From the IMG/VR virus record IMGVR_UViG_3300032116_015796, positions 16,257 to 80,256 of that record: a DNA stretch of 64,000 nt. One strand, written 5' to 3'. Positions 1 through 64,000 of the stretch are shown here, one piece after another. Positions within the stretch are counted from its first letter, which is position 1; each line of letters opens with the position of its first letter. Origin of the DNA: a virus. The translations under genes were made by a program, and so were the position numbers. Below the pieces are notes generated by a model. It worked only from the letters and a program-made list of their open reading frames with translations, was not told the origin of the DNA and did no database searches.

Positions 1-573
1 GAATTAATCCAAAAACTTATGATGTCCAAAAAAATAATGGACATACACAATAAAACACCAAGAACCCAAAATCCAGGTATGAACATTAATATGCCTGTTG
101 TTGAGGAATTTTCCGCTCCTCAGGCATCATACAATATACCACAAGATGTGTTAACTGAAGTTAGTCATACATCATCACCTAAAAAAATGACACAAGAAAT
201 TCCTACAGAACAAAGAATTATGTCATCTAAACTACCTGATGAAATTAAAAGACTAATGATTGAACATCCAATCGCACAACCTAACTCAATGGCGGGTCCT
301 ACATTATCAAATGACTTGGTTGAGAAAGCGTCAAGATTAATGGGAACAACTCCTCAGATTCAAGAAACAACACAACAAACAAGAAGACAAACTAATACGT
401 CTAATATAGATTTAGACGAAATTAGGTCTGTTGTTAGAGAGACTGTTGAAGATGTTTTAAAGGAAAATGGTCTTTTAGTTGAATCCACAACTAAATCTAA
501 CGAAACAATTACCTTTAAAGTCGGTAAACACATTTTTGAAGGTAGAGTTACCAAAGTGAAAAAAATCCAATAA
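1..573 (+). CDS. Hypothetical protein, 5' end outside window
   Basis: The frame is open from base 1 to the stop at 571-573, so the true start is probably upstream; the first ATG inside the window is at 19. The visible 184-190 residues are hydrophilic and rich in Pro, Thr and Gln in the first half. The C-terminal third has a helical acidic stretch (DLDEIRSVVRETVEDVLKENG) followed by a short basic beta-rich end (FKVGKHIFEGRVTKVKKIQ). No enzymatic motif is seen. A strong terminator follows directly, so this is the last gene of the upstream transcription unit. I do not recognise the family; a structural or assembly role is only a guess. Confidence 0.7.
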   Translation, partial: ELIQKLMMSKKIMDIHNKTPRTQNPGMNINMPVVEEFSAPQASYNIPQDVLTEVSHTSSPKKMTQEIPTEQRIMSSKLPDEIKRLMIEHPIAQPNSMAGPTLSNDLVEKASRLMGTTPQIQETTQQTRRQTNTSNIDLDEIRSVVRETVEDVLKENGLLVESTTKSNETITFKVGKHIFEGRVTKVKKIQ

Positions 574-581
574 CTACCTAT

Positions 582-610
582 AACCCCTCAAATAGAGGGG
601 TTTTTTATTT
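582..610 (+). terminator. Rho-independent terminator
   Basis: CCCCTC (584-589) pairs with GAGGGG (595-600) around an AAATA loop and is followed by TTTTTTATTTTT. It closes the upstream unit and separates it from the glycan operon. Confidence 0.9.
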
Positions 611-619
611 TTACAAAGG

Positions 620-650
620 TTGATTAAAAACATTAGATGTACTATATTTC
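620..650 (+). promoter_or_regulatory. Candidate host-type (Bacteroidetes) promoter
   Basis: TTG (620-622), 20-nt spacer, TATATTTC (643-650). This is one base off the Bacteroidetes -7 consensus TAnnTTTG, with the spacing seen at the other promoters in the window. The -7 element overlaps an inverted repeat (TATTTCAAT 645-653 / ATTGAAAATA 660-669) that ends just before the ATG at 672, so the leader could fold. Confidence 0.5.
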
Positions 651-671
651 AATTATTATATTGAAAATACT

Positions 672-1892
672 ATGTCTAAAAAAATTAATGTTTTAATACT
701 TCCATCAGATAAAACTGGTGTTGGTAAATTCCGCTCTGTAGACCCTCATATTATGCTACAAAACTTATATCCTGATGATTTTCATGTGGATATTGATTAT
801 GAACCTAGAATAAATGACCCTAATTTTTGGAAAAAGTACCAAATCGTACACGTTCACAGAAACATTGGAGTTAACTACGACCAAACTCCTCATTTAATTA
901 AATCTCTTAAAGAGATGGGTATCATTGTGATTGTTGATATTGATGATTATTGGTTACCAACTAAAGAACATCCAATACACTCTATAATTTTACATGATAA
1001 AATTCATGAGAAAATTGTCGCTAATCTTAGAGTTGCAAGTTACGTAACTACAACAACAAAAATATTTGCTGACGAAATTCGCAAATTTAATAAAAATGTT
1101 GTCGTTTTACCGAACGCAATTAATCCTGATGAACCTCAATTCAACCAACCAACAGAAGAATCTGATAGAATTAGAGTGGGTTGGTTAGGGGGGTCTTCCC
1201 ACTTACACGATTTAAAACTTTTAGACGGTTTCATCTCAAAAAATGGTTCTGAGATTAACAATAAATTACAATATGTTATTTGTGGTTTTGATACAAGAGG
1301 TTCTGTAACTGAAATAGACCAAAAAACAGGTCAAAGAAAACAAAGACCTATTCGACCTGAAGAAACTGTTTGGGCAAGGTATGAGGAAATTTTTACAAAC
1401 AAATACGGCATAATTGATGAAAACTATAAAAAGTTCTTATTAGAATTTAAAGAACAAGAATATGTTGGTGACAGTACGTTACCGTATCGAAGAGTTTGGA
1501 CAAAACCTGTTAATCAATATGCAGCAAATTATTCTAAATTTGATATTTCATTAGCACCAATTAAAAATCACATTTTTAACAGAATGAAATCTCAACTTAA
1601 AGTTATTGAAGCGGGATTTTATAAAAAAGCATTAATTGCATCCCAAGTAGGTCCTTATACAATTGATTTAAAACACGCGTTAAAAGAAGGTCAATTTACT
1701 GATGGTAATGCTTTGTTAGTTCAAGAGGCACGAAATCATAGTGATTGGTCTAAGTACATTAAAAAATTGGTACAAAACCCAAATTTAATTACTGACTTGG
1801 GAGAAAGACTATATGAAACAGTTAAGGATACCTATCACTTGAAAAACGTGACAATAACAAGAGCAGAATTTTATAAATCTATTGTTAACTAA
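672..1892 (+). CDS. GT-B (GT4-like) glycosyltransferase
   Basis: The 406-residue protein has a GT-B-like layout. The N-terminal Rossmann-like half contains VHVHRN and VIVDIDDYW. The C-terminal half begins with RVGWLGGSSHLHDL, typical of nucleotide-sugar binding halves of GT4 enzymes, and continues through SLAPIKNHIFNRMKSQLKVIEAG, the region where the usual EX7E acceptor motif would lie. It is the first gene of a long + strand operon and the next gene starts 2 nt after its stop. It probably transfers a sugar from a nucleotide donor onto a glycan or protein; donor and acceptor cannot be read from sequence. Confidence 0.75.
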   Translation: MSKKINVLILPSDKTGVGKFRSVDPHIMLQNLYPDDFHVDIDYEPRINDPNFWKKYQIVHVHRNIGVNYDQTPHLIKSLKEMGIIVIVDIDDYWLPTKEHPIHSIILHDKIHEKIVANLRVASYVTTTTKIFADEIRKFNKNVVVLPNAINPDEPQFNQPTEESDRIRVGWLGGSSHLHDLKLLDGFISKNGSEINNKLQYVICGFDTRGSVTEIDQKTGQRKQRPIRPEETVWARYEEIFTNKYGIIDENYKKFLLEFKEQEYVGDSTLPYRRVWTKPVNQYAANYSKFDISLAPIKNHIFNRMKSQLKVIEAGFYKKALIASQVGPYTIDLKHALKEGQFTDGNALLVQEARNHSDWSKYIKKLVQNPNLITDLGERLYETVKDTYHLKNVTITRAEFYKSIVN

Positions 1893-1893
1893 T

Positions 1894-2367
1894 ATGGAAT
1901 CACCAAAAAAAATAATAGGGTTTACCGCAGGTAATTTTGATTTATTACACCCTGGATACATTTATACTTTTGAAACTGCGAAACAACATTGTGATTATTT
2001 TATGGTATTTCTTCAGAGAGACCCTTCTGAAACCAGATTTACCAAATACAAACCTGTAATCCCACTTTATGAAAGATATAAAACTTTAATGTCAATAAAA
2101 TATATTGATGAAGTTGTAACATATCAGACTGAAGAGGATTTGGTTAAATTAATTGAATTTTATAGACCTGACGTAAGAATACTTGGTGATGATTATATTG
2201 GTAAAAGATTTACAGGAGACCATTTACCTATTAAAGTTATTTACACAACCCGTTCACATAATTGGTCAACCACAAAAATTAAAGATTTGATAACAATACA
2301 AACTATCAAACAAAATCCTGAGATTTTAAATAAATTAGAAGATTATGATAAAAATACCAATAACTAA
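1894..2367 (+). CDS. Nucleotidyltransferase of the TagD/RfaE-C cytidylyltransferase type
   Basis: The start at ATG 1894 is preferred to the in-frame TTG at 1882, which overlaps the upstream gene. The N-terminus GFTAGNFDLLHPGY matches the family signature GxFDxLHxGH, with Tyr replacing the second His of HxGH. The C-terminal TTRSHNWSTTKIK corresponds to the R/TxGISTT-type signature. At about 157 residues it has the family's usual length. Enzymes of this type make CDP-glycerol or ADP/CDP-activated sugars, so it probably supplies an activated building block to the surrounding glycosyltransferases. The H-to-Y change in the nucleotide-binding motif makes activity uncertain. Confidence 0.75.
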   Translation: MESPKKIIGFTAGNFDLLHPGYIYTFETAKQHCDYFMVFLQRDPSETRFTKYKPVIPLYERYKTLMSIKYIDEVVTYQTEEDLVKLIEFYRPDVRILGDDYIGKRFTGDHLPIKVIYTTRSHNWSTTKIKDLITIQTIKQNPEILNKLEDYDKNTNN

Positions 2368-3067
2368 AATTTTATTTTTAGATATCGAGACCGTTGGGTG
2401 TTGCCCTGATTACGAAGTTTGCCAAAACTTAAATTCTAGTATGGCCAATCAATTTGAAAAATATTTTGATTGGTTTTTAAAACGATTTCCTGAAGACAAC
2501 CAACTTGGTATGGAATCTTTAAATTCACAAATGAACGAGGTCTTTAAAAAACGAGCGGGTCTTGTTCCTGAATTTGCTAAAATTGTTTGTGTGAGTATGG
2601 CCTTTGTTATGGATAATGGAGAAGTCAAAAAACAAACATTTGCAAGTGACGATGAAAAAGAAATTTTAACCCAAGTTCAAAAATTATTAATTAGATGTGG
2701 TAATTTAGATTTCTTTTTATGTGGACATAACCTGAAAAATTTTGACATCCCTATGTTGGCAAAAAGAATGATTATCAATGGTTTAGTCCCACCTCCAATT
2801 CTTCCTTCATACGATACCAAACCTTGGGAGATAAAGGCAATTGATACTAAAGAGATTTGGCAATATGGAGCGTATTCCTCAATAGGTTCGTTAGATTTAT
2901 TATGTACTTGTTTGGGTATTGAGTCTCCTAAAGACGGTGAAATTACTGGTGATAAAGTTCATCAGGCGTATTGGGAAGGAAATAAATTGTCTGAAATTTC
3001 ACAATATTGTGAAAAAGATGTTAAGGTATTAATAGACATCATTAAAAAATTAAAAGAGTTACAATGA
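2345..3067 (+). CDS. Predicted 3'-5' exonuclease, PolB-exonuclease-like (DEDD)
   Basis: 240 residues. ILFLDIETVG gives the DxE of exonuclease motif I, CGHNLKNFDIPML the motif II region, and YCEKDVKVLIDIIKKL the C-terminal D of a DEDD fold. The arrangement matches the stand-alone family related to the DNA polymerase B exonuclease domain. It overlaps the preceding gene by 23 nt and the following dUTPase gene by 4 nt, so the three are translationally coupled. It likely acts in phage DNA replication or repair and looks out of place inside a sugar operon. Confidence 0.8.
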   Translation: MIKIPITKILFLDIETVGCCPDYEVCQNLNSSMANQFEKYFDWFLKRFPEDNQLGMESLNSQMNEVFKKRAGLVPEFAKIVCVSMAFVMDNGEVKKQTFASDDEKEILTQVQKLLIRCGNLDFFLCGHNLKNFDIPMLAKRMIINGLVPPPILPSYDTKPWEIKAIDTKEIWQYGAYSSIGSLDLLCTCLGIESPKDGEITGDKVHQAYWEGNKLSEISQYCEKDVKVLIDIIKKLKELQ

Positions 3068-3654
3068 CACCAAATTTAATGGATTTACAAGAGCAATTAA
3101 AAAAGTTGCAAGATATGGTTAATAGCGAAGAGGAGATTGACTATGAAGATATAATGAGTGAACTTGGTTTAGATGTAAAACAATTAGAAGAAGACATGAA
3201 AAACTACACTCCTCAGTTACCACTTAAATTTTCTAAATTACATCCTGACGCAGTTTCTCCAAAATACAATTATCCAACCGATTCAGGTTTTGATTTACAT
3301 TCAGTTGAGGATTTGGAAATCCCTCCTTTTGGTAGAATCTTAGTCCCGACAGGTTTATCATTCGATATTAAAGATGGGTATGAAATTCAAGTTAGGTCTA
3401 AAAGTGGTCTATGTATTAAACAAGGACTAATGGTTCTTAATTCACCAGGAACTGTAGATAACGGGTATACAGGTGAAGTACAAGTAATTGTTTTTAACAC
3501 AAATAACCACAAGGTCTCGATTCCAAAAGGGATGAAAGTAGGGCAAGCAGTTCTTTGTCCTGTTGTAAATGGGAAGTGGGTTGAGTTAATCGAAAAAAAT
3601 AAAATCTCTGAAAAAGACAGAGGTAGTAATGGTTTTGGAAGTACAGGGATATGA
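3064..3654 (+). CDS. dut: dUTP diphosphatase with acidic N-terminal extension
   Basis: All five trimeric dUTPase motifs are visible in order: DSGFDLHS, RSKSGL, GTVDNGYTGEVQV, GQAVLCPV and RGSNGFGSTG (the P-loop-like fifth motif at the C-terminus). The enzyme hydrolyses dUTP to dUMP and limits uracil incorporation during phage replication. The protein is 196 residues, about 45-50 longer than the usual ~145. The extra part is an acidic, Leu-rich N-terminal helix (residues 1-50) that could mediate a protein contact. It overlaps genes on both sides by 4 nt. Confidence 0.95.
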   Translation: MTPNLMDLQEQLKKLQDMVNSEEEIDYEDIMSELGLDVKQLEEDMKNYTPQLPLKFSKLHPDAVSPKYNYPTDSGFDLHSVEDLEIPPFGRILVPTGLSFDIKDGYEIQVRSKSGLCIKQGLMVLNSPGTVDNGYTGEVQVIVFNTNNHKVSIPKGMKVGQAVLCPVVNGKWVELIEKNKISEKDRGSNGFGSTGI

Positions 3655-5144
3655 TTACTATAATTTATTCAACACATAAAGATTCAGAATATAATAACAA
3701 ATTTAGACAACATTTGTTACAAACTGTTGGCTTAAAAGATGTTCAAATCTTAGAATATCAAAATAATAATCAATATTCACTTGCACAAGTTTACAATAGT
3801 GGAATAACCGAATCAATTTATGATATTGTTGTTTGTTGTCATAATGATATTAAACTTGAAAAAAATTGGGGTAAAAAATTACTTGAAGATTTTTCAAACA
3901 ATACAGAATTCGGAATAATTGGAAAAGCAGGTTCTTGTTATTTCCCTGAATCAGGAGTTTATTGGGAAAAGATGAATAAGACCATGGTTGGTCAAGTTTA
4001 TCACCATCCTGAAGGACAGAATAAATGGTTGAGTCAATATTCATCTAAATTACCGTTTTTAATACCCGTTGTTACTGTTGATGGTTTGATTATTTGTTTT
4101 GATAAAACTAAAATCAAATATAAATTTGATGAGTCTTTTGGTAAGTTCCATTTTTATGACCATGGATTTTGTTTACCTAATTACATTAACGATGTTAAAA
4201 TCGGTGTTACCTCATCATTTGAGATTACTCACCAATCTGTAGGTCAACCAAACCAAGAATTTTATGATAGTAAAGAAAAATTCTTAAAAAAATGGGGACA
4301 TATGTTACCAATGGATTTAAAACCAAAAGAAGTTTTTTTTGAAAATATTGTAGAAAAACCTATTAAGAACATTGGTAAAGTGGCGATTATCATACCTACA
4401 AAAGGTAAAACGGATATGTTATTTGAGTGTGTAAAATCTTTTTACACCCACTGCAATTCAGACCTGTTTGATATTATAATTGCCGATACGGGGTCATCTG
4501 AAGAAGAAAAGGAATGGATAAAAACCAACATTTTAAATTTAGGTAATATTAAATTAATCGAATATGATTATTATAATTTTGCTAAAGTTAATAATGATGT
4601 TGTTAAAAATTACACAAATGATTACGAATTTATTTTATTCTGTAATAATGACATAAAAATACTAAACAATGTTGTTTACGGATTACTTGAAAACTTTAAA
4701 AAGTATCCCCAAGCAGGGACTATAGGTTGTAGACTTCATTATGAAGATAACACCGTTCAACATAATGGATTGGCTGCGAAAGTGGATTCTAACAAATTTT
4801 TTAGGGTTGATAACAAATCCACAGGTTCTTACTATTCATACACCATAAATAGTAAAGAGGTTTTAGGTAATACCGCCGCTTTATTTATGGTTAGAAAAAA
4901 TGTTTTTCAAAAATTAGGGATGTTTAATGAACAGTATTCAAACTGTTTTGAAGACGTAGAATTTAATCTTAAATCAATTGTTACGGGTCACAGGAACTAT
5001 ATTTGTGGTAATTGTGTTGCATATCATTATGAAAGTAAAACTAGAGAAAGGAATACCGAAGTTGAGAAACAAGATTATTTTAATAACCTAATACCTTTTG
5101 TTCAAAAATACCTTGATAAATTTATCACTAAATTATATATTTAA
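3651..5144 (+). CDS. Two-domain GT-A (GT2) glycosyltransferase
   Basis: 497 residues containing two GT-A-like units. The N-terminal unit (about 1-220) begins ITIIYSTHKDSEYN and carries VVCCHNDIKLEKNWG. The C-terminal unit (about 240-497) begins KVAIIIPTKGKTDMLFECVKS and has IIADTGSS, FILFCNNDIKIL (DxD-like), NTAALFMVRKNVFQKLGMFNE and FEDVEFNLK, all hallmarks of GT2 enzymes. It probably adds one or two sugars in sequence. It overlaps dut by 4 nt, and the next gene starts 2 nt after it. Confidence 0.85.
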   Translation: MITIIYSTHKDSEYNNKFRQHLLQTVGLKDVQILEYQNNNQYSLAQVYNSGITESIYDIVVCCHNDIKLEKNWGKKLLEDFSNNTEFGIIGKAGSCYFPESGVYWEKMNKTMVGQVYHHPEGQNKWLSQYSSKLPFLIPVVTVDGLIICFDKTKIKYKFDESFGKFHFYDHGFCLPNYINDVKIGVTSSFEITHQSVGQPNQEFYDSKEKFLKKWGHMLPMDLKPKEVFFENIVEKPIKNIGKVAIIIPTKGKTDMLFECVKSFYTHCNSDLFDIIIADTGSSEEEKEWIKTNILNLGNIKLIEYDYYNFAKVNNDVVKNYTNDYEFILFCNNDIKILNNVVYGLLENFKKYPQAGTIGCRLHYEDNTVQHNGLAAKVDSNKFFRVDNKSTGSYYSYTINSKEVLGNTAALFMVRKNVFQKLGMFNEQYSNCFEDVEFNLKSIVTGHRNYICGNCVAYHYESKTRERNTEVEKQDYFNNLIPFVQKYLDKFITKLYI

Positions 5145-5146
5145 AT

Positions 5147-5776
5147 ATGGCTAATGGAATATACAAAATAACGGAAGACTTTGAAAAAGAACTGTCCGAT
5201 TACACAAAATCACCGTATGTTGTTACGGTAGATAATCAAAGTAATGCTTTATTTTTGGCGTTAATGTATGAGAAAGTAAGTGGTATGGAAATTGAAATCC
5301 CCTCTCGTACTTACCCCTCAGTACCATGTGAGATAATTCATGCAGGTGCAAAAGTTAAATTTAAACCTGTGGAAGGTAAAACAATTAAAGGGTCATATCA
5401 ATTGTATCCTACTAAAGTTTGGGATTCGGCTCTTTCTTTTACTTATGGAATGTACAAACCAAATACCCATATGTGTATTTCTTTTACAGGTCCTTATAAA
5501 CATTTTAAATTATCTAAAGGTGGAGCAATCTTAACTGACGACTATGACGCTTATTTATGGTTTAAAAGAGCGAGATACAGTGGCAGAAGAGAATGTTCTT
5601 ATCATGATGACCATTTTGATATGTTAGGATGGAATTTCTATATGATGCCTGAGTTAGCTGCGAGAGGAGTACTTTTGATGAAACAATTTTATAATGTTGA
5701 CGGAAGTCCTAAACATAATGAGGATTTAGAATTACCTTACCCTGATTTATCCAAGTTCGATGTCTATAAACAATAA
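5147..5776 (+). CDS. Minimal DegT/DnrJ/EryC1-like protein (PLP fold, shortened)
   Basis: The 209 residues resemble the large domain of sugar aminotransferases: VVTVDNQSNALFLAL (cofactor-binding start), EIPSRTYPSVPCEIIHAGAKVKF, VWDSALSF, and SFTGPYKHFKLSKGGAILTDD, which aligns with the PLP-lysine segment (SFHxTK...GGxxxT). Family members are usually about 370 residues; this one stops before the C-terminal domain, and the Lys is shifted by about one position. It may be a sugar aminotransferase, a dehydratase-like relative or a non-catalytic version. It sits between glycosyltransferase genes and overlaps the next one by 17 nt. Confidence 0.65.
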   Translation: MANGIYKITEDFEKELSDYTKSPYVVTVDNQSNALFLALMYEKVSGMEIEIPSRTYPSVPCEIIHAGAKVKFKPVEGKTIKGSYQLYPTKVWDSALSFTYGMYKPNTHMCISFTGPYKHFKLSKGGAILTDDYDAYLWFKRARYSGRRECSYHDDHFDMLGWNFYMMPELAARGVLLMKQFYNVDGSPKHNEDLELPYPDLSKFDVYKQ

Positions 5777-6467
5777 ACATATCTGTGTTTTAATATGTTT
5801 TAATAACTATGAACATATAGTTAAATGTTTCGAATCTATAAAAAATCTACCTTTAGATTTTTTTATAATAGAAAACCCATCTAAAAATTCCGATAAAATT
5901 CAAAAATATTTTAAAGAACAAAAATTAAAAGGGTATGTTAGATTCGAAGAAAATATTACAAATAACGCGGTTGATATAATAAGAGAAGATTACTCACCTT
6001 TATTTCAATCTTATGAATATATAACTTTTTCAGATTGTGATTTATTTACTGATTCCTCCTCTTCATTATTTTCCGAAATATATAGAATATTAGAATATGA
6101 AGAAGTTGGAGTTTGTTGTACATCATTATGTATGGATAACCTTCCTAATGTTCCTGACGCAAATGGTTGGATTCCTAACCCAATATCAATTCACGAAGAT
6201 TATATTAATGTAAATACAGGTGTTCATTTCATGACTATGAAACAAAAAAATTATTCATTATTATATGGGACAAAATTTAAAGACACCTTAATGGTTTCTT
6301 TAATTAGAAGTAAGAACCTAAAATGGGTTTCAACAAAAGAAAACAAATCAATTCATTTGACTTGGGATTTGTACTACCAAGGTAACGAGTACTATAATTT
6401 TAAAATTGAGCGTGGTTTAGAATCATTGTGGTCACATAACGAAACATCGGATTATATTATTTTATGA
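5760..6467 (+). CDS. GT-A-fold glycosyltransferase-like protein
   Basis: 235 residues. The start HICVLICFNNYEHIVKCFESIKNL is a typical GT2 beginning, and YITFSDCDLFTD carries a DxD-like metal site. The rest is less conserved, ending with an aromatic HLTWDLYYQGNEYYNFK segment. The start overlaps the previous gene, and its stop overlaps the next start by 4 nt. It is likely another transferase of the same glycan pathway. Confidence 0.65.
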   Translation: MSINNKHICVLICFNNYEHIVKCFESIKNLPLDFFIIENPSKNSDKIQKYFKEQKLKGYVRFEENITNNAVDIIREDYSPLFQSYEYITFSDCDLFTDSSSSLFSEIYRILEYEEVGVCCTSLCMDNLPNVPDANGWIPNPISIHEDYINVNTGVHFMTMKQKNYSLLYGTKFKDTLMVSLIRSKNLKWVSTKENKSIHLTWDLYYQGNEYYNFKIERGLESLWSHNETSDYIIL

Positions 6468-7039
6468 AAAGAGCGTTAATTGGTTTTGGTGGTCATGCGA
6501 GAGAAGTTATCGCTCAAATGAAAGTTAATTTACCTTGTTTTGTTGATGATTCTTTTTTAACTAAAGAAACCCTACCGTTATCTAGATTTAATCCAAATGA
6601 GTTTGAAATAATGGTTGCGATTTCAGACCCAAAAAAAAGAATGGAAATTGTAGGTCGATTACCAAAAGAAACTAAATATTTTACATTTATCCACCCTACC
6701 TCACTTATAATGTCTGAAGTTAAAATAGGTCACGGTTCTTTTATTGGGGCGTATTCAGTAATTACGACAAATATAACAATTGGTACTCACTGTATTTTAA
6801 ATCGAGGTAACCATATAGGACATGATTCAATAGTCGGAGATTTTTTTAGTGCAATGCCGTGTTCAGTTATTTCGGGTAATTGTTTAATTGGTGACAGAGT
6901 TTATTTCGGTACTAATTCATCCGTAAGAGAAAAAATTGAAGTATGTGATGATGTAACTATCGGTTTAAATTCAGGTGTGGTCAAACACATAACAGAAAGT
7001 GGGGTGTATGTAGGTGTCCCCGCAAAAAAAATAAAATGA
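6464..7039 (+). CDS. PglD/NeuD-like sugar O- or N-acyltransferase (left-handed beta-helix)
   Basis: 191 residues. The start MKRALIGFGGHAREV is the nucleotide-sugar-binding Rossmann start of PglD/NeuD proteins. From about residue 85 there are hexapeptide repeats (VKIGHGSFIGAYSVITTNITIG, IGDRVYFGTNSSV) ending in VGVPAKKIK. The family transfers acetyl groups from acetyl-CoA to amino sugars or sialic acid-type sugars. Together with the DegT-like gene two positions upstream it suggests synthesis of an acylated amino sugar. Confidence 0.85.
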   Translation: MKRALIGFGGHAREVIAQMKVNLPCFVDDSFLTKETLPLSRFNPNEFEIMVAISDPKKRMEIVGRLPKETKYFTFIHPTSLIMSEVKIGHGSFIGAYSVITTNITIGTHCILNRGNHIGHDSIVGDFFSAMPCSVISGNCLIGDRVYFGTNSSVREKIEVCDDVTIGLNSGVVKHITESGVYVGVPAKKIK

Positions 7040-7755
7040 TGAAGAATACAAAATTAGCAATTGTAATTGCAACATATCGTAGAGATGACGGTAAAAGTTT
7101 TGAATTTTTATACAGAACATTAGAAAGTATAAAAAAACAAACCTATAAAAATTATAAAATATTTTTAATAGGTGATAAATACGATAAACCCGAAGAAGTT
7201 AGTCGGGTAATAAAAGATTTGTCGTTGGATAAAATTTATTTTGAAAATTTACCTATTGCAAAAGAAAGAAGTAGATATACTGGTCATGTACTTTGGTCTT
7301 ACGGTGGAGTTAATGCAATTAATCATGGAGTAAAAATAGCTTTAAGTGAAGGTTTTGATTATGTGTGTCATTTAGACCACGATGATTGGTGGTACGAAAA
7401 CCATTTAGAGTTAATCAATAAATGTATTTCAGAAACAGGTTCGGAATGGGTTTGTACTAAATCCACATACCGAAACCCTTTTACATTTTTACCCCCAGTA
7501 GATACTAATGATGAATATGTTGATTTTCATCCTAGGTCATCAATTTTAATACACTCCTCAGTATGTATGAATTTCAAAAAAATCCCCTTATTATATCGGG
7601 ATATTTACGAAGAAACAGGTGTAGTAGGTTTACCAACTGACGCAGATTTGTGGGAAAGATGTAGACAATATATAATATCTAATAAATTAAAAAGTACATT
7701 AATAAATAAAATAACTTGCCGTCATGATGAAGAAGGATATGAAAGACTCAAATAA
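7036..7755 (+). CDS. GT2 family glycosyltransferase
   Basis: 239 residues. KLAIVIATYRRDDGKSFEFL and TLESIKKQTYKNYKIFLIGD form the GT2 nucleotide-binding start. VCHLDHDDWWYENHLEL carries the DxD-like metal motif with the family's aromatic follow-up. The 4-nt overlap with the acyltransferase gene and the 32-nt overlap with the next gene indicate coupling. Confidence 0.85.
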   Translation: MMKNTKLAIVIATYRRDDGKSFEFLYRTLESIKKQTYKNYKIFLIGDKYDKPEEVSRVIKDLSLDKIYFENLPIAKERSRYTGHVLWSYGGVNAINHGVKIALSEGFDYVCHLDHDDWWYENHLELINKCISETGSEWVCTKSTYRNPFTFLPPVDTNDEYVDFHPRSSILIHSSVCMNFKKIPLLYRDIYEETGVVGLPTDADLWERCRQYIISNKLKSTLINKITCRHDEEGYERLK

Positions 7756-8386
7756 AATTAACATAACTGAAGACTCTATTAATAGAGTAAACGAAATAAT
7801 TCAAAATATGGAAGGTAAATCCTTTCATAATCATTACCATATATTGTATGATATTATTACTTCATTAGGTAAGAAAAATCAAACCTATTTAGAAATTGGT
7901 GCTTACTGTGGTGGGTCGGCATCTTTAGTATCAACAAACGAAAATGTTTCAAAAGTTTACAGTATTGATATTGGACATCCAATACCTAAAGAAGTACCAA
8001 TTAAAAATGTTAATAAATTTAAACATTCTAATTGTGAATATGAATATTTTCATGGAAACTCTAGATTAAACAACACTATTGAAAAGGTTAAATCAAGTGT
8101 TCCTGAAATTGATGTTTTTTTTATTGACGGTGACCACTCATATAATGCGGTTATTGAAGATTTTAATAACTATAAAGATTTAGTGTCTAAAGGGGGTGTT
8201 ATTGTTTTTGATGATTATCACGATAAAATCCATAGTCCTGATGTATTTCATGCAGTTAATGATATTGTGAAAACACTTAATTTAGATGAATATGAAATTA
8301 TTGGTAGTTTAAACTATGATTTAATAAAGAAAACAAATTTCCCAAATATAGAATCAAGTAATGAGTTTATTTTAATTAAAAAATGA
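7724..8386 (+). CDS. Class I SAM-dependent methyltransferase (Methyltransf_24-like)
   Basis: 220 residues. YLEIGAYCGGSASLVS is the SAM-binding motif I, VYSIDIG motif II, and DVFFIDGDHSYNAVIEDF plus GGVIVFDDYHD are diagnostic of this methyltransferase group. These often occur in glycan clusters, where they O-methylate sugars. The start at 7724 overlaps the upstream gene by 32 nt; an internal ATG at 7739 is also possible. Confidence 0.8.
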   Translation: MMKKDMKDSNKINITEDSINRVNEIIQNMEGKSFHNHYHILYDIITSLGKKNQTYLEIGAYCGGSASLVSTNENVSKVYSIDIGHPIPKEVPIKNVNKFKHSNCEYEYFHGNSRLNNTIEKVKSSVPEIDVFFIDGDHSYNAVIEDFNNYKDLVSKGGVIVFDDYHDKIHSPDVFHAVNDIVKTLNLDEYEIIGSLNYDLIKKTNFPNIESSNEFILIKK

Positions 8387-9213
8387 AAAAAATAATAAAC
8401 TTTACGCCTACAGGAACTCAAACTAATCGACAAAATTCTTTAGCGCCTTTAACTCCTAATGAAATTATTGAAGAGGTTCATGAAGCGTATGAATTGGGTA
8501 TTACTCTAACTCATATTCATGCCAGAGACCCTATTACATTAGAGAATACTTACAATAAAAATGTATACAGAGATATTTTGGAGGGTATAAGGAAACATTG
8601 TCCTGACTTATGTGTTTGTGTTTCATTAACAGGTAGGTTATTTCCTGAATTTGAAAAGAGGTCTGAGGTTTTAGAGTTATACCCTGACATGGGGTCTTTA
8701 ACTATGTCGTCATTAAATTTTCCAAGAGGAGCCTCGGTTAATGAACCTGAAATGATATTGAAACTAATTACAAAAATGGAGGACTATGGTGTCACTCCTG
8801 AAATTGAATGTTTTGATACGGGTATGTTAAATTACACAAATTATTTAATAAGTAAATCAATTTTAAAAGGACCTCATTATATTAATGTAATACTTGGTAA
8901 TCTATATAACGCTCAAACAGATTTATCGACATTCTCATCAATTTATAATCATAAACCCAAAGACTCTTTAATGTGTTTGGGTGGGATTGGTAATCAACAA
9001 TTGAAATCAAATATTATGGGATTATTATATTTTGATGGTTTAAGAATTGGTCTTGAGGACAACCTATACTTTCGTGAAAAAGAAATTACAAAAAACATTA
9101 ACTTATTAAAAAGAATACATTTAATATCAGAAGAATTAAATTATCAAATAATGAACCATAAAGAATTCGGTGAGAATGGTTTTAAAAATAAAAAAAATGA
9201 AAGTATCAATTAA
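8383..9213 (+). CDS. BKACE family (DUF849) beta-keto acid cleavage enzyme
   Basis: 276 residues. INFTPTGTQTNRQNSLAPLTPNEII matches the BKACE start, THIHARDP (residues 43-50) provides the zinc-binding HxH, and CLGGIGNQQL is the conserved Gly-rich segment near the C-terminus. Known family members cleave beta-keto acids with acetyl-CoA using a zinc ion (TIM barrel). A phage copy is unexpected. Its position next to a WbqC-like gene suggests a step in making an unusual sugar substituent or acyl donor, which is inference. Confidence 0.8.
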   Translation: MKKIINFTPTGTQTNRQNSLAPLTPNEIIEEVHEAYELGITLTHIHARDPITLENTYNKNVYRDILEGIRKHCPDLCVCVSLTGRLFPEFEKRSEVLELYPDMGSLTMSSLNFPRGASVNEPEMILKLITKMEDYGVTPEIECFDTGMLNYTNYLISKSILKGPHYINVILGNLYNAQTDLSTFSSIYNHKPKDSLMCLGGIGNQQLKSNIMGLLYFDGLRIGLEDNLYFREKEITKNINLLKRIHLISEELNYQIMNHKEFGENGFKNKKNESIN

Positions 9214-9862
9214 TCAACCTTATTTTTTTCCTTACCTCCCATTTTATCAAATGGTTAATTATTCTGATGTTTTTGTGTCATTAGATAGTGTGAATTTTTG
9301 TAAAAAAAAATTCATTAATCGGAACGTTATCACCGATAACAATGGTAGAAAAATCAATTTCACACTACCAATAAGAAATCTATCTCAGAATAAAAAAATT
9401 AATCAAAGTGAAATATTTAATTTAAAAAAAACTAAAGATTCTTTTATTAAAAAATTGAAACTAACTTATGGTTTTAGGAAATCTAATTTAGAGGTTTTTG
9501 ATGTAGTTGATTCGTGTTTCACGTCAAATCTAATATCAGAAGTTTCAACAAATTCGATTAAAAACGTTTTTAATTACTTAGGAATTGAAAAATCAATTTT
9601 ATTGTCTTCAGAATCATTTAAGAGTTATGACGAATATAAAAAAGAAATCAAAATTTACGGAATTTGTCATGAATTAAATTGTACCGATTACATTAATTTA
9701 CCGAATGGTAATTTATTATATGATAAAGAAGATTTTACAAAAAAAGAAATCAAATTATCCTTTATTTCGAATGACCTAAACTATAATACATCTATTTTAG
9801 ATGTATTATTTAGGGAAGACAAACAACAAATAATAGGCAAACTAAACAATCACATTCAATAG
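9197..9862 (+). CDS. WbqC-like protein
   Basis: The start is ATG 9197 (MKVSINQPYFFPYLPFYQM), which is the typical WbqC start; an upstream in-frame ATG at 9170 would give a longer overlap with the BKACE gene. FVSLDSVNFCKKKFINRNVI is the second conserved block. The family occurs in O-antigen and sugar modification loci and is thought to act on dTDP-sugar derivatives. About 221 residues. Its coupling with BKACE upstream and an acyltransferase downstream suggests a three-step modification. Confidence 0.8.
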   Translation: MKVSINQPYFFPYLPFYQMVNYSDVFVSLDSVNFCKKKFINRNVITDNNGRKINFTLPIRNLSQNKKINQSEIFNLKKTKDSFIKKLKLTYGFRKSNLEVFDVVDSCFTSNLISEVSTNSIKNVFNYLGIEKSILLSSESFKSYDEYKKEIKIYGICHELNCTDYINLPNGNLLYDKEDFTKKEIKLSFISNDLNYNTSILDVLFREDKQQIIGKLNNHIQ

Positions 9863-10488
9863 TGAATACAGTAGTTTCAATAGGATTTACCGAATCCCAT
9901 TTATTAATGGTTTCTGATTTGTTATTTTCATTAAATCTAAATCCGAATATACTAATTTTTGATAACCAAAAAAGATTTAAATCAGAAAAAAACTTTATCT
10001 ACCATAAATACGATTTTATTGATACTTTAGAAAATCAAGATAATTTATTTTTTGGTTTTGCAAAACCGTTAGGTAAAAGTAAATTATTCCATTCTATAAA
10101 TATAGATTCAAAAAAATTCATAAACTTAATACATTCAAAAAGTGAAATATCAAAATACTCTGAATTAGGTATTGGAATAAGAATTGAACCTGGGACAGTT
10201 ATTGTGGCAAAAACTAAAATTGGTAATTTTGTTAATATAAATAGAGGTGTTAATATTGGTCACCATTGTAGTATAAGTGACTTTGTAACTATTAATCCAG
10301 GGTGTTCAATTGCAGGACATGTGACAATAGGAGAAAATACGGAAATATGTATTGGTACAACAATAATTGACGGTATTAATATTGGTAGTAACACTATAAT
10401 TGGTGCTGGTTCAGTAGTTACTAAAGATATCCCTGACAATGTTGTTGCTTATGGTAACCCTTGTAAAATAATCAGAAAAAATTTATAA
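9862..10488 (+). CDS. Second PglD/NeuD-like acyltransferase (hexapeptide repeats)
   Basis: The start is GTG at 9862, overlapping the stop of the WbqC gene (TAGTG). The C-terminal half from about residue 95 consists of hexapeptide repeats (IGIRIEPGTVIVAKTKIGNF, INPGCSIAGHVTIG) and ends GNPCKIIRKN, the usual end of sugar acyltransferases. The catalytic-type His is present in GVNIGHHCSI. The N-terminal ~90 residues are divergent from the first copy at 6464, so the two may use different substrates. Confidence 0.85.
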   Translation: MNTVVSIGFTESHLLMVSDLLFSLNLNPNILIFDNQKRFKSEKNFIYHKYDFIDTLENQDNLFFGFAKPLGKSKLFHSINIDSKKFINLIHSKSEISKYSELGIGIRIEPGTVIVAKTKIGNFVNINRGVNIGHHCSISDFVTINPGCSIAGHVTIGENTEICIGTTIIDGINIGSNTIIGAGSVVTKDIPDNVVAYGNPCKIIRKNL

Positions 10489-10490
10489 AA

Positions 10491-11114
10491 ATGTTACATA
10501 TAATAACACCCCTTTATCGATTTGAGAATTTAGAAACAACATACAATTCTATTTTAATGAATGAAGATATTACTTGGCACATATCAAAATCAAATCAACG
10601 AGAAGACATAGTATTAGATTTTATTAAAAACGATAACAGAGTTAAAGTGTACAATGTAAATTGTACCGATGAAGAAGCATTTAAAAAACGTCAACACGTT
10701 TTGGAAAAACTAGATTCAGGATATTTTTGTTTTTTAGATGACGATACTATATTCCATGAAAATATGTATATAAAGTATTTGGAATGTTTAGAAAACAATT
10801 TTATTGGTATGGTAATCGGACAACAAGTCATAAATGATAGACATCTTAGATTAACCGCAAGTATACCATTATATAGACATATCGATGTTGGTAATGTTTT
10901 AAGTCACACTAAATGTTTAAGTGAATGTAAATGGCCGTCAAGTCACATTTCAGGGGTTAATCAGAAGGATTTTCTTTTTTGGGAATCTGTCTATAATTTT
11001 TATAATAAAAAATGTATTTTATGGAATAAGCCAATTTCATATTACAATTTTTTAAATACCGAATCAAAAAGTATAGGAAAAAATAAACTTTTTATTGCAG
11101 GAAATATAAATTAA
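10491..11114 (+). CDS. GT2-like glycosyltransferase
   Basis: 207 residues. The start LHIITPLYRFENLETTYNSI and the motif GYFCFLDDDTIFHENMY (DDD metal site) are typical of short GT2 enzymes. CKWPSSHISGVNQKDFLFWE would contribute the acceptor side. It starts 2 nt after the acyltransferase stop. Confidence 0.75.
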   Translation: MLHIITPLYRFENLETTYNSILMNEDITWHISKSNQREDIVLDFIKNDNRVKVYNVNCTDEEAFKKRQHVLEKLDSGYFCFLDDDTIFHENMYIKYLECLENNFIGMVIGQQVINDRHLRLTASIPLYRHIDVGNVLSHTKCLSECKWPSSHISGVNQKDFLFWESVYNFYNKKCILWNKPISYYNFLNTESKSIGKNKLFIAGNIN

Positions 11115-11131
11115 TAAACTCAATTTGAATT

Positions 11132-11920
11132 GTGAAATATAACGATAGGATAGACATTGAAAGAATTGGGGTTACAGGTTCTTATTATTATAACATTAGT
11201 GATAACATTATATCCGCAAGAATCTTAAGTTCTTTTTGGTTAGTTATGGAAGACTCAAATGATGAATTTGTACCTCATTTAAAAAAAGATGGATTTTGGG
11301 AATCATGGGTATCTCTTTGGATTAGTCAGAATGTCTCTCCTGGTAGTATCTGTATTGATGGGGGAGCTAATTACGGGTATTACACCTTTCAATTATTACT
11401 TCATGGTTGTGAGGTATACTCAATAGAAGCCAATCCATTTTTAATACCGTTTTTGGAAAAATCTTTAAAATTAAACGGTAAATTACCTCTAACAATAATT
11501 AATTCCGCAATAACTGACGGGACTACCGATAAAATTGTTCTGAACATAACCAAATCCCCATTACATTCAAGTGTTTTAAATTTTAAAACTAGCGAATCAC
11601 AGGTTGAGGTGAATACAATCAGTCTACAAAGTTTTAAAGGAAAAAAAATAGATTTCATAAAATTAGATATCGAAGGTTGTGAACAACAAGTTCTCCCAGA
11701 TTTGTTTTTACTTCAAAATGAAAATCCTAACATGGTATGTTTAATAGAATGGGTTTACGATTCGTACCCAAATAAAAGTAGACAATTTTATGAGTATTTA
11801 ATAAACCATTTCTATGTAACATATATTGATTTTGATGGTAAAGAAAAAAATCTTGAATCTTATGAATTTATTGAAAATGAAACTTTAGATTTAAGAATGT
11901 ATGTACTCAGAAAAAAATAA
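11132..11920 (+). CDS. FkbM family SAM-dependent methyltransferase
   Basis: 262 residues from a GTG start at 11132. GSICIDGGANYGYYTFQLLL is motif I, VYSIEANPFLIPFLEKSL is the FkbM motif II block, and IDFIKLDIEGCEQQVL is the diagnostic KxDIEG segment. FkbM enzymes O-methylate sugars or polyketides. It is the second methyltransferase of this operon and likely caps or decorates the glycan. Confidence 0.9.
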   Translation: MKYNDRIDIERIGVTGSYYYNISDNIISARILSSFWLVMEDSNDEFVPHLKKDGFWESWVSLWISQNVSPGSICIDGGANYGYYTFQLLLHGCEVYSIEANPFLIPFLEKSLKLNGKLPLTIINSAITDGTTDKIVLNITKSPLHSSVLNFKTSESQVEVNTISLQSFKGKKIDFIKLDIEGCEQQVLPDLFLLQNENPNMVCLIEWVYDSYPNKSRQFYEYLINHFYVTYIDFDGKEKNLESYEFIENETLDLRMYVLRKK

Positions 11921-11931
11921 AAAAAAACAAT

Positions 11932-12660
11932 ATGACTAACAGAAAAAAAACCCCTTCATTAACTCAAGAACCAGAAAGAAAACTTTCTAAAAAAACATTA
12001 ATAACTGAGATAATAAAGAAGAAAACAAAAGAAAAATTTTTAACAATAAATCAAAAAAAATATTACGACACTTTAATCTCTAGTGAAATTACCGTTTGTT
12101 CAGGACCTGCGGGTGTTGGTAAAAGTTATATAACAATGAAAGCGGCGATTGATTTAATATCAGACCCGTCAACACCTTATGAAAAAATTATTATTGTAAG
12201 ACCTGCAGTTGAGGCTGAGGAAAAATTAGGGTCTTTACCTGGCAATGTCGAAGAAAAATTAGACCCGTACATTTTCCCTTCTTACTATTTGATGAATAAA
12301 ATAATTGGTAAAGAAGCAAGAGAAAAATTAAAAGATATTGATGTAATTGAGGTTTTTGCATTGGCATATATGAGAGGAATGAATATTGATAACTCAATAT
12401 TAATTTTTGAAGAGGGTCAAAACTCTTCCCCAAGTCAAATGAAATTACTACTAACCCGAATAGGTTTTAATAGTAAGTTTTTTATTTCAGGTGACGTTGA
12501 GCAATCCGACAAATATAAAAACAAAACTCAAAGTGGTTTATGGGATGCAATTGAAAAATTCAGAGATGATAATCAAGTTTCAGTATTTGAATTTAAAGAT
12601 AAAAAGGATATTGTAAGAAATCCTTTAATAACTAAGATTTTAGAAAAATATGAAGAATGA
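11932..12660 (+). CDS. phoH: PhoH-like ATPase
   Basis: 242 residues. The Walker A is CSGPAGVGKSYIT (about residue 57). IIVRPAVEAEEKLGSLPG is the family's signature, and the Walker B is ILIFEEGQNSS, with Glu-Gly where most PhoH proteins have DEAQN. FISGDVEQSD is the sensor region. PhoH-like ATPases are common in large phages and are linked to RNA handling, but their phage role is not settled. The gene is translationally coupled (4-nt overlap) to the next glycosyltransferase. Confidence 0.9.
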   Translation: MTNRKKTPSLTQEPERKLSKKTLITEIIKKKTKEKFLTINQKKYYDTLISSEITVCSGPAGVGKSYITMKAAIDLISDPSTPYEKIIIVRPAVEAEEKLGSLPGNVEEKLDPYIFPSYYLMNKIIGKEAREKLKDIDVIEVFALAYMRGMNIDNSILIFEEGQNSSPSQMKLLLTRIGFNSKFFISGDVEQSDKYKNKTQSGLWDAIEKFRDDNQVSVFEFKDKKDIVRNPLITKILEKYEE

Positions 12661-13781
12661 TAAAGTTTGTTAATAATGCAAGTGTTACTAAAGATGTATC
12701 GGGGTCAACTCGTGGAGTAAACATTTATGGGTTTGCAAATAAAATTTCGGGTTTAGGTCAAAATGCCAGACAAGTACTAAGAGCAATAAATAATACTGAC
12801 ATATCTTACAATTATTTAGATTTGTTTTCGGCATCTAAAGAGTTCAAATTTATTGAACCAACTATTAATCACAAATTCAAAACTAATCTATTTTGTTGTA
12901 ATCCTGATATTGATTTGACTGATTTTATTAATCTTAAAAAAAATAATCATAAAAAAAATATTGGTTTATGGGCATGGGAAGTAGAGGTTCTTCCTGAGTA
13001 TTGGATTAAATATTCAGAGCTTTTTGATGAAATATGGACAATTTCTAATTTTACTAAAAGTATTTTTGAAAAGGAATTACCAAATAAAATTATAAAATCT
13101 TTAAATATTCCAGGAGCACCATTTAAACTGTTGGACAAGTCCACATGTAAACAAACATTTGGAATTAATTCCAATACTTTTTTGTGTTCATTTGTTTTTG
13201 ATTCATTTAGTGATATAAATAGAAAAAATCCATTACATGTTATAGAGTCTTTTGAATCATCATTAGGGGATGAAGATTCTGTTTTATTAATAAAATGTCA
13301 AAACTTAAGTCAAGAAAACAGGGACATATTACTTAACTACCCTAAAACTAAAAAAGTTAAATTTATTTTTGAAACTTTTTCAGACGAGTTAATGAATCAT
13401 TTATTTTGTGCGACTGATTTATACATTTCTCTTCATAGAAGTGAGGGGTCAGGACTGACAATAATGGAGGCATTATCAGTAGGCACACCTTGTTTAGTGA
13501 CAAATTATGGTGGATGTTTAGATTTTTGTCTTCCTGAATTTTGTGAGTTAGTTGATTATAACTTTATAGAAATTACTGAAGATATTTGGTATAAAAATAA
13601 CTTTTTTAAAGACAAGGAAGTTTTTTGGGCAAACCCTATAGTAAATGACGCGTCTAATAAAATTAAAAAAATATTTGACAATTATGATGACTACCTTATT
13701 AAAACTAATGAATTAAAAAATTTCATAGAGAATAATTACAATTTAGAAAATATGTCTATTTTTTTAAAAAACAATTTATGA
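12657..13781 (+). CDS. GT4 family glycosyltransferase
   Basis: 374 residues of GT-B fold. The N-terminal domain has GVNIYGFANKISGLGQNARQV. The C-terminal domain contains LYISLHRSEGSGLTIMEALSVGTPCLVT, whose E-G-S-G-L-x-x-x-E is the GT4 EX7E nucleotide-sugar motif. The tryptophan-rich NIGLWAWEVEVLPEYWIKYS followed by FDEIWTISNF resembles mannosyl/glucosyltransferases of surface glycans. Confidence 0.9.
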   Translation: MIKFVNNASVTKDVSGSTRGVNIYGFANKISGLGQNARQVLRAINNTDISYNYLDLFSASKEFKFIEPTINHKFKTNLFCCNPDIDLTDFINLKKNNHKKNIGLWAWEVEVLPEYWIKYSELFDEIWTISNFTKSIFEKELPNKIIKSLNIPGAPFKLLDKSTCKQTFGINSNTFLCSFVFDSFSDINRKNPLHVIESFESSLGDEDSVLLIKCQNLSQENRDILLNYPKTKKVKFIFETFSDELMNHLFCATDLYISLHRSEGSGLTIMEALSVGTPCLVTNYGGCLDFCLPEFCELVDYNFIEITEDIWYKNNFFKDKEVFWANPIVNDASNKIKKIFDNYDDYLIKTNELKNFIENNYNLENMSIFLKNNL

Positions 13782-14380
13782 GGATTGGTATAGAAATTAA
13801 CGGTGTTCTTAGAAATACTTTGGGTAAAATTGAACAAACCTATAATAAATTTTACGTGGAAAAAACCGAAGGTATTGAAGATGAAGACGAGTTCAAATAT
13901 GAAGTTATTTCTGGATTGGATTCTTTAGATGTTAAATCTCATCTAAAATTTAGAGATGATGAGGAATTATTTTCTTTTTTATATGAAGAATTCCCGATGG
14001 AAATTTTTGGTCACGCTCAATCCACAGAGTACACCACGTTTAACGATTTAAATGAATTGTATTTTCAATTAAGAGATAAGCACGAGATGATAATAGTATC
14101 AGATGAGATTGGTAAATCAAAACCAGCTTCATTGTTTTTCTTATCTAAATTTGGTTGTCAATTTGAGAAAATTGTATTTTATAGTAACTACACTATAAAT
14201 GAAATGTGGAATCAAGTTGATATTTTAATTACATCAAATCCAAATTTATTAGAAAATCATCCTGAAGATAAAATGGTTATAAAATATAACACAATATATA
14301 ATAAACAAGTTGATTCTTTTCACTCAATTACGTCTATTAGAGAATTAGAATCTAAAATAAATGAAACAGTACTATGTTAA
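13778..14380 (+). CDS. HAD-like phosphatase fold, degenerate
   Basis: 200 residues. RIGIEINGVLRNTLGKIEQ looks like the HAD motif I (DxDGV), but both catalytic aspartates are replaced (E-I-N-G-V). MIIVSDEIGKSKPASLFFLSKFG resembles the motif II/III region of 5'-nucleotidase-like HADs, and VDILITSNP is in the place of motif IV. With the nucleophile missing it is probably not a normal phosphatase; a binding or structural role is possible. Confidence 0.5.
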   Translation: MRIGIEINGVLRNTLGKIEQTYNKFYVEKTEGIEDEDEFKYEVISGLDSLDVKSHLKFRDDEELFSFLYEEFPMEIFGHAQSTEYTTFNDLNELYFQLRDKHEMIIVSDEIGKSKPASLFFLSKFGCQFEKIVFYSNYTINEMWNQVDILITSNPNLLENHPEDKMVIKYNTIYNKQVDSFHSITSIRELESKINETVLC

Positions 14381-14643
14381 AAATTTTAGGAGAAAATTAT
14401 TATCTCGATTTAGACAAAATCGAGGACTACATCAATGTTGAACCCCCAAAAGATTATACAGGGGTTCCTGAAAATCATATAAGCGTTGTTAAATATGATA
14501 TGGTTAAAGCATTAACTGAAACATTATTAACCGAAAGTGAAGAAGTTGATGAAAACTTGGGTTCTAAAGCGTCAGGTTTATCGATACCATTTAAACTAGC
14601 GTTCAATACCCTCCTTAATAAAAAATTACTAAATAAATATTAA
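14374..14643 (+). CDS. Small hypothetical protein
   Basis: 89 residues, acidic N-terminal half and helical C-terminal half (VKYDMVKALTETLLTESEE, then LAFNTLLNKKLLNKY). The LDKIEDYI and ENHISVVKYD stretches suggest a small folded protein. It overlaps the HAD-like gene by 7 nt and precedes a glycosyltransferase by 4 nt. No family recognised. Confidence 0.65.
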   Translation: MLKILGENYYLDLDKIEDYINVEPPKDYTGVPENHISVVKYDMVKALTETLLTESEEVDENLGSKASGLSIPFKLAFNTLLNKKLLNKY

Positions 14644-14647
14644 AAAA

Positions 14648-15712
14648 ATGAATCAAGAAAATTTATCAAAATTAGAAAAATCAATTGAGAACTTAAAAAA
14701 CAAAAAAAGTAAAATTTATTTGTTGGTTCAAGACACCAAAGGTAACGCAAAGGCTTCTATCGCGTATATCTATAATTTAGGAATGTCACTACTTAATAGT
14801 GGTTTTAATCCTATTATTCTACATGAAAAACCTGACTACACAGGTGTTGCAGGATGGTTAGGAAAAGAATATATGGATTCTTTACCTCATAAATCTATTG
14901 AGGGCGAAAATTTAGAAGTCTCACCTGAAGACTTCATCATTGTCCCTGAATTGTATGGTTTTGTAATGGCACAGTTATCAAAACTTCCTTGTGGTAAAAT
15001 TGTCTTATGTCAAGCTTATGACCACATGTTAGAAACATTACAACCTGGTATGACTTGGGGTCAAACAGGATTCCATAAATGTATAACAACTTCTGAATTC
15101 CAAAAAGAATTCATTTCAAATGTTATGAGAAATGTTTCATTTGACGTTATTGAACCTTTTATTTCTGACAAATATAAAAAACAAACTAAACCATCTAAAC
15201 CTATTATAACAATTCATTCAAGAGAACAGAGAGACACGACTAATTTAGTTAAATCTTTTTATTTAAAGTTCCCTCAATACAGATGGGTAACGTTTAGAGA
15301 TATGAAGAGTCTAACTGAAGACCAATTCGCACAAGCGTTTCAGGATAGTTTCTTATCAATTTGGATTGACGAAACAAGTGGTTATGGTACATTTCCATTA
15401 GAATCTATGAAATCAGGAGTACCCGTTTTAGGTTTAGTACCAAATGTACTTCCTCATTGGATGAGTGAAGATAATGGTCTTTGGATAAACAATAAAACTC
15501 AACTTGTAGATTTTGTTGCGGACTTTCTTCAAAATTGGTTAGAAGATAATATTAATGAAACTCTTTTGACTGAAATGAAAAACACTGTTGATAAACTACC
15601 AACAAAAGAAACTTTTGACTCTAAAGTATCTGAAGTTTTTGAAAGTTATATAAACACTAGATTAACTTCATTTGAAGAACAATTAAATAAATTTACAACA
15701 ATAGAAGAATAA
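14648..15712 (+). CDS. GT-B glycosyltransferase-like protein
   Basis: 354 residues. The N-terminal half has KIYLLVQDTKGNAKASIAYI and FIIVPELYGFVMAQLSKLP. The C-terminal half has PIITIHSREQRDTTNLVKSF and SIWIDETSGYGTFPLESMKS followed by GVPVLGLVPNVLPHWM, whose E-T-S-G-Y-G-T-F-P-L-E is an EX7E-type motif. It ends in a helical tail (about 300-354). Likely a transferase of the same pathway as its neighbours. Confidence 0.7.
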   Translation: MNQENLSKLEKSIENLKNKKSKIYLLVQDTKGNAKASIAYIYNLGMSLLNSGFNPIILHEKPDYTGVAGWLGKEYMDSLPHKSIEGENLEVSPEDFIIVPELYGFVMAQLSKLPCGKIVLCQAYDHMLETLQPGMTWGQTGFHKCITTSEFQKEFISNVMRNVSFDVIEPFISDKYKKQTKPSKPIITIHSREQRDTTNLVKSFYLKFPQYRWVTFRDMKSLTEDQFAQAFQDSFLSIWIDETSGYGTFPLESMKSGVPVLGLVPNVLPHWMSEDNGLWINNKTQLVDFVADFLQNWLEDNINETLLTEMKNTVDKLPTKETFDSKVSEVFESYINTRLTSFEEQLNKFTTIEE

Positions 15713-15716
15713 AATT

Positions 15717-16520
15717 ATGGAAAAATTCGATATCTCGGTAATACTACCAATTAAGTCGGCAGCGGCTAGAGGATTTGATGAACTTTTTGAAAAAGCGATT
15801 GAATCTATTAAAATACAAACTTTACAAATTAAAGAACTAATCATTGTTCATACAGACGAAACCGCATTAGTAGAGTTTTTAGACCGATTTAATTTCGGTG
15901 ATATAAATGTTAAAAGAGAAGTTTGGACAAAACCGCCAAGCTACGCGGAACAAATTAATCACGGAGTTAGAGTTTCTACAGGTAATTGGATTTCATTGTT
16001 TGAATTTGATGATGAATACTCTAAAATTTGGATTAAAAACGTTAAACTATATTCAGAATCATATCCTGAAATTGACGCATTCTTACCAATTGTTGTCGAT
16101 ATTGATGAAAAAAACCAATTCGCTGGTTTTACAAATGAAGCAACGTTTGCATTAAACATTGCATCTGATATGGGTATGTTGACAAATGAAACATTACAAA
16201 CTTACCAAAATTTCCAAATATCAGGTATGGTTATTAAAAAATCAAAATTTATTGATTTTGGTTTAATTAAACCAAGTTTCAAACTTACGTTTGGCTACGA
16301 ATTCTTTTTAAGAATGACACATAATAATGTTAAATTCATGTCTATTCCAAGAATAGGGTATAAACATGTAAACCTAAGAGAAGGTTCTATTTTTTGGAAT
16401 TACAAAAATGGTGACAATGTGTTATCTGAGGATGAGGTTAAATTTTGGGTTGAGTCGGCTAAGAAAGAATATTTTTTCATCAATGACAGAGCCATAAAAT
16501 ACGAACCTTCCGAAGTTTAA
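15717..16520 (+). CDS. GT2-like glycosyltransferase
   Basis: 267 residues. ISVILPIKSAAARGFDELFE and AIESIKIQTLQIKELIIVHT are the GT2 start, and SLFEFDDEYSKIWIKN the DxD-like motif. FGYEFFLRMTHNNVKFMSIP resembles the acceptor-side end of these enzymes. It is the last glycosyltransferase of the cluster; its stop overlaps the start of the sigma factor gene (TAATG). Confidence 0.8.
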   Translation: MEKFDISVILPIKSAAARGFDELFEKAIESIKIQTLQIKELIIVHTDETALVEFLDRFNFGDINVKREVWTKPPSYAEQINHGVRVSTGNWISLFEFDDEYSKIWIKNVKLYSESYPEIDAFLPIVVDIDEKNQFAGFTNEATFALNIASDMGMLTNETLQTYQNFQISGMVIKKSKFIDFGLIKPSFKLTFGYEFFLRMTHNNVKFMSIPRIGYKHVNLREGSIFWNYKNGDNVLSEDEVKFWVESAKKEYFFINDRAIKYEPSEV

Positions 16521-17269
16521 TGAGTGAAGTTAATGTTTTAACGGGAGCAACAGATGTATTAACAAAAAAGAAAGGTAGAAAACCAAAACAAGCAAATTAT
16601 TTTGATGTCCAAGAGGAATTAGCGGTTATCAGATTTTTAGAAACCGATTCTATGGAAGAAAAAAATAAAATCTACAACGATTTTTTGAGAAAACCTCTGG
16701 ATAAGATGATATCTTCTATCATAAGAAGGTATAAATTGTATCGAAAAGATATGGATTTTTACGAAATCCATACTGACACTCATTCATTTTTAATGACTAA
16801 AATCGATAAGTTTAAGCCTTCAAAAGAGAAGAAGGCTTATTCTTATTTTGGTACTATCTGTAAGAATTATTTGATGGGTCAAATAATTAAAGACCAAAAG
16901 GAAATTAATAGAAAAATATCTTATGAAGATATTTCGCCCATACTTGAAAATAACACCGACTATTCATATTCCATAGATTCTGATTCTGTTGATTCGGAAT
17001 TAGTAATAAGAAATTTTCTTACAGAATTAGATAAATTCTTGAAAGAAGGTAATCTAAATGAAAATGAAATTAAGTTAGGTTACGCTTTATATGATTTATT
17101 TGAGAACTACGACAGTATTTTTGAAGGGAGTTCAAATAACAAATTTAATAAAAATATTATTCTTTTGTCATTAAGAGAAATGACAAACTTGTCTACCAAA
17201 GAAATAAGAAGTTCCATGAAAAAATACAAAGTTATATATGTGAACTTGGTTGATAAAATGGCTAAATAA
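16520..17269 (+). CDS. Phage late sigma factor, T4 gp55-like
   Basis: 249 residues. The middle part (about 75-130) reads FYEIHTDTHSFLMTKIDKFK, then KEKKAYSYFGTICKNYLMGQ followed by IIKDQKE, which has the shape of sigma region 2 (the F-x-P-S...S-Y-F...I-K-N-x-L pattern) as in T4 gp55. The C-terminal part (EMTNLSTKEIRSSMKKYKVIY) could be a small helix-turn-helix or clamp-binding end. The N-terminus is basic (TKKKGRKPKQ). It should redirect host RNA polymerase to phage late promoters. The gene lies just upstream of the baseplate and fibre genes, many of which carry an ATATTTAT motif. Confidence 0.7.
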   Translation: MSEVNVLTGATDVLTKKKGRKPKQANYFDVQEELAVIRFLETDSMEEKNKIYNDFLRKPLDKMISSIIRRYKLYRKDMDFYEIHTDTHSFLMTKIDKFKPSKEKKAYSYFGTICKNYLMGQIIKDQKEINRKISYEDISPILENNTDYSYSIDSDSVDSELVIRNFLTELDKFLKEGNLNENEIKLGYALYDLFENYDSIFEGSSNNKFNKNIILLSLREMTNLSTKEIRSSMKKYKVIYVNLVDKMAK

Positions 17270-17294
17270 AATTACAGAATAACTATTTATTATT

Positions 17295-17669
17295 ATGGGA
17301 AGACCTCAAAAAAAAGAAATTAATTTATCAAAAGAATCCATTCTTTCATTGATGCAAGAGATTTATAATGAACTTGTTGAGCAGAGAAATACTGCAATAA
17401 GAATTCAAAATAAAATGTTGTCGATGATGAAAGAGCCTGAGGACATGACTCTAATTGGTCCTGTAATTGAAAAACAACAAAAAATTATAAATGACTGTGT
17501 AGATAAAAAATTATCGTTGTCTAAGTTGCAATCAAGTATTTGGGAAAAACAAAGTTCAAGTAAGGAGTCATTTTCTATTTCCGATATTGACATCGATGAT
17601 GAGATAATTAAAGACTTGTTAGAAAAAGATATTTCTAAATCTGACGGTAGTTACAAAATGAATAAGTAA
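17295..17669 (+). CDS. Small coiled-coil protein
   Basis: 124 residues. A basic start (MGRPQKKEINLSKES) is followed by a long predicted helix (SLMQEIYNELVEQRNTAIRI through KLSKLQSSIWEKQ) and an acidic end (DIDIDDEIIKDLLEKD). CTATTTATTATT just before the ATG resembles the late motif. It is 2 nt from the large structural gene downstream, so it may be an assembly partner or chaperone of that protein. Family not recognised. Confidence 0.65.
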   Translation: MGRPQKKEINLSKESILSLMQEIYNELVEQRNTAIRIQNKMLSMMKEPEDMTLIGPVIEKQQKIINDCVDKKLSLSKLQSSIWEKQSSSKESFSISDIDIDDEIIKDLLEKDISKSDGSYKMNK

Positions 17670-17671
17670 AA

Positions 17672-19579
17672 ATGGCTTCATTAGATTTAAATGCGGATTA
17701 TAAGGCGATTCAGGATAAAGTCAAAGCCACTCAATCATATAAAGATGCTAAAGCGGATTATGATAAGGCGAAAAAAAGAAAAGGAGAAAGTTTTGATAAA
17801 AAGAAATCTGAAGTTACTGAAAAAATCAATAACTTTAAAAAAGATACTAAAAAATATCAAAAACAGATTAAATCTCAATTTGAGCAGTTATTAGATTTAA
17901 ATAACGTTACAGGAGGTAAAGGAAGTAATTCATCTAAGTACATAAAAAAACTAATGTTACAGGCTTTAAAAAACATTGAGCCAAAAATATTAGAAATTTT
18001 ACGACAAGAAGCGATTAACGCGGTTGGTTGTGACCAACAACAAGTATTTAATGCACAGGTCTTATACATAAAAGTTTCATCGGTTGATTTAGGGTCAATG
18101 CTAAAAAAAGACCCTGCAGATGAAATAGGTAAAGTTTTATACGAAAAAAATCCAATAGCCATTCAGTCATTCCCATTTTCAATGAATAGGGAATTATATC
18201 AAAGAATACAAAGTGGACAACCATATTCTGTGGATAATGGTCAGTTGTATTTAGGAGCGTCTACTCAACCATTGTTCGATATACAATATGTTGAGACAGA
18301 TAACATAGGACAAACAGGTCCTTGGTTTAAGGTAACCTTACCTAACAGGATTGGTAATGTTAACAAGGTTGGTGAATTCTTAGTTGATTATTACAAGACA
18401 ATCAAATTAGTTGATTTTACTAATATTATCGCCCAAATTATGGAGGCGTTATGTGGAGCAATTTCAATTCAGGCGAACGTTGGTTTAGTACAAGCCGAGG
18501 ACGCAAGTAAATTCATGTTAATTTTACAAAGAATACTTGGGTTGTGTTTTGATTCTGTAAAAGAAATTGATGTTAGTGGTGTTGCGAAAGTATCTGAGTT
18601 GGACGGTATTGATGAATCTTTTTTTGAATTTACTGAAATTGATTTAAGAAATATAGACCTTAGAATTGCTAACATAAAAAAAGGTGTAATACAATTTGAG
18701 GATTGTGGTAATGTAGATATCCCTGTAGACTCTACATCAATATTAAATGCTCTAAATAACTTAAATTTTGTACCTGATTCAGATTTGGAAAACGCGTCTG
18801 ACCAAGTGACTAATGTTTTAGCCAATAATCCTGAACTTAATGGTTTAGGGATTGAAGCAAATATTCAAGCGTCAGTTGATTTTAACTTTATTAAGTTATT
18901 AGCACAAGGGTTAATATTCGCTCTTTTAACTCCAAAAATTTTGTTACCGATTATGACCATGTTAAAGGCTATCGGACAAAGTGCGATTGATGGTATTGAT
19001 TCGTTCCAACAATTTGCGAAAACTTTTAGAAAATTTGTATTAAACTTAGTTTCTAAAGTAGGTTCACTATTTGTTCAGGAATTATTTAATTTAATAAAAA
19101 GAGACATTCAAAATTTAATCCAACAAGTGATAATGGATTTGGCAAGAGAAAAGGCCGACAAAAGAATTATTATGATTTTGAAATTAATCCAATTGTTACT
19201 TTTAATTGCACAGTTTATATCCGATTGGAGGAAGTGTAAAAGTGTTATTGATGAACTATTACAGTTGTTGAATATCGTCGCTTCAGGATGGGGTGGTGAA
19301 GTACCATTACCACTTCTTTTTGCCTCCCAAATCTTAGACGGTTATTCTGAAACAAGAGCCTTTATTGGTACTATAGAAGAAATGCAAAAATTAGGGATTC
19401 CTACAGGTCCTATGCCTGACGGAAGCCCCAACTTAAATGTACTTTCTAAATTCGCTCAAATGAAAGCTCAAGCTAAAGAAGAATCTGAAAATGGTAAAGT
19501 TCAAGTTGCGGTTGGTGCTCTTAGTATTACACCTGCAGGATTAACAGTTCCATCAAGTGCTTTTGGTAAAAAAATGTAA
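17672..19579 (+). CDS. Large structural protein, probably baseplate or tail
   Basis: 635 residues. The first ~75 residues are Lys-rich coiled coil (YDKAKKRKGESFDKKKSEVT). A mixed beta region follows (YIKVSSVDLGSML, GPWFKVTLPNRIGNVNKVGE). Residues about 390-520 are strongly hydrophobic and helical (LLAQGLIFALLTPKILLPIM; IIMILKLIQLLLLIAQFISD), unusual for a soluble virion protein and possibly membrane-interacting. It ends in a low-complexity tail. Its place ahead of the OB-fold hub-like gene suggests a baseplate component. Family not recognised. Confidence 0.6.
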   Translation: MASLDLNADYKAIQDKVKATQSYKDAKADYDKAKKRKGESFDKKKSEVTEKINNFKKDTKKYQKQIKSQFEQLLDLNNVTGGKGSNSSKYIKKLMLQALKNIEPKILEILRQEAINAVGCDQQQVFNAQVLYIKVSSVDLGSMLKKDPADEIGKVLYEKNPIAIQSFPFSMNRELYQRIQSGQPYSVDNGQLYLGASTQPLFDIQYVETDNIGQTGPWFKVTLPNRIGNVNKVGEFLVDYYKTIKLVDFTNIIAQIMEALCGAISIQANVGLVQAEDASKFMLILQRILGLCFDSVKEIDVSGVAKVSELDGIDESFFEFTEIDLRNIDLRIANIKKGVIQFEDCGNVDIPVDSTSILNALNNLNFVPDSDLENASDQVTNVLANNPELNGLGIEANIQASVDFNFIKLLAQGLIFALLTPKILLPIMTMLKAIGQSAIDGIDSFQQFAKTFRKFVLNLVSKVGSLFVQELFNLIKRDIQNLIQQVIMDLAREKADKRIIMILKLIQLLLLIAQFISDWRKCKSVIDELLQLLNIVASGWGGEVPLPLLFASQILDGYSETRAFIGTIEEMQKLGIPTGPMPDGSPNLNVLSKFAQMKAQAKEESENGKVQVAVGALSITPAGLTVPSSAFGKKM

Positions 19580-19583
19580 AAAT

Positions 19584-19796
19584 ATGACAAAAAAAGAAAC
19601 TGCGGAAAAAGTACTAAAAATAGTAAAAGATTATAAATCCCATTCAAACAAGGATTTAACATTTGCTATGGATTTTATCCAAGAAGATTTTAATTTAACA
19701 AAAGAAACTCTTTTGAGATTATCTACTCATTTGGATAAATTAGAAACAACATACAATTTAATTTTAAAAGAATACGAAGGTAGAGTTAAAAAATGA
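19584..19796 (+). CDS. Small helical protein
   Basis: About 70 residues from ATG 19584; an earlier in-frame TTG at 19557 would overlap the upstream gene. Entirely helical and charged ([40 protein letters not shown]). It overlaps the next gene by 4 nt. Possibly a baseplate chaperone or minor component; no family recognised. Confidence 0.6.
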
Positions 19797-21367
19797 ATAT
19801 AACTAACGACAATCAATATCAAATCATATTTCCTGGTATCGTCTTGGATGACCAAGACCCAATGATGCTTGGTAGATTAAGGGTTATGCCAGAAACAGAA
19901 GTCTACCGAGATATCATCGCTTCAGTTCCAAATTGGAGTGAGGAAAAAGATAAATGGTCAAGTAGAGACCCTTTAATATTTTTACCTTTATTACCGTTTT
20001 TTTTAAGTCAAATACCAAAAAAAGGAGAATACGTTAATATCATTTATCAAAATAAAAAATTTGTTTTTCAAAACCAATTCTATATTCAAGGACCGTATTC
20101 TTCACCTATGTTATCTCCTTTTGAATACTACCAAGGTTCTAAAAAGTTTTTAGCTACGGGTGACAGAATAAAACAAGGTTTAAGTATTAAAAATACTGAT
20201 GGAACTTATAGAAATAAAAATAGTTTCGGGGTATTTCCTGAACCTGGTGATAATTCTCTTTTAGGTCGTGGTAGTGCCGATGTTATTGTAAAACAAGATG
20301 AAGTTTTAATAAGAGCGGGAAAAACTAAAACTCTTAAATCAACTCAGTTACCTGCGGGTAATCCTCTTAGGTCGTTTTTACAACTATCATATTTTCCTCA
20401 GACAAAAAATTTAGAAGACCCTGAATCATTTGCAAGACTTAAAGAAATTGTAAAAGTCGTTAAAAAAATGGTTGTGTGGGATATTATGAATTTAGAAAAT
20501 ACCCAAGATGTTTTTAATGGTTCTGTTAAATTTTATAACGTAATACCTTCTGAATCGGTTAATACTCAAAATTTTAAATCCGATACAATAACTAAATTAT
20601 CTGAAGGAACAAATTATACATTTCTTTGTGGTATTAATTTTAACTCAGTTTCTTTTGAAACTGCGGTTAATATAATTAACAAAACTATACAAGGTGTTTT
20701 TAACAGTTTTATTCAACCCGACCCAAACTATCCTTTATTACCCTCAACACCAAATGTGGTTGACCAATTCCCATTTATTGTCACACCATCAAAATTAACT
20801 TATGAAACGGGTAACAAATTTACAACCGCATCTACCGCAAACGATATTGCTGAATTAGTTAATTTTAAAAGGTTTTATAAAAAAATAAAAATTAACGATG
20901 GTATTAAACAAAGTGGTTTCTTTTTGGTTTCAGAAAATAATAATGGTAAACCTAAGATAGGTCCTAGTTCTGAAGTTGTTACTGAGACAGTTACTCCAGC
21001 AAATTACACTCAAAGTTCTATTACTTATGGTGTTTTAGGAGGTCAAAGACTTTATTTACTATCACAAGATTCTGCAGGTCCTAAAGGTCAAATTAGTTTA
21101 AGTCAAACTTTATATGGTATTCCACAAGAAAAATTTATTGGTAGTGAAAAAAGTATTCAAACACAAACTTACCCAACTGTAAGAGGTGATGAGTTAATGA
21201 TTTTACTTAGAAAAATGTTTTCCTACTTAAAAGGACACGTGCATCCCGAATCAACAATACCTCCTGTTCCTGTTGCCGCAGGTAATGGTCAGACAAGCAC
21301 AGAAATTGACCAAATATTAGCAGACGCTGAAAATACAATTCTAAATCAAAATATTCGAATTAATTGA
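19793..21367 (+). CDS. Baseplate hub/spike-like protein with N-terminal OB fold (gp5-like)
   Basis: 524 residues. The start [20 protein letters not shown] followed by LRVMPE has the V-x-D-x-x-D-P-x-x-L-G-R-x-R-V pattern of the gp5/VgrG OB domain in tail spikes. [20 protein letters not shown] continues it. Near the C-terminus, [20 protein letters not shown] resembles the end of other phage spike-associated proteins. No lysozyme domain is visible, unlike T4 gp5. It is followed directly by a motif-bearing promoter region and the next structural gene. Confidence 0.6.
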
Positions 21368-21378
21368 TATTTATTAAA
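21366..21378 (+). promoter_or_regulatory. Late-motif element
   Basis: GATATTTATTAAA begins 26 nt before the ATG at 21392 and overlaps the stop of the upstream gene. It shares the ATATTTAT core found before many structural genes of this window and is a candidate promoter for the gp55-like sigma. Confidence 0.45.
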
Positions 21379-21391
21379 CAAACAACGTTTA

Positions 21392-22861
21392 ATGTCAATT
21401 AATAATTCGTATTTCAGTAAAAATAACACTATTATATCTAATAGCTTCACAAACACAGGAAGAAATCCTGTGACTGAACTATTTTTTGGTTCATTAGCAA
21501 CTTCTCAATATCCTAATGGGTATAGCCGATTTATATTTGATTTGGATTTGACTCTTTTAAAAGAAAAAGTAACTAATGGTACAATTTCTCTTGATTGTAA
21601 TGAAAAACCAAAACACACACTTAGAATGGTTAACACCTCTTCTTTTGACCGTGAGTTATTGAATACGAGAACTTCACAAGGCAGAATGAGAGCAACATCG
21701 TTTGACCTTGTTCTTCTTAGAATTCCTTATATTAATGATGATATGGATAGACCTCAATTATGGGATGAAGGGGTTGGTTATGATTTTGCTGACTTGGTTT
21801 ATGATTATAGTGAGTTTGATAAAAACTTTTCAGATAGACCATCTAATTGGTATCAAACAACAACATTAGGTGTTTGGACAACAAATGGTATATATGACAA
21901 CACAAATTCAGGAACTGGTAATACCATTCATTATTCAGCATTAACAAAGGTTGCTGAACAACATTTTGAATTTGGTGATGAAAATATCGAGTTTGATATG
22001 ACAGGTGAAATAAACGATATTTTAAATGGAGTTTTAAATAACGTATCGGGATGGGTAATTGCTTATAAACCACAATTAGAAAACATTACAGGATTAACTG
22101 ATATATATGAAACACAATTCTTTACTCGTCATACCCAAACATTTTATGAACCTTATTTAGAGACAAACTATAATGACTTTATTGATGATGATAGAAATAA
22201 CTTTACGTTAGGTAGAGTTAATCATTTATACCTTTATCTATATGATAATGGAAATCCTGTTAATTTAGACTTCAATCCTACTGTCGACATCTTAGACAAC
22301 GGTGGCGATGTAATATTATCTAATCTCCCTACTTGTAAAAAAACAAGAGGAGTTTATGAAGTTACTGTACCAGCTCTTAATAGTTATAAGACACCATGTA
22401 CATTTTCAGATAAATGGAAAAACTTAAGTTTAAATGGATTTCCAATAAATCCAATTTTAAATGATTTCACCCTTTATCCGTTTAAAAATTCAATTCAAAT
22501 TGGAACTGAATCTCAAGAACCAAAACTTTATGGTTTTGATTATTACGGAATTAAACAAGATGAAAAAATCTTTAATACTGACATAAGAAAAGTTGGGGTT
22601 GTAATTAAACAGGCATATACTACAAATAAACTTTTACAAAAAGTAGAGGCTTTTTATAGGATATATGTTAGAGAAGGTCAGACTGAAGTACAGGTTCAAG
22701 ATTGGACAAAAATAAATAGAACACCAAATGAGTATTATTTCATTTTTGATACAAGAGATAAAATACCAAATGAGTATTATATCGATATACAAGTTAAAAG
22801 TTCTAACGAGGTTAACACCTATAAAAAACAAATAAAATTTCAAATTGTAAATTATAAATAG
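21392..22861 (+). CDS. Tail or baseplate structural protein
   Basis: 489 residues, beta-rich and acidic. NTGRNPVTELFFGSLATSQY and YSRFIFDLDLTLLKEKV occur near the start. A Trp/Tyr-rich middle (SNWYQTTTLGVWTTNGIYDN) follows, and the C-terminal half has Ig-like strands (YRIYVREGQTEVQVQDWTKI). No enzymatic motif. It follows the hub-like gene and precedes the Cys-rich fibre pair by 2 nt. Likely a baseplate-fibre connector, by position. Confidence 0.6.
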   Translation: MSINNSYFSKNNTIISNSFTNTGRNPVTELFFGSLATSQYPNGYSRFIFDLDLTLLKEKVTNGTISLDCNEKPKHTLRMVNTSSFDRELLNTRTSQGRMRATSFDLVLLRIPYINDDMDRPQLWDEGVGYDFADLVYDYSEFDKNFSDRPSNWYQTTTLGVWTTNGIYDNTNSGTGNTIHYSALTKVAEQHFEFGDENIEFDMTGEINDILNGVLNNVSGWVIAYKPQLENITGLTDIYETQFFTRHTQTFYEPYLETNYNDFIDDDRNNFTLGRVNHLYLYLYDNGNPVNLDFNPTVDILDNGGDVILSNLPTCKKTRGVYEVTVPALNSYKTPCTFSDKWKNLSLNGFPINPILNDFTLYPFKNSIQIGTESQEPKLYGFDYYGIKQDEKIFNTDIRKVGVVIKQAYTTNKLLQKVEAFYRIYVREGQTEVQVQDWTKINRTPNEYYFIFDTRDKIPNEYYIDIQVKSSNEVNTYKKQIKFQIVNYK

Positions 22862-22863
22862 TT

Positions 22864-24708
22864 ATGGCAGCGAATTCAATAAATTGTGTAAACTTAGATG
22901 AAAAAGATATAGATTTCAATGGTAACATTATAAATTCAGGTGAATATTGGGTTGGGATGACTGACCCATTTGACCAATTTTTCACTCAAAGAATATGTGT
23001 TGAGACAGTGTCCAATATTGATAGTCCTGGAAGTGGTTTATTTGCCACACAACAATATACAAGTTGTTATGATTGTGTAAGTAATAATAATGGTTTAATA
23101 CAATTAAACCCATGTTACCAAACTGTTTTTGAAGTTTTATTTATTAATGTAAGTGCTTTAACAGAATCACAATATTTGGAAATTTATTCAATTTCTACAG
23201 GAGACACTGGACAAGCTTTATATATAGAATTTTTAAATAACGGTACATTACAAAAAGGGTGTTTTAATAAATCTAAAATAGTAACTGTAAGTACCGCAGA
23301 ATATGTTCAAATTACTGCTCAACTACAATCTATAGGTCAACAAATTGTAAATGATTTAAATTATACTGCTCAAACCGACTGTCAAAGTTGTTTAACAGTC
23401 TCTTCGTTTATTTATGAAGTTTCCAATTGCGTGACAGTTGACGAAATTGAGTATGTTTATTTACCTTATGATTTTCCTTCAGGACATTTAATTTCATATA
23501 CTGATGGAATTAATGAATTTTGTGGTGTTGTTCGCGGTCTGACCGTTGAAAATGTTGCAACATATACTTTTGTCACTGATTACGGTCCATGTCGTTTTGA
23601 ATCTTGTTGTGATACTTGTTTAGAAAATGTAAATAAAAAAGTATTAATTGAAAATTGTGTAGATGATACAGACCAACAAGTAGTTTGGGCGTCTCTATTA
23701 TTTGGTTTGGAGTCAACTAATTTTGAGTTAGGTGGGGGTTGTTTTAAAATTATGGGAGAGACATCAGACCCTATAAGTTTTGTAGGGTACTTAGATTATG
23801 AACCTCATAGTAGTTGCGAATCTTGTCTTACTTGTAATGGAGTTATATATCAATATGCTTCTTGTGATGACCCAACAACTCCTGCTGGAGTGATTCAAAC
23901 AAATCAAATATTACCAAATGGTTTTTCTTTTATAAATCCTTTTGAAGATAAATGTTGTATTATTTTAGGTTTATCAACGGGGTCACCTATTAGACCAGAA
24001 TCTTTACCAAGTGTACAACCTTGTGTTTGTGATACTGTATTAGAATATCAAGTATTTCCTGCAACAGAATGTTTAACAGGAATACCTGTAGGAGTTTTAA
24101 CGGATATGAACGCCCAAGATGGTGACATAGTAAAAATAATGTATGGTGAGGTTGAATTTTTGTGTGTTCAACTTAATAGTACGGGTAGACTTCCTAGAGT
24201 GACATACAATTCTGAACGAGATGTTAATGGTGATACAATTATATATAATAACTGTACGGACTGTATAAGTAACAGAGAGATTGGTGTAAGAACTGTAAAT
24301 TGTGATACTCAAGAATTTAGTATTGTAAATGTTCCATATTCATCATATACAGAATTTTTATTTAATCGAGATGATAATTTCATTTTCAATTGTTTTGTTG
24401 ATGCTGAAGGTTATTGTAGAACCGTAGTTGAACCTTGTCCTCAACCACCAACAGGACGTTTATCTATCCCTGTGACAGATTATTTTAGTTGTCCTGTGTG
24501 TCGAACGTTTAATCCTGACATACCTCCAACAACAGTATCGGCAGGAACTGAATATACCGTATGTGTGATATGTGAGGACTGTTGTCAATCAGGAACAACT
24601 GCAACTGTAATAAAACCTCCTCATCCAACTTGGTCAAGACTTAACGGTGATGCCGTTGTTTTATTAGACGCGGTACAATTAGGAGGAATGTTTGGATTAA
24701 ATGCTTAA
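22864..24708 (+). CDS. Cysteine-rich modular fibre/adhesin protein
   Basis: 614 residues with repeated modules built around CxxC(L) motifs (YDCV, CQSCL, CDTCL, CESCLTC, CTDC, CEDCC), each followed by an aromatic beta stretch. The last ~60 residues (VSAGTEYTVCVICEDCC, PPHPTWSRLNGDAVVLLDAV, GGMFGLNA) are nearly the same as in the next gene, so the two are paralogs with a shared tip or attachment domain. Lack of a signal peptide argues for a virion protein rather than a secreted one. The paired cysteines could form disulfides or bind metal. Confidence 0.7.
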   Translation: MAANSINCVNLDEKDIDFNGNIINSGEYWVGMTDPFDQFFTQRICVETVSNIDSPGSGLFATQQYTSCYDCVSNNNGLIQLNPCYQTVFEVLFINVSALTESQYLEIYSISTGDTGQALYIEFLNNGTLQKGCFNKSKIVTVSTAEYVQITAQLQSIGQQIVNDLNYTAQTDCQSCLTVSSFIYEVSNCVTVDEIEYVYLPYDFPSGHLISYTDGINEFCGVVRGLTVENVATYTFVTDYGPCRFESCCDTCLENVNKKVLIENCVDDTDQQVVWASLLFGLESTNFELGGGCFKIMGETSDPISFVGYLDYEPHSSCESCLTCNGVIYQYASCDDPTTPAGVIQTNQILPNGFSFINPFEDKCCIILGLSTGSPIRPESLPSVQPCVCDTVLEYQVFPATECLTGIPVGVLTDMNAQDGDIVKIMYGEVEFLCVQLNSTGRLPRVTYNSERDVNGDTIIYNNCTDCISNREIGVRTVNCDTQEFSIVNVPYSSYTEFLFNRDDNFIFNCFVDAEGYCRTVVEPCPQPPTGRLSIPVTDYFSCPVCRTFNPDIPPTTVSAGTEYTVCVICEDCCQSGTTATVIKPPHPTWSRLNGDAVVLLDAVQLGGMFGLNA

Positions 24709-24712
24709 GCGA

Positions 24713-24728
24713 GATATTTATAAATAAA
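24713..24728 (+). promoter_or_regulatory. Late-motif element (best copy, + strand)
   Basis: GATATTTATAAATAAA, starting 23 nt before the ATG at 24736. It contains TATAAATA, the T4 late-promoter consensus. An identical 16-mer occurs on the minus strand at 39175-39190 at the same distance from its gene. Confidence 0.55.
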
Positions 24729-24735
24729 ATTTAAA

Positions 24736-27507
24736 ATGGCATTTCAAAGAGTATATGTAGAACCTTGTGGTAAAGGTTTTGGTTATGATTTATTAATAGA
24801 TAATTCAGTAACTTCAATTTCGGTAGGTCAAACATATTTTATATCAGGTACTACAGGTCAACCTCCAAAACAACAACAAATAGTTGGTTGTTTTTCAGTA
24901 AAAAACATTAAAGATGTTCAATCAGGACCTGCGGATTCTTTAACATTTAGCACTCCTTATTTAGGTTGTGAGGAGTGTGAATTAGCCAACGCTAATTTTA
25001 TCCTATTAAGAACTTGTTTTGATAGTCAATATGGTCAAATAATAATTAATATAGGTGATATTACCCCTACACCGTCTATAGATGATGTCTTTTTAATGGA
25101 AGTGATTATTTTAGATGATTTTGGAGGGTCAATTAGATTAACTTCATGTTTTTCAGTATCTGGTTTTTTATCATCAAATTTTGATTTTAATCCCACAGGA
25201 GTTTTATCATATTCATCAAGAACTGACTGTCAAGATTGTTTAAATAATTCACCAATAATTCATGAGGTTTATGACTGTATAGATTCTAATGAACCATATT
25301 ATATCGCATTTCCATCAACAGGTTTTCAAGACCATTTAATTACTTTCACAGATTTATTTGGTATTACACAATATTGTGGAACAGTTAAAGGACAAGTTGG
25401 AGATGTTGCAATAACAGGTTTATTAGTGACAGATTTGGGTAAACCAGACGAGACAGGAATTAAGTGTGATGATTGTTTGGCAAATGTTGCCGAAAAGAAA
25501 AAACTACAAAACTGTATAGATTCTGATGAAATTCAAATTGTTTGGGCGTCCTCATTATTTCAACCAGATAATTCAACACATTTATCAAACGCTAATGGAT
25601 GTTATACAGTTCTTCCTGATGTTGTACCACCTGAAGAACCTATAACTGTAAATGAACTTGCAAACTTTGACCCTCAAAATAATTGTGAAGATTGTTTGGA
25701 ATGTTACGGTATAGAATTTGATTTTGTTACTTGTGAAGAAATTGAAGTATTTGAACCTGTAAATCAAATTAATACAAATGGAGCTGGTTTTAACTTTTTA
25801 TCCAGAGAAATAACTATTGACTCCTCAAATAAATTATTTGCGGTTTTTCAAAATTCAGGTAGAATTGCAAAATATAATCTAGGTACTTTGAGTTGGGAAG
25901 AAAATTCTGTACCAGTTTTGGTCAACCCTTGGGGTATTGCAATAAATGAAACCGATGGGATTATTTGTGTTTCAAATTTATCGACTAACCAAGTCACATT
26001 TTTTGACTATAATAATATTAATCTTAGTAATTCAATATCAGTTCCATTGTTTAGTGGTCAAAAAGTTTATTTTGACCCTATTGGTTCTAAATTTTATGTA
26101 GTGTTCGCAAATACTGGTGTTCCTAACATCGCTGTTTTTGGAGGGTCGAGTTACTTAGGGATGTCTTATATTATATTTGGTAGTTCATCCGCACGATATA
26201 CTGATGTTGTTAGAATTGGTACAGGAATTTATTGTTTAAACTATAGTAATCAACAACTAGAGGTTTATGATTTAAGCTATACCTTAATTAACACTTATGG
26301 TTTAACAGGAAAACCATTGTCTTTAGATGTAGATTATATTAATACTACTATTTACATTGCAACAAATGCTTCAAGGTATATCAAATTTAATTACACCACA
26401 ATTAGTTTTGTTGACGTAAATTATAGTCCGAATTGTGTGACAGATGAACAAAAAATTAAAATTGAACCATCTACTAATCTTTTGTACATCACTGACGTTA
26501 ATTGTAATCATATCTATATTTTTGATTTGACTACCGACACTTTAGTAAGGTCTGTAACAAATTTTGATAATCAATACGGTATTAATAGCATTTATGGAAT
26601 GGCGTTAGATACGTCAAATAATATATGGTTTGGTTCTAATGTTAGAATATTCCAAACTCAAACATCTAATCAATTTGTTAATGGGTCTTCAAGTACAAAT
26701 GAACTTTTAACTGTAGGTCAAACTTTCTTCAATCCTGTATTAAGCGCATGTTGTGAAGTTACAGATACAAACTCAATTACTAACGACTCATTTCTAAATA
26801 TAACAGAATATCCTAGTATACTTAATTTTAATGACTGTACAGAATGTTTAAGTACTCCTGTAGAATCTTTTGTTTGTATAGACTGTATAACAGGTAATGA
26901 GGCTATTTTAGTTGCACCAGCAGGTACTTTTATTATTGGAAATTATGTCCGTTCTCAATACGGTAACTCAGATTGGTTATGTTTTGAAATTGTTGATAAC
27001 TACACTGTAGAAAACTACGGTGATTTATTTAAATTAGAATCAAATGGTGTTGTGTATTCAAGTTGTGAAGAATGTCAATCAGGAGCGACTATAGGTATTA
27101 CATTAATCAACACTGAAACATTACAACAAGAACAATACAACATAACTTTAGATGTATGGTATCGAATTGTAGGTTTTCCTTTTTCACTACCATTATCTTG
27201 TCTTAGTGATAAAAATGGTGTTTGTTATCAGGTGATTAATGCTTGTCCTATCGATAATGTACATCCTTTATTTGAACCTGGAGATTTCTTCCTAAATCAA
27301 TCTTTATGTAGATTAAATAGTGAACGATTACCTGTATCAGCGGGTACTGAATATTTGGTTTGTCAAATATGTGAAGATTGTTGTGGTTCAGGAACAACCG
27401 CAACATTAATTGTTCCTCCTCACCCTGTATGGACAAGACCTAACGGTCAACAAGTAACATTGTTAGACGCAGTTGCTTTAGGTGGAATGTTCGGATTAAA
27501 TAATTAA
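24736..27507 (+). CDS. Cys-rich fibre protein with inserted beta-propeller
   Basis: 923 residues. The flanks (about 1-345 and 655-923) use the same CxxC modules as the preceding gene (CEECELA, CQDCL, CDDCL, CEDCLEC, CTECL, CEECQ, CEDCC) and end in the same tip (PPHPVWTRPNGQQVTLLDAV, GGMFGLNN). Residues ~350-650 are different: repeated blades such as ITIDSSNKLFAVFQNSGRIA, PWGIAINETDGIICVSNLST and MALDTSNNIWFGSN resemble an NHL-type propeller. Such a domain could bind a host glycan or protein. It is likely the receptor-binding version of the pair. Confidence 0.7.
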   Translation: MAFQRVYVEPCGKGFGYDLLIDNSVTSISVGQTYFISGTTGQPPKQQQIVGCFSVKNIKDVQSGPADSLTFSTPYLGCEECELANANFILLRTCFDSQYGQIIINIGDITPTPSIDDVFLMEVIILDDFGGSIRLTSCFSVSGFLSSNFDFNPTGVLSYSSRTDCQDCLNNSPIIHEVYDCIDSNEPYYIAFPSTGFQDHLITFTDLFGITQYCGTVKGQVGDVAITGLLVTDLGKPDETGIKCDDCLANVAEKKKLQNCIDSDEIQIVWASSLFQPDNSTHLSNANGCYTVLPDVVPPEEPITVNELANFDPQNNCEDCLECYGIEFDFVTCEEIEVFEPVNQINTNGAGFNFLSREITIDSSNKLFAVFQNSGRIAKYNLGTLSWEENSVPVLVNPWGIAINETDGIICVSNLSTNQVTFFDYNNINLSNSISVPLFSGQKVYFDPIGSKFYVVFANTGVPNIAVFGGSSYLGMSYIIFGSSSARYTDVVRIGTGIYCLNYSNQQLEVYDLSYTLINTYGLTGKPLSLDVDYINTTIYIATNASRYIKFNYTTISFVDVNYSPNCVTDEQKIKIEPSTNLLYITDVNCNHIYIFDLTTDTLVRSVTNFDNQYGINSIYGMALDTSNNIWFGSNVRIFQTQTSNQFVNGSSSTNELLTVGQTFFNPVLSACCEVTDTNSITNDSFLNITEYPSILNFNDCTECLSTPVESFVCIDCITGNEAILVAPAGTFIIGNYVRSQYGNSDWLCFEIVDNYTVENYGDLFKLESNGVVYSSCEECQSGATIGITLINTETLQQEQYNITLDVWYRIVGFPFSLPLSCLSDKNGVCYQVINACPIDNVHPLFEPGDFFLNQSLCRLNSERLPVSAGTEYLVCQICEDCCGSGTTATLIVPPHPVWTRPNGQQVTLLDAVALGGMFGLNN

Positions 27508-27511
27508 TAAT

Positions 27512-28210
27512 ATGAAAAGAAAAATTAGATTAACAGAAACAGAACTTAATTCTCTAATCAAAAAAATGGTTAAAGAATCTGACTTTACAGTTGAGCCTGA
27601 AATAGGTACTCAACCAAGAGAGAAAGACGTAAAATCTATGTTTGGTCAAAAATATGGAGCTTACATCCCAATGGATGTTCTTAGATACATGAGAAAGAAC
27701 CCCGCATTAATCTTCAAAAGATTATATGATATCTATGGTGATAGTGCATATGATTACTTAGATAAAGCCAAGGGTAATGATGATTTAATGGAGTCTCATG
27801 AAGGTATGAGTAATCGATACATGTTCTTTAGTAATTTAGAACAGATGGAAAGACAATGTAATCTTTTATTAGACTTAGACCAAGACACGATAGAAGGAAT
27901 ATTAGAAGACGGTCATGATTGGGCACAAGACCATATTGCGGAAGCAAAAAATAACATGGACCAAGTATTTGATTTTATTATGAATCAAACAAATGGTGGA
28001 GATGAATATATGGACGATGAAGAAGAAATGGTAATGATGGAATCTGAGTTATCTGAAAAAAAGAAAAAAAATGTTCCTACAAATCCATCACTTTGGCAAA
28101 GTTGTTTACAATGGGCAAAACAAAGATATAAAGTTTGTCCAAGTGCTTATTGTAATGGAGCTGCCGCCAAACGATATAAATCAAAAGGTGGTAAATGGAA
28201 AAAGAAATAA
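27512..28210 (+). CDS. Putative packaged protein with cleavable N-terminal tag
   Basis: 232 residues. The N-terminus KRKIRLTETELNSLIKKMVK then ES looks like the short helical tag shared by several genes here, ending V-K-E before S. The middle is helical and acidic (YMDDEEEMVMMESEL). The C-terminus is a basic Cys/Trp-containing module (SLWQSCLQWAKQRYKVCPSA then YCNGAAAKRYKSKGGKWKKK) that could bind nucleic acid. It follows the fibre genes by 4 nt and is closed by a hairpin terminator. Function unknown. Confidence 0.65.
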   Translation: MKRKIRLTETELNSLIKKMVKESDFTVEPEIGTQPREKDVKSMFGQKYGAYIPMDVLRYMRKNPALIFKRLYDIYGDSAYDYLDKAKGNDDLMESHEGMSNRYMFFSNLEQMERQCNLLLDLDQDTIEGILEDGHDWAQDHIAEAKNNMDQVFDFIMNQTNGGDEYMDDEEEMVMMESELSEKKKKNVPTNPSLWQSCLQWAKQRYKVCPSAYCNGAAAKRYKSKGGKWKKK

Positions 28211-28233
28211 GTGGTTTTTATACCACTTTTTTT
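28211..28233 (+). terminator. Short hairpin terminator
   Basis: GTGGT (28211-28215) pairs with ACCAC (28222-28226), followed by a run of seven T. The stem is short, so the strength is uncertain. Confidence 0.55.
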
Positions 28234-28379
28234 ATCTTTATAGGATTGACAGAAATAAGGGATACACAAAAGATAATGTTGTATTATGTTGTTATTCTGC
28301 TAATATAGGACGAAATGAGAATGATGAAGATACTTGGAAAAAATTTTTAAGTATTTTACAAATCAGTTTGAATAACTAA
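28233..28379 (+). pseudogene. Remnant of an HNH-type endonuclease (C-terminal fragment)
   Basis: Read in the frame ending at 28379, this stretch gives YRIDRNKGYTKDNVVLCCYS then ANIGRNENDEDTWKKF. The pattern RIDxxKGYTxDNVxxxCxxxNxxKN is the end of a common phage HNH endonuclease family. Only the last ~45 residues exist, directly after a terminator, with no start codon or upstream HNH core in this frame. It is best read as the leftover of a lost homing endonuclease. Confidence 0.55.
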
Positions 28380-28398
28380 ATTAATGTTCCTATATTTG
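28367..28398 (+). promoter_or_regulatory. Host-type promoter TTTG-N20-TATATTTG
   Basis: TTTG (28367-28370), 20-nt spacer, TATATTTG (28391-28398): a full match to the Bacteroidetes primary-sigma consensus. Transcription would start around 28405, which makes ATG 28420 the likely start of the next gene, not the ATG at 28384 inside the promoter. Confidence 0.75.
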
Positions 28399-28419
28399 TG
28401 GTATTGTAAATTTAAAGAT

Positions 28420-28863
28420 ATGTTTAGAGGATTGAAAAGGTTGACAAAAAGATTTTATGTGAAATGGAAATTAAAGTCAAGGTATAAGTGGTTACAGGAA
28501 GAGAGAAAGAATACTGAGGCAGAATCCGTTTGTCTATCAATTTGTAGAAGTTTAATTTCCCACCCTACTTCTAAATTTCTGATAGCACCAATCTCGATGA
28601 AGAGATATATAAAAAATGAACAATTAGGTTTGTTTATTATATTAGAAGATAGAAACATCAGCGTAACTAACCACGTTTACCATTATGATGTGAAACTATC
28701 GGAAAGAGATTGGGATAGAATTTGTACTATGTACGATTCAAAAACTGAAAAAATAAGAGAGGAATATGAATCTGAAATCATGCGTCAGATTCAACACTCT
28801 CTAAGAAATATAAAAGATAAGATTGAAAAATTAAATCAAACTTCTCAAGACATTTCTAACTAA
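28420..28863 (+). CDS. Hypothetical protein under a host-type promoter
   Basis: 147 residues from ATG 28420. A basic N-terminus (FRGLKRLTKRFYVKWKLKSR) is followed by a mixed region (SKFLIAPISMKRYIKNEQLG then LFIILED) and a long C-terminal helix (EKIREEYESEIMRQIQHSLR). No known family recognised. Having its own host-type promoter suggests early expression, unlike the late structural genes around it. The 3' end overlaps the convergent gene at 28831 by 33 nt. Confidence 0.6.
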   Translation: MFRGLKRLTKRFYVKWKLKSRYKWLQEERKNTEAESVCLSICRSLISHPTSKFLIAPISMKRYIKNEQLGLFIILEDRNISVTNHVYHYDVKLSERDWDRICTMYDSKTEKIREEYESEIMRQIQHSLRNIKDKIEKLNQTSQDISN

Positions 28864-29556
28864 TCTTTCAACAGATTCGTTTTGTTTTTTTCTTGGTTTG
28901 TAACTCACCATTTTAGGTTTGTTACCTGTACCACCTTTAGGATTTGTTTTTTCCGCTCTTCTTTTTTGAGCACAAGCGGCTTTTTTCTGTGAGTCAGTCA
29001 TCTTTGATGCAACACCTGCCGCTCTACATTTAGGATATCCTTTATCAGTTGCTTCAGGTCTACCACATGGAGGATGTCCTCCGCCTTCTTTTTTTCTACA
29101 AATATTAACCCAAGGACCTTTAGGTTGTTTACTACCTTTAGGTTTCTTTTTTGTACCAAACCAAACCGCCAAATCTTCGTTTAATAAATCGTCAGTAATT
29201 TCAATCCATTCACTAACATTTTTTTTGTTATTAACTTTTTGTTTAACTACCTTAAATTTATCCGCAAATTCGTCTTCACCTTCTTCTCTATTTTGAATTT
29301 TAAAATCTTGATTACTTAGTTTTTTAGAAATCTTTTCTTTACCCCCAATATTTTTATTGTTTTTACTCATTATTCCGTCTAAAGAATCGTAATTATTTTT
29401 TGCGTTAACATAATCTGAAATTTGTTGATTAAATGGGTCTAAACTATTTTTTAACCATTTTCTAAATCCAGGTCTAAAAGGAGGATTATATGAACCTCTT
29501 GCACCTGTTTCACTTGTGGCTTCTTTAAGAACTTTTTTAATGGTATCTCTTAACAT
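28831..29556 (-). CDS. Putative packaged protein with tag and Cys/Lys-rich C-terminal module
   Basis: 241 residues. The start MLRDTIKKVLKE then ATSETG carries the L-K-E|A cleavage-like site. From about residue 145 a basic module follows (KGPWVNICRKKEGGGHPPCG, then KCRAAGVASKMTDSQKKAAC), resembling a small Cys-containing domain found in other large viruses. It ends SVERLVRNVLRSLI, an amphipathic helix similar to the C-terminal tails of two genes at 60-61 kb. Likely a DNA-binding virion or core protein; not proven. Confidence 0.6.
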   Translation of the reverse strand: MLRDTIKKVLKEATSETGARGSYNPPFRPGFRKWLKNSLDPFNQQISDYVNAKNNYDSLDGIMSKNNKNIGGKEKISKKLSNQDFKIQNREEGEDEFADKFKVVKQKVNNKKNVSEWIEITDDLLNEDLAVWFGTKKKPKGSKQPKGPWVNICRKKEGGGHPPCGRPEATDKGYPKCRAAGVASKMTDSQKKAACAQKRRAEKTNPKGGTGNKPKMVSYKPRKKQNESVERLVRNVLRSLI

Positions 29557-29573
29557 TTCAAATTATTTTCCTT

Positions 29574-29588
29574 ATTATTATAAATATC
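29574..29588 (-). promoter_or_regulatory. Late-motif element
   Basis: On the minus strand GATATTTATAATAAT, beginning 32 nt upstream of the ATG at 29556 and followed by AAGGAAA. The core ATATTTAT matches the other late-motif copies. The same bases read on the + strand precede the gene at 29604. Confidence 0.4.
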
Positions 29589-29603
29589 ACATAGAAACAA
29601 AAA

Positions 29604-29816
29604 ATGGAAGAAGAACTATTCGGTAAATTATTTAATACAGTTCCACTTGTAGATGAAAATCATTTAGATACGATTTTAAGTACAATGGACAAACCACACG
29701 CAACTTATATACTCGTACAAGCAGTTAAACACGCATATCACTCAGGAGTATACTCATTGGGTGAATCCGAAGTAATCTCAAAGTGTATTAGAGTCTTAGG
29801 AAAAGAAGAGTCATAA
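29604..29816 (+). CDS. Small hypothetical protein
   Basis: 70 residues, acidic and helical: EEELFGKLFNTVPLVDENHL then THATYILV-type alternation and a Ser/Gly turn (YHSGVYSLGESEVISKCIRV). It is alone on the + strand between minus-strand genes and has its own terminator. No family recognised. Confidence 0.6.
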   Translation: MEEELFGKLFNTVPLVDENHLDTILSTMDKPHATYILVQAVKHAYHSGVYSLGESEVISKCIRVLGKEES

Positions 29817-29847
29817 AAAAAGGTCAGTTTTATAACTGACCTTTTTT
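29815..29847. terminator. Bidirectional terminator
   Basis: AAAGGTCAGTT (ending about 29830) pairs with AACTGACCTTTTTT across a short AT loop. A-run and T-run on the two sides allow use from both directions: the 29604 gene on + and the 29868 gene on minus end nearby. Confidence 0.85.
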
Positions 29848-29867
29848 ATTGTGATTTAATTTTTTTA

Positions 29868-30206
29868 TTAGAAGTCCGCACCTTCTCCCGCAGTTGTGTC
29901 TTTACCATCTTTACCTGTAGTTGGTTGAGTTCCTAAAGATGCTCCAGTCGGAAGTTGTTCCGCTGGTTTAGTTGGTAACTTACCAACTTCGCCTCCTTGT
30001 GTTGCAGTTTTACCTTTTAATGCGTTTTCGATTGCAGCAATTGTTTTAGAACCTAATTTACCATCAACAGTTAATCCCGCTTTAAAAGTATCATTTAATA
30101 ATTGTTGTAACTCAGTTGCGGTCGCTTCGTTGATTCTTCCTTTGGAAGGTGAATACATATTAATGATTCTATTTTTTTCTGATTCTGAAATTGTCATTCT
30201 TTTCAT
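29868..30206 (-). CDS. Small PG_binding_1-like protein with N-terminal tag
   Basis: 112 residues from ATG 30206; longer in-frame starts overlap the upstream gene. The tag MKRMTISESEKNRIINMY ends at GRINE before ATATE (I-N-E|A). Residues ~30-65 (LQQLLNDTFKAGLTVDGKLG followed by SKTIAAIENAL) have the peptidoglycan-binding pattern GLxVDGxxGxxTxxAI. The rest is low-complexity Gly/Thr/Lys. Likely a virion-associated protein released or exposed at the cell wall during entry. Confidence 0.65.
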   Translation of the reverse strand: MKRMTISESEKNRIINMYSPSKGRINEATATELQQLLNDTFKAGLTVDGKLGSKTIAAIENALKGKTATQGGEVGKLPTKPAEQLPTGASLGTQPTTGKDGKDTTAGEGADF

Positions 30207-30228
30207 TGTCGTATATTTTTTTATTTTG

Positions 30229-31131
30229 TTATGCTTCACCTCCAACAACGTTTGTAGATGTTGCAGGACCTGTTGGTGTAGATTTAAGTTTATTATAAAT
30301 CGCGTCAATCGTTGCTTGGTCCATCGTACCTGATTCCGTAACTCCAACTTGTTTTTGAACTGATTTAATTCTTGGTGCTAATGATGTTCCTGTTCCACCT
30401 CCTGATTGCATTTTAGAACCTGGTTTAGGACATTTCCATCCTGAGTTTTTATATCCCTCAACATCATTACCCCAACCACATTTTTGTGCGTTTGTAGCAA
30501 CATCACCACCTTTTGTTGATTGGTCAGGATTTGTTTGTTGTTGTTGAGCTTGTTTAATAATTTGTTGTGTTCTTCTGTATGATTTAATCATAGGTTGATA
30601 AACATATTTATTCCATTCAGAATCATCATCAATATCACCATCTAAATCATTAAATAGTGTATATCCTGGGTGGTTCTCAGCATATCTTTTAACAACCGCA
30701 CATAAATCAGGAATTGTTTGTAGTGAACCAAAAGCTTTACCGATTGCTGCCTCATCAGTTCCTAAACCTTCCATTGCGTTCCATAATTGGTCAACAACTC
30801 CGTCAATTGCGGAGTCATCCATTGTTGTTTCACCAACACCTTTAGCATTACAACCCTGTGTAATTTTTTGTGCCGCGTCTTTTGACCCAGGACCACTAAA
30901 CGCTTGATAAATAAGGTTAGCTGCTCCACCTATGATAGCTCCAGGAATAGCACCGACACCCGCGAAAGCCGCTCCACCTGCCGCTCCCGCCGCAGTTGCA
31001 GTTCCAACTTTACCCCAATCAATTTCATCCAATTCTTCAGATTCTTTTAAATATTGTTTTCTTGTTGCATATTCGTGCATTCCAAGAATTCTTTCTCTTT
31101 CAGATTCATTTATAGAAAATAAGTTCTTCAT
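30229..31131 (-). CDS. Virion protein with glycine zipper, annexin-like and PG-binding-like parts
   Basis: 300 residues. The tag KNLFSINESERERILGMHEY ends at QYLKE before SEELD (L-K-E|S). Residues ~42-75 are a Gly/Ala-rich membrane-type segment (GTATAAGAAGGAAFAGVGAI, PGAIIGGAANLIY). Residues ~105-165 resemble an annexin repeat (QLWNAMEGLGTDEAAIGKAF). The C-terminus (IKSVQKQVGVTESGTMDQAT then IDAIYNKL) resembles a PG-binding repeat. Together this suggests an ejected protein that acts at membrane and wall. No catalytic motif seen. Confidence 0.6.
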   Translation of the reverse strand: MKNLFSINESERERILGMHEYATRKQYLKESEELDEIDWGKVGTATAAGAAGGAAFAGVGAIPGAIIGGAANLIYQAFSGPGSKDAAQKITQGCNAKGVGETTMDDSAIDGVVDQLWNAMEGLGTDEAAIGKAFGSLQTIPDLCAVVKRYAENHPGYTLFNDLDGDIDDDSEWNKYVYQPMIKSYRRTQQIIKQAQQQQTNPDQSTKGGDVATNAQKCGWGNDVEGYKNSGWKCPKPGSKMQSGGGTGTSLAPRIKSVQKQVGVTESGTMDQATIDAIYNKLKSTPTGPATSTNVVGGEA

Positions 31132-31141
31132 AACATTTTTG

Positions 31142-31157
31142 TTTATTAATAAATATC
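31142..31157 (-). promoter_or_regulatory. Late-motif element
   Basis: Minus strand GATATTTATTAATAAA, 26 nt before the ATG at 31131; one base different from the copies at 24713 and 39175. Confidence 0.5.
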
Positions 31158-31245
31158 GTAATCAATAAAAAAAGTACAAATAAACTTTTCTTAATTTAAT
31201 TTGTTTGTATATGAATTATATTTATTTATAAAGTTGTTTTGAAAT

Positions 31246-32346
31246 ATGAAAAAATTAATCTTAATAGTAGTATTAATGATGTTAAGTTTAACGTCATTTT
31301 CACAAACATGTACCACATTAGTTGCAAATGATAGAATGGAAACATTCGATTGGTTTGGGGATTGGTGGTTATTACAATCAAATTCAGGGTTTTATACAAA
31401 TGCCTCAACATCTCCAACAACAAGTGCCGCAATATATGGACTAGGTTCAGGAACTTCTGCAATTGAACAGAATTGGTATGTTTTACCAAATATAACGGGA
31501 TTAAACCCAACTAGTACATATCAATTTAAATTTAGACTTGCATCATATAAATTTTCATCTTCCGCAACTTCAGGAGGCGTTGACGGGGGAACAAGTCCTG
31601 ATTTAATTGAAGTTCAGATATCAACTGACGGTGAGGTTACGTACACTTCAGAAATAAGAATCAGGGGATTTTCAAACGCATTTTGGGATTACAATACAAA
31701 TGGTGTAATTAATAAAACCTCAAACGGAGCTCTTACCACATACTCACCCGTTGCGGGAGGAAATAGAACAACAACAGGTGATGGTTATTCTGTTATAACA
31801 CTTACAATACCTCCAGGAATTACACAAATAGCCGTTGATGTTTTGGCAAGAGTAAATGCCGCAGGTGAAGAATGGTGGTTCGATGATTTTGAATTATATG
31901 AAATATTTGATTGTACTCCATTACCAATTGAATTAATTAATTTTGACGGAACAAATAATGTTAGTTATAATAAATTATTTTGGTCAACCGCATCTGAAAT
32001 AAATAACTCACATTTCACTTTAGAAAGAAGTATTAATGGTCAAGATTGGATTACAGTATCAACCATTAATGCCGCAGGTAATTCAAACACAACACTATCA
32101 TACGAATATAAAGATTATAGTTATGTAAGAACCCATGTAAATTATTATAGGTTAAGTCAAACAGATTATGATGGAGTTAAAGAATACTTCAATATAATAG
32201 CAATTCAACCTGATGATACAAATAGTAGTTGTGACGAGTTCGAATATTTTAGTTTGTCAGGAGTAAAAATTGATATTAATCAAGTACCGACAGGAATTTA
32301 TTTAAGAAAATGTGATGGTATTGTAGAAAAAATATTTAAACCATAA
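31246..32346 (+). CDS. Secreted protein with T9SS type A-like C-terminal sorting region
   Basis: 366 residues. The signal peptide is KKLILIVVLMMLSLTSFSQ (residues 2-20). Residues ~22-220 form a beta-sandwich-like domain with paired Trp (WFGDWWLLQSNSGF). Then comes PLPIELINFDGTNNVSYNKL followed by FWSTASEINNSHFTLERS and NYYRLSQTDYDGVKEYF, a module classic in flavobacterial secreted proteins. The last ~40 residues (FEYFSLSGVKIDINQVPTGI, YLRKCDGIVEKIFKP) match a type A sorting domain. ATATTTATTTATAAA precedes it. It would be exported by the host's T9SS, which is exceptional for a phage. Confidence 0.75.
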   Translation: MKKLILIVVLMMLSLTSFSQTCTTLVANDRMETFDWFGDWWLLQSNSGFYTNASTSPTTSAAIYGLGSGTSAIEQNWYVLPNITGLNPTSTYQFKFRLASYKFSSSATSGGVDGGTSPDLIEVQISTDGEVTYTSEIRIRGFSNAFWDYNTNGVINKTSNGALTTYSPVAGGNRTTTGDGYSVITLTIPPGITQIAVDVLARVNAAGEEWWFDDFELYEIFDCTPLPIELINFDGTNNVSYNKLFWSTASEINNSHFTLERSINGQDWITVSTINAAGNSNTTLSYEYKDYSYVRTHVNYYRLSQTDYDGVKEYFNIIAIQPDDTNSSCDEFEYFSLSGVKIDINQVPTGIYLRKCDGIVEKIFKP

Positions 32347-33019
32347 TTTTATTTGATTTTCTTATATTTTCTTTTCCCCACATTGGTTGAAGATTTGATA
32401 GTGACCAACATTTCATAAACTCTTCGTCACCAATTTCTTGTATATTATACACTGAAATAGGTAATATGTGGTCGACATGCCATTCCCCATAGTTACCCCA
32501 TGTCATACCGTCTTTAAATTGGTTTTCCAAATGACCAATAAGTTCTTCAGGAGAATATTTTAGAACTTCAAAATAATGACCATTCTTTTGTACATTATTC
32601 TCTTTTAATACTTGGTAGATTGCAGTTCTGAAATTATTAATTAATTTATAAATGGGGTCGTTTGCTTTACGAGTTTTTTCGTAAGTTCTTTTATTTTTTC
32701 TATGTCTATCTATATTTTTATCTCTCCATTCTTTATGATATCCATTAAGATAATCTCTATTTTCTTTAGACCATTTTTGGTGACTTTCTGAAAGTCTTGT
32801 TTTATTTTTTTCTCGATATTTTTTATCAGAAACTTTTTTACCTCCTAAAAATTTTCTTCCGCTCCCTTTAATATTAACACCATTCTCTTTTAATATTCTA
32901 CTAATTGTAAACGTAGACCAACCAAACTTTTTAGATATTTCGCGCAATCCTTTAAGTTCATCAACGAACATTTTTTTTATTTCAGTAATCTCTTGTTCTG
33001 TGGGGATAATCTTATTCAT
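32336..33019 (-). CDS. HNH homing endonuclease
   Basis: About 227 residues from ATG 33019. The N-terminus (EITEIKKMFVDELKGLREIS, then KKFGWSTFTISRILKENGV) is a helix-turn-helix DNA-binding part; the middle is Lys/Arg-rich. WHVDHILPISVYN and LSNLQPMWGKENIRKSNK form the HNH core. It lies between the MCP terminator and a secreted-protein gene, overlapping the latter's end by 11 nt. It is a typical selfish insertion next to a conserved capsid gene. Confidence 0.9.
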   Translation of the reverse strand: MNKIIPTEQEITEIKKMFVDELKGLREISKKFGWSTFTISRILKENGVNIKGSGRKFLGGKKVSDKKYREKNKTRLSESHQKWSKENRDYLNGYHKEWRDKNIDRHRKNKRTYEKTRKANDPIYKLINNFRTAIYQVLKENNVQKNGHYFEVLKYSPEELIGHLENQFKDGMTWGNYGEWHVDHILPISVYNIQEIGDEEFMKCWSLSNLQPMWGKENIRKSNKIMV

Positions 33020-33073
33020 ATAATATAAATATATTATATTATTACAAAAAAACAACTATTTAATTTTAATAAT

Positions 33074-33102
33074 AAAAAAAGGTCAGATTTCTCTGACCTT
33101 TT
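33074..33102 (-). terminator. Terminator of the capsid gene
   Basis: Minus strand AAAAGGTCAGA, loop GAAA, TCTGACCTTTTTTT. It follows the stop of the major capsid protein gene and ends the head operon. Confidence 0.9.
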
Positions 33103-33124
33103 AAAGATTTATTTAAAGATTTGA

Positions 33125-35002
33125 TTATCTCAATTCTTGTAAATCAAATGTACGAACACCATCAACAGTAATACGTGCGTAGAAGCGGTTGTTCACCATC
33201 TTTTTCGCGTATCTTGTCATAATACCTTTGATAGGTGTGAAGTTGAATGGGTTGTACATTGTAGGTGTTAATTGTAGAGGTACATACGGTGCGTAGATGT
33301 AACCTGTGTCTAACAATGATGTTCCTTTGTGCCCGATTAACACTTGGTTAGGTGGGAAGTAAGGGTCACGGTAAACTTGGTAACGTCCTGCAAGAGTACC
33401 AACTCTTTCAATACCCATGTTGTATTGGTCTTGCTCAGGAGACGCGTTAGATACGTGGAAGTATTCTAAATCGTCGAAGATTGCAGAAACCTCAGATGAT
33501 ACAACAATCCAGTTAGCTCCACCACGAAGTGTAGACTTGTGGATTTGTGCTGACAATTGGTTGATTGCAGTAATCAATGTTTGATTCCAATCTTTCTGAG
33601 TGTAAGAAGTTGTTAAACCTTGAACTCTTCTCCATCCGTTGTAATCCCAACGTAGGTTCCAAGCCGCTCCTTTACGTAAGTCACGTAAGATTTCACGGTC
33701 AATTTCAGCCGCAACTTGTTCAGAAAGAAGAGCCGTTAACTCAGCTTCTGCGTCAATGTTGTGGAATGCCGCTACGTCTTGAGCAAGTTCTGGAGACCAC
33801 TGAGCTCTTAACTTTCTTTCAGTTACAGTAACTGTTACTGATTGAAGGTCAAAAGATACCTCACCAATCTTATCTTCGAACTCAAGTTCTTCGTAACGTC
33901 TGAATACCGCAGTTAAACATGTATCTCCTGTAAGAGCCGCAGTAGCCCCATCAGCAAATGTTGTTCCTGTGTAACCATCTAAAGTACCATCACCACATGT
34001 TGCACATACTGGACAAGATAAATCCATTTCTAAATAGATACATCCGTCAGGAGTACAAATGTCTTGATAAGTACCACCGTTTCCTTTGTCAGCCCAAGTA
34101 GCAGTTGCACGTTTAGTGTAAAGACCGTTAACAATACCTTGACCATATTGTTGTGTAACAACACGGAAAAGAATTGACTTTGGTTTTGAAGTATCTCCAT
34201 CTACATAGAATGGATTACAAGTTGAAGCGGTGCTCACTAAATCACACTCATTAGACGCAAATAAACGAAGGTCAGACAAGAAAGTTTCTGTGTCATACTC
34301 GTTACCATCAGGACCAATCATTTTACCAAGACCGTCTGGTGCGAAACCACAAAGTCTTACGATAAGTTTTCTTACATTTAAACCATCAAGGTCTACTGTA
34401 GTAGCTGAAAGAGGTGTTAATACTCCATTTTCCCATACTACAACGTCTGCATTAACAGTAACTGCTGACCAACGACCTTTAGAGTAGTCAAACAACCCTG
34501 GAGGGTCTAATTCAGGTTCGTTACCTTCGTAGAATAAATCGTAAAGGTTTTTAGCGTAAGCTCCTGCCCCTGTGTAACCATTTGATGGGTCACCAGGATA
34601 GTTACCAGGAGAACCGATAGGAGCGTAGTGGTCACCACTGAAATCTCCTGCAGTACCACCTGAGTAACCTTGGATTTTAGGTACGAAGTAGAACAATTTA
34701 CCGATAGGTAAGTTCATAGCTTGTACAGAAACGATATCATTCGCTAATAATTTAGAGAATACACGTCTAACGATAGGGAATACTACAGTTTCGAATGAAC
34801 CTGAGCTACCGTCAGAAGTTGCTTCATTGATTAGGAAAGACGCTTGGTTCTCATATAACTGAGCTACGTTTTCTTTTAGGTGGCCTTTAAGACCTTCTAG
34901 GAACCCTAATCTGTCCCATTTGTTAATTGTATCTTCTTTGATAACCTTAAGGTGCTTAAGACCTATGTTACCAACAAGACCTGATTCTAATAATGCTCCC
35001 AT
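33125..35002 (-). CDS. Major capsid protein, T4 gp23-like precursor
   Basis: 625 residues. The N-terminal ~60 residues are a helical pro-region ending ENQASFLINE before ATSDGSSG, so I-N-E60|A61 matches the T4-type prohead protease site. The mature part starts with SFETVVFPIVRRVFSKLLAN followed by DIVSVQAMNLPIGKLFYFVP, the gp23-like N-arm. The middle contains an insertion with Cys pairs (CPVCATCGDG) and Gly-rich loops. The C-terminus FTPIKGIMTRYAKKMVNNRF, YARITVDGVRTFDLQEL is conserved in this family. T4 gp23 is 521 residues, so this one is larger. Codons are noticeably less AT-rich than in neighbours, as expected for a highly expressed gene. Confidence 0.9.
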   Translation of the reverse strand: MGALLESGLVGNIGLKHLKVIKEDTINKWDRLGFLEGLKGHLKENVAQLYENQASFLINEATSDGSSGSFETVVFPIVRRVFSKLLANDIVSVQAMNLPIGKLFYFVPKIQGYSGGTAGDFSGDHYAPIGSPGNYPGDPSNGYTGAGAYAKNLYDLFYEGNEPELDPPGLFDYSKGRWSAVTVNADVVVWENGVLTPLSATTVDLDGLNVRKLIVRLCGFAPDGLGKMIGPDGNEYDTETFLSDLRLFASNECDLVSTASTCNPFYVDGDTSKPKSILFRVVTQQYGQGIVNGLYTKRATATWADKGNGGTYQDICTPDGCIYLEMDLSCPVCATCGDGTLDGYTGTTFADGATAALTGDTCLTAVFRRYEELEFEDKIGEVSFDLQSVTVTVTERKLRAQWSPELAQDVAAFHNIDAEAELTALLSEQVAAEIDREILRDLRKGAAWNLRWDYNGWRRVQGLTTSYTQKDWNQTLITAINQLSAQIHKSTLRGGANWIVVSSEVSAIFDDLEYFHVSNASPEQDQYNMGIERVGTLAGRYQVYRDPYFPPNQVLIGHKGTSLLDTGYIYAPYVPLQLTPTMYNPFNFTPIKGIMTRYAKKMVNNRFYARITVDGVRTFDLQELR

Positions 35003-35040
35003 TTTATTGGTTTTTTTGTTTTTAGTTTAGTTTATTTTTA

Positions 35041-36558
35041 TTATCTTAGTTTACCCATTAAATCTTTCATTCTAAGGAATTGAGGATTTTCATAAGTTTT
35101 TGACTCAATTAAGTTAACCGCTGAACCTGTTGAAGGTGCTTTTTCAATTACACGTTCGATAGACTCATTCATTGGTTGACTTGTCGTAGTTGAAAGCTCA
35201 TCTTTAATGGTCTTATACAAATTCTTAGATTCTTTAATAGTTTCAACTCCATCGAATCTTCTAAGAATGTTGATTTTTTCTTGTTTTGATGTTGAGTGTT
35301 CAGTGAACAAACGTGTAGCGTATGCTAAGTTTGAGTTGAATACCGCAACTTCGTTTAGTTTGTTTCTGAAGATGTTAAGTGCTTTTCTGTATTCTTCATT
35401 CTTCTCTCTAAGGATTTGTAACTCTCTTAAAGTTTCACCTTCTTTAATTGCGGTGTTTGCTTTTGAATGAGCTCTTGGTTTTGGTAAACCACCCTTTCTG
35501 AAATTAGAACCACTACCATAAGTTCTTGAAGCTTCTTTAGTCTCCATTTTCTTAGGTTTGTGTTTGAATTCACCGTCAAGAGTTTCAGTATCTTTGTAAA
35601 CGTTAACTTTCTTAGCGTTTCCTGTACCCATAGTCTTGTCAGATTTTTTCTTAACCACTTTAAAACCTCCACTTGTATTAGGATTTTTAGAATAGATGTC
35701 TTTTTTAGGACCTTTTCCGATTCCAACGCCTTTTGGTTTAACTGTTTTTTTAGACTCCATCATGTAGTCGTCTTCTTCATACATTTCTTCTTCCATATCT
35801 TCTTCGTCATCCTCAAAAGAAATTTCGTAGATTGTTTCTGAATCCATACCTTCCATCATTTCGTCTTCTAAGTCTGCGTCACCGTAGAACTCTTCTTCTT
35901 CCATCATTTCGTCTTCATCTTCCATCATTTCTTCGAAGTCCATTTCTTCTTCGTCTTCGAAATCCATGTCCTCTTCATCTTCGTAATCCATATCTTCTTC
36001 ATCTTCATCTCCGAAAACTTTCGATACGATTGATTCAATAGACTCATCTTCTTCGTCCATTTCTTCATAACCTTCGTTCTCTTCGTCCCACATTTCGAAC
36101 ATTTCCTCTTCTTCTCCTTCTTGAACAATCATGTATTCTTTGTTTGTTTCGTTATCCTTAAGATTAATATTTCCAGCACCGTCTTTTTTAACGATGATTT
36201 TATCTTCAGGGTCCATCAATTCGAATACACGAAGAACTTGTTCATCGGATTGACCTGTCAAGTCGATTGTGTCCATAGAGTCCATGGCCATCATATCTTC
36301 GTCTTCATTATCAGTATCCATGTCTTCACCTTCTTCGTCGTCCATTTCTGGCTCTTCCATTTCAGGCTCTTCCATTTCAACATCTGTTTCAACCTCTGCA
36401 TCTTCTTCTTCTTGTTCAGATAGAGATTCTTTTACTAGTTCTTTGATTTCTTCCTTCATTGTTGAAGCAAGTATTCCTTTTGCGTTTTCAGCAACCGCTT
36501 CTTCCAAATTTTTCATTTGGATGATTGCTTCTTCTACTAAAGATTTTTCTTTTGCCAT
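35041..36558 (-). CDS. Highly acidic prohead scaffold protein (gp22 role)
   Basis: About 505 residues from ATG 36558 (MAKEKSLVEEA). Residues ~50-270 are dominated by Glu/Asp (MEEPEMEEPEMDDEEGEDMD and many similar stretches) with Met. The C-terminal ~200 residues are basic, then helical (LRELQILREKNEEYRKALNI), ending NPQFLRMKDLMGKLR. It lies between the prohead protease and the capsid gene, the position of the T4 scaffold gp22. Possible protease sites (ELVKE before SLSEQ) fit a protein degraded during maturation. Confidence 0.75.
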   Translation of the reverse strand: MAKEKSLVEEAIIQMKNLEEAVAENAKGILASTMKEEIKELVKESLSEQEEEDAEVETDVEMEEPEMEEPEMDDEEGEDMDTDNEDEDMMAMDSMDTIDLTGQSDEQVLRVFELMDPEDKIIVKKDGAGNINLKDNETNKEYMIVQEGEEEEMFEMWDEENEGYEEMDEEDESIESIVSKVFGDEDEEDMDYEDEEDMDFEDEEEMDFEEMMEDEDEMMEEEEFYGDADLEDEMMEGMDSETIYEISFEDDEEDMEEEMYEEDDYMMESKKTVKPKGVGIGKGPKKDIYSKNPNTSGGFKVVKKKSDKTMGTGNAKKVNVYKDTETLDGEFKHKPKKMETKEASRTYGSGSNFRKGGLPKPRAHSKANTAIKEGETLRELQILREKNEEYRKALNIFRNKLNEVAVFNSNLAYATRLFTEHSTSKQEKINILRRFDGVETIKESKNLYKTIKDELSTTTSQPMNESIERVIEKAPSTGSAVNLIESKTYENPQFLRMKDLMGKLR

Positions 36559-36573
36559 TTTGCGTGTTGATTT

Positions 36574-36589
36574 TTTATATATAAATATT
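36574..36589 (-). promoter_or_regulatory. Late-motif element
   Basis: Minus strand AATATTTATATATAAA beginning 31 nt before the scaffold ATG. It probably drives scaffold plus major capsid protein, as the upstream unit ends at the terminator at 36676. Confidence 0.45.
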
Positions 36590-36675
36590 ACCAATTCCTA
36601 AAAAAGTCGTTTTTTGACTTTATTCAGAATTAGTTTTTTTATTTGTATATAAATATTTCCTTTTTTGGGAAAAAC

Positions 36676-36703
36676 AAAAAAGGAGGTCAAAGACCTCCTT
36701 TTT
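36676..36703 (-). terminator. Intrinsic terminator
   Basis: AAAAGGAGGTC (ending 36688), AAA loop, GACCTCCTTTTT (36692-36703), symmetrical on both strands. It closes the protease/small-gene unit before the scaffold gene. Confidence 0.9.
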
Positions 36704-36734
36704 AAAATTGATTATTAAATTATTGAAATTTAAA

Positions 36735-36944
36735 TTATTCTATCACCTCATCAATCTTACTTTCAACAATCGCGGTTATTCTCCAATCTTGAGTATAATG
36801 TTCGAACACCTTGGTTACTTTTGCTTCTACATCAGTTGGATTATAACCCTTAACCAACTTTTCTTCTTTTTGTTTTTTTACTTTTCCTGATTCTGCGTCA
36901 ACCATGTCGATGGTAACTCTTGCAATGAAATATTTTTCGTCCAT
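36735..36944 (-). CDS. Small conserved-looking protein
   Basis: 69 residues: KYFIARVTIDMVDAESGKVK, KQKEEKLVKGYNPTDVEAKV, then FEHYTQDWRITAIVESKIDE. The shape resembles a small family of Bacteroidetes and phage proteins (DUF4494-like), but this is from memory of the pattern only. It lies 12 nt after the prohead protease gene and is the last gene of that unit. Confidence 0.6.
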   Translation of the reverse strand: MDEKYFIARVTIDMVDAESGKVKKQKEEKLVKGYNPTDVEAKVTKVFEHYTQDWRITAIVESKIDEVIE

Positions 36945-36956
36945 AATAAAATGTTT

Positions 36957-37679
36957 TTAATATCCTAAATAATCGGATAATTTTTTCATTAAGTCAAGAG
37001 ATTTGTTTGCTGAAGGTCCAACTTCTCTTTCTGCCCTCATTCTATTTTCTTCTTCTAAGTTCTCCTCAAACTGATGTCTTCCATCGGGTTCTAAGAAAAG
37101 ATAAGCTCCTGGGGTGGATGGGGATGATACCAAGTCAAAACAAATTAATTCAAAATCATCTTGAACTTCATTTTGTTCCCCAACTTTTTTAAGTGAACCA
37201 ACCCCTCTTGAAGAGATTCCTAATGTAACACCTTGTCTTAAATAATTTGCAGCTAAATCTCCTTTAGTTGAACAAACTCCTCTTTCATGGAAACCAGGAC
37301 TTGTTAATAGTTTAAGTTTTCCCATAAGTACAGGTCCGTCCCACCATATATCAGTTATAATATGAGATACTCTATCTAAGTCAATTAAAGATGATTCAGG
37401 GTGGTTTAACTCAGAAAGTGATGTACCTTTCTGAATCATCTTTTTGTAGTTTTCAGCTTCTCTTTTTAAAATTCTTTCAGGGTAAATTCTACCGTTTCTA
37501 TTTGGAGTATTGTATTTTTGTAATACCGCATAAAACTCAAATGGTTTTGAGTAATCCAAAAGATTTTTAGATTCCATGATATATTGATTATTGTCGGTTT
37601 TAGGATTTATATATCCTGCATCATACTCAATCAATATCCCTTTTCCTGTTTGGCCAGGTTGTATAATTTGTAAACTCAT
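36957..37679 (-). CDS. Prohead core protease, T4 gp21-like
   Basis: 240 residues. NTPNRNGRIYPERIL, SELNHPESSLIDLDRVSHII (catalytic-type His), GVTLGISSRGVGSLKK (Ser nucleophile region) and LICFDLVSSPSTPGAYLF are the conserved blocks of the gp21/U9 protease family. It should cut scaffold, capsid and core proteins at (L/I)-x-E sites; several such sites are visible in this window. Upstream on the minus strand is TAATATTTATTATTAAAAA (37686-37704), another late-motif copy. Confidence 0.9.
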   Translation of the reverse strand: MSLQIIQPGQTGKGILIEYDAGYINPKTDNNQYIMESKNLLDYSKPFEFYAVLQKYNTPNRNGRIYPERILKREAENYKKMIQKGTSLSELNHPESSLIDLDRVSHIITDIWWDGPVLMGKLKLLTSPGFHERGVCSTKGDLAANYLRQGVTLGISSRGVGSLKKVGEQNEVQDDFELICFDLVSSPSTPGAYLFLEPDGRHQFEENLEEENRMRAEREVGPSANKSLDLMKKLSDYLGY

Positions 37680-37701
37680 TGTCTATTTTTAATAATAAAT
37701 A

Positions 37702-38172
37702 TTAATGAGTTTCTAATTTTACCTTACTTTCCTTTGTTTTACCGTTTTTAGTTAAATGAAATTTAAAATAGTCGTTTTTAGAAAAACCATGTTGTATAAC
37801 ATTTTTTACCATTTGTTTTAATTCATCTCGTAGTTTAATTGATTTAAAGTCGGTGATTAACTCTTTAAGGTATAAATTAATTTCTAAATTCAAAAAGGAT
37901 TTTTTCCCGACTGTAATACCACTTGACCTTAAGTCTAAGTCAACGATAAATTTGTCATCAAAAAAAGACCTGTCTAATGTTTCATAAATTACATGTTTAA
38001 TTGACCTACTAAAATTAAGAACAATACGATTCCAATTTTCAGAATCTTTTATGGGGTCTACCCAAGTTTGAATGTTTAAATAGAGTGATTTAAAATTTAC
38101 TGAGTCTACTGTACCGTATAGTACTTTGACTGTTTTGAATCCTTGGATTCGAGAGGTTTTCCCCTTTTTCAT
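37702..38172 (-). CDS. Hypothetical head-module protein
   Basis: 156 residues, basic, alternating beta/helix: KTVKVLYGTVDSVNFKSLYL, NIQTWVDPIKDSENWNRIVL, then FIVDLDLRSSGITVGKKSFL. It lies between portal-side genes and the protease. Position suggests a head assembly or decoration role. Family not recognised. Confidence 0.6.
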   Translation of the reverse strand: MKKGKTSRIQGFKTVKVLYGTVDSVNFKSLYLNIQTWVDPIKDSENWNRIVLNFSRSIKHVIYETLDRSFFDDKFIVDLDLRSSGITVGKKSFLNLEINLYLKELITDFKSIKLRDELKQMVKNVIQHGFSKNDYFKFHLTKNGKTKESKVKLETH

Positions 38173-38216
38173 TAATATTCATATTTTTCTGTTTATTTTA
38201 CTAAAAAATAAGAATA

Positions 38217-38248
38217 TTTGTGTGATTAGTCAAAATTTATTATCTTTG
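38217..38248 (+). promoter_or_regulatory. Host-type promoter TTTG-N20-TATCTTTG
   Basis: TTTG (38217-38220), exactly 20 nt, TATCTTTG (38241-38248). It drives the bS21 gene; the ATG at 38266 lies about 18 nt after the -7 element, so the leader is short and has no Shine-Dalgarno sequence. Confidence 0.8.
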
Positions 38249-38265
38249 TGGATATTTGTATATAT

Positions 38266-38457
38266 ATGTTGATTATCACCGTTAAAAAAAACAATTTAGA
38301 GAGAGCTCTAAAAGAATACAAAAGTAAGGTCATTAAAACAAGACAAATGACTGAATTAAATAACCGTAAAACTTTTGTTAAGCCGTCAGTAAAACGCAGA
38401 AACCAAATTTCTAAAGCAAAATATGTTCAGAAGAAGTTTGGGGACAATCAAGATTAA
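38266..38457 (+). CDS. rpsU: Ribosomal protein bS21 (phage-encoded)
   Basis: 63 residues from ATG 38266 (MLIITVKKNNLERALKEYKS). An in-frame GTG at 38248 lies inside the promoter and is rejected. LERALKEYKSKVIKTRQMTE, then RKTFVKPSVKRRNQISKAKY is the flavobacterial bS21 pattern. bS21 sits at the 16S 3' end. In flavobacterial ribosomes it helps hide the anti-Shine-Dalgarno sequence, so a phage copy could change which mRNAs are translated. It stands alone on the + strand inside the minus-strand head module, with its own host-type promoter; its stop overlaps the end of the next minus gene by 4 nt. Confidence 0.9.
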   Translation: MLIITVKKNNLERALKEYKSKVIKTRQMTELNNRKTFVKPSVKRRNQISKAKYVQKKFGDNQD

Positions 38458-39167
38458 AGATTTTCTTTTAATCCTTTTAACTTGAAATAAGTTAACTTGT
38501 CGTATTTCTCAGCGGAAACTTTATTGATAGTTTCATTTATTCTGTTCATAGTTTCAGAATCAGAACCCTCTTTAAGATTTTCTAATTTGTTTAGTACACC
38601 TTCTTTTAGAGAATCAAAATTATTTTTTAATTCACTATCATCCGAGTTTAAAAATTTAATTAGTTCTTTTTTCTCAGATTCATTTAATGACTCCATGTAA
38701 TTTTGAATTGTTTTGTTTGCAACACTAATCATCGTACTCATAGGGAGTTTAACAATTTCTTTTTCAATTGGTCTTGGTCTTTTTAAAGATTCCGCAATTA
38801 TTTTTTTACTTTTAATTCTTGATTCGATTGTTAAAACATCATTTGAGAATAAGTTATCAATATTTTCATATTCATTAGTCGTCTCAACTTTGTTCACCCA
38901 ATTTTTTAAAATCTGTAAATCAGAAGATTTAATCTTATTAAGACTATTCTCATAAATTGTAATACATTCATGAATATAATCATTCACGTATGATTCATTT
39001 AGACCTTTTTTCGAGTTTAACTCATCATATAAATAAAAAATCTTAGCAATGTTTTTTTTGTCTAAAACATTTGTTTTAAAATTTTTCAATTCATTTTTAA
39101 AAGTATTATTAGAGTATGATTCCAATAATACTTTTTCTATTTTAGATTTTAAAATTCCGAACTTCAT
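38454..39167 (-). CDS. Helical protein, probable prohead core component
   Basis: 237 residues, almost all helical and charged. It starts MKFGILKSKIEKVLLE before SYSNN, giving L-L-E|S, a tag like those on other putative cargo or core proteins. ESLNESEKKELIKFLNSDDS and LKEGVLNKLENLKEGSDS offer further sites. It is located next to the portal gene, where T4 has core and neck genes. Family not recognised. Confidence 0.6.
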   Translation of the reverse strand: MKFGILKSKIEKVLLESYSNNTFKNELKNFKTNVLDKKNIAKIFYLYDELNSKKGLNESYVNDYIHECITIYENSLNKIKSSDLQILKNWVNKVETTNEYENIDNLFSNDVLTIESRIKSKKIIAESLKRPRPIEKEIVKLPMSTMISVANKTIQNYMESLNESEKKELIKFLNSDDSELKNNFDSLKEGVLNKLENLKEGSDSETMNRINETINKVSAEKYDKLTYFKLKGLKENL

Positions 39168-39174
39168 TTTCTTT

Positions 39175-39190
39175 TTTATTTATAAATATC
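39175..39190 (-). promoter_or_regulatory. Late-motif element (best copy, - strand)
   Basis: Minus strand GATATTTATAAATAAA, beginning 23 nt before the ATG at 39167; identical over 16 bases to 24713-24728 and at the same distance from its start codon. Confidence 0.55.
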
Positions 39191-41000
39191 AATCTCTTAA
39201 AAGTTTTCCTAATTGATTCTCTATTTCCCCCAAATAATTCTTTCCTTTGGATAAATCAATAAATGAGTCTTCGTCAGTTAAACTTTCAGATTCTAAAAGA
39301 ATTTTTAAATTATCCCGATTAAATGACTCGGGTGTTACCCCCGATTCACCTCCTGGTGGTGGGGGTGGTGGAGGTGGTGGTGCTCCTCCTTCTTCTCCTC
39401 CAGGTGGAGGTGGTGGTGCGGATGCTCCTCCTGTTGCTCCTGAAACACTCTTATATAATTTATCAACGTTATCAAATATTCCTGTCTTAGTTATAATTGT
39501 TGCGGTATTAGTTAATTCAGCTCCAACCGCCTTTTCAATTCTTTGTTGTTGTAGGTCAAGTTTAATTTCTTCATCAGACAAACCAAGAATGTGTTTTTTA
39601 GCCCAAGATACTGATACAGGGGCGATTCCTTCAATAGCGGCAACCGCGTCTTTGTATAGTAATATTTTCTCTTTCCAAACATCTACCTTTAACAAATCGG
39701 CTTGTGTCGAAGGGTTTGTGAGACCTAATGTAAAGTTACTTAATTCGTCTTCAAACCCTAAAAGGAATAAGTGAATAATCGCTATTTTATTAAGTTCGGC
39801 AATCATAGATTTTTGAATCCTGTTGATTGTTCGAGCAAAACGAATGTCGAGTAATGATAAGTTTTTACCGTCTCCAACCGCCTCTTCAAACCCAAGATAC
39901 GCCTTAGGTATTCTAAGAGCGGTAACAAGTTTTTTCTGAATATATTCAATATCCGCAATTTCCGCTAAGTTTTGAGCTCCAGGTAAAGTGTCAATAGGAT
40001 TTGGTGCTGCTGGGTCACGAACAGGAATAAAATAATCTTGGTCAACTGCCATTTGATTGAACCTCATGTCAACATTACCTGATTGACTATCAACAACTTG
40101 ATTTCTTTTAAATTTGTTTGCAACACGTTGTACATATGGTTCAACATCTGCGTCATCCATATTTCCCACAAACACTTTAAAAACACGTCTTTCAGGGGCT
40201 CTTGATGTTCTATAAATCAACATAGCGTCTTCTGAAAGAAGTAATTGTTTCCATATACGTCTCGCTTTTTCTAACATGGATGTTCCGTAAGGAAGTTTTC
40301 TGTCATCACCTAATAATCTGAAGTGAGCGATTTCCCAAGAGTTAAATTCCATGTCTTTCGCTTTCCACTTAAATCTTAACCCTCTATTTTCTTTTGGTTC
40401 ATCAACCTTTTGAGCAGACCCTTGTGAAGGCATACCTCTTTCTAATCGTTCAATTTCAATGTTGGGTAGTTGCATACATCCTACAACCCCTTTTTCAGCA
40501 TCTAATTTTAAGTAAACAAAATTATCACCATACTTACATGTGTTTCTTGTCCACATAGGTAAATTAGTGTTTACGTCAAGTACATTGTTAAATAAATCGG
40601 CTAAAATACCTTTAATTCTTTTTGACTCAGAATATATCTGTAACATATAACCATTTTGGTCAACAGTTGTTGATTCTTCTCCGTATATGTCAAGAGCGGC
40701 GGAAATCTCAGGCGTATATTCCATAGATTCGTAATCATAAAATGACGCCAATCTAGTTGGTTCATAATATACGGCTTGTGTATATAAATTACTTTCTATT
40801 TTAGTCCATTGATTTGCTAAATAGTAAGTTTGTTGAGCCTGTAGTAATTCTTTATCAAATTCTTGTTTAGAAGTGGTTTTGAGTAATTCTTTTCTATCGA
40901 ATTTATAAGTTGGATAATCTTGGTTCAGTAAAGCGTTGGGTCCGAACGCGTGGGACAACCTTTGCCAAACTGTCAGATTATTATTTTGTGTATTTTCCAT
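39189..41000 (-). CDS. Portal protein, T4 gp20-like
   Basis: 603 residues. YDYESMEYTPEISAALDIYG, NTCKYGDNFVYLKLDAEKGV, YGTSMLEKARRIWKQLLLSE, DAMLIYRTSRAPERRVFKVF and RIPKAYLGFEEAVGDGKNLS are hallmarks of gp20-type portals. The last ~100 residues are unusual: two Pro-Gly tracts (APPPPPGGEEGG, APPPPPPPPPGGESG) then an acidic helix. It forms the dodecameric DNA gate for the terminase encoded just upstream. Confidence 0.9.
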   Translation of the reverse strand: MENTQNNNLTVWQRLSHAFGPNALLNQDYPTYKFDRKELLKTTSKQEFDKELLQAQQTYYLANQWTKIESNLYTQAVYYEPTRLASFYDYESMEYTPEISAALDIYGEESTTVDQNGYMLQIYSESKRIKGILADLFNNVLDVNTNLPMWTRNTCKYGDNFVYLKLDAEKGVVGCMQLPNIEIERLERGMPSQGSAQKVDEPKENRGLRFKWKAKDMEFNSWEIAHFRLLGDDRKLPYGTSMLEKARRIWKQLLLSEDAMLIYRTSRAPERRVFKVFVGNMDDADVEPYVQRVANKFKRNQVVDSQSGNVDMRFNQMAVDQDYFIPVRDPAAPNPIDTLPGAQNLAEIADIEYIQKKLVTALRIPKAYLGFEEAVGDGKNLSLLDIRFARTINRIQKSMIAELNKIAIIHLFLLGFEDELSNFTLGLTNPSTQADLLKVDVWKEKILLYKDAVAAIEGIAPVSVSWAKKHILGLSDEEIKLDLQQQRIEKAVGAELTNTATIITKTGIFDNVDKLYKSVSGATGGASAPPPPPGGEEGGAPPPPPPPPPGGESGVTPESFNRDNLKILLESESLTDEDSFIDLSKGKNYLGEIENQLGKLLRD

Positions 41001-41040
41001 ATTACAATTTTAATGTTAAATCTATATAATTAAATATTTC

Positions 41041-42180
41041 TTAAGTTATTCCCCATCTATTTTTCAAGAATAAAACAACATCGTCATGGACTGCAACACT
41101 GTGTTGAGTATTGAATATTATTAATTCTGCTAAGTAACCATTATATGGGTATTCTCCAGGACCTCCATCAAACGAACTACCAATTCTTAGTGGACCGTGA
41201 GAGGCATTATTTAAACTAAGACTATTTTGTGTGACTCCTGTAACAAAAACACCATTCACATATGAATTAGCAGCAATTGTAACTAAATCACCTGGGTCTG
41301 ATGCTCTTACCGAAAAAACTCTTAAATCTTTACCATCTAAAACAGGACCACTTCCATTAACTTCAATTGGTAATGTTATCATATTGACAGGTCCTGGACC
41401 TAAACCTGTGTTTACTTCTAAATAAACATCTGAATTAGAATTAATATATAAACTTTCACTATTACGTGAAAATGATGGACCTGATATTCTAGTACTAAAT
41501 ACAAAAGAATCGGCTGATACTGACAATGGTTTTGCAACTAAATATATCGTATAAGAATATCCTGTTTTGTGAATAAAAGTGATATCATCTGTTGTCACAT
41601 ATTGACTTGCACACGTTCCTGTACAAGGTGGTGGCCAACAACCTCCTGGGTCGCCAGAGAAAAACAACATATTATACCCACTTAAATTATCGTAACTAGC
41701 AACACATCCCGTATCTCCTGTCGCAATTTCAACACTATCACTATATCTGTAAAGTTCTGTTATTCCATCTCCTGAAATTGGTGAAGAAGGGTTTAGGTAA
41801 TTAGTATCAAATGTTTGATAATATAATACAGGTTGACCTAAACTAATAGGGTTAATTCCCTGATATGATAATGACGGTGTAATTGTAGGGGTTACTGTAG
41901 GTGTAGTTGTTTGAGTAATTGTAGGTGTTACAGTTGGTGTTGGTGTTTGAGTAATTGTAGGGGTTACAGTAGGTGTTTGAGTAATTGTAGGGGTTGGTGC
42001 TGGTGTTTCTGAATTAGTTACTGAAGGTGTTTTTGTAGGTCTTGGTACTCTACCAATTTGTTTATGGATATGTACTTTATCATTAGGACTTCTCTCAACT
42101 GTAAAAATACCTTGACCTGGCACATTTAATTTAGTACCACCAAAGTCTCTACCTGATTTTTTTCTTCTCTCTAAACCCAT
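41041..42180 (-). CDS. LamG/lectin-like protein with Thr-Pro repeat linker
   Basis: 379 residues. A basic start (GLERRKKSGRDFGGTKLNVP) and a linker of Thr/Pro repeats (about 47-105; units such as TPTVTPTITQ) lead to a C-terminal concanavalin-like domain: VLYYQTFDTNYLNP, YTIYLVAKPLSVSADSFVFS, VRASDPGDLVTIAANSYVNG and PYNGYLAELIIFNT. It lies between terminase and portal genes. Likely a capsid decoration or fibre protein that binds a carbohydrate. AATATTTATG is found just upstream. Confidence 0.7.
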   Translation of the reverse strand: MGLERRKKSGRDFGGTKLNVPGQGIFTVERSPNDKVHIHKQIGRVPRPTKTPSVTNSETPAPTPTITQTPTVTPTITQTPTPTVTPTITQTTTPTVTPTITPSLSYQGINPISLGQPVLYYQTFDTNYLNPSSPISGDGITELYRYSDSVEIATGDTGCVASYDNLSGYNMLFFSGDPGGCWPPPCTGTCASQYVTTDDITFIHKTGYSYTIYLVAKPLSVSADSFVFSTRISGPSFSRNSESLYINSNSDVYLEVNTGLGPGPVNMITLPIEVNGSGPVLDGKDLRVFSVRASDPGDLVTIAANSYVNGVFVTGVTQNSLSLNNASHGPLRIGSSFDGGPGEYPYNGYLAELIIFNTQHSVAVHDDVVLFLKNRWGIT

Positions 42181-42192
42181 TTTTCATAAATA

Positions 42193-43959
42193 TTACCTAC
42201 CACCAAATAGCCACCCATATTTCATATATTCTTCTTTTCCAATGTTACCATTACTAAATTGACTTTTTCTTTCATTATAGTGAGGAATAACAGGATTGAA
42301 CGATATTGAATTAGCGACATTTTCATTATTGTTTACTGACCAAGAATCAATCATAGCCTTTGTTTGTTGAGTAACTTTTGTTAGGTTACTAAATGATGAT
42401 TCAGCAACATAAGTGGCCATAGATATCGCCATAATTAAGTCATCATGATGACCTTTTTGGTGGTCGGGTCTACCATTTATATAAACAAACGTGTTCATTT
42501 CATTATATAAACGTGTACTGTAAATTCTAAATTCATGTCTCATAGCTTCCTCAAAAGAAGCAATTATTTGAACCCTTTTGTTATTGAAGTTGATACCAGG
42601 AATTTTCTCATTTGCTTTAGGGTCATACTTCCACTTGTTTCCAATTTCAATACCATCTACGTATAAATTTTTGTAACCCATTTCTTGGAGTTTTCTTGCA
42701 GTAGAAACACCCATACCACCCGTGATATCAATCACAATATAACAAGAATACATATTAGCCCATTTATAACAAATCTCTGCCATAGTATCAGGAGGAAGTT
42801 TTCCAACATATTCTGCAACCTGTTCTCTTGTGTCAAAATCAATTATTTGGAATGAACTAAAGTCTTCAGAGTCACCTCTCGATACATCGACACCCATTAC
42901 ATATTTGTGACCTACAACAGGTTCTTTCCATATCCAAAGAGCGTTACCCATCATTTTGTTTTCAGGGTCTTTAATCATATTTTCTCTAACTTTTTGCATC
43001 AAGTTGGAATCAAATACATTATCTCCTGAACCTAAGAAATTACATTCTAATTCCTGAGAAACCTTTCTCTTATCATATTTTAGTTTTTTAACCATGCTTT
43101 CAAACCAATAGGAACATGGTTTGTACCCATCATCCATTAAACTTTGTAGTTCTTGATAATCTCTTTCAGGAAATGGTATTGATTGCCAACTAAGAATATC
43201 AGATTCTGTATATTCTTCTTTGTTTAGTAGGTAATGAATAATATCTTTTGTTTTAACTAAATATAAATCTTTGGTGTACCTTGGGTCTCTAAACCAATAC
43301 ATCTCAGAAATTTTGAAGTCATTCATGTTTCTTAATGCTTGGTCGTAAATTTCATAATAAATTGGGTCGTATCCATTTGGAGTTGAGACAACGATAACCT
43401 TACCACCTGTAGAGAGTGAAGCCATACAAGCCGCCCAAAAATCACTATCTGCTTCAATAAACGCCGCCTCGTCAAAAATAAGTACTGTCGGGGTAAATCC
43501 ACGTAAAGCATCTTTTGATGTTGCGACCGCTTTAACCTCACAACCATTTGTTAATTTATAATGTTTTTGAGAATTTTTTTCAGGTGCAAAATCTATATTC
43601 ACCCAAGACGGCCATTGACCAACAAATGCTCTAATTTTGTTTGCCATCTCTAAAGATGTATCAAGTTTGTTAGCGATAATTAGAATTTTTTCAGGTTTTT
43701 CTTTTTTCGCAAAGGCTAATTTTTTTGAAACCCAAGCGGCGGTTACTGTGGATACTCCCGCTTGACGATATTTTAATGCAATATTTTCATTGTATTCTTC
43801 ATAATCTTGTAATAAAGATATTTGGTCAGGAAATAACTCTAAAGGGACATATTTTGATACTGTATTATCGTAAGTCTGTAAATACGTTTTAAGCGCGTAT
43901 GGAGTATCTCTCATACATTTTACGTATTCCATAATTACTTGTTCTTTTGTTAAACTCAT
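42193..43959 (-). CDS. Terminase large subunit, T4 gp17-like
   Basis: 588 residues. Walker A-like ALKYRQAGVSTVTAAW (about residue 60), Walker B VLIFDEAAFIEADSD, and motif III-like VIVVSTPNG form the ATPase. The nuclease has VMGVDVSRGDSEDFSSFQII, YIVIDITGGMG and HHDDLIMAISMA. It packages DNA into proheads through the portal. Upstream is a late motif (43968-43982). It ends 12 nt before the lectin-like gene. Confidence 0.95.
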   Translation of the reverse strand: MSLTKEQVIMEYVKCMRDTPYALKTYLQTYDNTVSKYVPLELFPDQISLLQDYEEYNENIALKYRQAGVSTVTAAWVSKKLAFAKKEKPEKILIIANKLDTSLEMANKIRAFVGQWPSWVNIDFAPEKNSQKHYKLTNGCEVKAVATSKDALRGFTPTVLIFDEAAFIEADSDFWAACMASLSTGGKVIVVSTPNGYDPIYYEIYDQALRNMNDFKISEMYWFRDPRYTKDLYLVKTKDIIHYLLNKEEYTESDILSWQSIPFPERDYQELQSLMDDGYKPCSYWFESMVKKLKYDKRKVSQELECNFLGSGDNVFDSNLMQKVRENMIKDPENKMMGNALWIWKEPVVGHKYVMGVDVSRGDSEDFSSFQIIDFDTREQVAEYVGKLPPDTMAEICYKWANMYSCYIVIDITGGMGVSTARKLQEMGYKNLYVDGIEIGNKWKYDPKANEKIPGINFNNKRVQIIASFEEAMRHEFRIYSTRLYNEMNTFVYINGRPDHQKGHHDDLIMAISMATYVAESSFSNLTKVTQQTKAMIDSWSVNNNENVANSISFNPVIPHYNERKSQFSNGNIGKEEYMKYGWLFGGR

Positions 43960-43967
43960 AAAATCAC

Positions 43968-43982
43968 TTTATTATAAATATC
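43968..43982 (-). promoter_or_regulatory. Late-motif element
   Basis: Minus strand GATATTTATAATAAA, beginning 23 nt before the terminase ATG at 43959. Confidence 0.5.
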
Positions 43983-44013
43983 AAAACCCTCATTTAATAC
44001 TAAATGAGGGTTT
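43983..44013 (-). terminator. Hairpin terminator
   Basis: A 13-bp stem (TAAATGAGGGTTT with AAACCCTCATTTA) with a 4-nt loop lies between two minus-strand genes. The T-tail on the minus strand is short (TTTTG). It ends the upstream unit just before the late motif of the terminase gene. Confidence 0.8.
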
Positions 44014-44032
44014 CAAAGTGTGTAGGTTTGAT

Positions 44033-45355
44033 TTAGAATAAACCTGATATGTCTATATCATCTAAATCGTCATCATCATATTGTTTCATTGAATCTTCAT
44101 AATCTTTTTTCTTCAAGTCAGACACGATTTCATCAACCATTCTTTGTATAAATTGAGTTCCTTTAGGGTCGTCTTTTAGAATTAACTTTGCAATTCTCAT
44201 GAATTCTTTAGCGTCCAATCTTGAGAATCTCATAAACAAATAATGTTGGATGTGTTTTTTATCTTCATCAAACAGTTCAATAGGATAAGTTTTTGTAAAT
44301 TTTTCCCAAAAGATAGGTCCTAATCTTGAATCCCATATCTCGGCAGGTAATGTATCTTCCGCAGCTAAAACCATTTCAGCTTGTCTTGGGTCATCAGGTA
44401 AACCGTGTGTACCGAATATCTCATAGACACCTTTTACTAATTCGTGAACAAGTAATGGGAATGTTCCTGCTCTCGCCTTAACTGTCGGTGGGTCGGTTTG
44501 GTCATCAATTTCTGATTGTCCCATTTGTCCTCCTCCTGAACCTGCCATGGATTCCATATCAGGATATACCCAATACAAGTGTTCCATTAACGATTGTGTT
44601 ACACCATATAAATTAAGTAGTCTTGGGTCTAATCTATTTAATTCCTGACCTACCAAAACATACATGTGACCTCCTTTGAACGCGGCGCCTTGAATTAATG
44701 AGTTTAAAAATCTTCTTTTTGCTCTCTCAAGGTTAAATTGTTCAAATGCGTCTGCAAATTCTTCTAAATCTTCTTTGTGTTTAAATGCTTCTTCAACATC
44801 CTCTTCATCAGGTTCTTGACCTTGAGTTTGCATTCCCTCCGCAGCTCCCATAGGACCGAAAACAAGTTTCGCGTCAAATTGTAAAGAACCTTCGGGAATA
44901 CCTAATTCTTTTTTAACTAAGTCAACCGCCAAGTTTTCTAAATATTCTTTGTTTTGTCTTTCAATCGATGAGATTTGTTGTAAACCTCCCATTGCCATTC
45001 CCATTAATCTCATTAATGGATTAGGACCTTGTATCGCTCCTGTATCACCTAAATAACGTCTAACTTTTTCTACTGAATCCTTAAATCTTTTAGAAGCAAT
45101 TAATTCAATAAAATCTCTATCCCCTTCAGGAATTGCAGGATGCTGATGGTATGGGGTTTGTTTCGAAGTGATTTTTCTTTCGATTCCAGGTTCCATTCTT
45201 TCAGGTCCTTCGTAATCTATCGGAGCTTCTTTTAATATTTTTTTAGTTTCATTTAATAATGAACGTTCTTTTTTTGTCAAACCCTCTGAAACTAATTTTT
45301 TTTCCAAATTAGATTTGGTTTTAAGTACTTTTTCCATTTTCGCGTTTAAACTCAT
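44033..45355 (-). CDS. Putative virion/head protein, unrecognised family
   Basis: 440 residues. The N-terminal ~45 residues are a tag-like helix ending ETKKILKE before APIDYEGPE (L-K-E|A). A helical body follows: SKRFKDSVEKVRRYLGDTGA, FNLERAKRRFLNSLIQGAAF, GTFPLLVHELVKGVYEIFGT. The C-terminus is acidic (YDDDDLDDIDISGLF). It starts 2 nt after the preceding gene in a head-side operon. Possibly an internal head or portal-vertex protein; no enzymatic motif is seen. Confidence 0.6.
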   Translation of the reverse strand: MSLNAKMEKVLKTKSNLEKKLVSEGLTKKERSLLNETKKILKEAPIDYEGPERMEPGIERKITSKQTPYHQHPAIPEGDRDFIELIASKRFKDSVEKVRRYLGDTGAIQGPNPLMRLMGMAMGGLQQISSIERQNKEYLENLAVDLVKKELGIPEGSLQFDAKLVFGPMGAAEGMQTQGQEPDEEDVEEAFKHKEDLEEFADAFEQFNLERAKRRFLNSLIQGAAFKGGHMYVLVGQELNRLDPRLLNLYGVTQSLMEHLYWVYPDMESMAGSGGGQMGQSEIDDQTDPPTVKARAGTFPLLVHELVKGVYEIFGTHGLPDDPRQAEMVLAAEDTLPAEIWDSRLGPIFWEKFTKTYPIELFDEDKKHIQHYLFMRFSRLDAKEFMRIAKLILKDDPKGTQFIQRMVDEIVSDLKKKDYEDSMKQYDDDDLDDIDISGLF

Positions 45356-45357
45356 TT

Positions 45358-46398
45358 TTACTTTAAATTAATTCCGATTGATTTAAATGACAACCAATTA
45401 GGTAATTCTTCTTTACCCGCCTTTGGTGCTGGTTTAGGACCTGGCTTTGGTCTATAAGGGGTATCAGGAGTTGTCGGTTTTGTTGGTGTTTTTGGTTTTG
45501 GTGGTGCAATTGTTGGTGACCCTTGTTCGTTAGTCTCTTCTTTATTTGCTTTAGGATTTGGTTTAGGTCCTGGTTTTGGTTTATAAGGATTGTCACGTTC
45601 TCTTTCCTTAGTTCTTTCCTTTTCCTTGGTTCTTTCCTTTTCTTTAGTCCCTTGTTCAGAAACCAAAGATAAAAATTCTTTTTTAGACATTTTTGGTGTC
45701 AGATGTTTTTCCAATATATTCATAATTCCTTTTTCTAAGTTACTTTCAAATTTTAAACTTGGACTAATGTCAGCAATTTTATTTTGCATATTTTTGTTAA
45801 ACGCATTTCCAACCATATCCATATAGTTTTCGTTAGTTTCTTTTTTCTTTTTGTATTTTACTGTTTTCTCAGGGTGTAACTTTTCAGGTAATTTCTGAAA
45901 CTGTTTTTTAGATGTCTTATCTGAAAACTCTTTAGCTTTTTTACACCATTCTTCTTTTTGTTTACCTTTACTTTTATCACATTTTGCCCAAAAATATTTT
46001 TGTTGAGCTTTAGACGCAAATTTTTCGGTTAATTCCATATTAGATAACGCTAACGCCATTTCGTCATCACCTTTAGCACCTAATGATAGTGCAATATCAT
46101 CATTTTCCAAATCGTCAGTTTCTTGAACGACCCTCATTCCACCATCAGGTAAAGGTTGTAATTGACCCCCTTGTGGAATATTTATTGATTGTCCTTTACT
46201 CTTCATTGTGCTAACCTCTCCTGATGTATAATCAGTATAAGTTTTGGTCTCAGTTTTGGTGGTGGCTTCTTTAAGTTCTTTTTTAGACTCAACAAGTTTT
46301 CTGTATAAAACATTCACTTGTGATTCGTTTAATTCACCAAGAAGATTACCACTAAAACCATGGTTTAACAAATGTAACAATTTATCGTTAGTTTTCAT
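45358..46398 (-). CDS. Cargo-like protein with tag and Pro/Lys repeats
   Basis: About 346 residues from ATG 46398 (MKTNDKLLHLLNHG); an upstream ATG at 46416 is possible. The first ~45 residues form a tag ending SKKELKE before ATTKTETK (L-K-E|A). A small Lys/Cys part is visible (AKCDKSKGKQKEEWCKKAKE). The second half is low complexity: KEKERTKEKERTKERERD and two copies of a PKPGPKP-type unit (YKPKPGPKPNPKA and YRPKPGPKPAPKA). Likely packaged or disordered; function unknown. Confidence 0.6.
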   Translation of the reverse strand: MKTNDKLLHLLNHGFSGNLLGELNESQVNVLYRKLVESKKELKEATTKTETKTYTDYTSGEVSTMKSKGQSINIPQGGQLQPLPDGGMRVVQETDDLENDDIALSLGAKGDDEMALALSNMELTEKFASKAQQKYFWAKCDKSKGKQKEEWCKKAKEFSDKTSKKQFQKLPEKLHPEKTVKYKKKKETNENYMDMVGNAFNKNMQNKIADISPSLKFESNLEKGIMNILEKHLTPKMSKKEFLSLVSEQGTKEKERTKEKERTKERERDNPYKPKPGPKPNPKANKEETNEQGSPTIAPPKPKTPTKPTTPDTPYRPKPGPKPAPKAGKEELPNWLSFKSIGINLK

Positions 46399-46798
46399 AA
46401 ACAACTTTCTTTTCAAATTCTAAAACGATGTCTCGTTCATATAATTTATCTTTTACGGAAGATTCGGTTTCCCCAAATCTGAATACCAATCTTTTATTTA
46501 ATTCAAAATTAACCTCATCAGATTCATTTTCCCAAGCCAATGCAATAACTCCGTCAACCGCATCGACCATTGATAACCAATCGGATTTTTGAATCACTGA
46601 AAAATTAATTATATCGTGTTTCAATACTCCGACTTTTTTTATGTGTTCTAAATCAGGTGGTAAAGGATAACCATTTGCGGGTTTTGATTCCCAAGATTCC
46701 CCCCATATGTCCTCTATACTATCTGAGAAAATAAATTCGTAAATATTATCTCCTTTATAGTTCGGTCCTAATTCATTCACATAAATTAAAAAACTCAT
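46388..46798 (-). CDS. Hypothetical protein
   Basis: 136 residues, compact and acidic: SFLIYVNELGPNYKGDNIYE, FIFSDSIEDIWGESWESKPA, SDWLSMVDAVDGVIALAWEN. It overlaps the upstream gene by 4 nt and the downstream gene's start by about 11 nt. It looks like a small folded protein in a translationally coupled head operon. Family not recognised. Confidence 0.65.
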   Translation of the reverse strand: MSFLIYVNELGPNYKGDNIYEFIFSDSIEDIWGESWESKPANGYPLPPDLEHIKKVGVLKHDIINFSVIQKSDWLSMVDAVDGVIALAWENESDEVNFELNKRLVFRFGETESSVKDKLYERDIVLEFEKKVVYEN

Positions 46799-48114
46799 AT
46801 AATACTACCTTTTGGTGTTACTTTAAGAGTTTTATTCTGTACTTCAAAAACTAAACATTTGTTATTTTTATTTTTTCCAACAAGTTTTGCGTTAGGGTAT
46901 TTTTTTACCAACTTTGCTGAAGCAACTTCTTGGGAAATACTTTCTGACAAACTTTTAATTCTTTGCCTTGTCTTATTAGTTTTTTCAGTTTCAATATTTT
47001 TTTCTTTTTTCTTTTCTTCCAACATCAATCTTTCTTTTTCATCAATTTTGAAATACTTAGTTAATACTTTTTCTACCTTAGACTCACCGAATAAACCTTC
47101 AATCATCTCTTCCATTCTACTAGCTTCTTCGTCTTTAATACCGCGGTGTTTAAGTTTAGAAGTTGCTCTACTTCCACCTGGTTTTCTATGTCTTGGGTAG
47201 TCGTCCTCCATATCGTCTTCTTCAGTGAAAAAACTTGCAACTAAATTTTCCTTTTCTTTTTCACTCATGAAATCATCTTCTTCCGCCATTTCACCTTCAG
47301 GTTGTGGAGGTTCAGGAGCTTCCATACCCATTTCTTCTTCTCCACCTTCAATTCCCATTTCTTCTTCTCCACCTTCGAATTTAGACATAATTTCATCTCT
47401 ATCTTCTTCATCTAACGAGTTCAAATCTAAAGCCGATAATACTGAATTAATAACGTACTTTATATCCTTAGATGTCATTTCATTTTCTTCGTTAGATAAA
47501 AATGTTCTAATTTTTTGACCTAATTTACCTGTTAGTTTTTGGATAGTTTTAAACGTAACCTCTTCTTCATCGTCTTCCATGTCTTGAGTATCGACTTCAT
47601 CTTCCATTCCCATGTCATCTTCCATTCCCATATCATCAGTAGGAGCGGGTGCAGGAGCAGGTGCAGGTGCGGGAGCAGGAGCGGGTGCGGGAGTAGGTGC
47701 AGCTGGGGCTGGCATCTGTTCGTTAGTTTCGTGTTTTAAAAAGTATTTTTCTTCACCTTCACTTTCAGTGAATAAAGATAGATTTTTGTCAAAACCCTCA
47801 TTAACATTAACTTCCTTTGCAATTAAGTTCAATCTTTTCAAAGCTTGAGAATATGAAGAAAAATATCTTCTATGTTTCATAGGTTCAATATAGTCAGATG
47901 TAGACTCATTCAACCCTTTTTTAATAACATACCCATTTTTTTCTTTTACAATTTGATATGTGTTACCGTCTGATAAAATTTTCTTATATTCTGAAGAAGA
48001 ATCCTCATTAATAGGTTTTGGTATATATTCGTTGTATCTGGCAATTTCAATCATACGATTGATTTTTTCCATTCCTTGTAGTTTTTCACTACCAATTGGT
48101 TTTAAATCTCCCAT
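46795..48114 (-). CDS. Acidic protein with Ala-Pro repeat, probable head/core protein
   Basis: 439 residues. The N-terminus (IGSEKLQGMEKINRMIEIAR then YNEYIP) and KHRRYFSSYSQALKRLNLIA are folded parts. Residues ~140-165 are (AP)n repeats, followed by acidic Met/Asp/Glu repeats (DDMGMEDDMGMEDEVD, GGEEEMGIEGGEEEMG). The C-terminal ~110 residues are basic and helical (EKERLMLEEKKKEKNIETEK). Composition resembles the scaffold at 35041, so a core or scaffold-like role is plausible. Confidence 0.6.
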   Translation of the reverse strand: MGDLKPIGSEKLQGMEKINRMIEIARYNEYIPKPINEDSSSEYKKILSDGNTYQIVKEKNGYVIKKGLNESTSDYIEPMKHRRYFSSYSQALKRLNLIAKEVNVNEGFDKNLSLFTESEGEEKYFLKHETNEQMPAPAAPTPAPAPAPAPAPAPAPAPTDDMGMEDDMGMEDEVDTQDMEDDEEEVTFKTIQKLTGKLGQKIRTFLSNEENEMTSKDIKYVINSVLSALDLNSLDEEDRDEIMSKFEGGEEEMGIEGGEEEMGMEAPEPPQPEGEMAEEDDFMSEKEKENLVASFFTEEDDMEDDYPRHRKPGGSRATSKLKHRGIKDEEASRMEEMIEGLFGESKVEKVLTKYFKIDEKERLMLEEKKKEKNIETEKTNKTRQRIKSLSESISQEVASAKLVKKYPNAKLVGKNKNNKCLVFEVQNKTLKVTPKGSII

Positions 48115-48181
48115 TTTTTGATTTTTTTTAAAAAATTATTTTATTAATAAATATATCATAAACTTCATTTATCATTTAGAA

Positions 48182-50488
48182 TTAGGCTATATTAGTTGCA
48201 ACGTCAAACTTTTCTGACGCGGCAATCGCATTAGACCTATGACTACTTACACCTCCACCCGCATTTATATCCGCAAAATATGTTGCGGCATCAACTTTAT
48301 CTTTAAATTTAGGGAAGGTACTTGCGGGTTTACCTTTAGTGAAGAAAGCCACCGCGACTTGAGCGGCGATGTCAGGTTCATTAACTAAATCAGGGTTACC
48401 AACCAAGTCTTTACCAATCATGTTACCATATTTTTCATAATTCTTTTTACCTGTAAGTTGGTTGAATCCTCTACCTCTATATCTCCATCCGTCACCTCCT
48501 CCTTGGTTACCAACAGTTTTTGCATACACTACGTTAAAGAATTTCTCAGGGTCGCTCTTCAAGTCGTTTAATTCACTATCAGAGTATTTTGCAACCCTTG
48601 AGCCGAAAATACTTCTAATTCTAGAGTTGGAAGTCCCTGCGTATGATACCTCTGATTTAGGTTTGAACCCAGATTCTTTTGAAATTACGGATAATATACC
48701 TATTTGAGCTAATGGGTCAGTAATTCCTGTTTTGTTCATGTAGTCAATCATAAGTTTGATGTTATTTTTTTGAACTGCATCAAAATTACCTACCAATTGA
48801 ACATCTCCTGTAGAAATGTTTGATGTGTCAGGGTTACCTTCAATTTCAATCCCTGACATGTTAGAGTCTTTAAAGTTTTTAATTGTTAAAATCGAAAATA
48901 ATTTCGTTAAATCTTCTTTATTTAAAACTCCTGTTTCAGTTAAACCATATTTTTGTTGGAATTCTTTAACCGCTTGTTCTGTTTCAGGACCAAATTTTCC
49001 GTCAACACCCCATTTAGGTAATAAGAAACCTAAAAACTGTAAACCTGTTTGTATCAATTCAACACCTCGTTCTACTGGTATTGAAGACTCTACACCTTTT
49101 AAATTTTTATATTCTTTACCACTTGAAAGTAAATCATAAAACTCTTTCATGATTTTGTTTTCACCACTTTCAATCTCAGATAAATTTTTGTTAACCTCAT
49201 CTTTATTAACTGATGTGAATTCAGATTTATTTAGTAAATCTTGTAATGATGATACTATAGACGTATTAACAGTTGTATTATCAACGGGGTCTGTTTTTTC
49301 AGTTGTTGAGGGTTCTGAAGTTTCCCCTTTACCTGTAAAAATTTTATCTGAGTTTACTAAAAGTTCTCTTAAATGCCTTCCTCTTGGTAAACCGATGTGA
49401 ACGTGTTCCATACCTTCATGTCCAACCCATTCAGAAATTACCCCTATATAATCTCCAACTTTTACACTATCACCTTTTTTTAAATTAACATTTTTTAAAT
49501 GAGTATAAAAAATATCAGGAAAATTATTATCACCAGATATTGAAACTTGTGTTCCAAAGATTTTTCCTGAATTTTTGCCCGTATCCCTAATTCTTGAAAC
49601 AACTCCGTCAGTATATGAATTTACAACAGTACCTGGTGGAGAAAAAATGTCCCAAGCGTTGTCTGACTCCCAATTACCAAGAGCTCTACCACCGTGGTTT
49701 CTAGGTCCGTTTTCTAAATCGGTTTTAAATGTTCCTCCGATGTTTGTTGTTGCTTCTTTAAGGGATAATTCTTTATCGGTGTGTTTTGTCTCAAAATCGA
49801 AAAGTTTTTGAATATAATTGTTTCTTCTTAAAACTTTGAACACTAAATTCTCATCTGAATACTCTCCACCTTTTTCTAATCCGCAAGTTCTATATTTTTT
49901 AATTTTATCTTTATACTTATCAATTAATTTTCTTGCATCATCCAACGGTTCACCTTTTGCAGATTCAATAACACCATCAATTATTTTCATCCATTGTTCA
50001 GATTTATTCTTAATTAATTCGGTGTCAATTTTAGGATTTTCTTTTTTTGGTTTTGTAATCCATTCATTTTTTAATACCGAAAAAACTCCACTACTAAAAT
50101 GAGTTTCAGATTCGTCTTGTACATACAATTCTACATCATAACCAAAAATTGTTATGTCGTGTTTATCGTTAAATAAAGTTTTTTTTAATTTGAATAACTC
50201 TTCATATAGGGGTAACTGAGCTGCATTAAATTGTTCGTAATCTACCAATATATGTAAATCAATGTCCGAAAAATTAGACCAATTGTAATTAGCTAATGAA
50301 CCTGTCATTATGATATCTGAAACAATGACATCAACTTTTAAGAATTCGATAAATTCATTGGATATTTCCAATAATCTATTTCTAACTTTAGGGTTAATAA
50401 TAATATCTCCACCCTTTTCTTTCCAAATTTTAGGGTTTAATTCATCCCTAAGATGAAAACTTTTCAATATTGATTTTAAATTACTCAT
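48182..50488 (-). CDS. Four-domain protein: nucleotidyltransferase, M23-like, PG-binding, GH19
   Basis: 768 residues. Residues 1-150: nucleotidyltransferase with GS (63-64) and DxD (75-77) in MTGSLANYNWSNFSDIDLHI. Residues ~262-370: LytM/M23-like (SDNAWDIFSPPGTVVNSYTD, then EHVHIGLPRG with HxH at 362-364; the first His ligand is replaced in SDNAWD). Residues ~473-512: PG-binding (LPKWGVDGKFGPETEQAVKE). Residues ~580-768: GH19 chitinase/lysozyme-like, with catalytic-type Glu in ISKESGFKPKSE and WRYRGRGFNQLTGKKNY. Between domains 1 and 2 lies LSLKE245 before ATTN, a prohead-protease-like site. Likely a packaged polyprotein acting on the cell wall; the role of the first domain is unknown. Confidence 0.8.
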   Translation of the reverse strand: MSNLKSILKSFHLRDELNPKIWKEKGGDIIINPKVRNRLLEISNEFIEFLKVDVIVSDIIMTGSLANYNWSNFSDIDLHILVDYEQFNAAQLPLYEELFKLKKTLFNDKHDITIFGYDVELYVQDESETHFSSGVFSVLKNEWITKPKKENPKIDTELIKNKSEQWMKIIDGVIESAKGEPLDDARKLIDKYKDKIKKYRTCGLEKGGEYSDENLVFKVLRRNNYIQKLFDFETKHTDKELSLKEATTNIGGTFKTDLENGPRNHGGRALGNWESDNAWDIFSPPGTVVNSYTDGVVSRIRDTGKNSGKIFGTQVSISGDNNFPDIFYTHLKNVNLKKGDSVKVGDYIGVISEWVGHEGMEHVHIGLPRGRHLRELLVNSDKIFTGKGETSEPSTTEKTDPVDNTTVNTSIVSSLQDLLNKSEFTSVNKDEVNKNLSEIESGENKIMKEFYDLLSSGKEYKNLKGVESSIPVERGVELIQTGLQFLGFLLPKWGVDGKFGPETEQAVKEFQQKYGLTETGVLNKEDLTKLFSILTIKNFKDSNMSGIEIEGNPDTSNISTGDVQLVGNFDAVQKNNIKLMIDYMNKTGITDPLAQIGILSVISKESGFKPKSEVSYAGTSNSRIRSIFGSRVAKYSDSELNDLKSDPEKFFNVVYAKTVGNQGGGDGWRYRGRGFNQLTGKKNYEKYGNMIGKDLVGNPDLVNEPDIAAQVAVAFFTKGKPASTFPKFKDKVDAATYFADINAGGGVSSHRSNAIAASEKFDVATNIA

Positions 50489-50518
50489 TAAACATAAATA
50501 TTAGAGTAATTTTATTTG

Positions 50519-50761
50519 TTACAGTTTCTTGTATTTAAATATTTTTGAGATTTTTGTACTGAAAAACTTACCTTGGGATTCTGAAACTCTAAACTGTGTA
50601 TAAAGTTGGTGTGGGATTTCATCATATTCATAACGAGCCCCGTTATTAAATTCAACAATTAATTTTTTGGTTTCAGTATCATATTCGGTTTTAGCCAAAT
50701 TACTTGACTTGATTTCATTCAAAATCTTCGTCCCAACTATCTCTTCTTTTACTATCGCCAT
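50519..50761 (-). CDS. KTSC domain protein
   Basis: 80 residues. EIKSSNLAKTEYDTETKKLI, VEFNNGARYEYDEIPHQLYT and SQGKFFSTKISKIFKYKK follow the KTSC pattern (S-S-N...Y-D...L...F..G..Y.Y..VP...Y......S.G.F....I...Y). KTSC domains are small and found in phages and bacteria; their role is not settled, and RNA binding has been suggested. It overlaps the upstream gene by 47 nt. Confidence 0.8.
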   Translation of the reverse strand: MAIVKEEIVGTKILNEIKSSNLAKTEYDTETKKLIVEFNNGARYEYDEIPHQLYTQFRVSESQGKFFSTKISKIFKYKKL

Positions 50762-51059
50762 CTTCTAATGGTATTTCTAAATTTATTTCTTTTAATTTAT
50801 CTTGAAGATAATCAACAAACTCATTATGGTCAATATCAGGGAAAAAACCTTTTAACTCAGAAAACAATTTACTGTGTAAGGAGCTGAACTTTTGAAAGTT
50901 TCTCATAATATCATTTGGATAATATGGGGGTTTTTCTAAATCTTTTTCTGTCCATCCTTCTCTTTGAAACGCTCTTCTTAACTCTCGATATGTTTCTAAA
51001 ATATCTTCATCGGATTTTAAGGTCTCAATATATTTTTTATAATGTTTCATCATACCCAT
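50715..51059 (-). CDS. Hypothetical helical protein
   Basis: 114 residues starting GMMKHYKKYIETLKSDEDIL. Helical and charged, with REGWTEKDLEKPPYYPNDIM and LKGFFPDIDHNEFVDYLQDK, ending in a very polar tail. It is divergent from the clpC-like gene; the intergenic region holds TTATATTTATAAG, a late-motif variant for this gene. Family not recognised. Confidence 0.6.
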   Translation of the reverse strand: MGMMKHYKKYIETLKSDEDILETYRELRRAFQREGWTEKDLEKPPYYPNDIMRNFQKFSSLHSKLFSELKGFFPDIDHNEFVDYLQDKLKEINLEIPLEDGDSKRRDSWDEDFE

Positions 51060-51128
51060 ACTTATAAATATAAGATTATTTGAGTTGAAATTACCAAATT
51101 AAAGATTATACTTTAAAAAAAGACTAAT

Positions 51129-53159
51129 ATGATAGAATCGAAAGATAATGATGGGCAAAATAAAAACAGAGGTAACGAGAGTACCTCTACGCCAGTTTTA
51201 GATAATTTCAGTCGTGATTTGATAAAATTAGCTGAAGAAGGAAAATTAGACCCTGTTATAGGTCGTGAACAAGAGATTAATAGAATCGCACAAATTCTTT
51301 CAAGAAGAAAGAAAAATAACCCAATTATTATAGGTGAGCCAGGATGTGGTAAAACTGCAATCGCAGAAGGATTAGCAATAAAAATATTCAATGGAGAGTG
51401 TCCACGTAATTTGATGGATAAAAAAATTGTCTCATTAGATATGACATCTATTGTCGCGGGTACAAAATATAGAGGTCAGTTTGAGGAAAGAATGAAAGTT
51501 ATTATCGAAGAACTTCAAAACGCACCAAACATAATTGTATTTATTGATGAAATTCATACCATAGTTGGCGCAGGTAATTCATCAGGGTCATTAGACGCTT
51601 CGAATATTTTTAAACCCGCATTGGCAAGAGGTGAGATACAATGTATTGGAGCGACAACATTAGACGAGTACAGAAAAAACTTTGAGAAAGACGGAGCATT
51701 AGAAAGAAGATTTCAGAAAGTTATAGTTGATTCCGCGTCTAAAGAAGAAACAATTCAGATTTTAAAAAATTCAAAAGAAAGATATGAAAATTATCATAAA
51801 GTAATCTATTCTGATGAAATTTTAAATCTATGTGTTGATTTGGCTGAAAGATATATTACAGATAGAGAATTTCCTGATAAAGCGTTTGACATTTTAGATG
51901 AGGTTGGAGCTAGAAGTCAGGTTGAGGTTAAAATTCCTGAAATAATTGAGAAACTTAAACAACAAGCTTCTGATATAAAACAAGAAAAAATTGAAGTTGT
52001 TAAAAAACAAAACTATGAAGAAGCCGCAAATCTAAGAGATAAAGAAAGACGAATATTAGATAAATTAGATTTGGAGAAAAAGAAATTTGAGTCCGAGCTA
52101 ACTAATTCTAAAAAAGAAGTTACGGAGGACTTAGTTTATGATGTGGTTTCTAATATGACTAAAATTCCTGTATCTAAACTAAATTCAAATGAGACTCAGT
52201 TGTTATCAAAATTAGATGAAAGTCTAAATAAAAAAGTAATAGGTCAGTCTGAAGCGGTTACAAGAATTGCTAAATCAATTAGAAGAAATCGTTTAGGTAT
52301 TAAAGACCCTAACAAACCTATCGGCTCATTTATTTTCTTAGGGTCAACAGGTGTTGGTAAAACATATTTAGCAAAACAATTAGCGAAAGAGATATTCGGT
52401 AGTGAAGACAATATGATAAGAATCGATATGTCAGAATTCCAAGAAAAACATACAATATCTCGTTTAATTGGTGCTCCTCCAGGATATGTCGGTTACGATG
52501 AAGGAGGTCAATTAACTGAACAAGTTAAGAACAAACCGTATTCAGTTATTTTATTTGATGAGATAGAAAAGGCCAACAAAGACATATTTTCTTCATTATT
52601 ACAAGTTTTAGATGATGGACACATAACTGACGGTTTAGGTAGAAAAATTAATTTCAAAAATTGTGTTATAATTATGACATCTAATATTGGAGTTAAAAAA
52701 TTACAGGATTTTGGTACAGGTGTCGGATTCAAAACGTCCTCAAGTTCATACGTTGAGGAAGAGCATAAAAGAGCAGTTTTAAAGAAGGAGTTACAAAAAT
52801 TTTTCGCTCCTGAATTTTTGAACAGAATTGACGAAGTAATAATTTTCAACACTCTTAAAAAAGAAGAAGTTAAACAAATTGTTAAATTGGAGATGGATAA
52901 ATTAATTTCAAGATTAACTAATTTGAAATACAAAATTTCATATTCTGATGATGTTTTGGATTTAATTTCTGAGGTTGGTTTTGATGAGACTTATGGTGCA
53001 AGACCATTAAAAAGAGCAATACAAGATAAAGTTGAGGACTTTATTTCTGAAGAAGTTCTTAAGGGGTCAATAATCGAGGGTAATTCTTATAGTCTTTATG
53101 TTAAAGACAATGAAGTAAAACTTAAGGAAAAAAAGGTAAGAACAAAAAAAGGGGAATAA
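51129..53159 (+). CDS. clpC: ClpC-like AAA+ unfoldase lacking the Clp N-domain
   Basis: 676 residues, against 810-850 for ClpC/ClpB. The first ATPase has Walker A GEPGCGKT (69-76) and Walker B IIVFIDEIHT. A UVR-like middle element (QNYEEAANLRDKERRI, ~294-309) marks it as ClpC rather than ClpB. The second ATPase has GSTGVGKT (405-412) and VILFDEIEKA. A VGF tripeptide (532-534) lies where the ClpP-binding loop of ClpC is found, so docking to host ClpP is likely. Only ~20 polar residues precede the first AAA module, so the adaptor-binding N-domain is absent. A tmRNA and a peptidase gene are nearby. Confidence 0.9.
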   Translation: MIESKDNDGQNKNRGNESTSTPVLDNFSRDLIKLAEEGKLDPVIGREQEINRIAQILSRRKKNNPIIIGEPGCGKTAIAEGLAIKIFNGECPRNLMDKKIVSLDMTSIVAGTKYRGQFEERMKVIIEELQNAPNIIVFIDEIHTIVGAGNSSGSLDASNIFKPALARGEIQCIGATTLDEYRKNFEKDGALERRFQKVIVDSASKEETIQILKNSKERYENYHKVIYSDEILNLCVDLAERYITDREFPDKAFDILDEVGARSQVEVKIPEIIEKLKQQASDIKQEKIEVVKKQNYEEAANLRDKERRILDKLDLEKKKFESELTNSKKEVTEDLVYDVVSNMTKIPVSKLNSNETQLLSKLDESLNKKVIGQSEAVTRIAKSIRRNRLGIKDPNKPIGSFIFLGSTGVGKTYLAKQLAKEIFGSEDNMIRIDMSEFQEKHTISRLIGAPPGYVGYDEGGQLTEQVKNKPYSVILFDEIEKANKDIFSSLLQVLDDGHITDGLGRKINFKNCVIIMTSNIGVKKLQDFGTGVGFKTSSSSYVEEEHKRAVLKKELQKFFAPEFLNRIDEVIIFNTLKKEEVKQIVKLEMDKLISRLTNLKYKISYSDDVLDLISEVGFDETYGARPLKRAIQDKVEDFISEEVLKGSIIEGNSYSLYVKDNEVKLKEKKVRTKKGE

Positions 53160-53172
53160 TTTCCCCTTTTTT
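53144..53172. terminator. Bidirectional terminator
   Basis: A-run, GGGGAA (53151-53156), TAAT loop, TTCCCC (53161-53166), T-run. It overlaps the clpC stop codon and serves the convergent peptidase gene too. Confidence 0.9.
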
Positions 53173-53173
53173 A

Positions 53174-54001
53174 TTACATGAACATTCGATATTGATTTCC
53201 TTTGGGTTCAATATATCCGTGTTTACTATAACCCAATTTTTCAATCATTTTTTTTCCTGTTAAAATACCATTATAAACATCCTCAACAACAACATACTCT
53301 TCTCTTGTGTGATAATTGTAATAACCAATTGCAAAATTAATACAAGAAAAATCAAATTTTTGTTTTAGTGCATAAACATCAGTATATGGGTGAGATTGAT
53401 ATTTGTTTCTATTATCAAAATTTTCGGTTAAAACCTCATCACAAGATTTAAAAAATTCACTATTTCTATCAAATAATTTTGTCCCCATGCAGTATTCCGA
53501 AACCATAGAATTTCCAGGAGCGTCAAACTGAATTGCATAACCAACATTAATAAAGAAATTTGAATCCGCGTTTCTTGAACCATGACAACCTGTTTCTTCT
53601 GATACAAAAAACGCGGCTTTCAGATTTGGTAATTCCTTTAGTAATTCAAGACAGGCGTAAATCCCACATTTGTCGTCACCACCAATTCCTGTAGGTAACC
53701 CTTTATCATTATACGCCTTCAATGAAGGTTTTAGGACTTTTTGTTCGTTGGGTAAATTTTCTTCTCTAATGTTTATTGAGTCTAATTCGTGTACAGTATC
53801 TGTATGGGACACAACACAAGGGAAATATTCGATATTTGGGTCAGTTTGTTTTGTTGCATAGATGTTGAACATATCATCAACTTCAAACGGTATATTGTTT
53901 TCAGTCAACCAATTTGTTATAAATTCAACCATCATATCCTCTTTGTAAGTTTTACTAGGGATTGATAGGACATTTTTTAAAAGTGTGTAATCTCTTTGCA
54001 T
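53174..54001 (-). CDS. M20/PepT-like metallopeptidase
   Basis: 275 residues, shorter than most (~350-410). CVVSHTDTVHE (first zinc His with Asp), GIGGDDKCGIYACLELLKEL (bridging Asp), AAFFVSEETGCHGSRNAD (catalytic Glu pair), AIQFDAPGN and NYHTREEYVVVEDV (C-terminal His ligand) follow the M20 order. The lid/dimerisation domain looks reduced. Such enzymes cleave short peptides, which fits a role after the ClpC/ClpP step. It has its own host-type promoter overlapping the upstream gene's end. Confidence 0.85.
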   Translation of the reverse strand: MQRDYTLLKNVLSIPSKTYKEDMMVEFITNWLTENNIPFEVDDMFNIYATKQTDPNIEYFPCVVSHTDTVHELDSINIREENLPNEQKVLKPSLKAYNDKGLPTGIGGDDKCGIYACLELLKELPNLKAAFFVSEETGCHGSRNADSNFFINVGYAIQFDAPGNSMVSEYCMGTKLFDRNSEFFKSCDEVLTENFDNRNKYQSHPYTDVYALKQKFDFSCINFAIGYYNYHTREEYVVVEDVYNGILTGKKMIEKLGYSKHGYIEPKGNQYRMFM

Positions 54002-54005
54002 GATA

Positions 54006-54035
54006 CAAAGTTACAACTTTTTCCGAGATTTCAAA
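54006..54035 (-). promoter_or_regulatory. Host-type promoter, near-leaderless
   Basis: Minus strand TTTG (54035-54032), 18-nt spacer, TAACTTTG (54013-54006). The ATG of the peptidase begins at 54001, only 4 nt after the -7 box, so the transcript would start at or next to the start codon. Confidence 0.65.
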
Positions 54036-55399
54036 ACTTTTCTTTCAAATAATTCAAAATTATATAAAAAAGAATTAAATTCATCAAGAGTTAAACTTCT
54101 ATTTTTTGTAGATTCAAATTGTCTTTGAGTTACAATATTTATCTTATTTGTTTTAGGGTCAATTGAACGAATGTTAAATTTAAGGTCTTTGTCTTTTGGT
54201 GTAGGATACCATTTATCAAAATCATAACGTTTCCTAACTTCAAGATTAACATATTTAAATTCATCTAGGTTTGAGAATCTGTCACTACTTTCTACCTCTT
54301 CTATCATTTTTTCAATCTGAGATAGTGCGTAATTATTAAAGGATTCAGTATCAAAATCGTCACATCCATACTCATACATATATTCTTCATAAGGTCCAAC
54401 ATTTAATTCGTGTCCTAACTTGGATAACAATTCTTGTAAAGTTAAATCAGTATCTTTATAAAGTTTATAAAGTGATAATAAAACATTAACGGTAGTAACA
54501 TAACTGTGGAAAGTATTTTTTTCAAATATACCGTAATTAACAAATGGATTTGATAACTCATTTGTTATTTCTTTTTCTGCAGTTCTTGACATACACTGTT
54601 CCTTTTCAGATTGAAAGTCGTCAACTATATTTTCCGTTAATCTTGGAAATGTATCCATTAATAATTTAGAAATTTTTTGAGCGGTTTCATCATTAAGGTC
54701 TTTTACATTAGGTATAAAATAAGAAACTAACTCAAACAATTTTTCTCTTGCTTCACCATTTATGTCGTAAATTAGATACCCCTCATTCCAATCTTGATAC
54801 GCATAGTCAGAATGATAAAATCCCATTTCATAGCTCCCATAATAAGAATATAAATTTCTTAAAAACCATATATCATGTTCACCTAAATCAAAAAGTTTAA
54901 AATAATCTTCATTATCATCAAAAGTTAATTTAACCATACTTTTACCAGGTGATTTTTCATTAAATTTAAATCCCCCTATTAAATCATCATATCTACCTAA
55001 TGTGTGTTCAGGATATTTTTCACCGCTTTGTATTTTTTTTAGTAATTGGTATATATTTTGAACGGGTATTGTTTTGTAAACAATATTCTCAATCTGAGGG
55101 AATTGATTAAACAACTCTGAAGATTTTATTTCTTGGTCCTCGTCATCTAAATAATGTACCCCATATTCTCCAACACTGATTACATATGATTTTGTTGGTA
55201 ACCATTGATTACCTTTTTTATCAACTACTATAAAAGTATCACCGTATTTGTGAGTACCCCATTTTTTCCATAGAAATGGAGGGCCGAAGTATTTCGCAGA
55301 TTCATATGAAAGACATTTTAGGAAAATAACCTCATCATCTTCATACAAGATTTTACTACCTTCGTAGGCTTCGTTTTTTAATTCTTCTTTTTCGGACAT
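54011..55399 (-). CDS. Hypothetical protein
   Basis: 462 residues, acidic and aromatic-rich, no low complexity. The N-terminal part has SYESAKYFGPPFLWKKWGTH then KYGDTFIVVDKKGNQWLPTK. The middle contains YSYYGSYEMGFYHSDYAYQD, and the C-terminal part is helical. It is divergent from the tmRNA gene and lies upstream of the peptidase. I see no catalytic motif I can name. Confidence 0.7.
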   Translation of the reverse strand: MSEKEELKNEAYEGSKILYEDDEVIFLKCLSYESAKYFGPPFLWKKWGTHKYGDTFIVVDKKGNQWLPTKSYVISVGEYGVHYLDDEDQEIKSSELFNQFPQIENIVYKTIPVQNIYQLLKKIQSGEKYPEHTLGRYDDLIGGFKFNEKSPGKSMVKLTFDDNEDYFKLFDLGEHDIWFLRNLYSYYGSYEMGFYHSDYAYQDWNEGYLIYDINGEAREKLFELVSYFIPNVKDLNDETAQKISKLLMDTFPRLTENIVDDFQSEKEQCMSRTAEKEITNELSNPFVNYGIFEKNTFHSYVTTVNVLLSLYKLYKDTDLTLQELLSKLGHELNVGPYEEYMYEYGCDDFDTESFNNYALSQIEKMIEEVESSDRFSNLDEFKYVNLEVRKRYDFDKWYPTPKDKDLKFNIRSIDPKTNKINIVTQRQFESTKNRSLTLDEFNSFLYNFELFERKVLKSRKKL

Positions 55400-55425
55400 A
55401 TTTATACAAATAAATACACGAAAGA

Positions 55426-55478
55426 TTTGGTATTAATCTTTTTATTCGTATATTTGTAAAACAAAAGTTCTTTAACAT
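55426..55478 (+). promoter_or_regulatory. tmRNA promoter with boxA-like leader
   Basis: TTTG (55426-55429), 19-nt spacer, TATATTTG (55449-55456), then AGTTCTTTAACAT (55466-55478) immediately before the mature tmRNA. The latter resembles the E. coli rrn antitermination boxA (GCTCTTTAACA). Similar GTTCTTT boxes occur in the leaders of the minus-strand RNAs at 59.1-59.6 kb. Confidence 0.7.
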
Positions 55479-55480
55479 AT

Positions 55481-55871
55481 GGGGGTAACTCTGGAATTGA
55501 CTGGCATAGATAGTCATTCGGGGCACGTCAGGGACGAACTAACCCTGTCAAAATGGTTCAAAAACGATAAACGGCAACGTTATCAACAAACTTTCTGCGG
55601 TAGGTCTTATCCGTACTGAGGAAAGCGTAGCAGTAGCCTAATTGAATTAGGTTACTAAAGGGGTCGGCAGACATATAACCTTGCAACAGAAGTCGTAGTT
55701 GTGGTGGATTACTATTGAACCCTAAATCGAATGGTAACCATTGTTTGTTGATTTACGATGGTGAAGAACAAATCAACTATTTTTGGAACATTAGAAAATG
55801 TTAACCTAAGCGTGTAGTCCTTAATGGGTAATGTGAACAGGACTTGGGTTCGAGTCCCAATACCTCCACCA
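55481..55871 (+). ncRNA. ssrA: tmRNA (one-piece), with an unusually long tag
   Basis: The 5' end GGGGGTAACTCTGGAATTGA pairs with the 3' end TACCTCC followed by ACCA: G1-C72, G2-C71, G3-U70 (the alanine identity pair), G4-C, G5-C, U-A, A-U. The T-arm is TTGGG TTCGAGT CCCAA. CCA is encoded. The likely resume codon is GGC at 55573 after ATAAAC, giving a 22-residue tag that starts GNVINKLSAV and ends EESVAVA, with the stop TAA at 55639-55641. The usual Bacteroidetes tag is about 9 residues ending YALAA. The RNA is 391 nt and has its own promoter and terminator. It should rescue stalled ribosomes; the tag end differs from the known ALAA degron. Confidence 0.92.
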
Positions 55872-55875
55872 AATT

Positions 55876-55903
55876 AAAAACCCACCAATCGGTGGGTTTT
55901 TTT
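55876..55903. terminator. tmRNA terminator
   Basis: AAACCCACC, AATC loop, GGTGGGTTTTTTT directly after the CCA end; it also faces the convergent gene ending at 55902. Confidence 0.9.
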
Positions 55904-56465
55904 ATTTTAATAGTGTTATATGTCCGTAGGTTTGATGGAATCTATTATCTACATCTTTCCATTGTAAACAATAAACATAAACACCATCTTGACACATTTT
56001 ACCATTGTAAGTTCCATCCCATCCGTAATCCAAATTGTAGGACTCAAAAATAATCTGACCCCATCGGTTTACTATAAAAAAATGCTCATCAAAGTAATTG
56101 TAACCTTGTGGTTTCCATACATTATTAATTTCATCACCATCAGGTGTAAAAGTATTTGGAGCCCACATTGTGGTGTTAGGACATTCAACTAAATTTACAG
56201 TATAGTATACCATATTTGAGGGACATAAATCCTCTCCTTGTATCGCACTTAGTTGGTATGACCCGATAGAGTAATTACTCCAATTTACTGTCAAACTAGT
56301 TGTTGTAAAAATTTGACTGTCTAAAGACCAAGATATTAAACCTGATACTGTAGATTGAGTACTATAAGTAAAAGTTAAATCATTATCCTCACATTTCTCA
56401 ATAGTTTGTTGAGAGAACAGACTTGATGAACATACCAATGATAATATAAGAAATAGTTTCTTCAT
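55902..56465 (-). CDS. Secreted protein with T9SS type B (CHU_C) C-terminal domain
   Basis: 187 residues. The signal peptide is KKLFLILSLVCSSSLFSQ (2-19). Residues ~20-98 form an Ig-like unit. Residues ~100-187 (WAPNTFTPDGDEINNVWKPQ, IVNRWGQIIFESYNLDYGWD, GTYNGKMCQDGVYVYCLQWK, then GHITLLK) are the type B T9SS sorting domain: F-x-P-D-G-D-x-x-N, NRWG, W-D-G-x-x-N-G, G-V-Y-V-Y. Type B proteins are exported by the host T9SS and stay surface-bound. It is the last of three secreted-protein genes on the minus strand. Confidence 0.85.
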   Translation of the reverse strand: MKKLFLILSLVCSSSLFSQQTIEKCEDNDLTFTYSTQSTVSGLISWSLDSQIFTTTSLTVNWSNYSIGSYQLSAIQGEDLCPSNMVYYTVNLVECPNTTMWAPNTFTPDGDEINNVWKPQGYNYFDEHFFIVNRWGQIIFESYNLDYGWDGTYNGKMCQDGVYVYCLQWKDVDNRFHQTYGHITLLK

Positions 56466-56467
56466 AC

Positions 56468-57034
56468 TTAATTGTGTTGTATTGGGGATAAAACAGGAAT
56501 TGGATTAACCGTTACTGAAGTGGTAGTTGTAAATGTACAACCGTTTTGTGTTACCGTGTAAGTTATGTTAAATGTACCGACACCACTTGTAGTTGGACAA
56601 AATTGATTACCAACAACACCTGTTCCTGACCATGTACCTCCAGCAGGTGTTCCAACTAAATTAACACAAGGGTCGTTAGAGCAAAACGGACCTATTGATG
56701 TTATTGTTGGGTTAATCTGTAAAATAAAAACATTTAAATTTACAGGAGTACTTACACAACCTCCAGGACCTGTAGCGGTTACAGTAACTGCATTTGTAAT
56801 CAACCCAGGACCTGCGGCAGACCAATTGACATTTATACTATTTGTACCCGCTCCACTCGTAATAACACCTGGTGCTAAAACAGTCCAAGTATAAGTGTAT
56901 CCCACTCCCAAAGAAGGGACTTGGTAAATTGACCCTGAAGTATTGATACATACAGTGTCGGGATTAGTTGTTGTTAATTGACCATAACTTATCATGGAAA
57001 TTAACATTAGTAGTATTGTGAGAAATTTTTTCAT
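56468..57034 (-). CDS. Secreted Ig/PKD-like protein
   Basis: 188 residues. Signal peptide KKFLTILLMLISMISYGQ. Two PKD/Ig-like repeats follow (YTWTVLAPGVITSGAGTNSI then NVNWSAAGPGL; and GTWSGTGVVGNQFCPTTSGV then GTFNITYTVTQNGC). It ends PVLSPIQHN, similar to the PIVGPISHN end of the upstream gene. It starts 18 nt after the 57053 gene. Likely exported with its neighbours; without its own CHU_C domain it may be a partner of the type B protein, or the short end may be a signal. Confidence 0.7.
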   Translation of the reverse strand: MKKFLTILLMLISMISYGQLTTTNPDTVCINTSGSIYQVPSLGVGYTYTWTVLAPGVITSGAGTNSINVNWSAAGPGLITNAVTVTATGPGGCVSTPVNLNVFILQINPTITSIGPFCSNDPCVNLVGTPAGGTWSGTGVVGNQFCPTTSGVGTFNITYTVTQNGCTFTTTTSVTVNPIPVLSPIQHN

Positions 57035-57052
57035 TTTTTTCTTTTTTATATT

Positions 57053-57640
57053 TTAGTTATGACTTATAGGTCCAACAATTGGTGGTGTAGGGTTGCTTGT
57101 TCCGTTGTAAATATTAAATGGTGTCGCCAAATCACACGAAGTACTATTCCAACTTCCCCATAACCCATCTGAACCAGGTGTAACTTGTATTAATAAATTT
57201 TGTGGTGTACATAAAGTGGATACTGTTACTTGAAAACAAAAAGTCCATACACATGAACCATTGTCCCCAAAGTCATTCGCAGGATTACCATCAATAGTTA
57301 AATCAAAGAAATATCCAGGACCTATAGGACCCACAGGTGTAGGACATGATGTCATCCAAATCCATTGTCCTCCTGAAACCGCTCCTCCACAATTTGCGGG
57401 TGGAGATACGGGTGTTAATCCTGTCCATCCAGGACCTAAAGTTAAATCAAAACCCTCAATCCAATTGGACCCCGTTTGAGTATACCCATTCATGGTATAA
57501 CATACGTTAACTACAGTACCAGGAGTATATCCACCAACAGGTGGTGTTGGGGTTAGTGTAAAAGTTTGAGCCCCATTACACTGACTAAAAACAGGTAATG
57601 ATAAAAGAAAAAATAATATAGTGAAAATCGTTACCTTCAT
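57053..57640 (-). CDS. Secreted beta-rich protein
   Basis: 195 residues. Signal peptide KVTIFTILFFLLSLPVFSQ. Pro/Gly-rich beta body: GAQTFTLTPTPPVGGYTPGT, VVNVCYTMNGYTQTGSNWIE, GFDLTLGPGWTGLTP, CPTPVGPIGPGYFFDLTIDG. It ends PTPPIVGPISHN. The body resembles domains of flavobacterial surface proteins found before CHU_C proteins. First gene of a three-gene minus-strand unit; GTATTTATAG lies just upstream. Confidence 0.7.
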   Translation of the reverse strand: MKVTIFTILFFLLSLPVFSQCNGAQTFTLTPTPPVGGYTPGTVVNVCYTMNGYTQTGSNWIEGFDLTLGPGWTGLTPVSPPANCGGAVSGGQWIWMTSCPTPVGPIGPGYFFDLTIDGNPANDFGDNGSCVWTFCFQVTVSTLCTPQNLLIQVTPGSDGLWGSWNSTSCDLATPFNIYNGTSNPTPPIVGPISHN

Positions 57641-57683
57641 TACTATAAATACGAATATTTCACTATAAAGTTGTCTGTTATAA

Positions 57684-57730
57684 ACAAAAAAAGGGAGAAT
57701 ATTGGTGGTTAGTCAATTTCTCCCTTTTAA
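57684..57730 (-). terminator. Terminator of the large noncoding RNA unit
   Basis: Minus strand AAAAGGGAGAA, 18-nt loop, TTCTCCCTTTTTTT. It lies where a transcript from the 59106-59137 promoter through the tRNA would end. Confidence 0.85.
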
Positions 57731-59099
57731 CCGTGGAACTTTCTCTGTCGGTAAGTCCAACCCGATACTTTTGTTAGTGAGACAAAAGTAACCATTGTCG
57801 TATGGTCGAGTTTGTACAATTTAAACGTCTATGTTTTTTATCATTTTTTCATATTTAAACACCTACTAAAATTTTTGTGGTTATCACAGAAATCCACATC
57901 TTAAAAAAAGGTGTCGTACAGTTTTCTGTCTATTGCCAGACAAAGTCATGTCGAGGACTCAAGCGGCGCTCTTATTTCCTTTACTTTTTTCCTTAAGGGT
58001 AAAAATGTGTGACAAAGAGTCTGAACCATCACGAATAAAACCCTGATTGTTCTGTTTTGTTCTCAGTTTAAACTCATGTTAGGTGTGATACAATTCTAAA
58101 GAACACCTATCGGAGTCACTTGTTGCGGGAGAAGGATTCGAACCTTCGACCTCAAGGTTATGAGCCTTGCGAGCTTCCACTGCTCTATCCCACTATATGG
58201 CTAAGGCTGAGATTATACCTTTTATTTGAGAACCTTTCGAGTCATTATTGCTTCTACTCTTATCCACTTCCTTTTGAGAAGTATTTCTCAGTGACGGTCT
58301 TTTAGGTTTACCACTCCTTGAGGTCTTGGTTACTCTCTTATTACTCAACTCTCTTCGAGGATGCCTCCCCAATTAATCCTTGCGGGATTAGAGGTCTTTG
58401 GTAAAACTACACTCGGACTTGGGGTCTTTGTGTGCAATGAACGGCTCATTACTATGTAGTCACCTTTCACCAAAACCTGGTAGACACTTTTCCTTAGATT
58501 TCATAATTAATAGGACTTAATTTTTAGTCATAAGTTTTGTGTCGTGGATGTATCGAAGTAGTGGTCTACCCTAAGCTCAGTCATCTTTTGAACAACTGAA
58601 TACTAAACTACTCCGTGAGATGTCCCCACCTCCATATTTCAAGTTTACTTCGTACCAAGACCTTGGTGGGTCTTTGATAAGGATAGTAGCGACACCACTC
58701 GTTCTCTATCTTACCTTTCGGTTTTAAGTCCACTTTCATATTGGAACCCGCAATTATGTAATTGGATAACTACACCTCTCACTTGATTCCTATGGGTTAT
58801 TCTTATTGGTGTTCCCACCTCAACCAAACAATCCACATTGCTTGGTCACCCAACCACTTTCCCTAAAGCGTCGCCCTCAGTACTGAAGGTCGGGTGATAT
58901 CCCACTTGTATACTCGAGTTCGGTTTCCCAAACCGCAGAATCATCAACACGGGTGATTCCACTTTATCCTACTTTCGTAGTTTATTTAACGACCATATAC
59001 GGCCGATTATCTTTTACAGGTTATCATCTCCCCGAAGGGGTACTTTCACCTGATGGATAATTCAATCTTTCAAAGAACTCTATCGGACGTTTCCGATTT
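57685..59099 (-). ncRNA. Large structured noncoding RNA with embedded tRNA (GOLLD/ROOL-like candidate)
   Basis: About 1.4 kb with no credible ORF on either strand, a host-type promoter at one end and a strong terminator at the other. Read on the minus strand it is packed with stable hairpins. Examples by + coordinates: UUCG loop in CCCC-TTCG-GGGG (59030-59040), GAAA loops in CTAC-GAAA-GTAG (58969-58980) and ACC-GAAA-GGT (58713-58722), GTGA in TTGG-GTGA-CCAA (58842-58853), GGAA in GGTG-GGAA-CACC (58808-58819), and stems at 58921-58935, 58374-58390 and 57769-57792. A CAU tRNA lies at 58123-58194. Large ornate phage RNAs of the GOLLD and ROOL classes are known beside tRNA genes, but I cannot confirm homology. 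Confidence 0.7.
58123..58194 (-). tRNA. tRNA with CAU anticodon (Met or lysidine-type Ile)
   Basis: Minus strand: acceptor AGTGGGA/TCCCGCA (first pair A-A mismatched, one G-U), D-stem GAGC/GCTC, anticodon stem CAAGG/CCTTG with loop CTCATAA, variable AGGTC, T-stem GAAGG/CCTTC with TTCGAAT loop. CCA is not encoded. The anticodon stem lacks the three G-C pairs of initiator tRNA, so an elongator Met or Ile2 tRNA is more likely. It lies inside the long noncoding transcript. Confidence 0.9.
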
Positions 59100-59158
59100 G
59101 TTTTACAAAGTTAAGAACAATTTTTTTAATTTCCAAATTTTTCTCAAACTTTTTTTTC
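59071..59158. repeat. Direct repeat of promoter plus leader (copy 1; copy 2 at 59285-59370)
   Basis: Both copies read, on the + strand, AAAGAACTC, ATCGGAC, TTTCCGATTTGTTTTACAAA, GTTAAGAA, then a T-rich stretch, CCAAATTTTTCT and CAACTTTTTTT or close variants. The duplication covers the boxA-like site, the 5' hairpin and both promoter boxes. Confidence 0.75.
59106..59137 (-). promoter_or_regulatory. Host-type promoter of the large RNA
   Basis: Minus strand TTTG (59137-59134), 20-nt spacer, TAACTTTG (59113-59106). The transcript would begin near 59099 with AAAACAAATCGGAAACGTCC, which folds ATCGGA-AACG-TCCGAT, followed by the boxA-like GAGTTCTTTGAAA. Confidence 0.8.
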
Positions 59159-59159
59159 G

Positions 59160-59312
59160 GTTATTATAACTGTTGCGGTAACATGTCTCATTTACACTTT
59201 AAATGCGAAGGATTCCCGTAGTCACTTTCCTCACATACAACAGTAGCCCTACGGACCTAGACTGTTTCTATAACCAATTTTTTTAAAGAACTCATCGGAC
59301 ATTTCCGATTTG
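59160..59312 (-). ncRNA. Second, small structured RNA with the same leader
   Basis: The minus-strand transcript from the 59318 promoter begins AAAACAAATCGGAAATGTCC, the same 5' hairpin as the large RNA (ATCGGA-AATG-TCCGAT), then GAGTTCTTTAAAA. The body (59162-59278) has GGTTAT/ATAACC closing ends, CTGTTG/CAACAG, CCGTAG/CTACGG and CATTTA/TAAATG pairings, with no ORF. It has no own terminator, so it may read through into the large RNA. Not recognised. Confidence 0.5.
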
Positions 59313-59317
59313 TTTTA

Positions 59318-59349
59318 CAAAGTTAAGAAGAACTTTTTAATTTTCCAAA
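59318..59349 (-). promoter_or_regulatory. Host-type promoter, duplicated copy
   Basis: Minus strand TTTG (59349-59346), 20-nt spacer, TAACTTTG (59325-59318). Promoter, leader hairpin and boxA-like site form a direct repeat of 59071-59158. Confidence 0.75.
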
Positions 59350-59366
59350 TTTTTCTTCAACTTTTT

Positions 59367-59510
59367 TTAAGATACTACGTATACATCGTCAGTACCGTGA
59401 AATTTAGCTCTTGCCATTGCAAGAACGGCACTACAAGTGTAATACTTCACACCATCATTCCCATAGTAGTAGAACAAAGGTTCGTCAATTACTTGTGTTT
59501 CGTTACTCAT
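59367..59510 (-). CDS. 47-residue hypothetical protein
   Basis: Minus strand ATG 59510 to TAA 59367. The protein begins MSNETQVIDEPLFYYYGNDG and ends GTDDVYVVS. It includes KYYTCSAVLAMARAKFHG, a compact beta-helix look. It has its own host-type promoter and a boxA-like leader site, and it heads the tandem noncoding RNA units. No family recognised; codon usage and the clear promoter make it credible. Confidence 0.6.
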   Translation of the reverse strand: MSNETQVIDEPLFYYYGNDGVKYYTCSAVLAMARAKFHGTDDVYVVS

Positions 59511-59573
59511 GTTTGAGTTTTTAAACAGTTAATACTCGGTTAATTCAAAGAACTTTTTTTCAAAAGTGTTTTA

Positions 59574-59603
59574 CAAATATACTAACTTTTTTTTGTCTGT
59601 CAA
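59574..59603 (-). promoter_or_regulatory. Host-type promoter
   Basis: Minus strand TTG (59603-59601), 19-nt or slightly longer spacer, TATATTTG (59581-59574), followed by AAAGTTCTTTGAA (boxA-like, about 59556-59543). It drives the 47-residue gene and possibly the RNAs beyond. Confidence 0.7.
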
Positions 59604-59693
59604 GAACTTAAAAAAAATTTTATGATAAAGGGGTATTTTCTTGACTTATCGGTAAGTTTCACCTATTTATTGGTCAAATAAAACAATATAAAT

Positions 59694-59855
59694 ATGAAAA
59701 AAGTAACATTAGCATTTTTGATTGCAACAGTAGCTTTGATTAGTTCATGTGGGTCTAACGAGACTAAAACTGAAACTCAACCAACTGACAGTACATTAAC
59801 CGACACAATAGTTGTGGTAGATACTGTTAAAGTTGACACTGTAAAAACAAAATAA
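59694..59855 (+). CDS. Small lipoprotein
   Basis: 53 residues: KKVTLAFLIATVALISSC then GSNETKTETQPTDST and a polar end of alternating V-D-T (VVVDTVKVDTVKTK). L-I-S-S-C is a lipobox, so the Cys would be acylated and the 35-residue tail exposed. CTATTTATTGG lies ~30 nt upstream, resembling the late motif. It is next to peptidoglycan hydrolase genes, so a spanin-like or superinfection-exclusion role is possible; nothing proves either. Confidence 0.75.
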   Translation: MKKVTLAFLIATVALISSCGSNETKTETQPTDSTLTDTIVVVDTVKVDTVKTK

Positions 59856-59860
59856 TTTGT

Positions 59861-59886
59861 ACCCTCAGAAATGAGGGTTTTTTTTT
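59861..59886. terminator. Intrinsic terminator
   Basis: ACCCTC (59861-59866), AGAAAT loop, GAGGGT (59873-59878) and a run of T. It ends the lipoprotein gene and faces the convergent minus gene. Confidence 0.9.
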
Positions 59887-60541
59887 AAAATTTAATGAGG
59901 TTTTTAATTCTTTTTACATTCTCATTAATTTTTTCTTCCTTTTCTTCTTTTTTAGTTTTTTTAACCAAATTACCTTTAAAAGCTGAGCCGACAACTGAAA
60001 ATGGCGCTGCAAATAAATTCATCATTCCTCTATATAATGCGGGGATATCTTCGTCAGTTGAAAGCCCTAAATCAACACTTAACTCACTCTTTTCCTTTTT
60101 TTCTTTTTCAGATTTTTCCTTTTTTTCTTTTTCAGATTTTTCCTTTTTTTCTTTTTCAGATTTTTCTTTAGTTTCTTTATCAGGTTGTTCCTTACTTTTA
60201 AAATCTTGAAAGAAAAAATCTAAATTTTGTTTAAAACCTAATTTATCTGTAATAGAAAACTCAATAGGTTTGTCTCCAAAAAACCCTAAAATATCTCCTT
60301 GTAATACTCTATACCCTAAACTAACATAAAAATTTACAACTCCTTTTATTTTGGAGTAATATTTTGTTCCGTTTACATTGTGTTCAATTTCTATAGTTTG
60401 GTCTAAAGGATTGATATTACTAACCACCCCTGCAAATGGTGATACAACTCTTTGATTTGGGTAAGAATTAATAACCATTACTTTAGAAGACGATAAAAAA
60501 TTATCTATGTTACCCAATGGGGCTGGATTTATAAATTTCAT
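59885..60541 (-). CDS. Degenerate LytM-like barrel with KEKKEKSE repeats
   Basis: 218 residues. Residues ~25-115 (VVSPFAGVVSNINPLDQTIE, VSLGYRVLQGDILGFFGDKP) have the LytM/M23 beta-barrel pattern, but the zinc His residues are missing (IEFSI where HxH is expected). Then come about four copies of KEKKEKSE (~125-155), encoded by a 24-bp tandem DNA repeat. It ends ENVKRIKNLIKF, like the tail of its upstream neighbour. Probably a non-catalytic wall-binding virion protein. Confidence 0.65.
   Translation of the reverse strand: MKFINPAPLGNIDNFLSSSKVMVINSYPNQRVVSPFAGVVSNINPLDQTIEIEHNVNGTKYYSKIKGVVNFYVSLGYRVLQGDILGFFGDKPIEFSITDKLGFKQNLDFFFQDFKSKEQPDKETKEKSEKEKKEKSEKEKKEKSEKEKKEKSELSVDLGLSTDEDIPALYRGMMNLFAAPFSVVGSAFKGNLVKKTKKEEKEEKINENVKRIKNLIKF
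60090..60170. repeat. 24-bp tandem repeat inside the LytM-like gene
   Basis: Three to four copies of TTTTCCTTTTTTTCTTTTTC then AGAT, coding for KEKKEKSE on the minus strand. There are no spacers, so this is not a CRISPR array. Confidence 0.85.
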
Positions 60542-61239
60542 AGTTTCATAATACCTTTAATTCTCTCAATTTCAGTTATTACTTTTTTATTAGTTTCTAC
60601 CGATTCTTTTTGAGTTAATTTATTGATTTTATCTTGCATTTGTTGTTTTAATGGTTCTAATCCAGATAAAAATGGTGACATAAACCCATAAGCTCTTTTA
60701 ACATCTTCATCAGAAGATGGAACGGCAGAATTTGATGGGGTTGTTGAACCTGTTATTGCAACAGTACTTGCGGTTGTTGTTGTTTGAGTTGTACTTTGAG
60801 TATTTTTAGAACTTCCTTCAGGGTCACCTTCTCTATATGAAATGTGAAAATGTCCTCCTGTTGCCATCGAAGTTGGGTTTGTATATTCATCAATATAATT
60901 AAACCCATTGTATCTAGATTTATATTGATTCAAAAGTTGTTTAAATGATGAATGACAATTTTGAGGTAACACCACGTCAACCGCCTCTCCTTTAGTGTGT
61001 CTACTTGTGTATTTTGTAATACCTTTATGGAAAGCGTCATTACCTGATGTGAAAGTTAATTTACAAACTTTATTTTGGTCTATTTGGGTCCATTCTTTTA
61101 CAAAAGAATCCATTATATTTAAAAAATCAGGCTGAATATCTCCTCCCGATGTTAATTCAGAACCTTTTTCACTATGACCAAGAGATTTGAAACTGTCTCT
61201 AAATTGGTCTGCAGTTATTTCATGGATATATTTTTTCAT
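60538..61239 (-). CDS. M15-like D-Ala-D-Ala peptidase (peptidoglycan hydrolase)
   Basis: 233 residues. LTFTSGNDAFHKGITKYTSR, HTKGEAVDVVLPQN (H-x6-D zinc ligands) and GGHFHISYREGD (second His pair) follow the M15 order. Residues ~155-190 are a Ser/Thr-rich linker, and the end KKVITEIERIKGIMKL is a helical tail similar to that of the next gene. It overlaps the LytM-like gene by 4 nt. It could be the endolysin or a virion lysin; the tail favours virion association. Confidence 0.8.
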   Translation of the reverse strand: MKKYIHEITADQFRDSFKSLGHSEKGSELTSGGDIQPDFLNIMDSFVKEWTQIDQNKVCKLTFTSGNDAFHKGITKYTSRHTKGEAVDVVLPQNCHSSFKQLLNQYKSRYNGFNYIDEYTNPTSMATGGHFHISYREGDPEGSSKNTQSTTQTTTTASTVAITGSTTPSNSAVPSSDEDVKRAYGFMSPFLSGLEPLKQQMQDKINKLTQKESVETNKKVITEIERIKGIMKL

Positions 61240-61245
61240 TTTTTT

Positions 61246-61863
61246 TTATTCTCCTGATAAATGTGTCATTAGTACTCCACCTAAAGAAGATGCGTGAACC
61301 ATTAAATGATTTATTGATTCCATATCTAATTTTGTTTTTCTTTTGGTGAAGTCTAAACCTAAAGTACCAATATACTTTTCATCAATTGTTTTGATTGCAA
61401 ATAAATAACCTGACTTACATCCTGTGTCTTCAGCAACATATTTTAAACCATAAGTCGCAATAGTTTCATCCTTATAGTCAGGTATCTCAATAACATCATT
61501 ATCTAACAATTGATTAATTGATTTACTAAATAAATTAACAGGAATGTTTTGAAAATTTGTTTGTATTGAATTGGTATTAGCACCTACTGTTTCATATATA
61601 ACACTGAATTTCGCCATTGACCTTCCCGTTGGATAAAAATGACCTCCATTATGGAATTGAGTTACCCAAACTCTATCAGCATTAAATTCTTCTCTAATGT
61701 GTTCAATCTTAGATGTTACCAATTCACTAACTCTAAGAGTTTCTTTAACCATGTCAGGTTTTTTCTTATTTTTTTCTAATCTGTTTTTAACATACAATAG
61801 AATAACAGGACCTAAAATACCTGTAATAAACGCCACTATAACTTCCGTCGACATCAAATCCAT
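61246..61863 (-). CDS. Membrane-anchored GAF-like protein
   Basis: 205 residues. One N-terminal membrane segment (VIVAFITGILGPVILLYVK, about 8-26), a helical connector (LRVSELVTSKIEHIREEFNA), then a GAF-like domain: VWVTQFHNGGHFYPTGRSMA, KFSVIYETVGANTNS, GYLFAIKTIDEKYIGTLGLD. The architecture is seen in large phages but its role is unknown. It is first in the operon with the M15 peptidase and might act in lysis timing. Confidence 0.7.
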   Translation of the reverse strand: MDLMSTEVIVAFITGILGPVILLYVKNRLEKNKKKPDMVKETLRVSELVTSKIEHIREEFNADRVWVTQFHNGGHFYPTGRSMAKFSVIYETVGANTNSIQTNFQNIPVNLFSKSINQLLDNDVIEIPDYKDETIATYGLKYVAEDTGCKSGYLFAIKTIDEKYIGTLGLDFTKRKTKLDMESINHLMVHASSLGGVLMTHLSGE

Positions 61864-61903
61864 TTTAAATCAAATTTATTTTAATAATAAATAGATTAAA
61901 AAC

Positions 61904-61933
61904 AAAAAAAGTGTGACAAATGGTCACACTTTT
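61904..61933 (-). terminator. Intrinsic terminator
   Basis: Minus strand AAAAGTGTGAC, CATTT loop, GTCACACTTTTTTT. It ends the Rnl1-like ligase gene. Confidence 0.9.
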
Positions 61934-62990
61934 AAAGTTTTCTAAATTCAGGTTTTAACATTTTCCATATTATTTGGTCATATGGTTTTCTATCCCACAT
62001 TGCAAACATTACAGGTCTATAAGGCGGATGACAATTTTTCATCACATGTTCAGCAAACTGTTTTTTTGTAGGCTCAACTTCTATGTCATTATATTTCCCA
62101 TATCGGAAATAATCATGAGATTTACCACAATATTCTGAAACTTGATAAAAAGCATATCTTAAACTCTTCTCATACTCTTTTATTTTTTTATAGAACTCGT
62201 CAGGAACATCTTTTAATAAATTTTCCATTTTTCCGCCAGTACTCAAAACCTCCCAAACTGAAGTTGTAGATAGATTAGTCATTATTTTATGGAGACGTAG
62301 ATATTCTTCACCTTTTATTTTCATTCGGTCTCCATTAGAAAATTTGACGACATAACCTTCTTTATTATCAGGTATTGCTTGTTTCAAATATTGATAGTCT
62401 TTGAATTTATCAAACCGTTGTACAACTTTAAATCCTAAGTTGGATATTAAATTTTTAAACCTTATATCCTCACCCTCGTCGTATAAGTTTACTTCATAAC
62501 CTGTTTTAGTTTCTATCATACCCAATAGAACCAAATCCTCAAAATCGTATTGACAAACTATTCTGTTTTCTTGATATATTATCTCAAACAGATAAGTGTA
62601 GTTTTTATGTAAACTATCATACTTATAACTTTTTAACATATCAGAACCTTTTATTGATTGGTCTGAAGTAAATGACCCTCTTGTTGCAAATACCCACTCA
62701 CCACCATAATAAAAAAGTATCCCCAAAGAACCATCCATTTTTTCAAAAACTTCAAATTCATCAGTAGAAGTATGTTTTTTTTCTTCTAAATTAAAGAATT
62801 TTTTAAATGGTCGAGCAACCACATTACCTTTGTCATCAGTTACTAAACCTCTAGCTTGTAATGTTATTTCATCCCACAATCCTTCGTATTGAACTTTTTC
62901 AGAATAATTCCATATAGTCAAAGGAAGAGTTGGGTGTACTTGTTTGTACACCAACCCTTCATTATGATATTTTTCTAAAACTTCTAACAT
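61932..62990 (-). CDS. RNA ligase, T4 Rnl1-like
   Basis: About 352 residues from ATG 62990; the in-frame TTG at 63005 lies inside the promoter. LQARGLVTDDKGNVVARPFK is the conserved upstream block. FEVFEKMDGSLGILFYYGGE contains the nucleotidyl Lys (K-M-D-G-S). IIYQENRIVCQYD, KEGYVVKFSNGDRMKIKGEE (motifs IV and V) follow. It seals RNA 5'-phosphate and 3'-OH ends and typically repairs tRNAs cut by host anticodon nucleases. A host-type promoter lies just before it. Confidence 0.9.
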   Translation of the reverse strand: MLEVLEKYHNEGLVYKQVHPTLPLTIWNYSEKVQYEGLWDEITLQARGLVTDDKGNVVARPFKKFFNLEEKKHTSTDEFEVFEKMDGSLGILFYYGGEWVFATRGSFTSDQSIKGSDMLKSYKYDSLHKNYTYLFEIIYQENRIVCQYDFEDLVLLGMIETKTGYEVNLYDEGEDIRFKNLISNLGFKVVQRFDKFKDYQYLKQAIPDNKEGYVVKFSNGDRMKIKGEEYLRLHKIMTNLSTTSVWEVLSTGGKMENLLKDVPDEFYKKIKEYEKSLRYAFYQVSEYCGKSHDYFRYGKYNDIEVEPTKKQFAEHVMKNCHPPYRPVMFAMWDRKPYDQIIWKMLKPEFRKL

Positions 62991-62994
62991 GTTG

Positions 62995-63020
62995 CAAATA
63001 TACAACTATTTTTCGTTCAA
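62995..63020 (-). promoter_or_regulatory. Host-type -7 element, near-leaderless
   Basis: Minus strand TATATTTG (63002-62995) lies 4 nt before the ATG at 62990, so the transcript would start at the start codon. A TTG about 15 nt upstream is a weak -33; the spacing is shorter than at the other promoters. Confidence 0.5.
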
Positions 63021-64000
63021 TAAAAATTTATTACTGATTGCCTTGAAACTAACAGTTCTATCGTAAGACCTAACAACTACACCTTCTCTATCAAAGTTAG
63101 AGTTCAACTCGGATTTATTATCCGCATATTCTAACATACCATCAATAGTTTTAGGTAACAAGAAATCGTAATCCAAAATAGGAACTGTTTTTAATCCCAT
63201 TTTTTGTACCAACTCAACAAACTCTAAGAACGAAATGTTTTCTTGGGTATCGATGTTAAATCCGTTGAAAAATCTAACTGTTTGTCCTTTGATTTTGTAA
63301 GGGTTTCCTTGGATTCCTTCACCAATTAACTCTCCTTGTAAACAAATATTAAATTCAACATTGCTCATCAATTTCTCTAAATTCAATTCACGAGCAACTT
63401 TCCAGAAAGTATTTCCTTCAGTTTCCAATAACTCCAAATTACGAGAACAAACTCCAAACACACCATCTTTTAAGAAAAATGTTGATGAAGAACCATCCAA
63501 TTTTTCAGTTACATAAAACTTATGTTTTGAAGTCACTTGGTATTCTTGATATTCTTTTGCCAAGTTTTGAACTCTTTCTTCATCAGTTTTACGGATGAAA
63601 GACGGGAACAAACCTTTTACCTTACCAGCTAATTCTGCGGGAACTGGTGGTTCGTATTTAACAATACCCAATACTTCAGTAACATCTTGTCCTTCATGGA
63701 ACGCACCAAAAGGTAAAATGTGGATTGGTAAAATCAAACCCTGAGATAATTGACCTCTTAATCTAATTGTCTTTAAACGGAATCCTTCTTGGTCTCCCAT
63801 TTTTTTATATGAACTCTTTCTCAAGAATTCAAATTCTTCCCTGATTGGTAAAAAAGAATCTACCTCACAGTAAACAACCAAGTCACCAACCTTATGGTTA
63901 ACATCTTTTGCAACGACAACTTTCCATCCATCAATTGTTGCTAACTCAATTTTATCCGCACCTTCAATTGGGGATAAATCACTAATTTTTCGTATGCTCG
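63006..64000 (-). CDS. RNA ligase of the DRB0094/Rnl2-related type, 5' end outside window
   Basis: The frame stays open to the window edge on the minus strand: upstream of the TTG at 63881 it reads ISDLSPIEGADKIELATIDG, WKVVVAKDVNHKVGD, the OB-like N-terminal domain of this ligase family, so the gene is partial here. FYVTEKLDGSSSTFFLKDGV has the nucleotidyl Lys (K-L-D-G-S-S). CLQGELIGEG, VRFFNGFNID, REGVVVRS and SFKAISNKFL are motifs III to V. It is adjacent to the Rnl1-like gene, giving two RNA ligases in tandem. Confidence 0.9.
   Translation of the reverse strand, partial: SIRKISDLSPIEGADKIELATIDGWKVVVAKDVNHKVGDLVVYCEVDSFLPIREEFEFLRKSSYKKMGDQEGFRLKTIRLRGQLSQGLILPIHILPFGAFHEGQDVTEVLGIVKYEPPVPAELAGKVKGLFPSFIRKTDEERVQNLAKEYQEYQVTSKHKFYVTEKLDGSSSTFFLKDGVFGVCSRNLELLETEGNTFWKVARELNLEKLMSNVEFNICLQGELIGEGIQGNPYKIKGQTVRFFNGFNIDTQENISFLEFVELVQKMGLKTVPILDYDFLLPKTIDGMLEYADNKSELNSNFDREGVVVRSYDRTVSFKAISNKFLLNEK

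Follow-up and report, generated by a model that had tools for sequence, protein, structure and literature searches.

The minus strand of a Bacteroidota phage encodes an RNA of the GOLLD family, about 875 nucleotides long, that is preceded by a promoter, a hairpin and a boxA-like motif in the order known from host ribosomal RNA leaders. We put this joint reading, a GOLLD RNA behind an rRNA-type leader, at a probability of roughly 0.8 from the sequence, and the GOLLD identity taken by itself is practically certain. The core RNA belongs to a named family, found here in a new phage clade; the rRNA-type leader and an accompanying small RNA have, to the extent of our searches, not been described before. 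The RNA lies in the window, the whole 64,000-nucleotide stretch analysed here, which is part of a virus record of 80.3 kb encoding a T4-like portal, prohead protease, major head protein and terminase. An initial assignment to a Bacteroidetes phage is backed by this capsid and packaging set, and both the TTG/TAnnTTTG promoters and the following gene point to a Bacteroidota host:

55902-56465, minus strand: protein with a CHU_C type IX secretion domain and a signal-peptide-like N-terminus, as if exported by the host

Three further features were seen in the window. By eye from the translations, positions 672-14380 (plus strand) hold a run of sugar-related genes resembling glycosyltransferases, cytidylyltransferases, acyltransferases and methyltransferases. 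Two adjacent RNA ligase genes, one of RNA_lig_T4_1 type and one an RNA_ligase with a PHA02142 OB domain, occupy 61932-63881 (minus strand), ~2.5 kb upstream of the GOLLD unit, and might serve in tRNA repair. A 53-aa lipoprotein-like ORF (MKKVTLAFLIATVALISSCGSN...) lies upstream of the GOLLD unit on the opposite strand (59694-59855, plus strand).

The first-pass annotation had described a single ornate noncoding RNA of ~1.4 kb with an embedded tRNA, offered GOLLD, ROOL or a new class as its identity, and proposed comparison with the two Rfam models and a search for covariation in homologs. Indeed, the Rfam GOLLD model (RF02032) matched positions 58615-58204 of the minus strand over its full length (model 1-416) with 312.9 bits (E 1e-88), about twice the curated cut-off of 150 bits, while the ROOL model gave no match even at E<=10. 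The layout that emerged is not one ornate RNA but a leader, two GOLLD domains, a tRNA and a 3' tail. The GOLLD domains are:

58616-59078, minus strand: GOLLD 5' domain, outside the Rfam model, with covariation in alignment A1
58204-58615, minus strand: GOLLD 3' domain, matching RF02032 model positions 1-416, with covariation in alignment A3

That the 5' domain falls outside the Rfam model could point to ROOL, likewise a giant caged phage RNA often found near tRNAs, or to a giant phage RNA of a new class; 5' domains are known to vary among GOLLDs (PMC12286853). Against either alternative stand the full-length match, which refutes a new class for the core, the lack of any ROOL match at that threshold and the retention of GOLLD interface pairs (see below), and we consider the chance that the RNA is something other than GOLLD to be very slight.

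Homologs were collected with an exact pattern for the 3' domain, which retrieved 74 further viral loci (75 with the window); those of sufficient length formed 34 clusters at 95% identity. The GOLLD 3' domain is present in all 74, and in 73 of them the match to the window extends upstream past the Rfam model, the sole exception (L074) being a contig that begins within the 3' domain. The clade's pattern had no matches in GTDB contigs, and RF02032 searched with strict filters had none in 148 Bacteroidota genomes, a result that does not prove absence. Of two patterns written for other GOLLDs, one returned nothing and the other just 3 matches.

Both domains are supported by covariation. For the 5' domain (A1), 65 of 98 predicted pairs show compensatory changes, 97.8% of alignment cells are paired, and the covariation score is 0.489 as against 0.220 in shuffled and 0.06-0.11 in slid alignments. 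For the 3' domain (A3), 53 of 83 pairs are compensated; with the B7 contact described below included, the 85 pairs score 0.457 versus 0.200 after shuffling, with 98.5% of cells paired. None of 500 shuffles reached the observed score in either domain. Since both domains covary in homologs, we conclude that the GOLLD RNA spans ~875 nt, from 59078 to 58204. GAAA loops are conserved in the clade's 5' domain alignment, and one of them may correspond to L11a, the conserved GAAA loop in the 5' domain of the env-38 GOLLD.

The same alignments bear on whether the region is a decayed coding sequence or a random AT-rich spacer, a reading to which a few ORFs of 40-59 aa might lend some colour. From promoter to terminator, the minus strand holds no protein gene, only chance ORFs of up to 59 aa; the initial description had been of a strand without ORFs. 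The ~98% of cells paired, the hundreds of compensatory changes and the frame-breaking indels across the 34 clusters leave this explanation a negligible probability. The impression that hairpins are denser than chance was also borne out: the segment 58195-59099 reaches a folding energy of -257.5 kcal/mol (z -3.2), and not one of 20 shuffles folded as well.

The closest point of reference is the known GOLLD family with the env-38 RNA, whose 833 nt are about the size of the window's RNA and which was solved by cryo-EM as a 14-mer nanocage (PMC12286853). Common features are a 5' and a 3' domain, a variable linker within the 3' domain, phage origin and a nearby tRNA; the window's GOLLD differs in having its tRNA just 3' of the RNA rather than in the linker, and in having its own rRNA-type leader. 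Within that cage, loop L20 makes a kissing contact with J13/15 of an adjacent subunit (bridge B7) and loop L21a self-pairs across both halves (bridge B8) (PMC12286853). Located by alignment position rather than from coordinates, the corresponding elements of the window are:

58416-58426, minus strand: P20 hairpin, whose loop nucleotide C58422 pairs with G58492 of J13/15 (bridge B7 of the 14-mer cage)
58379-58384, minus strand: L21a loop CGCAAG with a self-complementary GC (bridge B8)

Of the 34 clusters, 24 have C-G and 10 have G-C at L20 x J13/15, without exception; no other column covaries as strongly with that position, and the tree requires three independent switches. The L21a dinucleotide is GC in 26 clusters, CG in 7 and AU in 1, self-complementary every time. 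Both contact signatures of env-38 are thus kept, so quaternary assembly is probably under selection in these phages too.

Downstream of the GOLLD RNA, we found:

58122-58194, minus strand: tRNA-Met(CAU), called by ARAGORN and Rfam RF00005, beginning 10 nt past the GOLLD 3' end
57686-57931, minus strand: conserved element of the 3' tail, with an intrinsic terminator at its end
about 57728-57686, minus strand: terminator, a AAAAGGGAGAAAUUG...CAAUAUUCUCCCUUUU stem with a T-run

The CAU tRNA and the strong terminator (first placed at 57684-57730) were correctly recognized at the outset; the tRNA sits just 3' of the GOLLD RNA and outside it, not embedded. At 17 loci, including those of Acinetobacter phages (with tRNA-Asp), a tRNA follows the last conserved GOLLD motif by 11-22 nt, a spacing that is tight and not exactly fixed as we had considered; other relatives have tRNA-Met upstream of GOLLD or no tRNA. 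A tRNA within the GOLLD linker was also sought and occurs in no locus of the clade. The ~430-nt tail after the tRNA is stably folded (z -3.0), and part of it is conserved among relatives, again with compensatory changes; its 3' element, aligned in 8 sequences including the window at ~68-70% identity, has 33 pairs, 18 of them compensated.

Upstream of the GOLLD RNA lies its leader:

59106-59137, minus strand: GOLLD promoter of Bacteroidota housekeeping type, TTTGG at 59137-59133 and TAACTTTG at 59113-59106, aligned in relatives
59082-59097, minus strand: leader hairpin AUCGGA-aacg-UCCGAU, at the boxB position of rrn leaders
59069-59078, minus strand: boxA-like GTTCTTTGAA, the invariant start of the GOLLD RNA, as in Bacteroidota 16S leaders

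The promoter had been recognized from the start as a consensus host-type element, and the sequence agrees: TANNTTTGTAAAA occurs 4 times in the 64 kb against 0.66 expected, a count that none of 100 shuffles reached. Its four sites precede the tmRNA, GOLLD, the small RNA and a 47-aa ORF, and GTTCTTTRA follows each. The last of these is:

59367-59510, minus strand: 47-aa ORF, with a promoter (59581-59569) and GTTCTTTGAA (59553-59544) upstream

A similar small protein occupies the same position in one relative (L010). Across the clade, GTTCTTT(G/A)A opens GOLLD in 34/34 clusters, with the promoter and a compensated hairpin before it in most; letter changes in the hairpin stem are compensated among relatives (TCGG/CCGA, CAGG/CCTG and others). 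The divergent relatives L211, L212 and LR745206 (a 634-kb phage) have the same motif, and L211 and LR745206 retain the hairpin with a different sequence. In 53 phage loci totalling 516 kb, GTTCTTTRA occurs 121 times against ~22 expected and precedes GOLLD 35 times, the small RNA 14 times, the tmRNA 6 times and a tRNA 6 times. We rejected boxA as a universal GOLLD feature, since Acinetobacter phage Herod and LR756502, whose GOLLDs lie inside tRNA arrays, have no such motif beside the GOLLD start; it is thus not a general trait of the family.

Four relatives (L055, L027, L010 and L028) carry 3-4 tandem TTG/TAnnTTTG promoters upstream of GOLLD. Several of these are followed by a short hairpin RNA, and the types TTGTAAAA..TGGTTTCCT and GGTGTGAACCYGAC..GTAGCA recur, resembling more small RNA families. 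The same region of L028 also holds a tRNA-like sequence that has a promoter of its own and a GTTCTTTGAATTAAAAA leader.

We compared the phage leader with those of 119 Bacteroidota-type 16S genes, 112 of which had enough upstream sequence; the comparison spans the phylum Bacteroidota and may not include the phage's exact host. GTTC[TA]TTGA lies within 260 nt upstream of 16S in 63 of the 112 leaders versus 2.0% of blocks from the same contigs, a ~28-fold enrichment, and ~44% of the leaders lack the motif as written. The host motif often extends to ...ATTGA, as in the phages. Immediately before the motif, 48% of host and 41% of phage leaders have a hairpin with 6 bp or more, compared with 16% of random 40-mers. 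Phage and host leaders thus share a housekeeping promoter, a hairpin and GTTC[TA]TTGA in the same order. By contrast, the phage version drives a noncoding phage RNA, is associated with tandem promoters in some relatives, and has its motif also at tmRNA, tRNA and small RNA genes. A lambda nut site likewise combines boxA with a hairpin and recruits Nus factors, but the phage leader runs from hairpin to boxA, as rrn leaders do. In E. coli, the rrn elements run boxB-boxA-boxC, and boxA is both required and enough for antitermination (PMC10250234); boxA can also relieve Rho-dependent termination in a long noncoding leader (PMC4807359). Because the motif stands at the place and in the order of rrn boxB-boxA, we infer that these phages borrow the rRNA antitermination machinery of their host. 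Literature searches on GTTCTTTGA and on boxA in Bacteroidetes found nothing on the phage leader, nor did we find an account of how phages make GOLLD.

Could GTTCTTTGAA instead serve merely as the 5' strand of the 5' domain's closing helix in an ordinary GOLLD, its likeness to boxA a coincidence? In 34/34 sequences its CUUUG can pair with the YGAAG found ~450 nt further on, where the 5' domain ends, so structure alone could preserve part of the motif in GOLLD, and in some relatives (L009, L045) the promoter or hairpin is missing beside it. However, several invariant letters fall outside the predicted helix, and the tmRNA, small RNA and tRNAs carry the same leader motif without such a partner, so this pairing cannot explain the copies before the tmRNA and small RNA. 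Together with the enrichment before host 16S genes, often with a hairpin upstream, this makes the helix a distinctly improbable explanation of the motif, and we favour an rRNA-type leader.

One of these further copies belongs to a second RNA, just upstream of GOLLD:

59313-59325, minus strand: -7 region of the small RNA promoter
59283-59309, minus strand: second copy of the leader, with a hairpin (59309-59294) and boxA-like GTTCTTTAA (59291-59283), before the small RNA
59158-59276, minus strand: undescribed structured small RNA of ~120 nt, with covariation (alignment A6)

Rfam gave it no match beyond chance. In A6, built from 14 versions, 11 of 35 pairs are compensated, mainly in helices 1 and 5; folded as a single sequence, it shows no unusual stability (z -1.4). 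Of 2.9 million viral contigs scanned, 25 carry it, with GOLLD downstream on the same strand in 24, a count that includes a contig (L084) ending before the GOLLD 3' domain. The contigs come from related phages, so these are not 24 independent events. The exception, L076, has the small RNA, a tRNA and the 3' element and no GOLLD in 40.8 kb; within its positions 1-2334, the small RNA is followed by a tRNA-like sequence and then by the 3' tail element, an arrangement that might reflect loss of GOLLD or separate use of the small RNA. A pairing between CUACGGG of the small RNA and CCCGUAG of GOLLD was considered and dropped, since it is broken in most phages with the small RNA (CCCAUAG). The small RNA might be a mere leader or 5' UTR of GOLLD, as the absence of a promoter between them in L053 and L087 would allow; we find this rather unlikely, as GOLLD has its own promoter after the small RNA in the window and most relatives and L076 has the small RNA without GOLLD.

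The leader type recurs on the other strand, before a tmRNA:

55449-55475, plus strand: tmRNA promoter TATATTTGTAAAA and boxA-like GTTCTTTAACA
55481-55871, plus strand: phage tmRNA (ARAGORN; Rfam RF00023, 105.2 bits), sharing the leader type

The boxA-like element directly precedes the tmRNA in four phages, the window's and L014, L053 and L059, whose tmRNAs also lie near GOLLD. The tag encoded by the window's tmRNA reads GNVINKLSAVGLIRTEESVAVA.

From these data, GOLLD would be expressed as an RNA gene of its own, organised like an rRNA operon of the host, in a T4-like Bacteroidota phage. Host RNA polymerase would start at the housekeeping promoter and read through the hairpin and boxA, both present in the sequence. 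NusB/S10 and the rRNA antitermination complex may then load onto boxA, keep Rho off the untranslated ~1.4-kb transcript and perhaps aid folding; the antitermination complex has been proposed to help 16S rRNA fold. Cleavage by RNase P at the tRNA 10 nt downstream would free the tRNA and give GOLLD a defined 3' end. The ~875-nt RNA would fold into its 5' and 3' domains, as the covariation indicates, and the kept interface pairs suggest that it assembles into a homo-oligomeric cage, probably a 14-mer. The phage may thereby rely on the rRNA antitermination complex of its host for producing, and perhaps also folding, GOLLD. In its full form, we picture an 'artificial rRNA operon' in which a copied host leader, made up of strong promoters that are in tandem in some relatives, a boxB-like hairpin and boxA, enlists the ribosomal antitermination and folding complex to make and fold a giant cage RNA, alongside a dedicated small RNA that is its partner or cargo, a proposal we hold tentatively and at somewhat less than even odds. 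Prompted by the tRNA, tmRNA and RNA ligases encoded nearby, we also considered the cage as a late-infection compartment that holds or shields translation-related RNA; this role is weakly held and seems doubtful. A point against the reading as a whole is that phage production in L. brevis reportedly did not need GOLLD (PMC7567579).

If GOLLD is made through ribosomal antitermination, its expression and folding would become testable by simple NusB/boxA experiments. The small RNA, as the near-constant companion of GOLLD in this clade, is a first candidate for a partner or cargo of the RNA. That intermolecular contacts covary in a separate set of phages makes a stronger argument for the GOLLD cage being biologically real.
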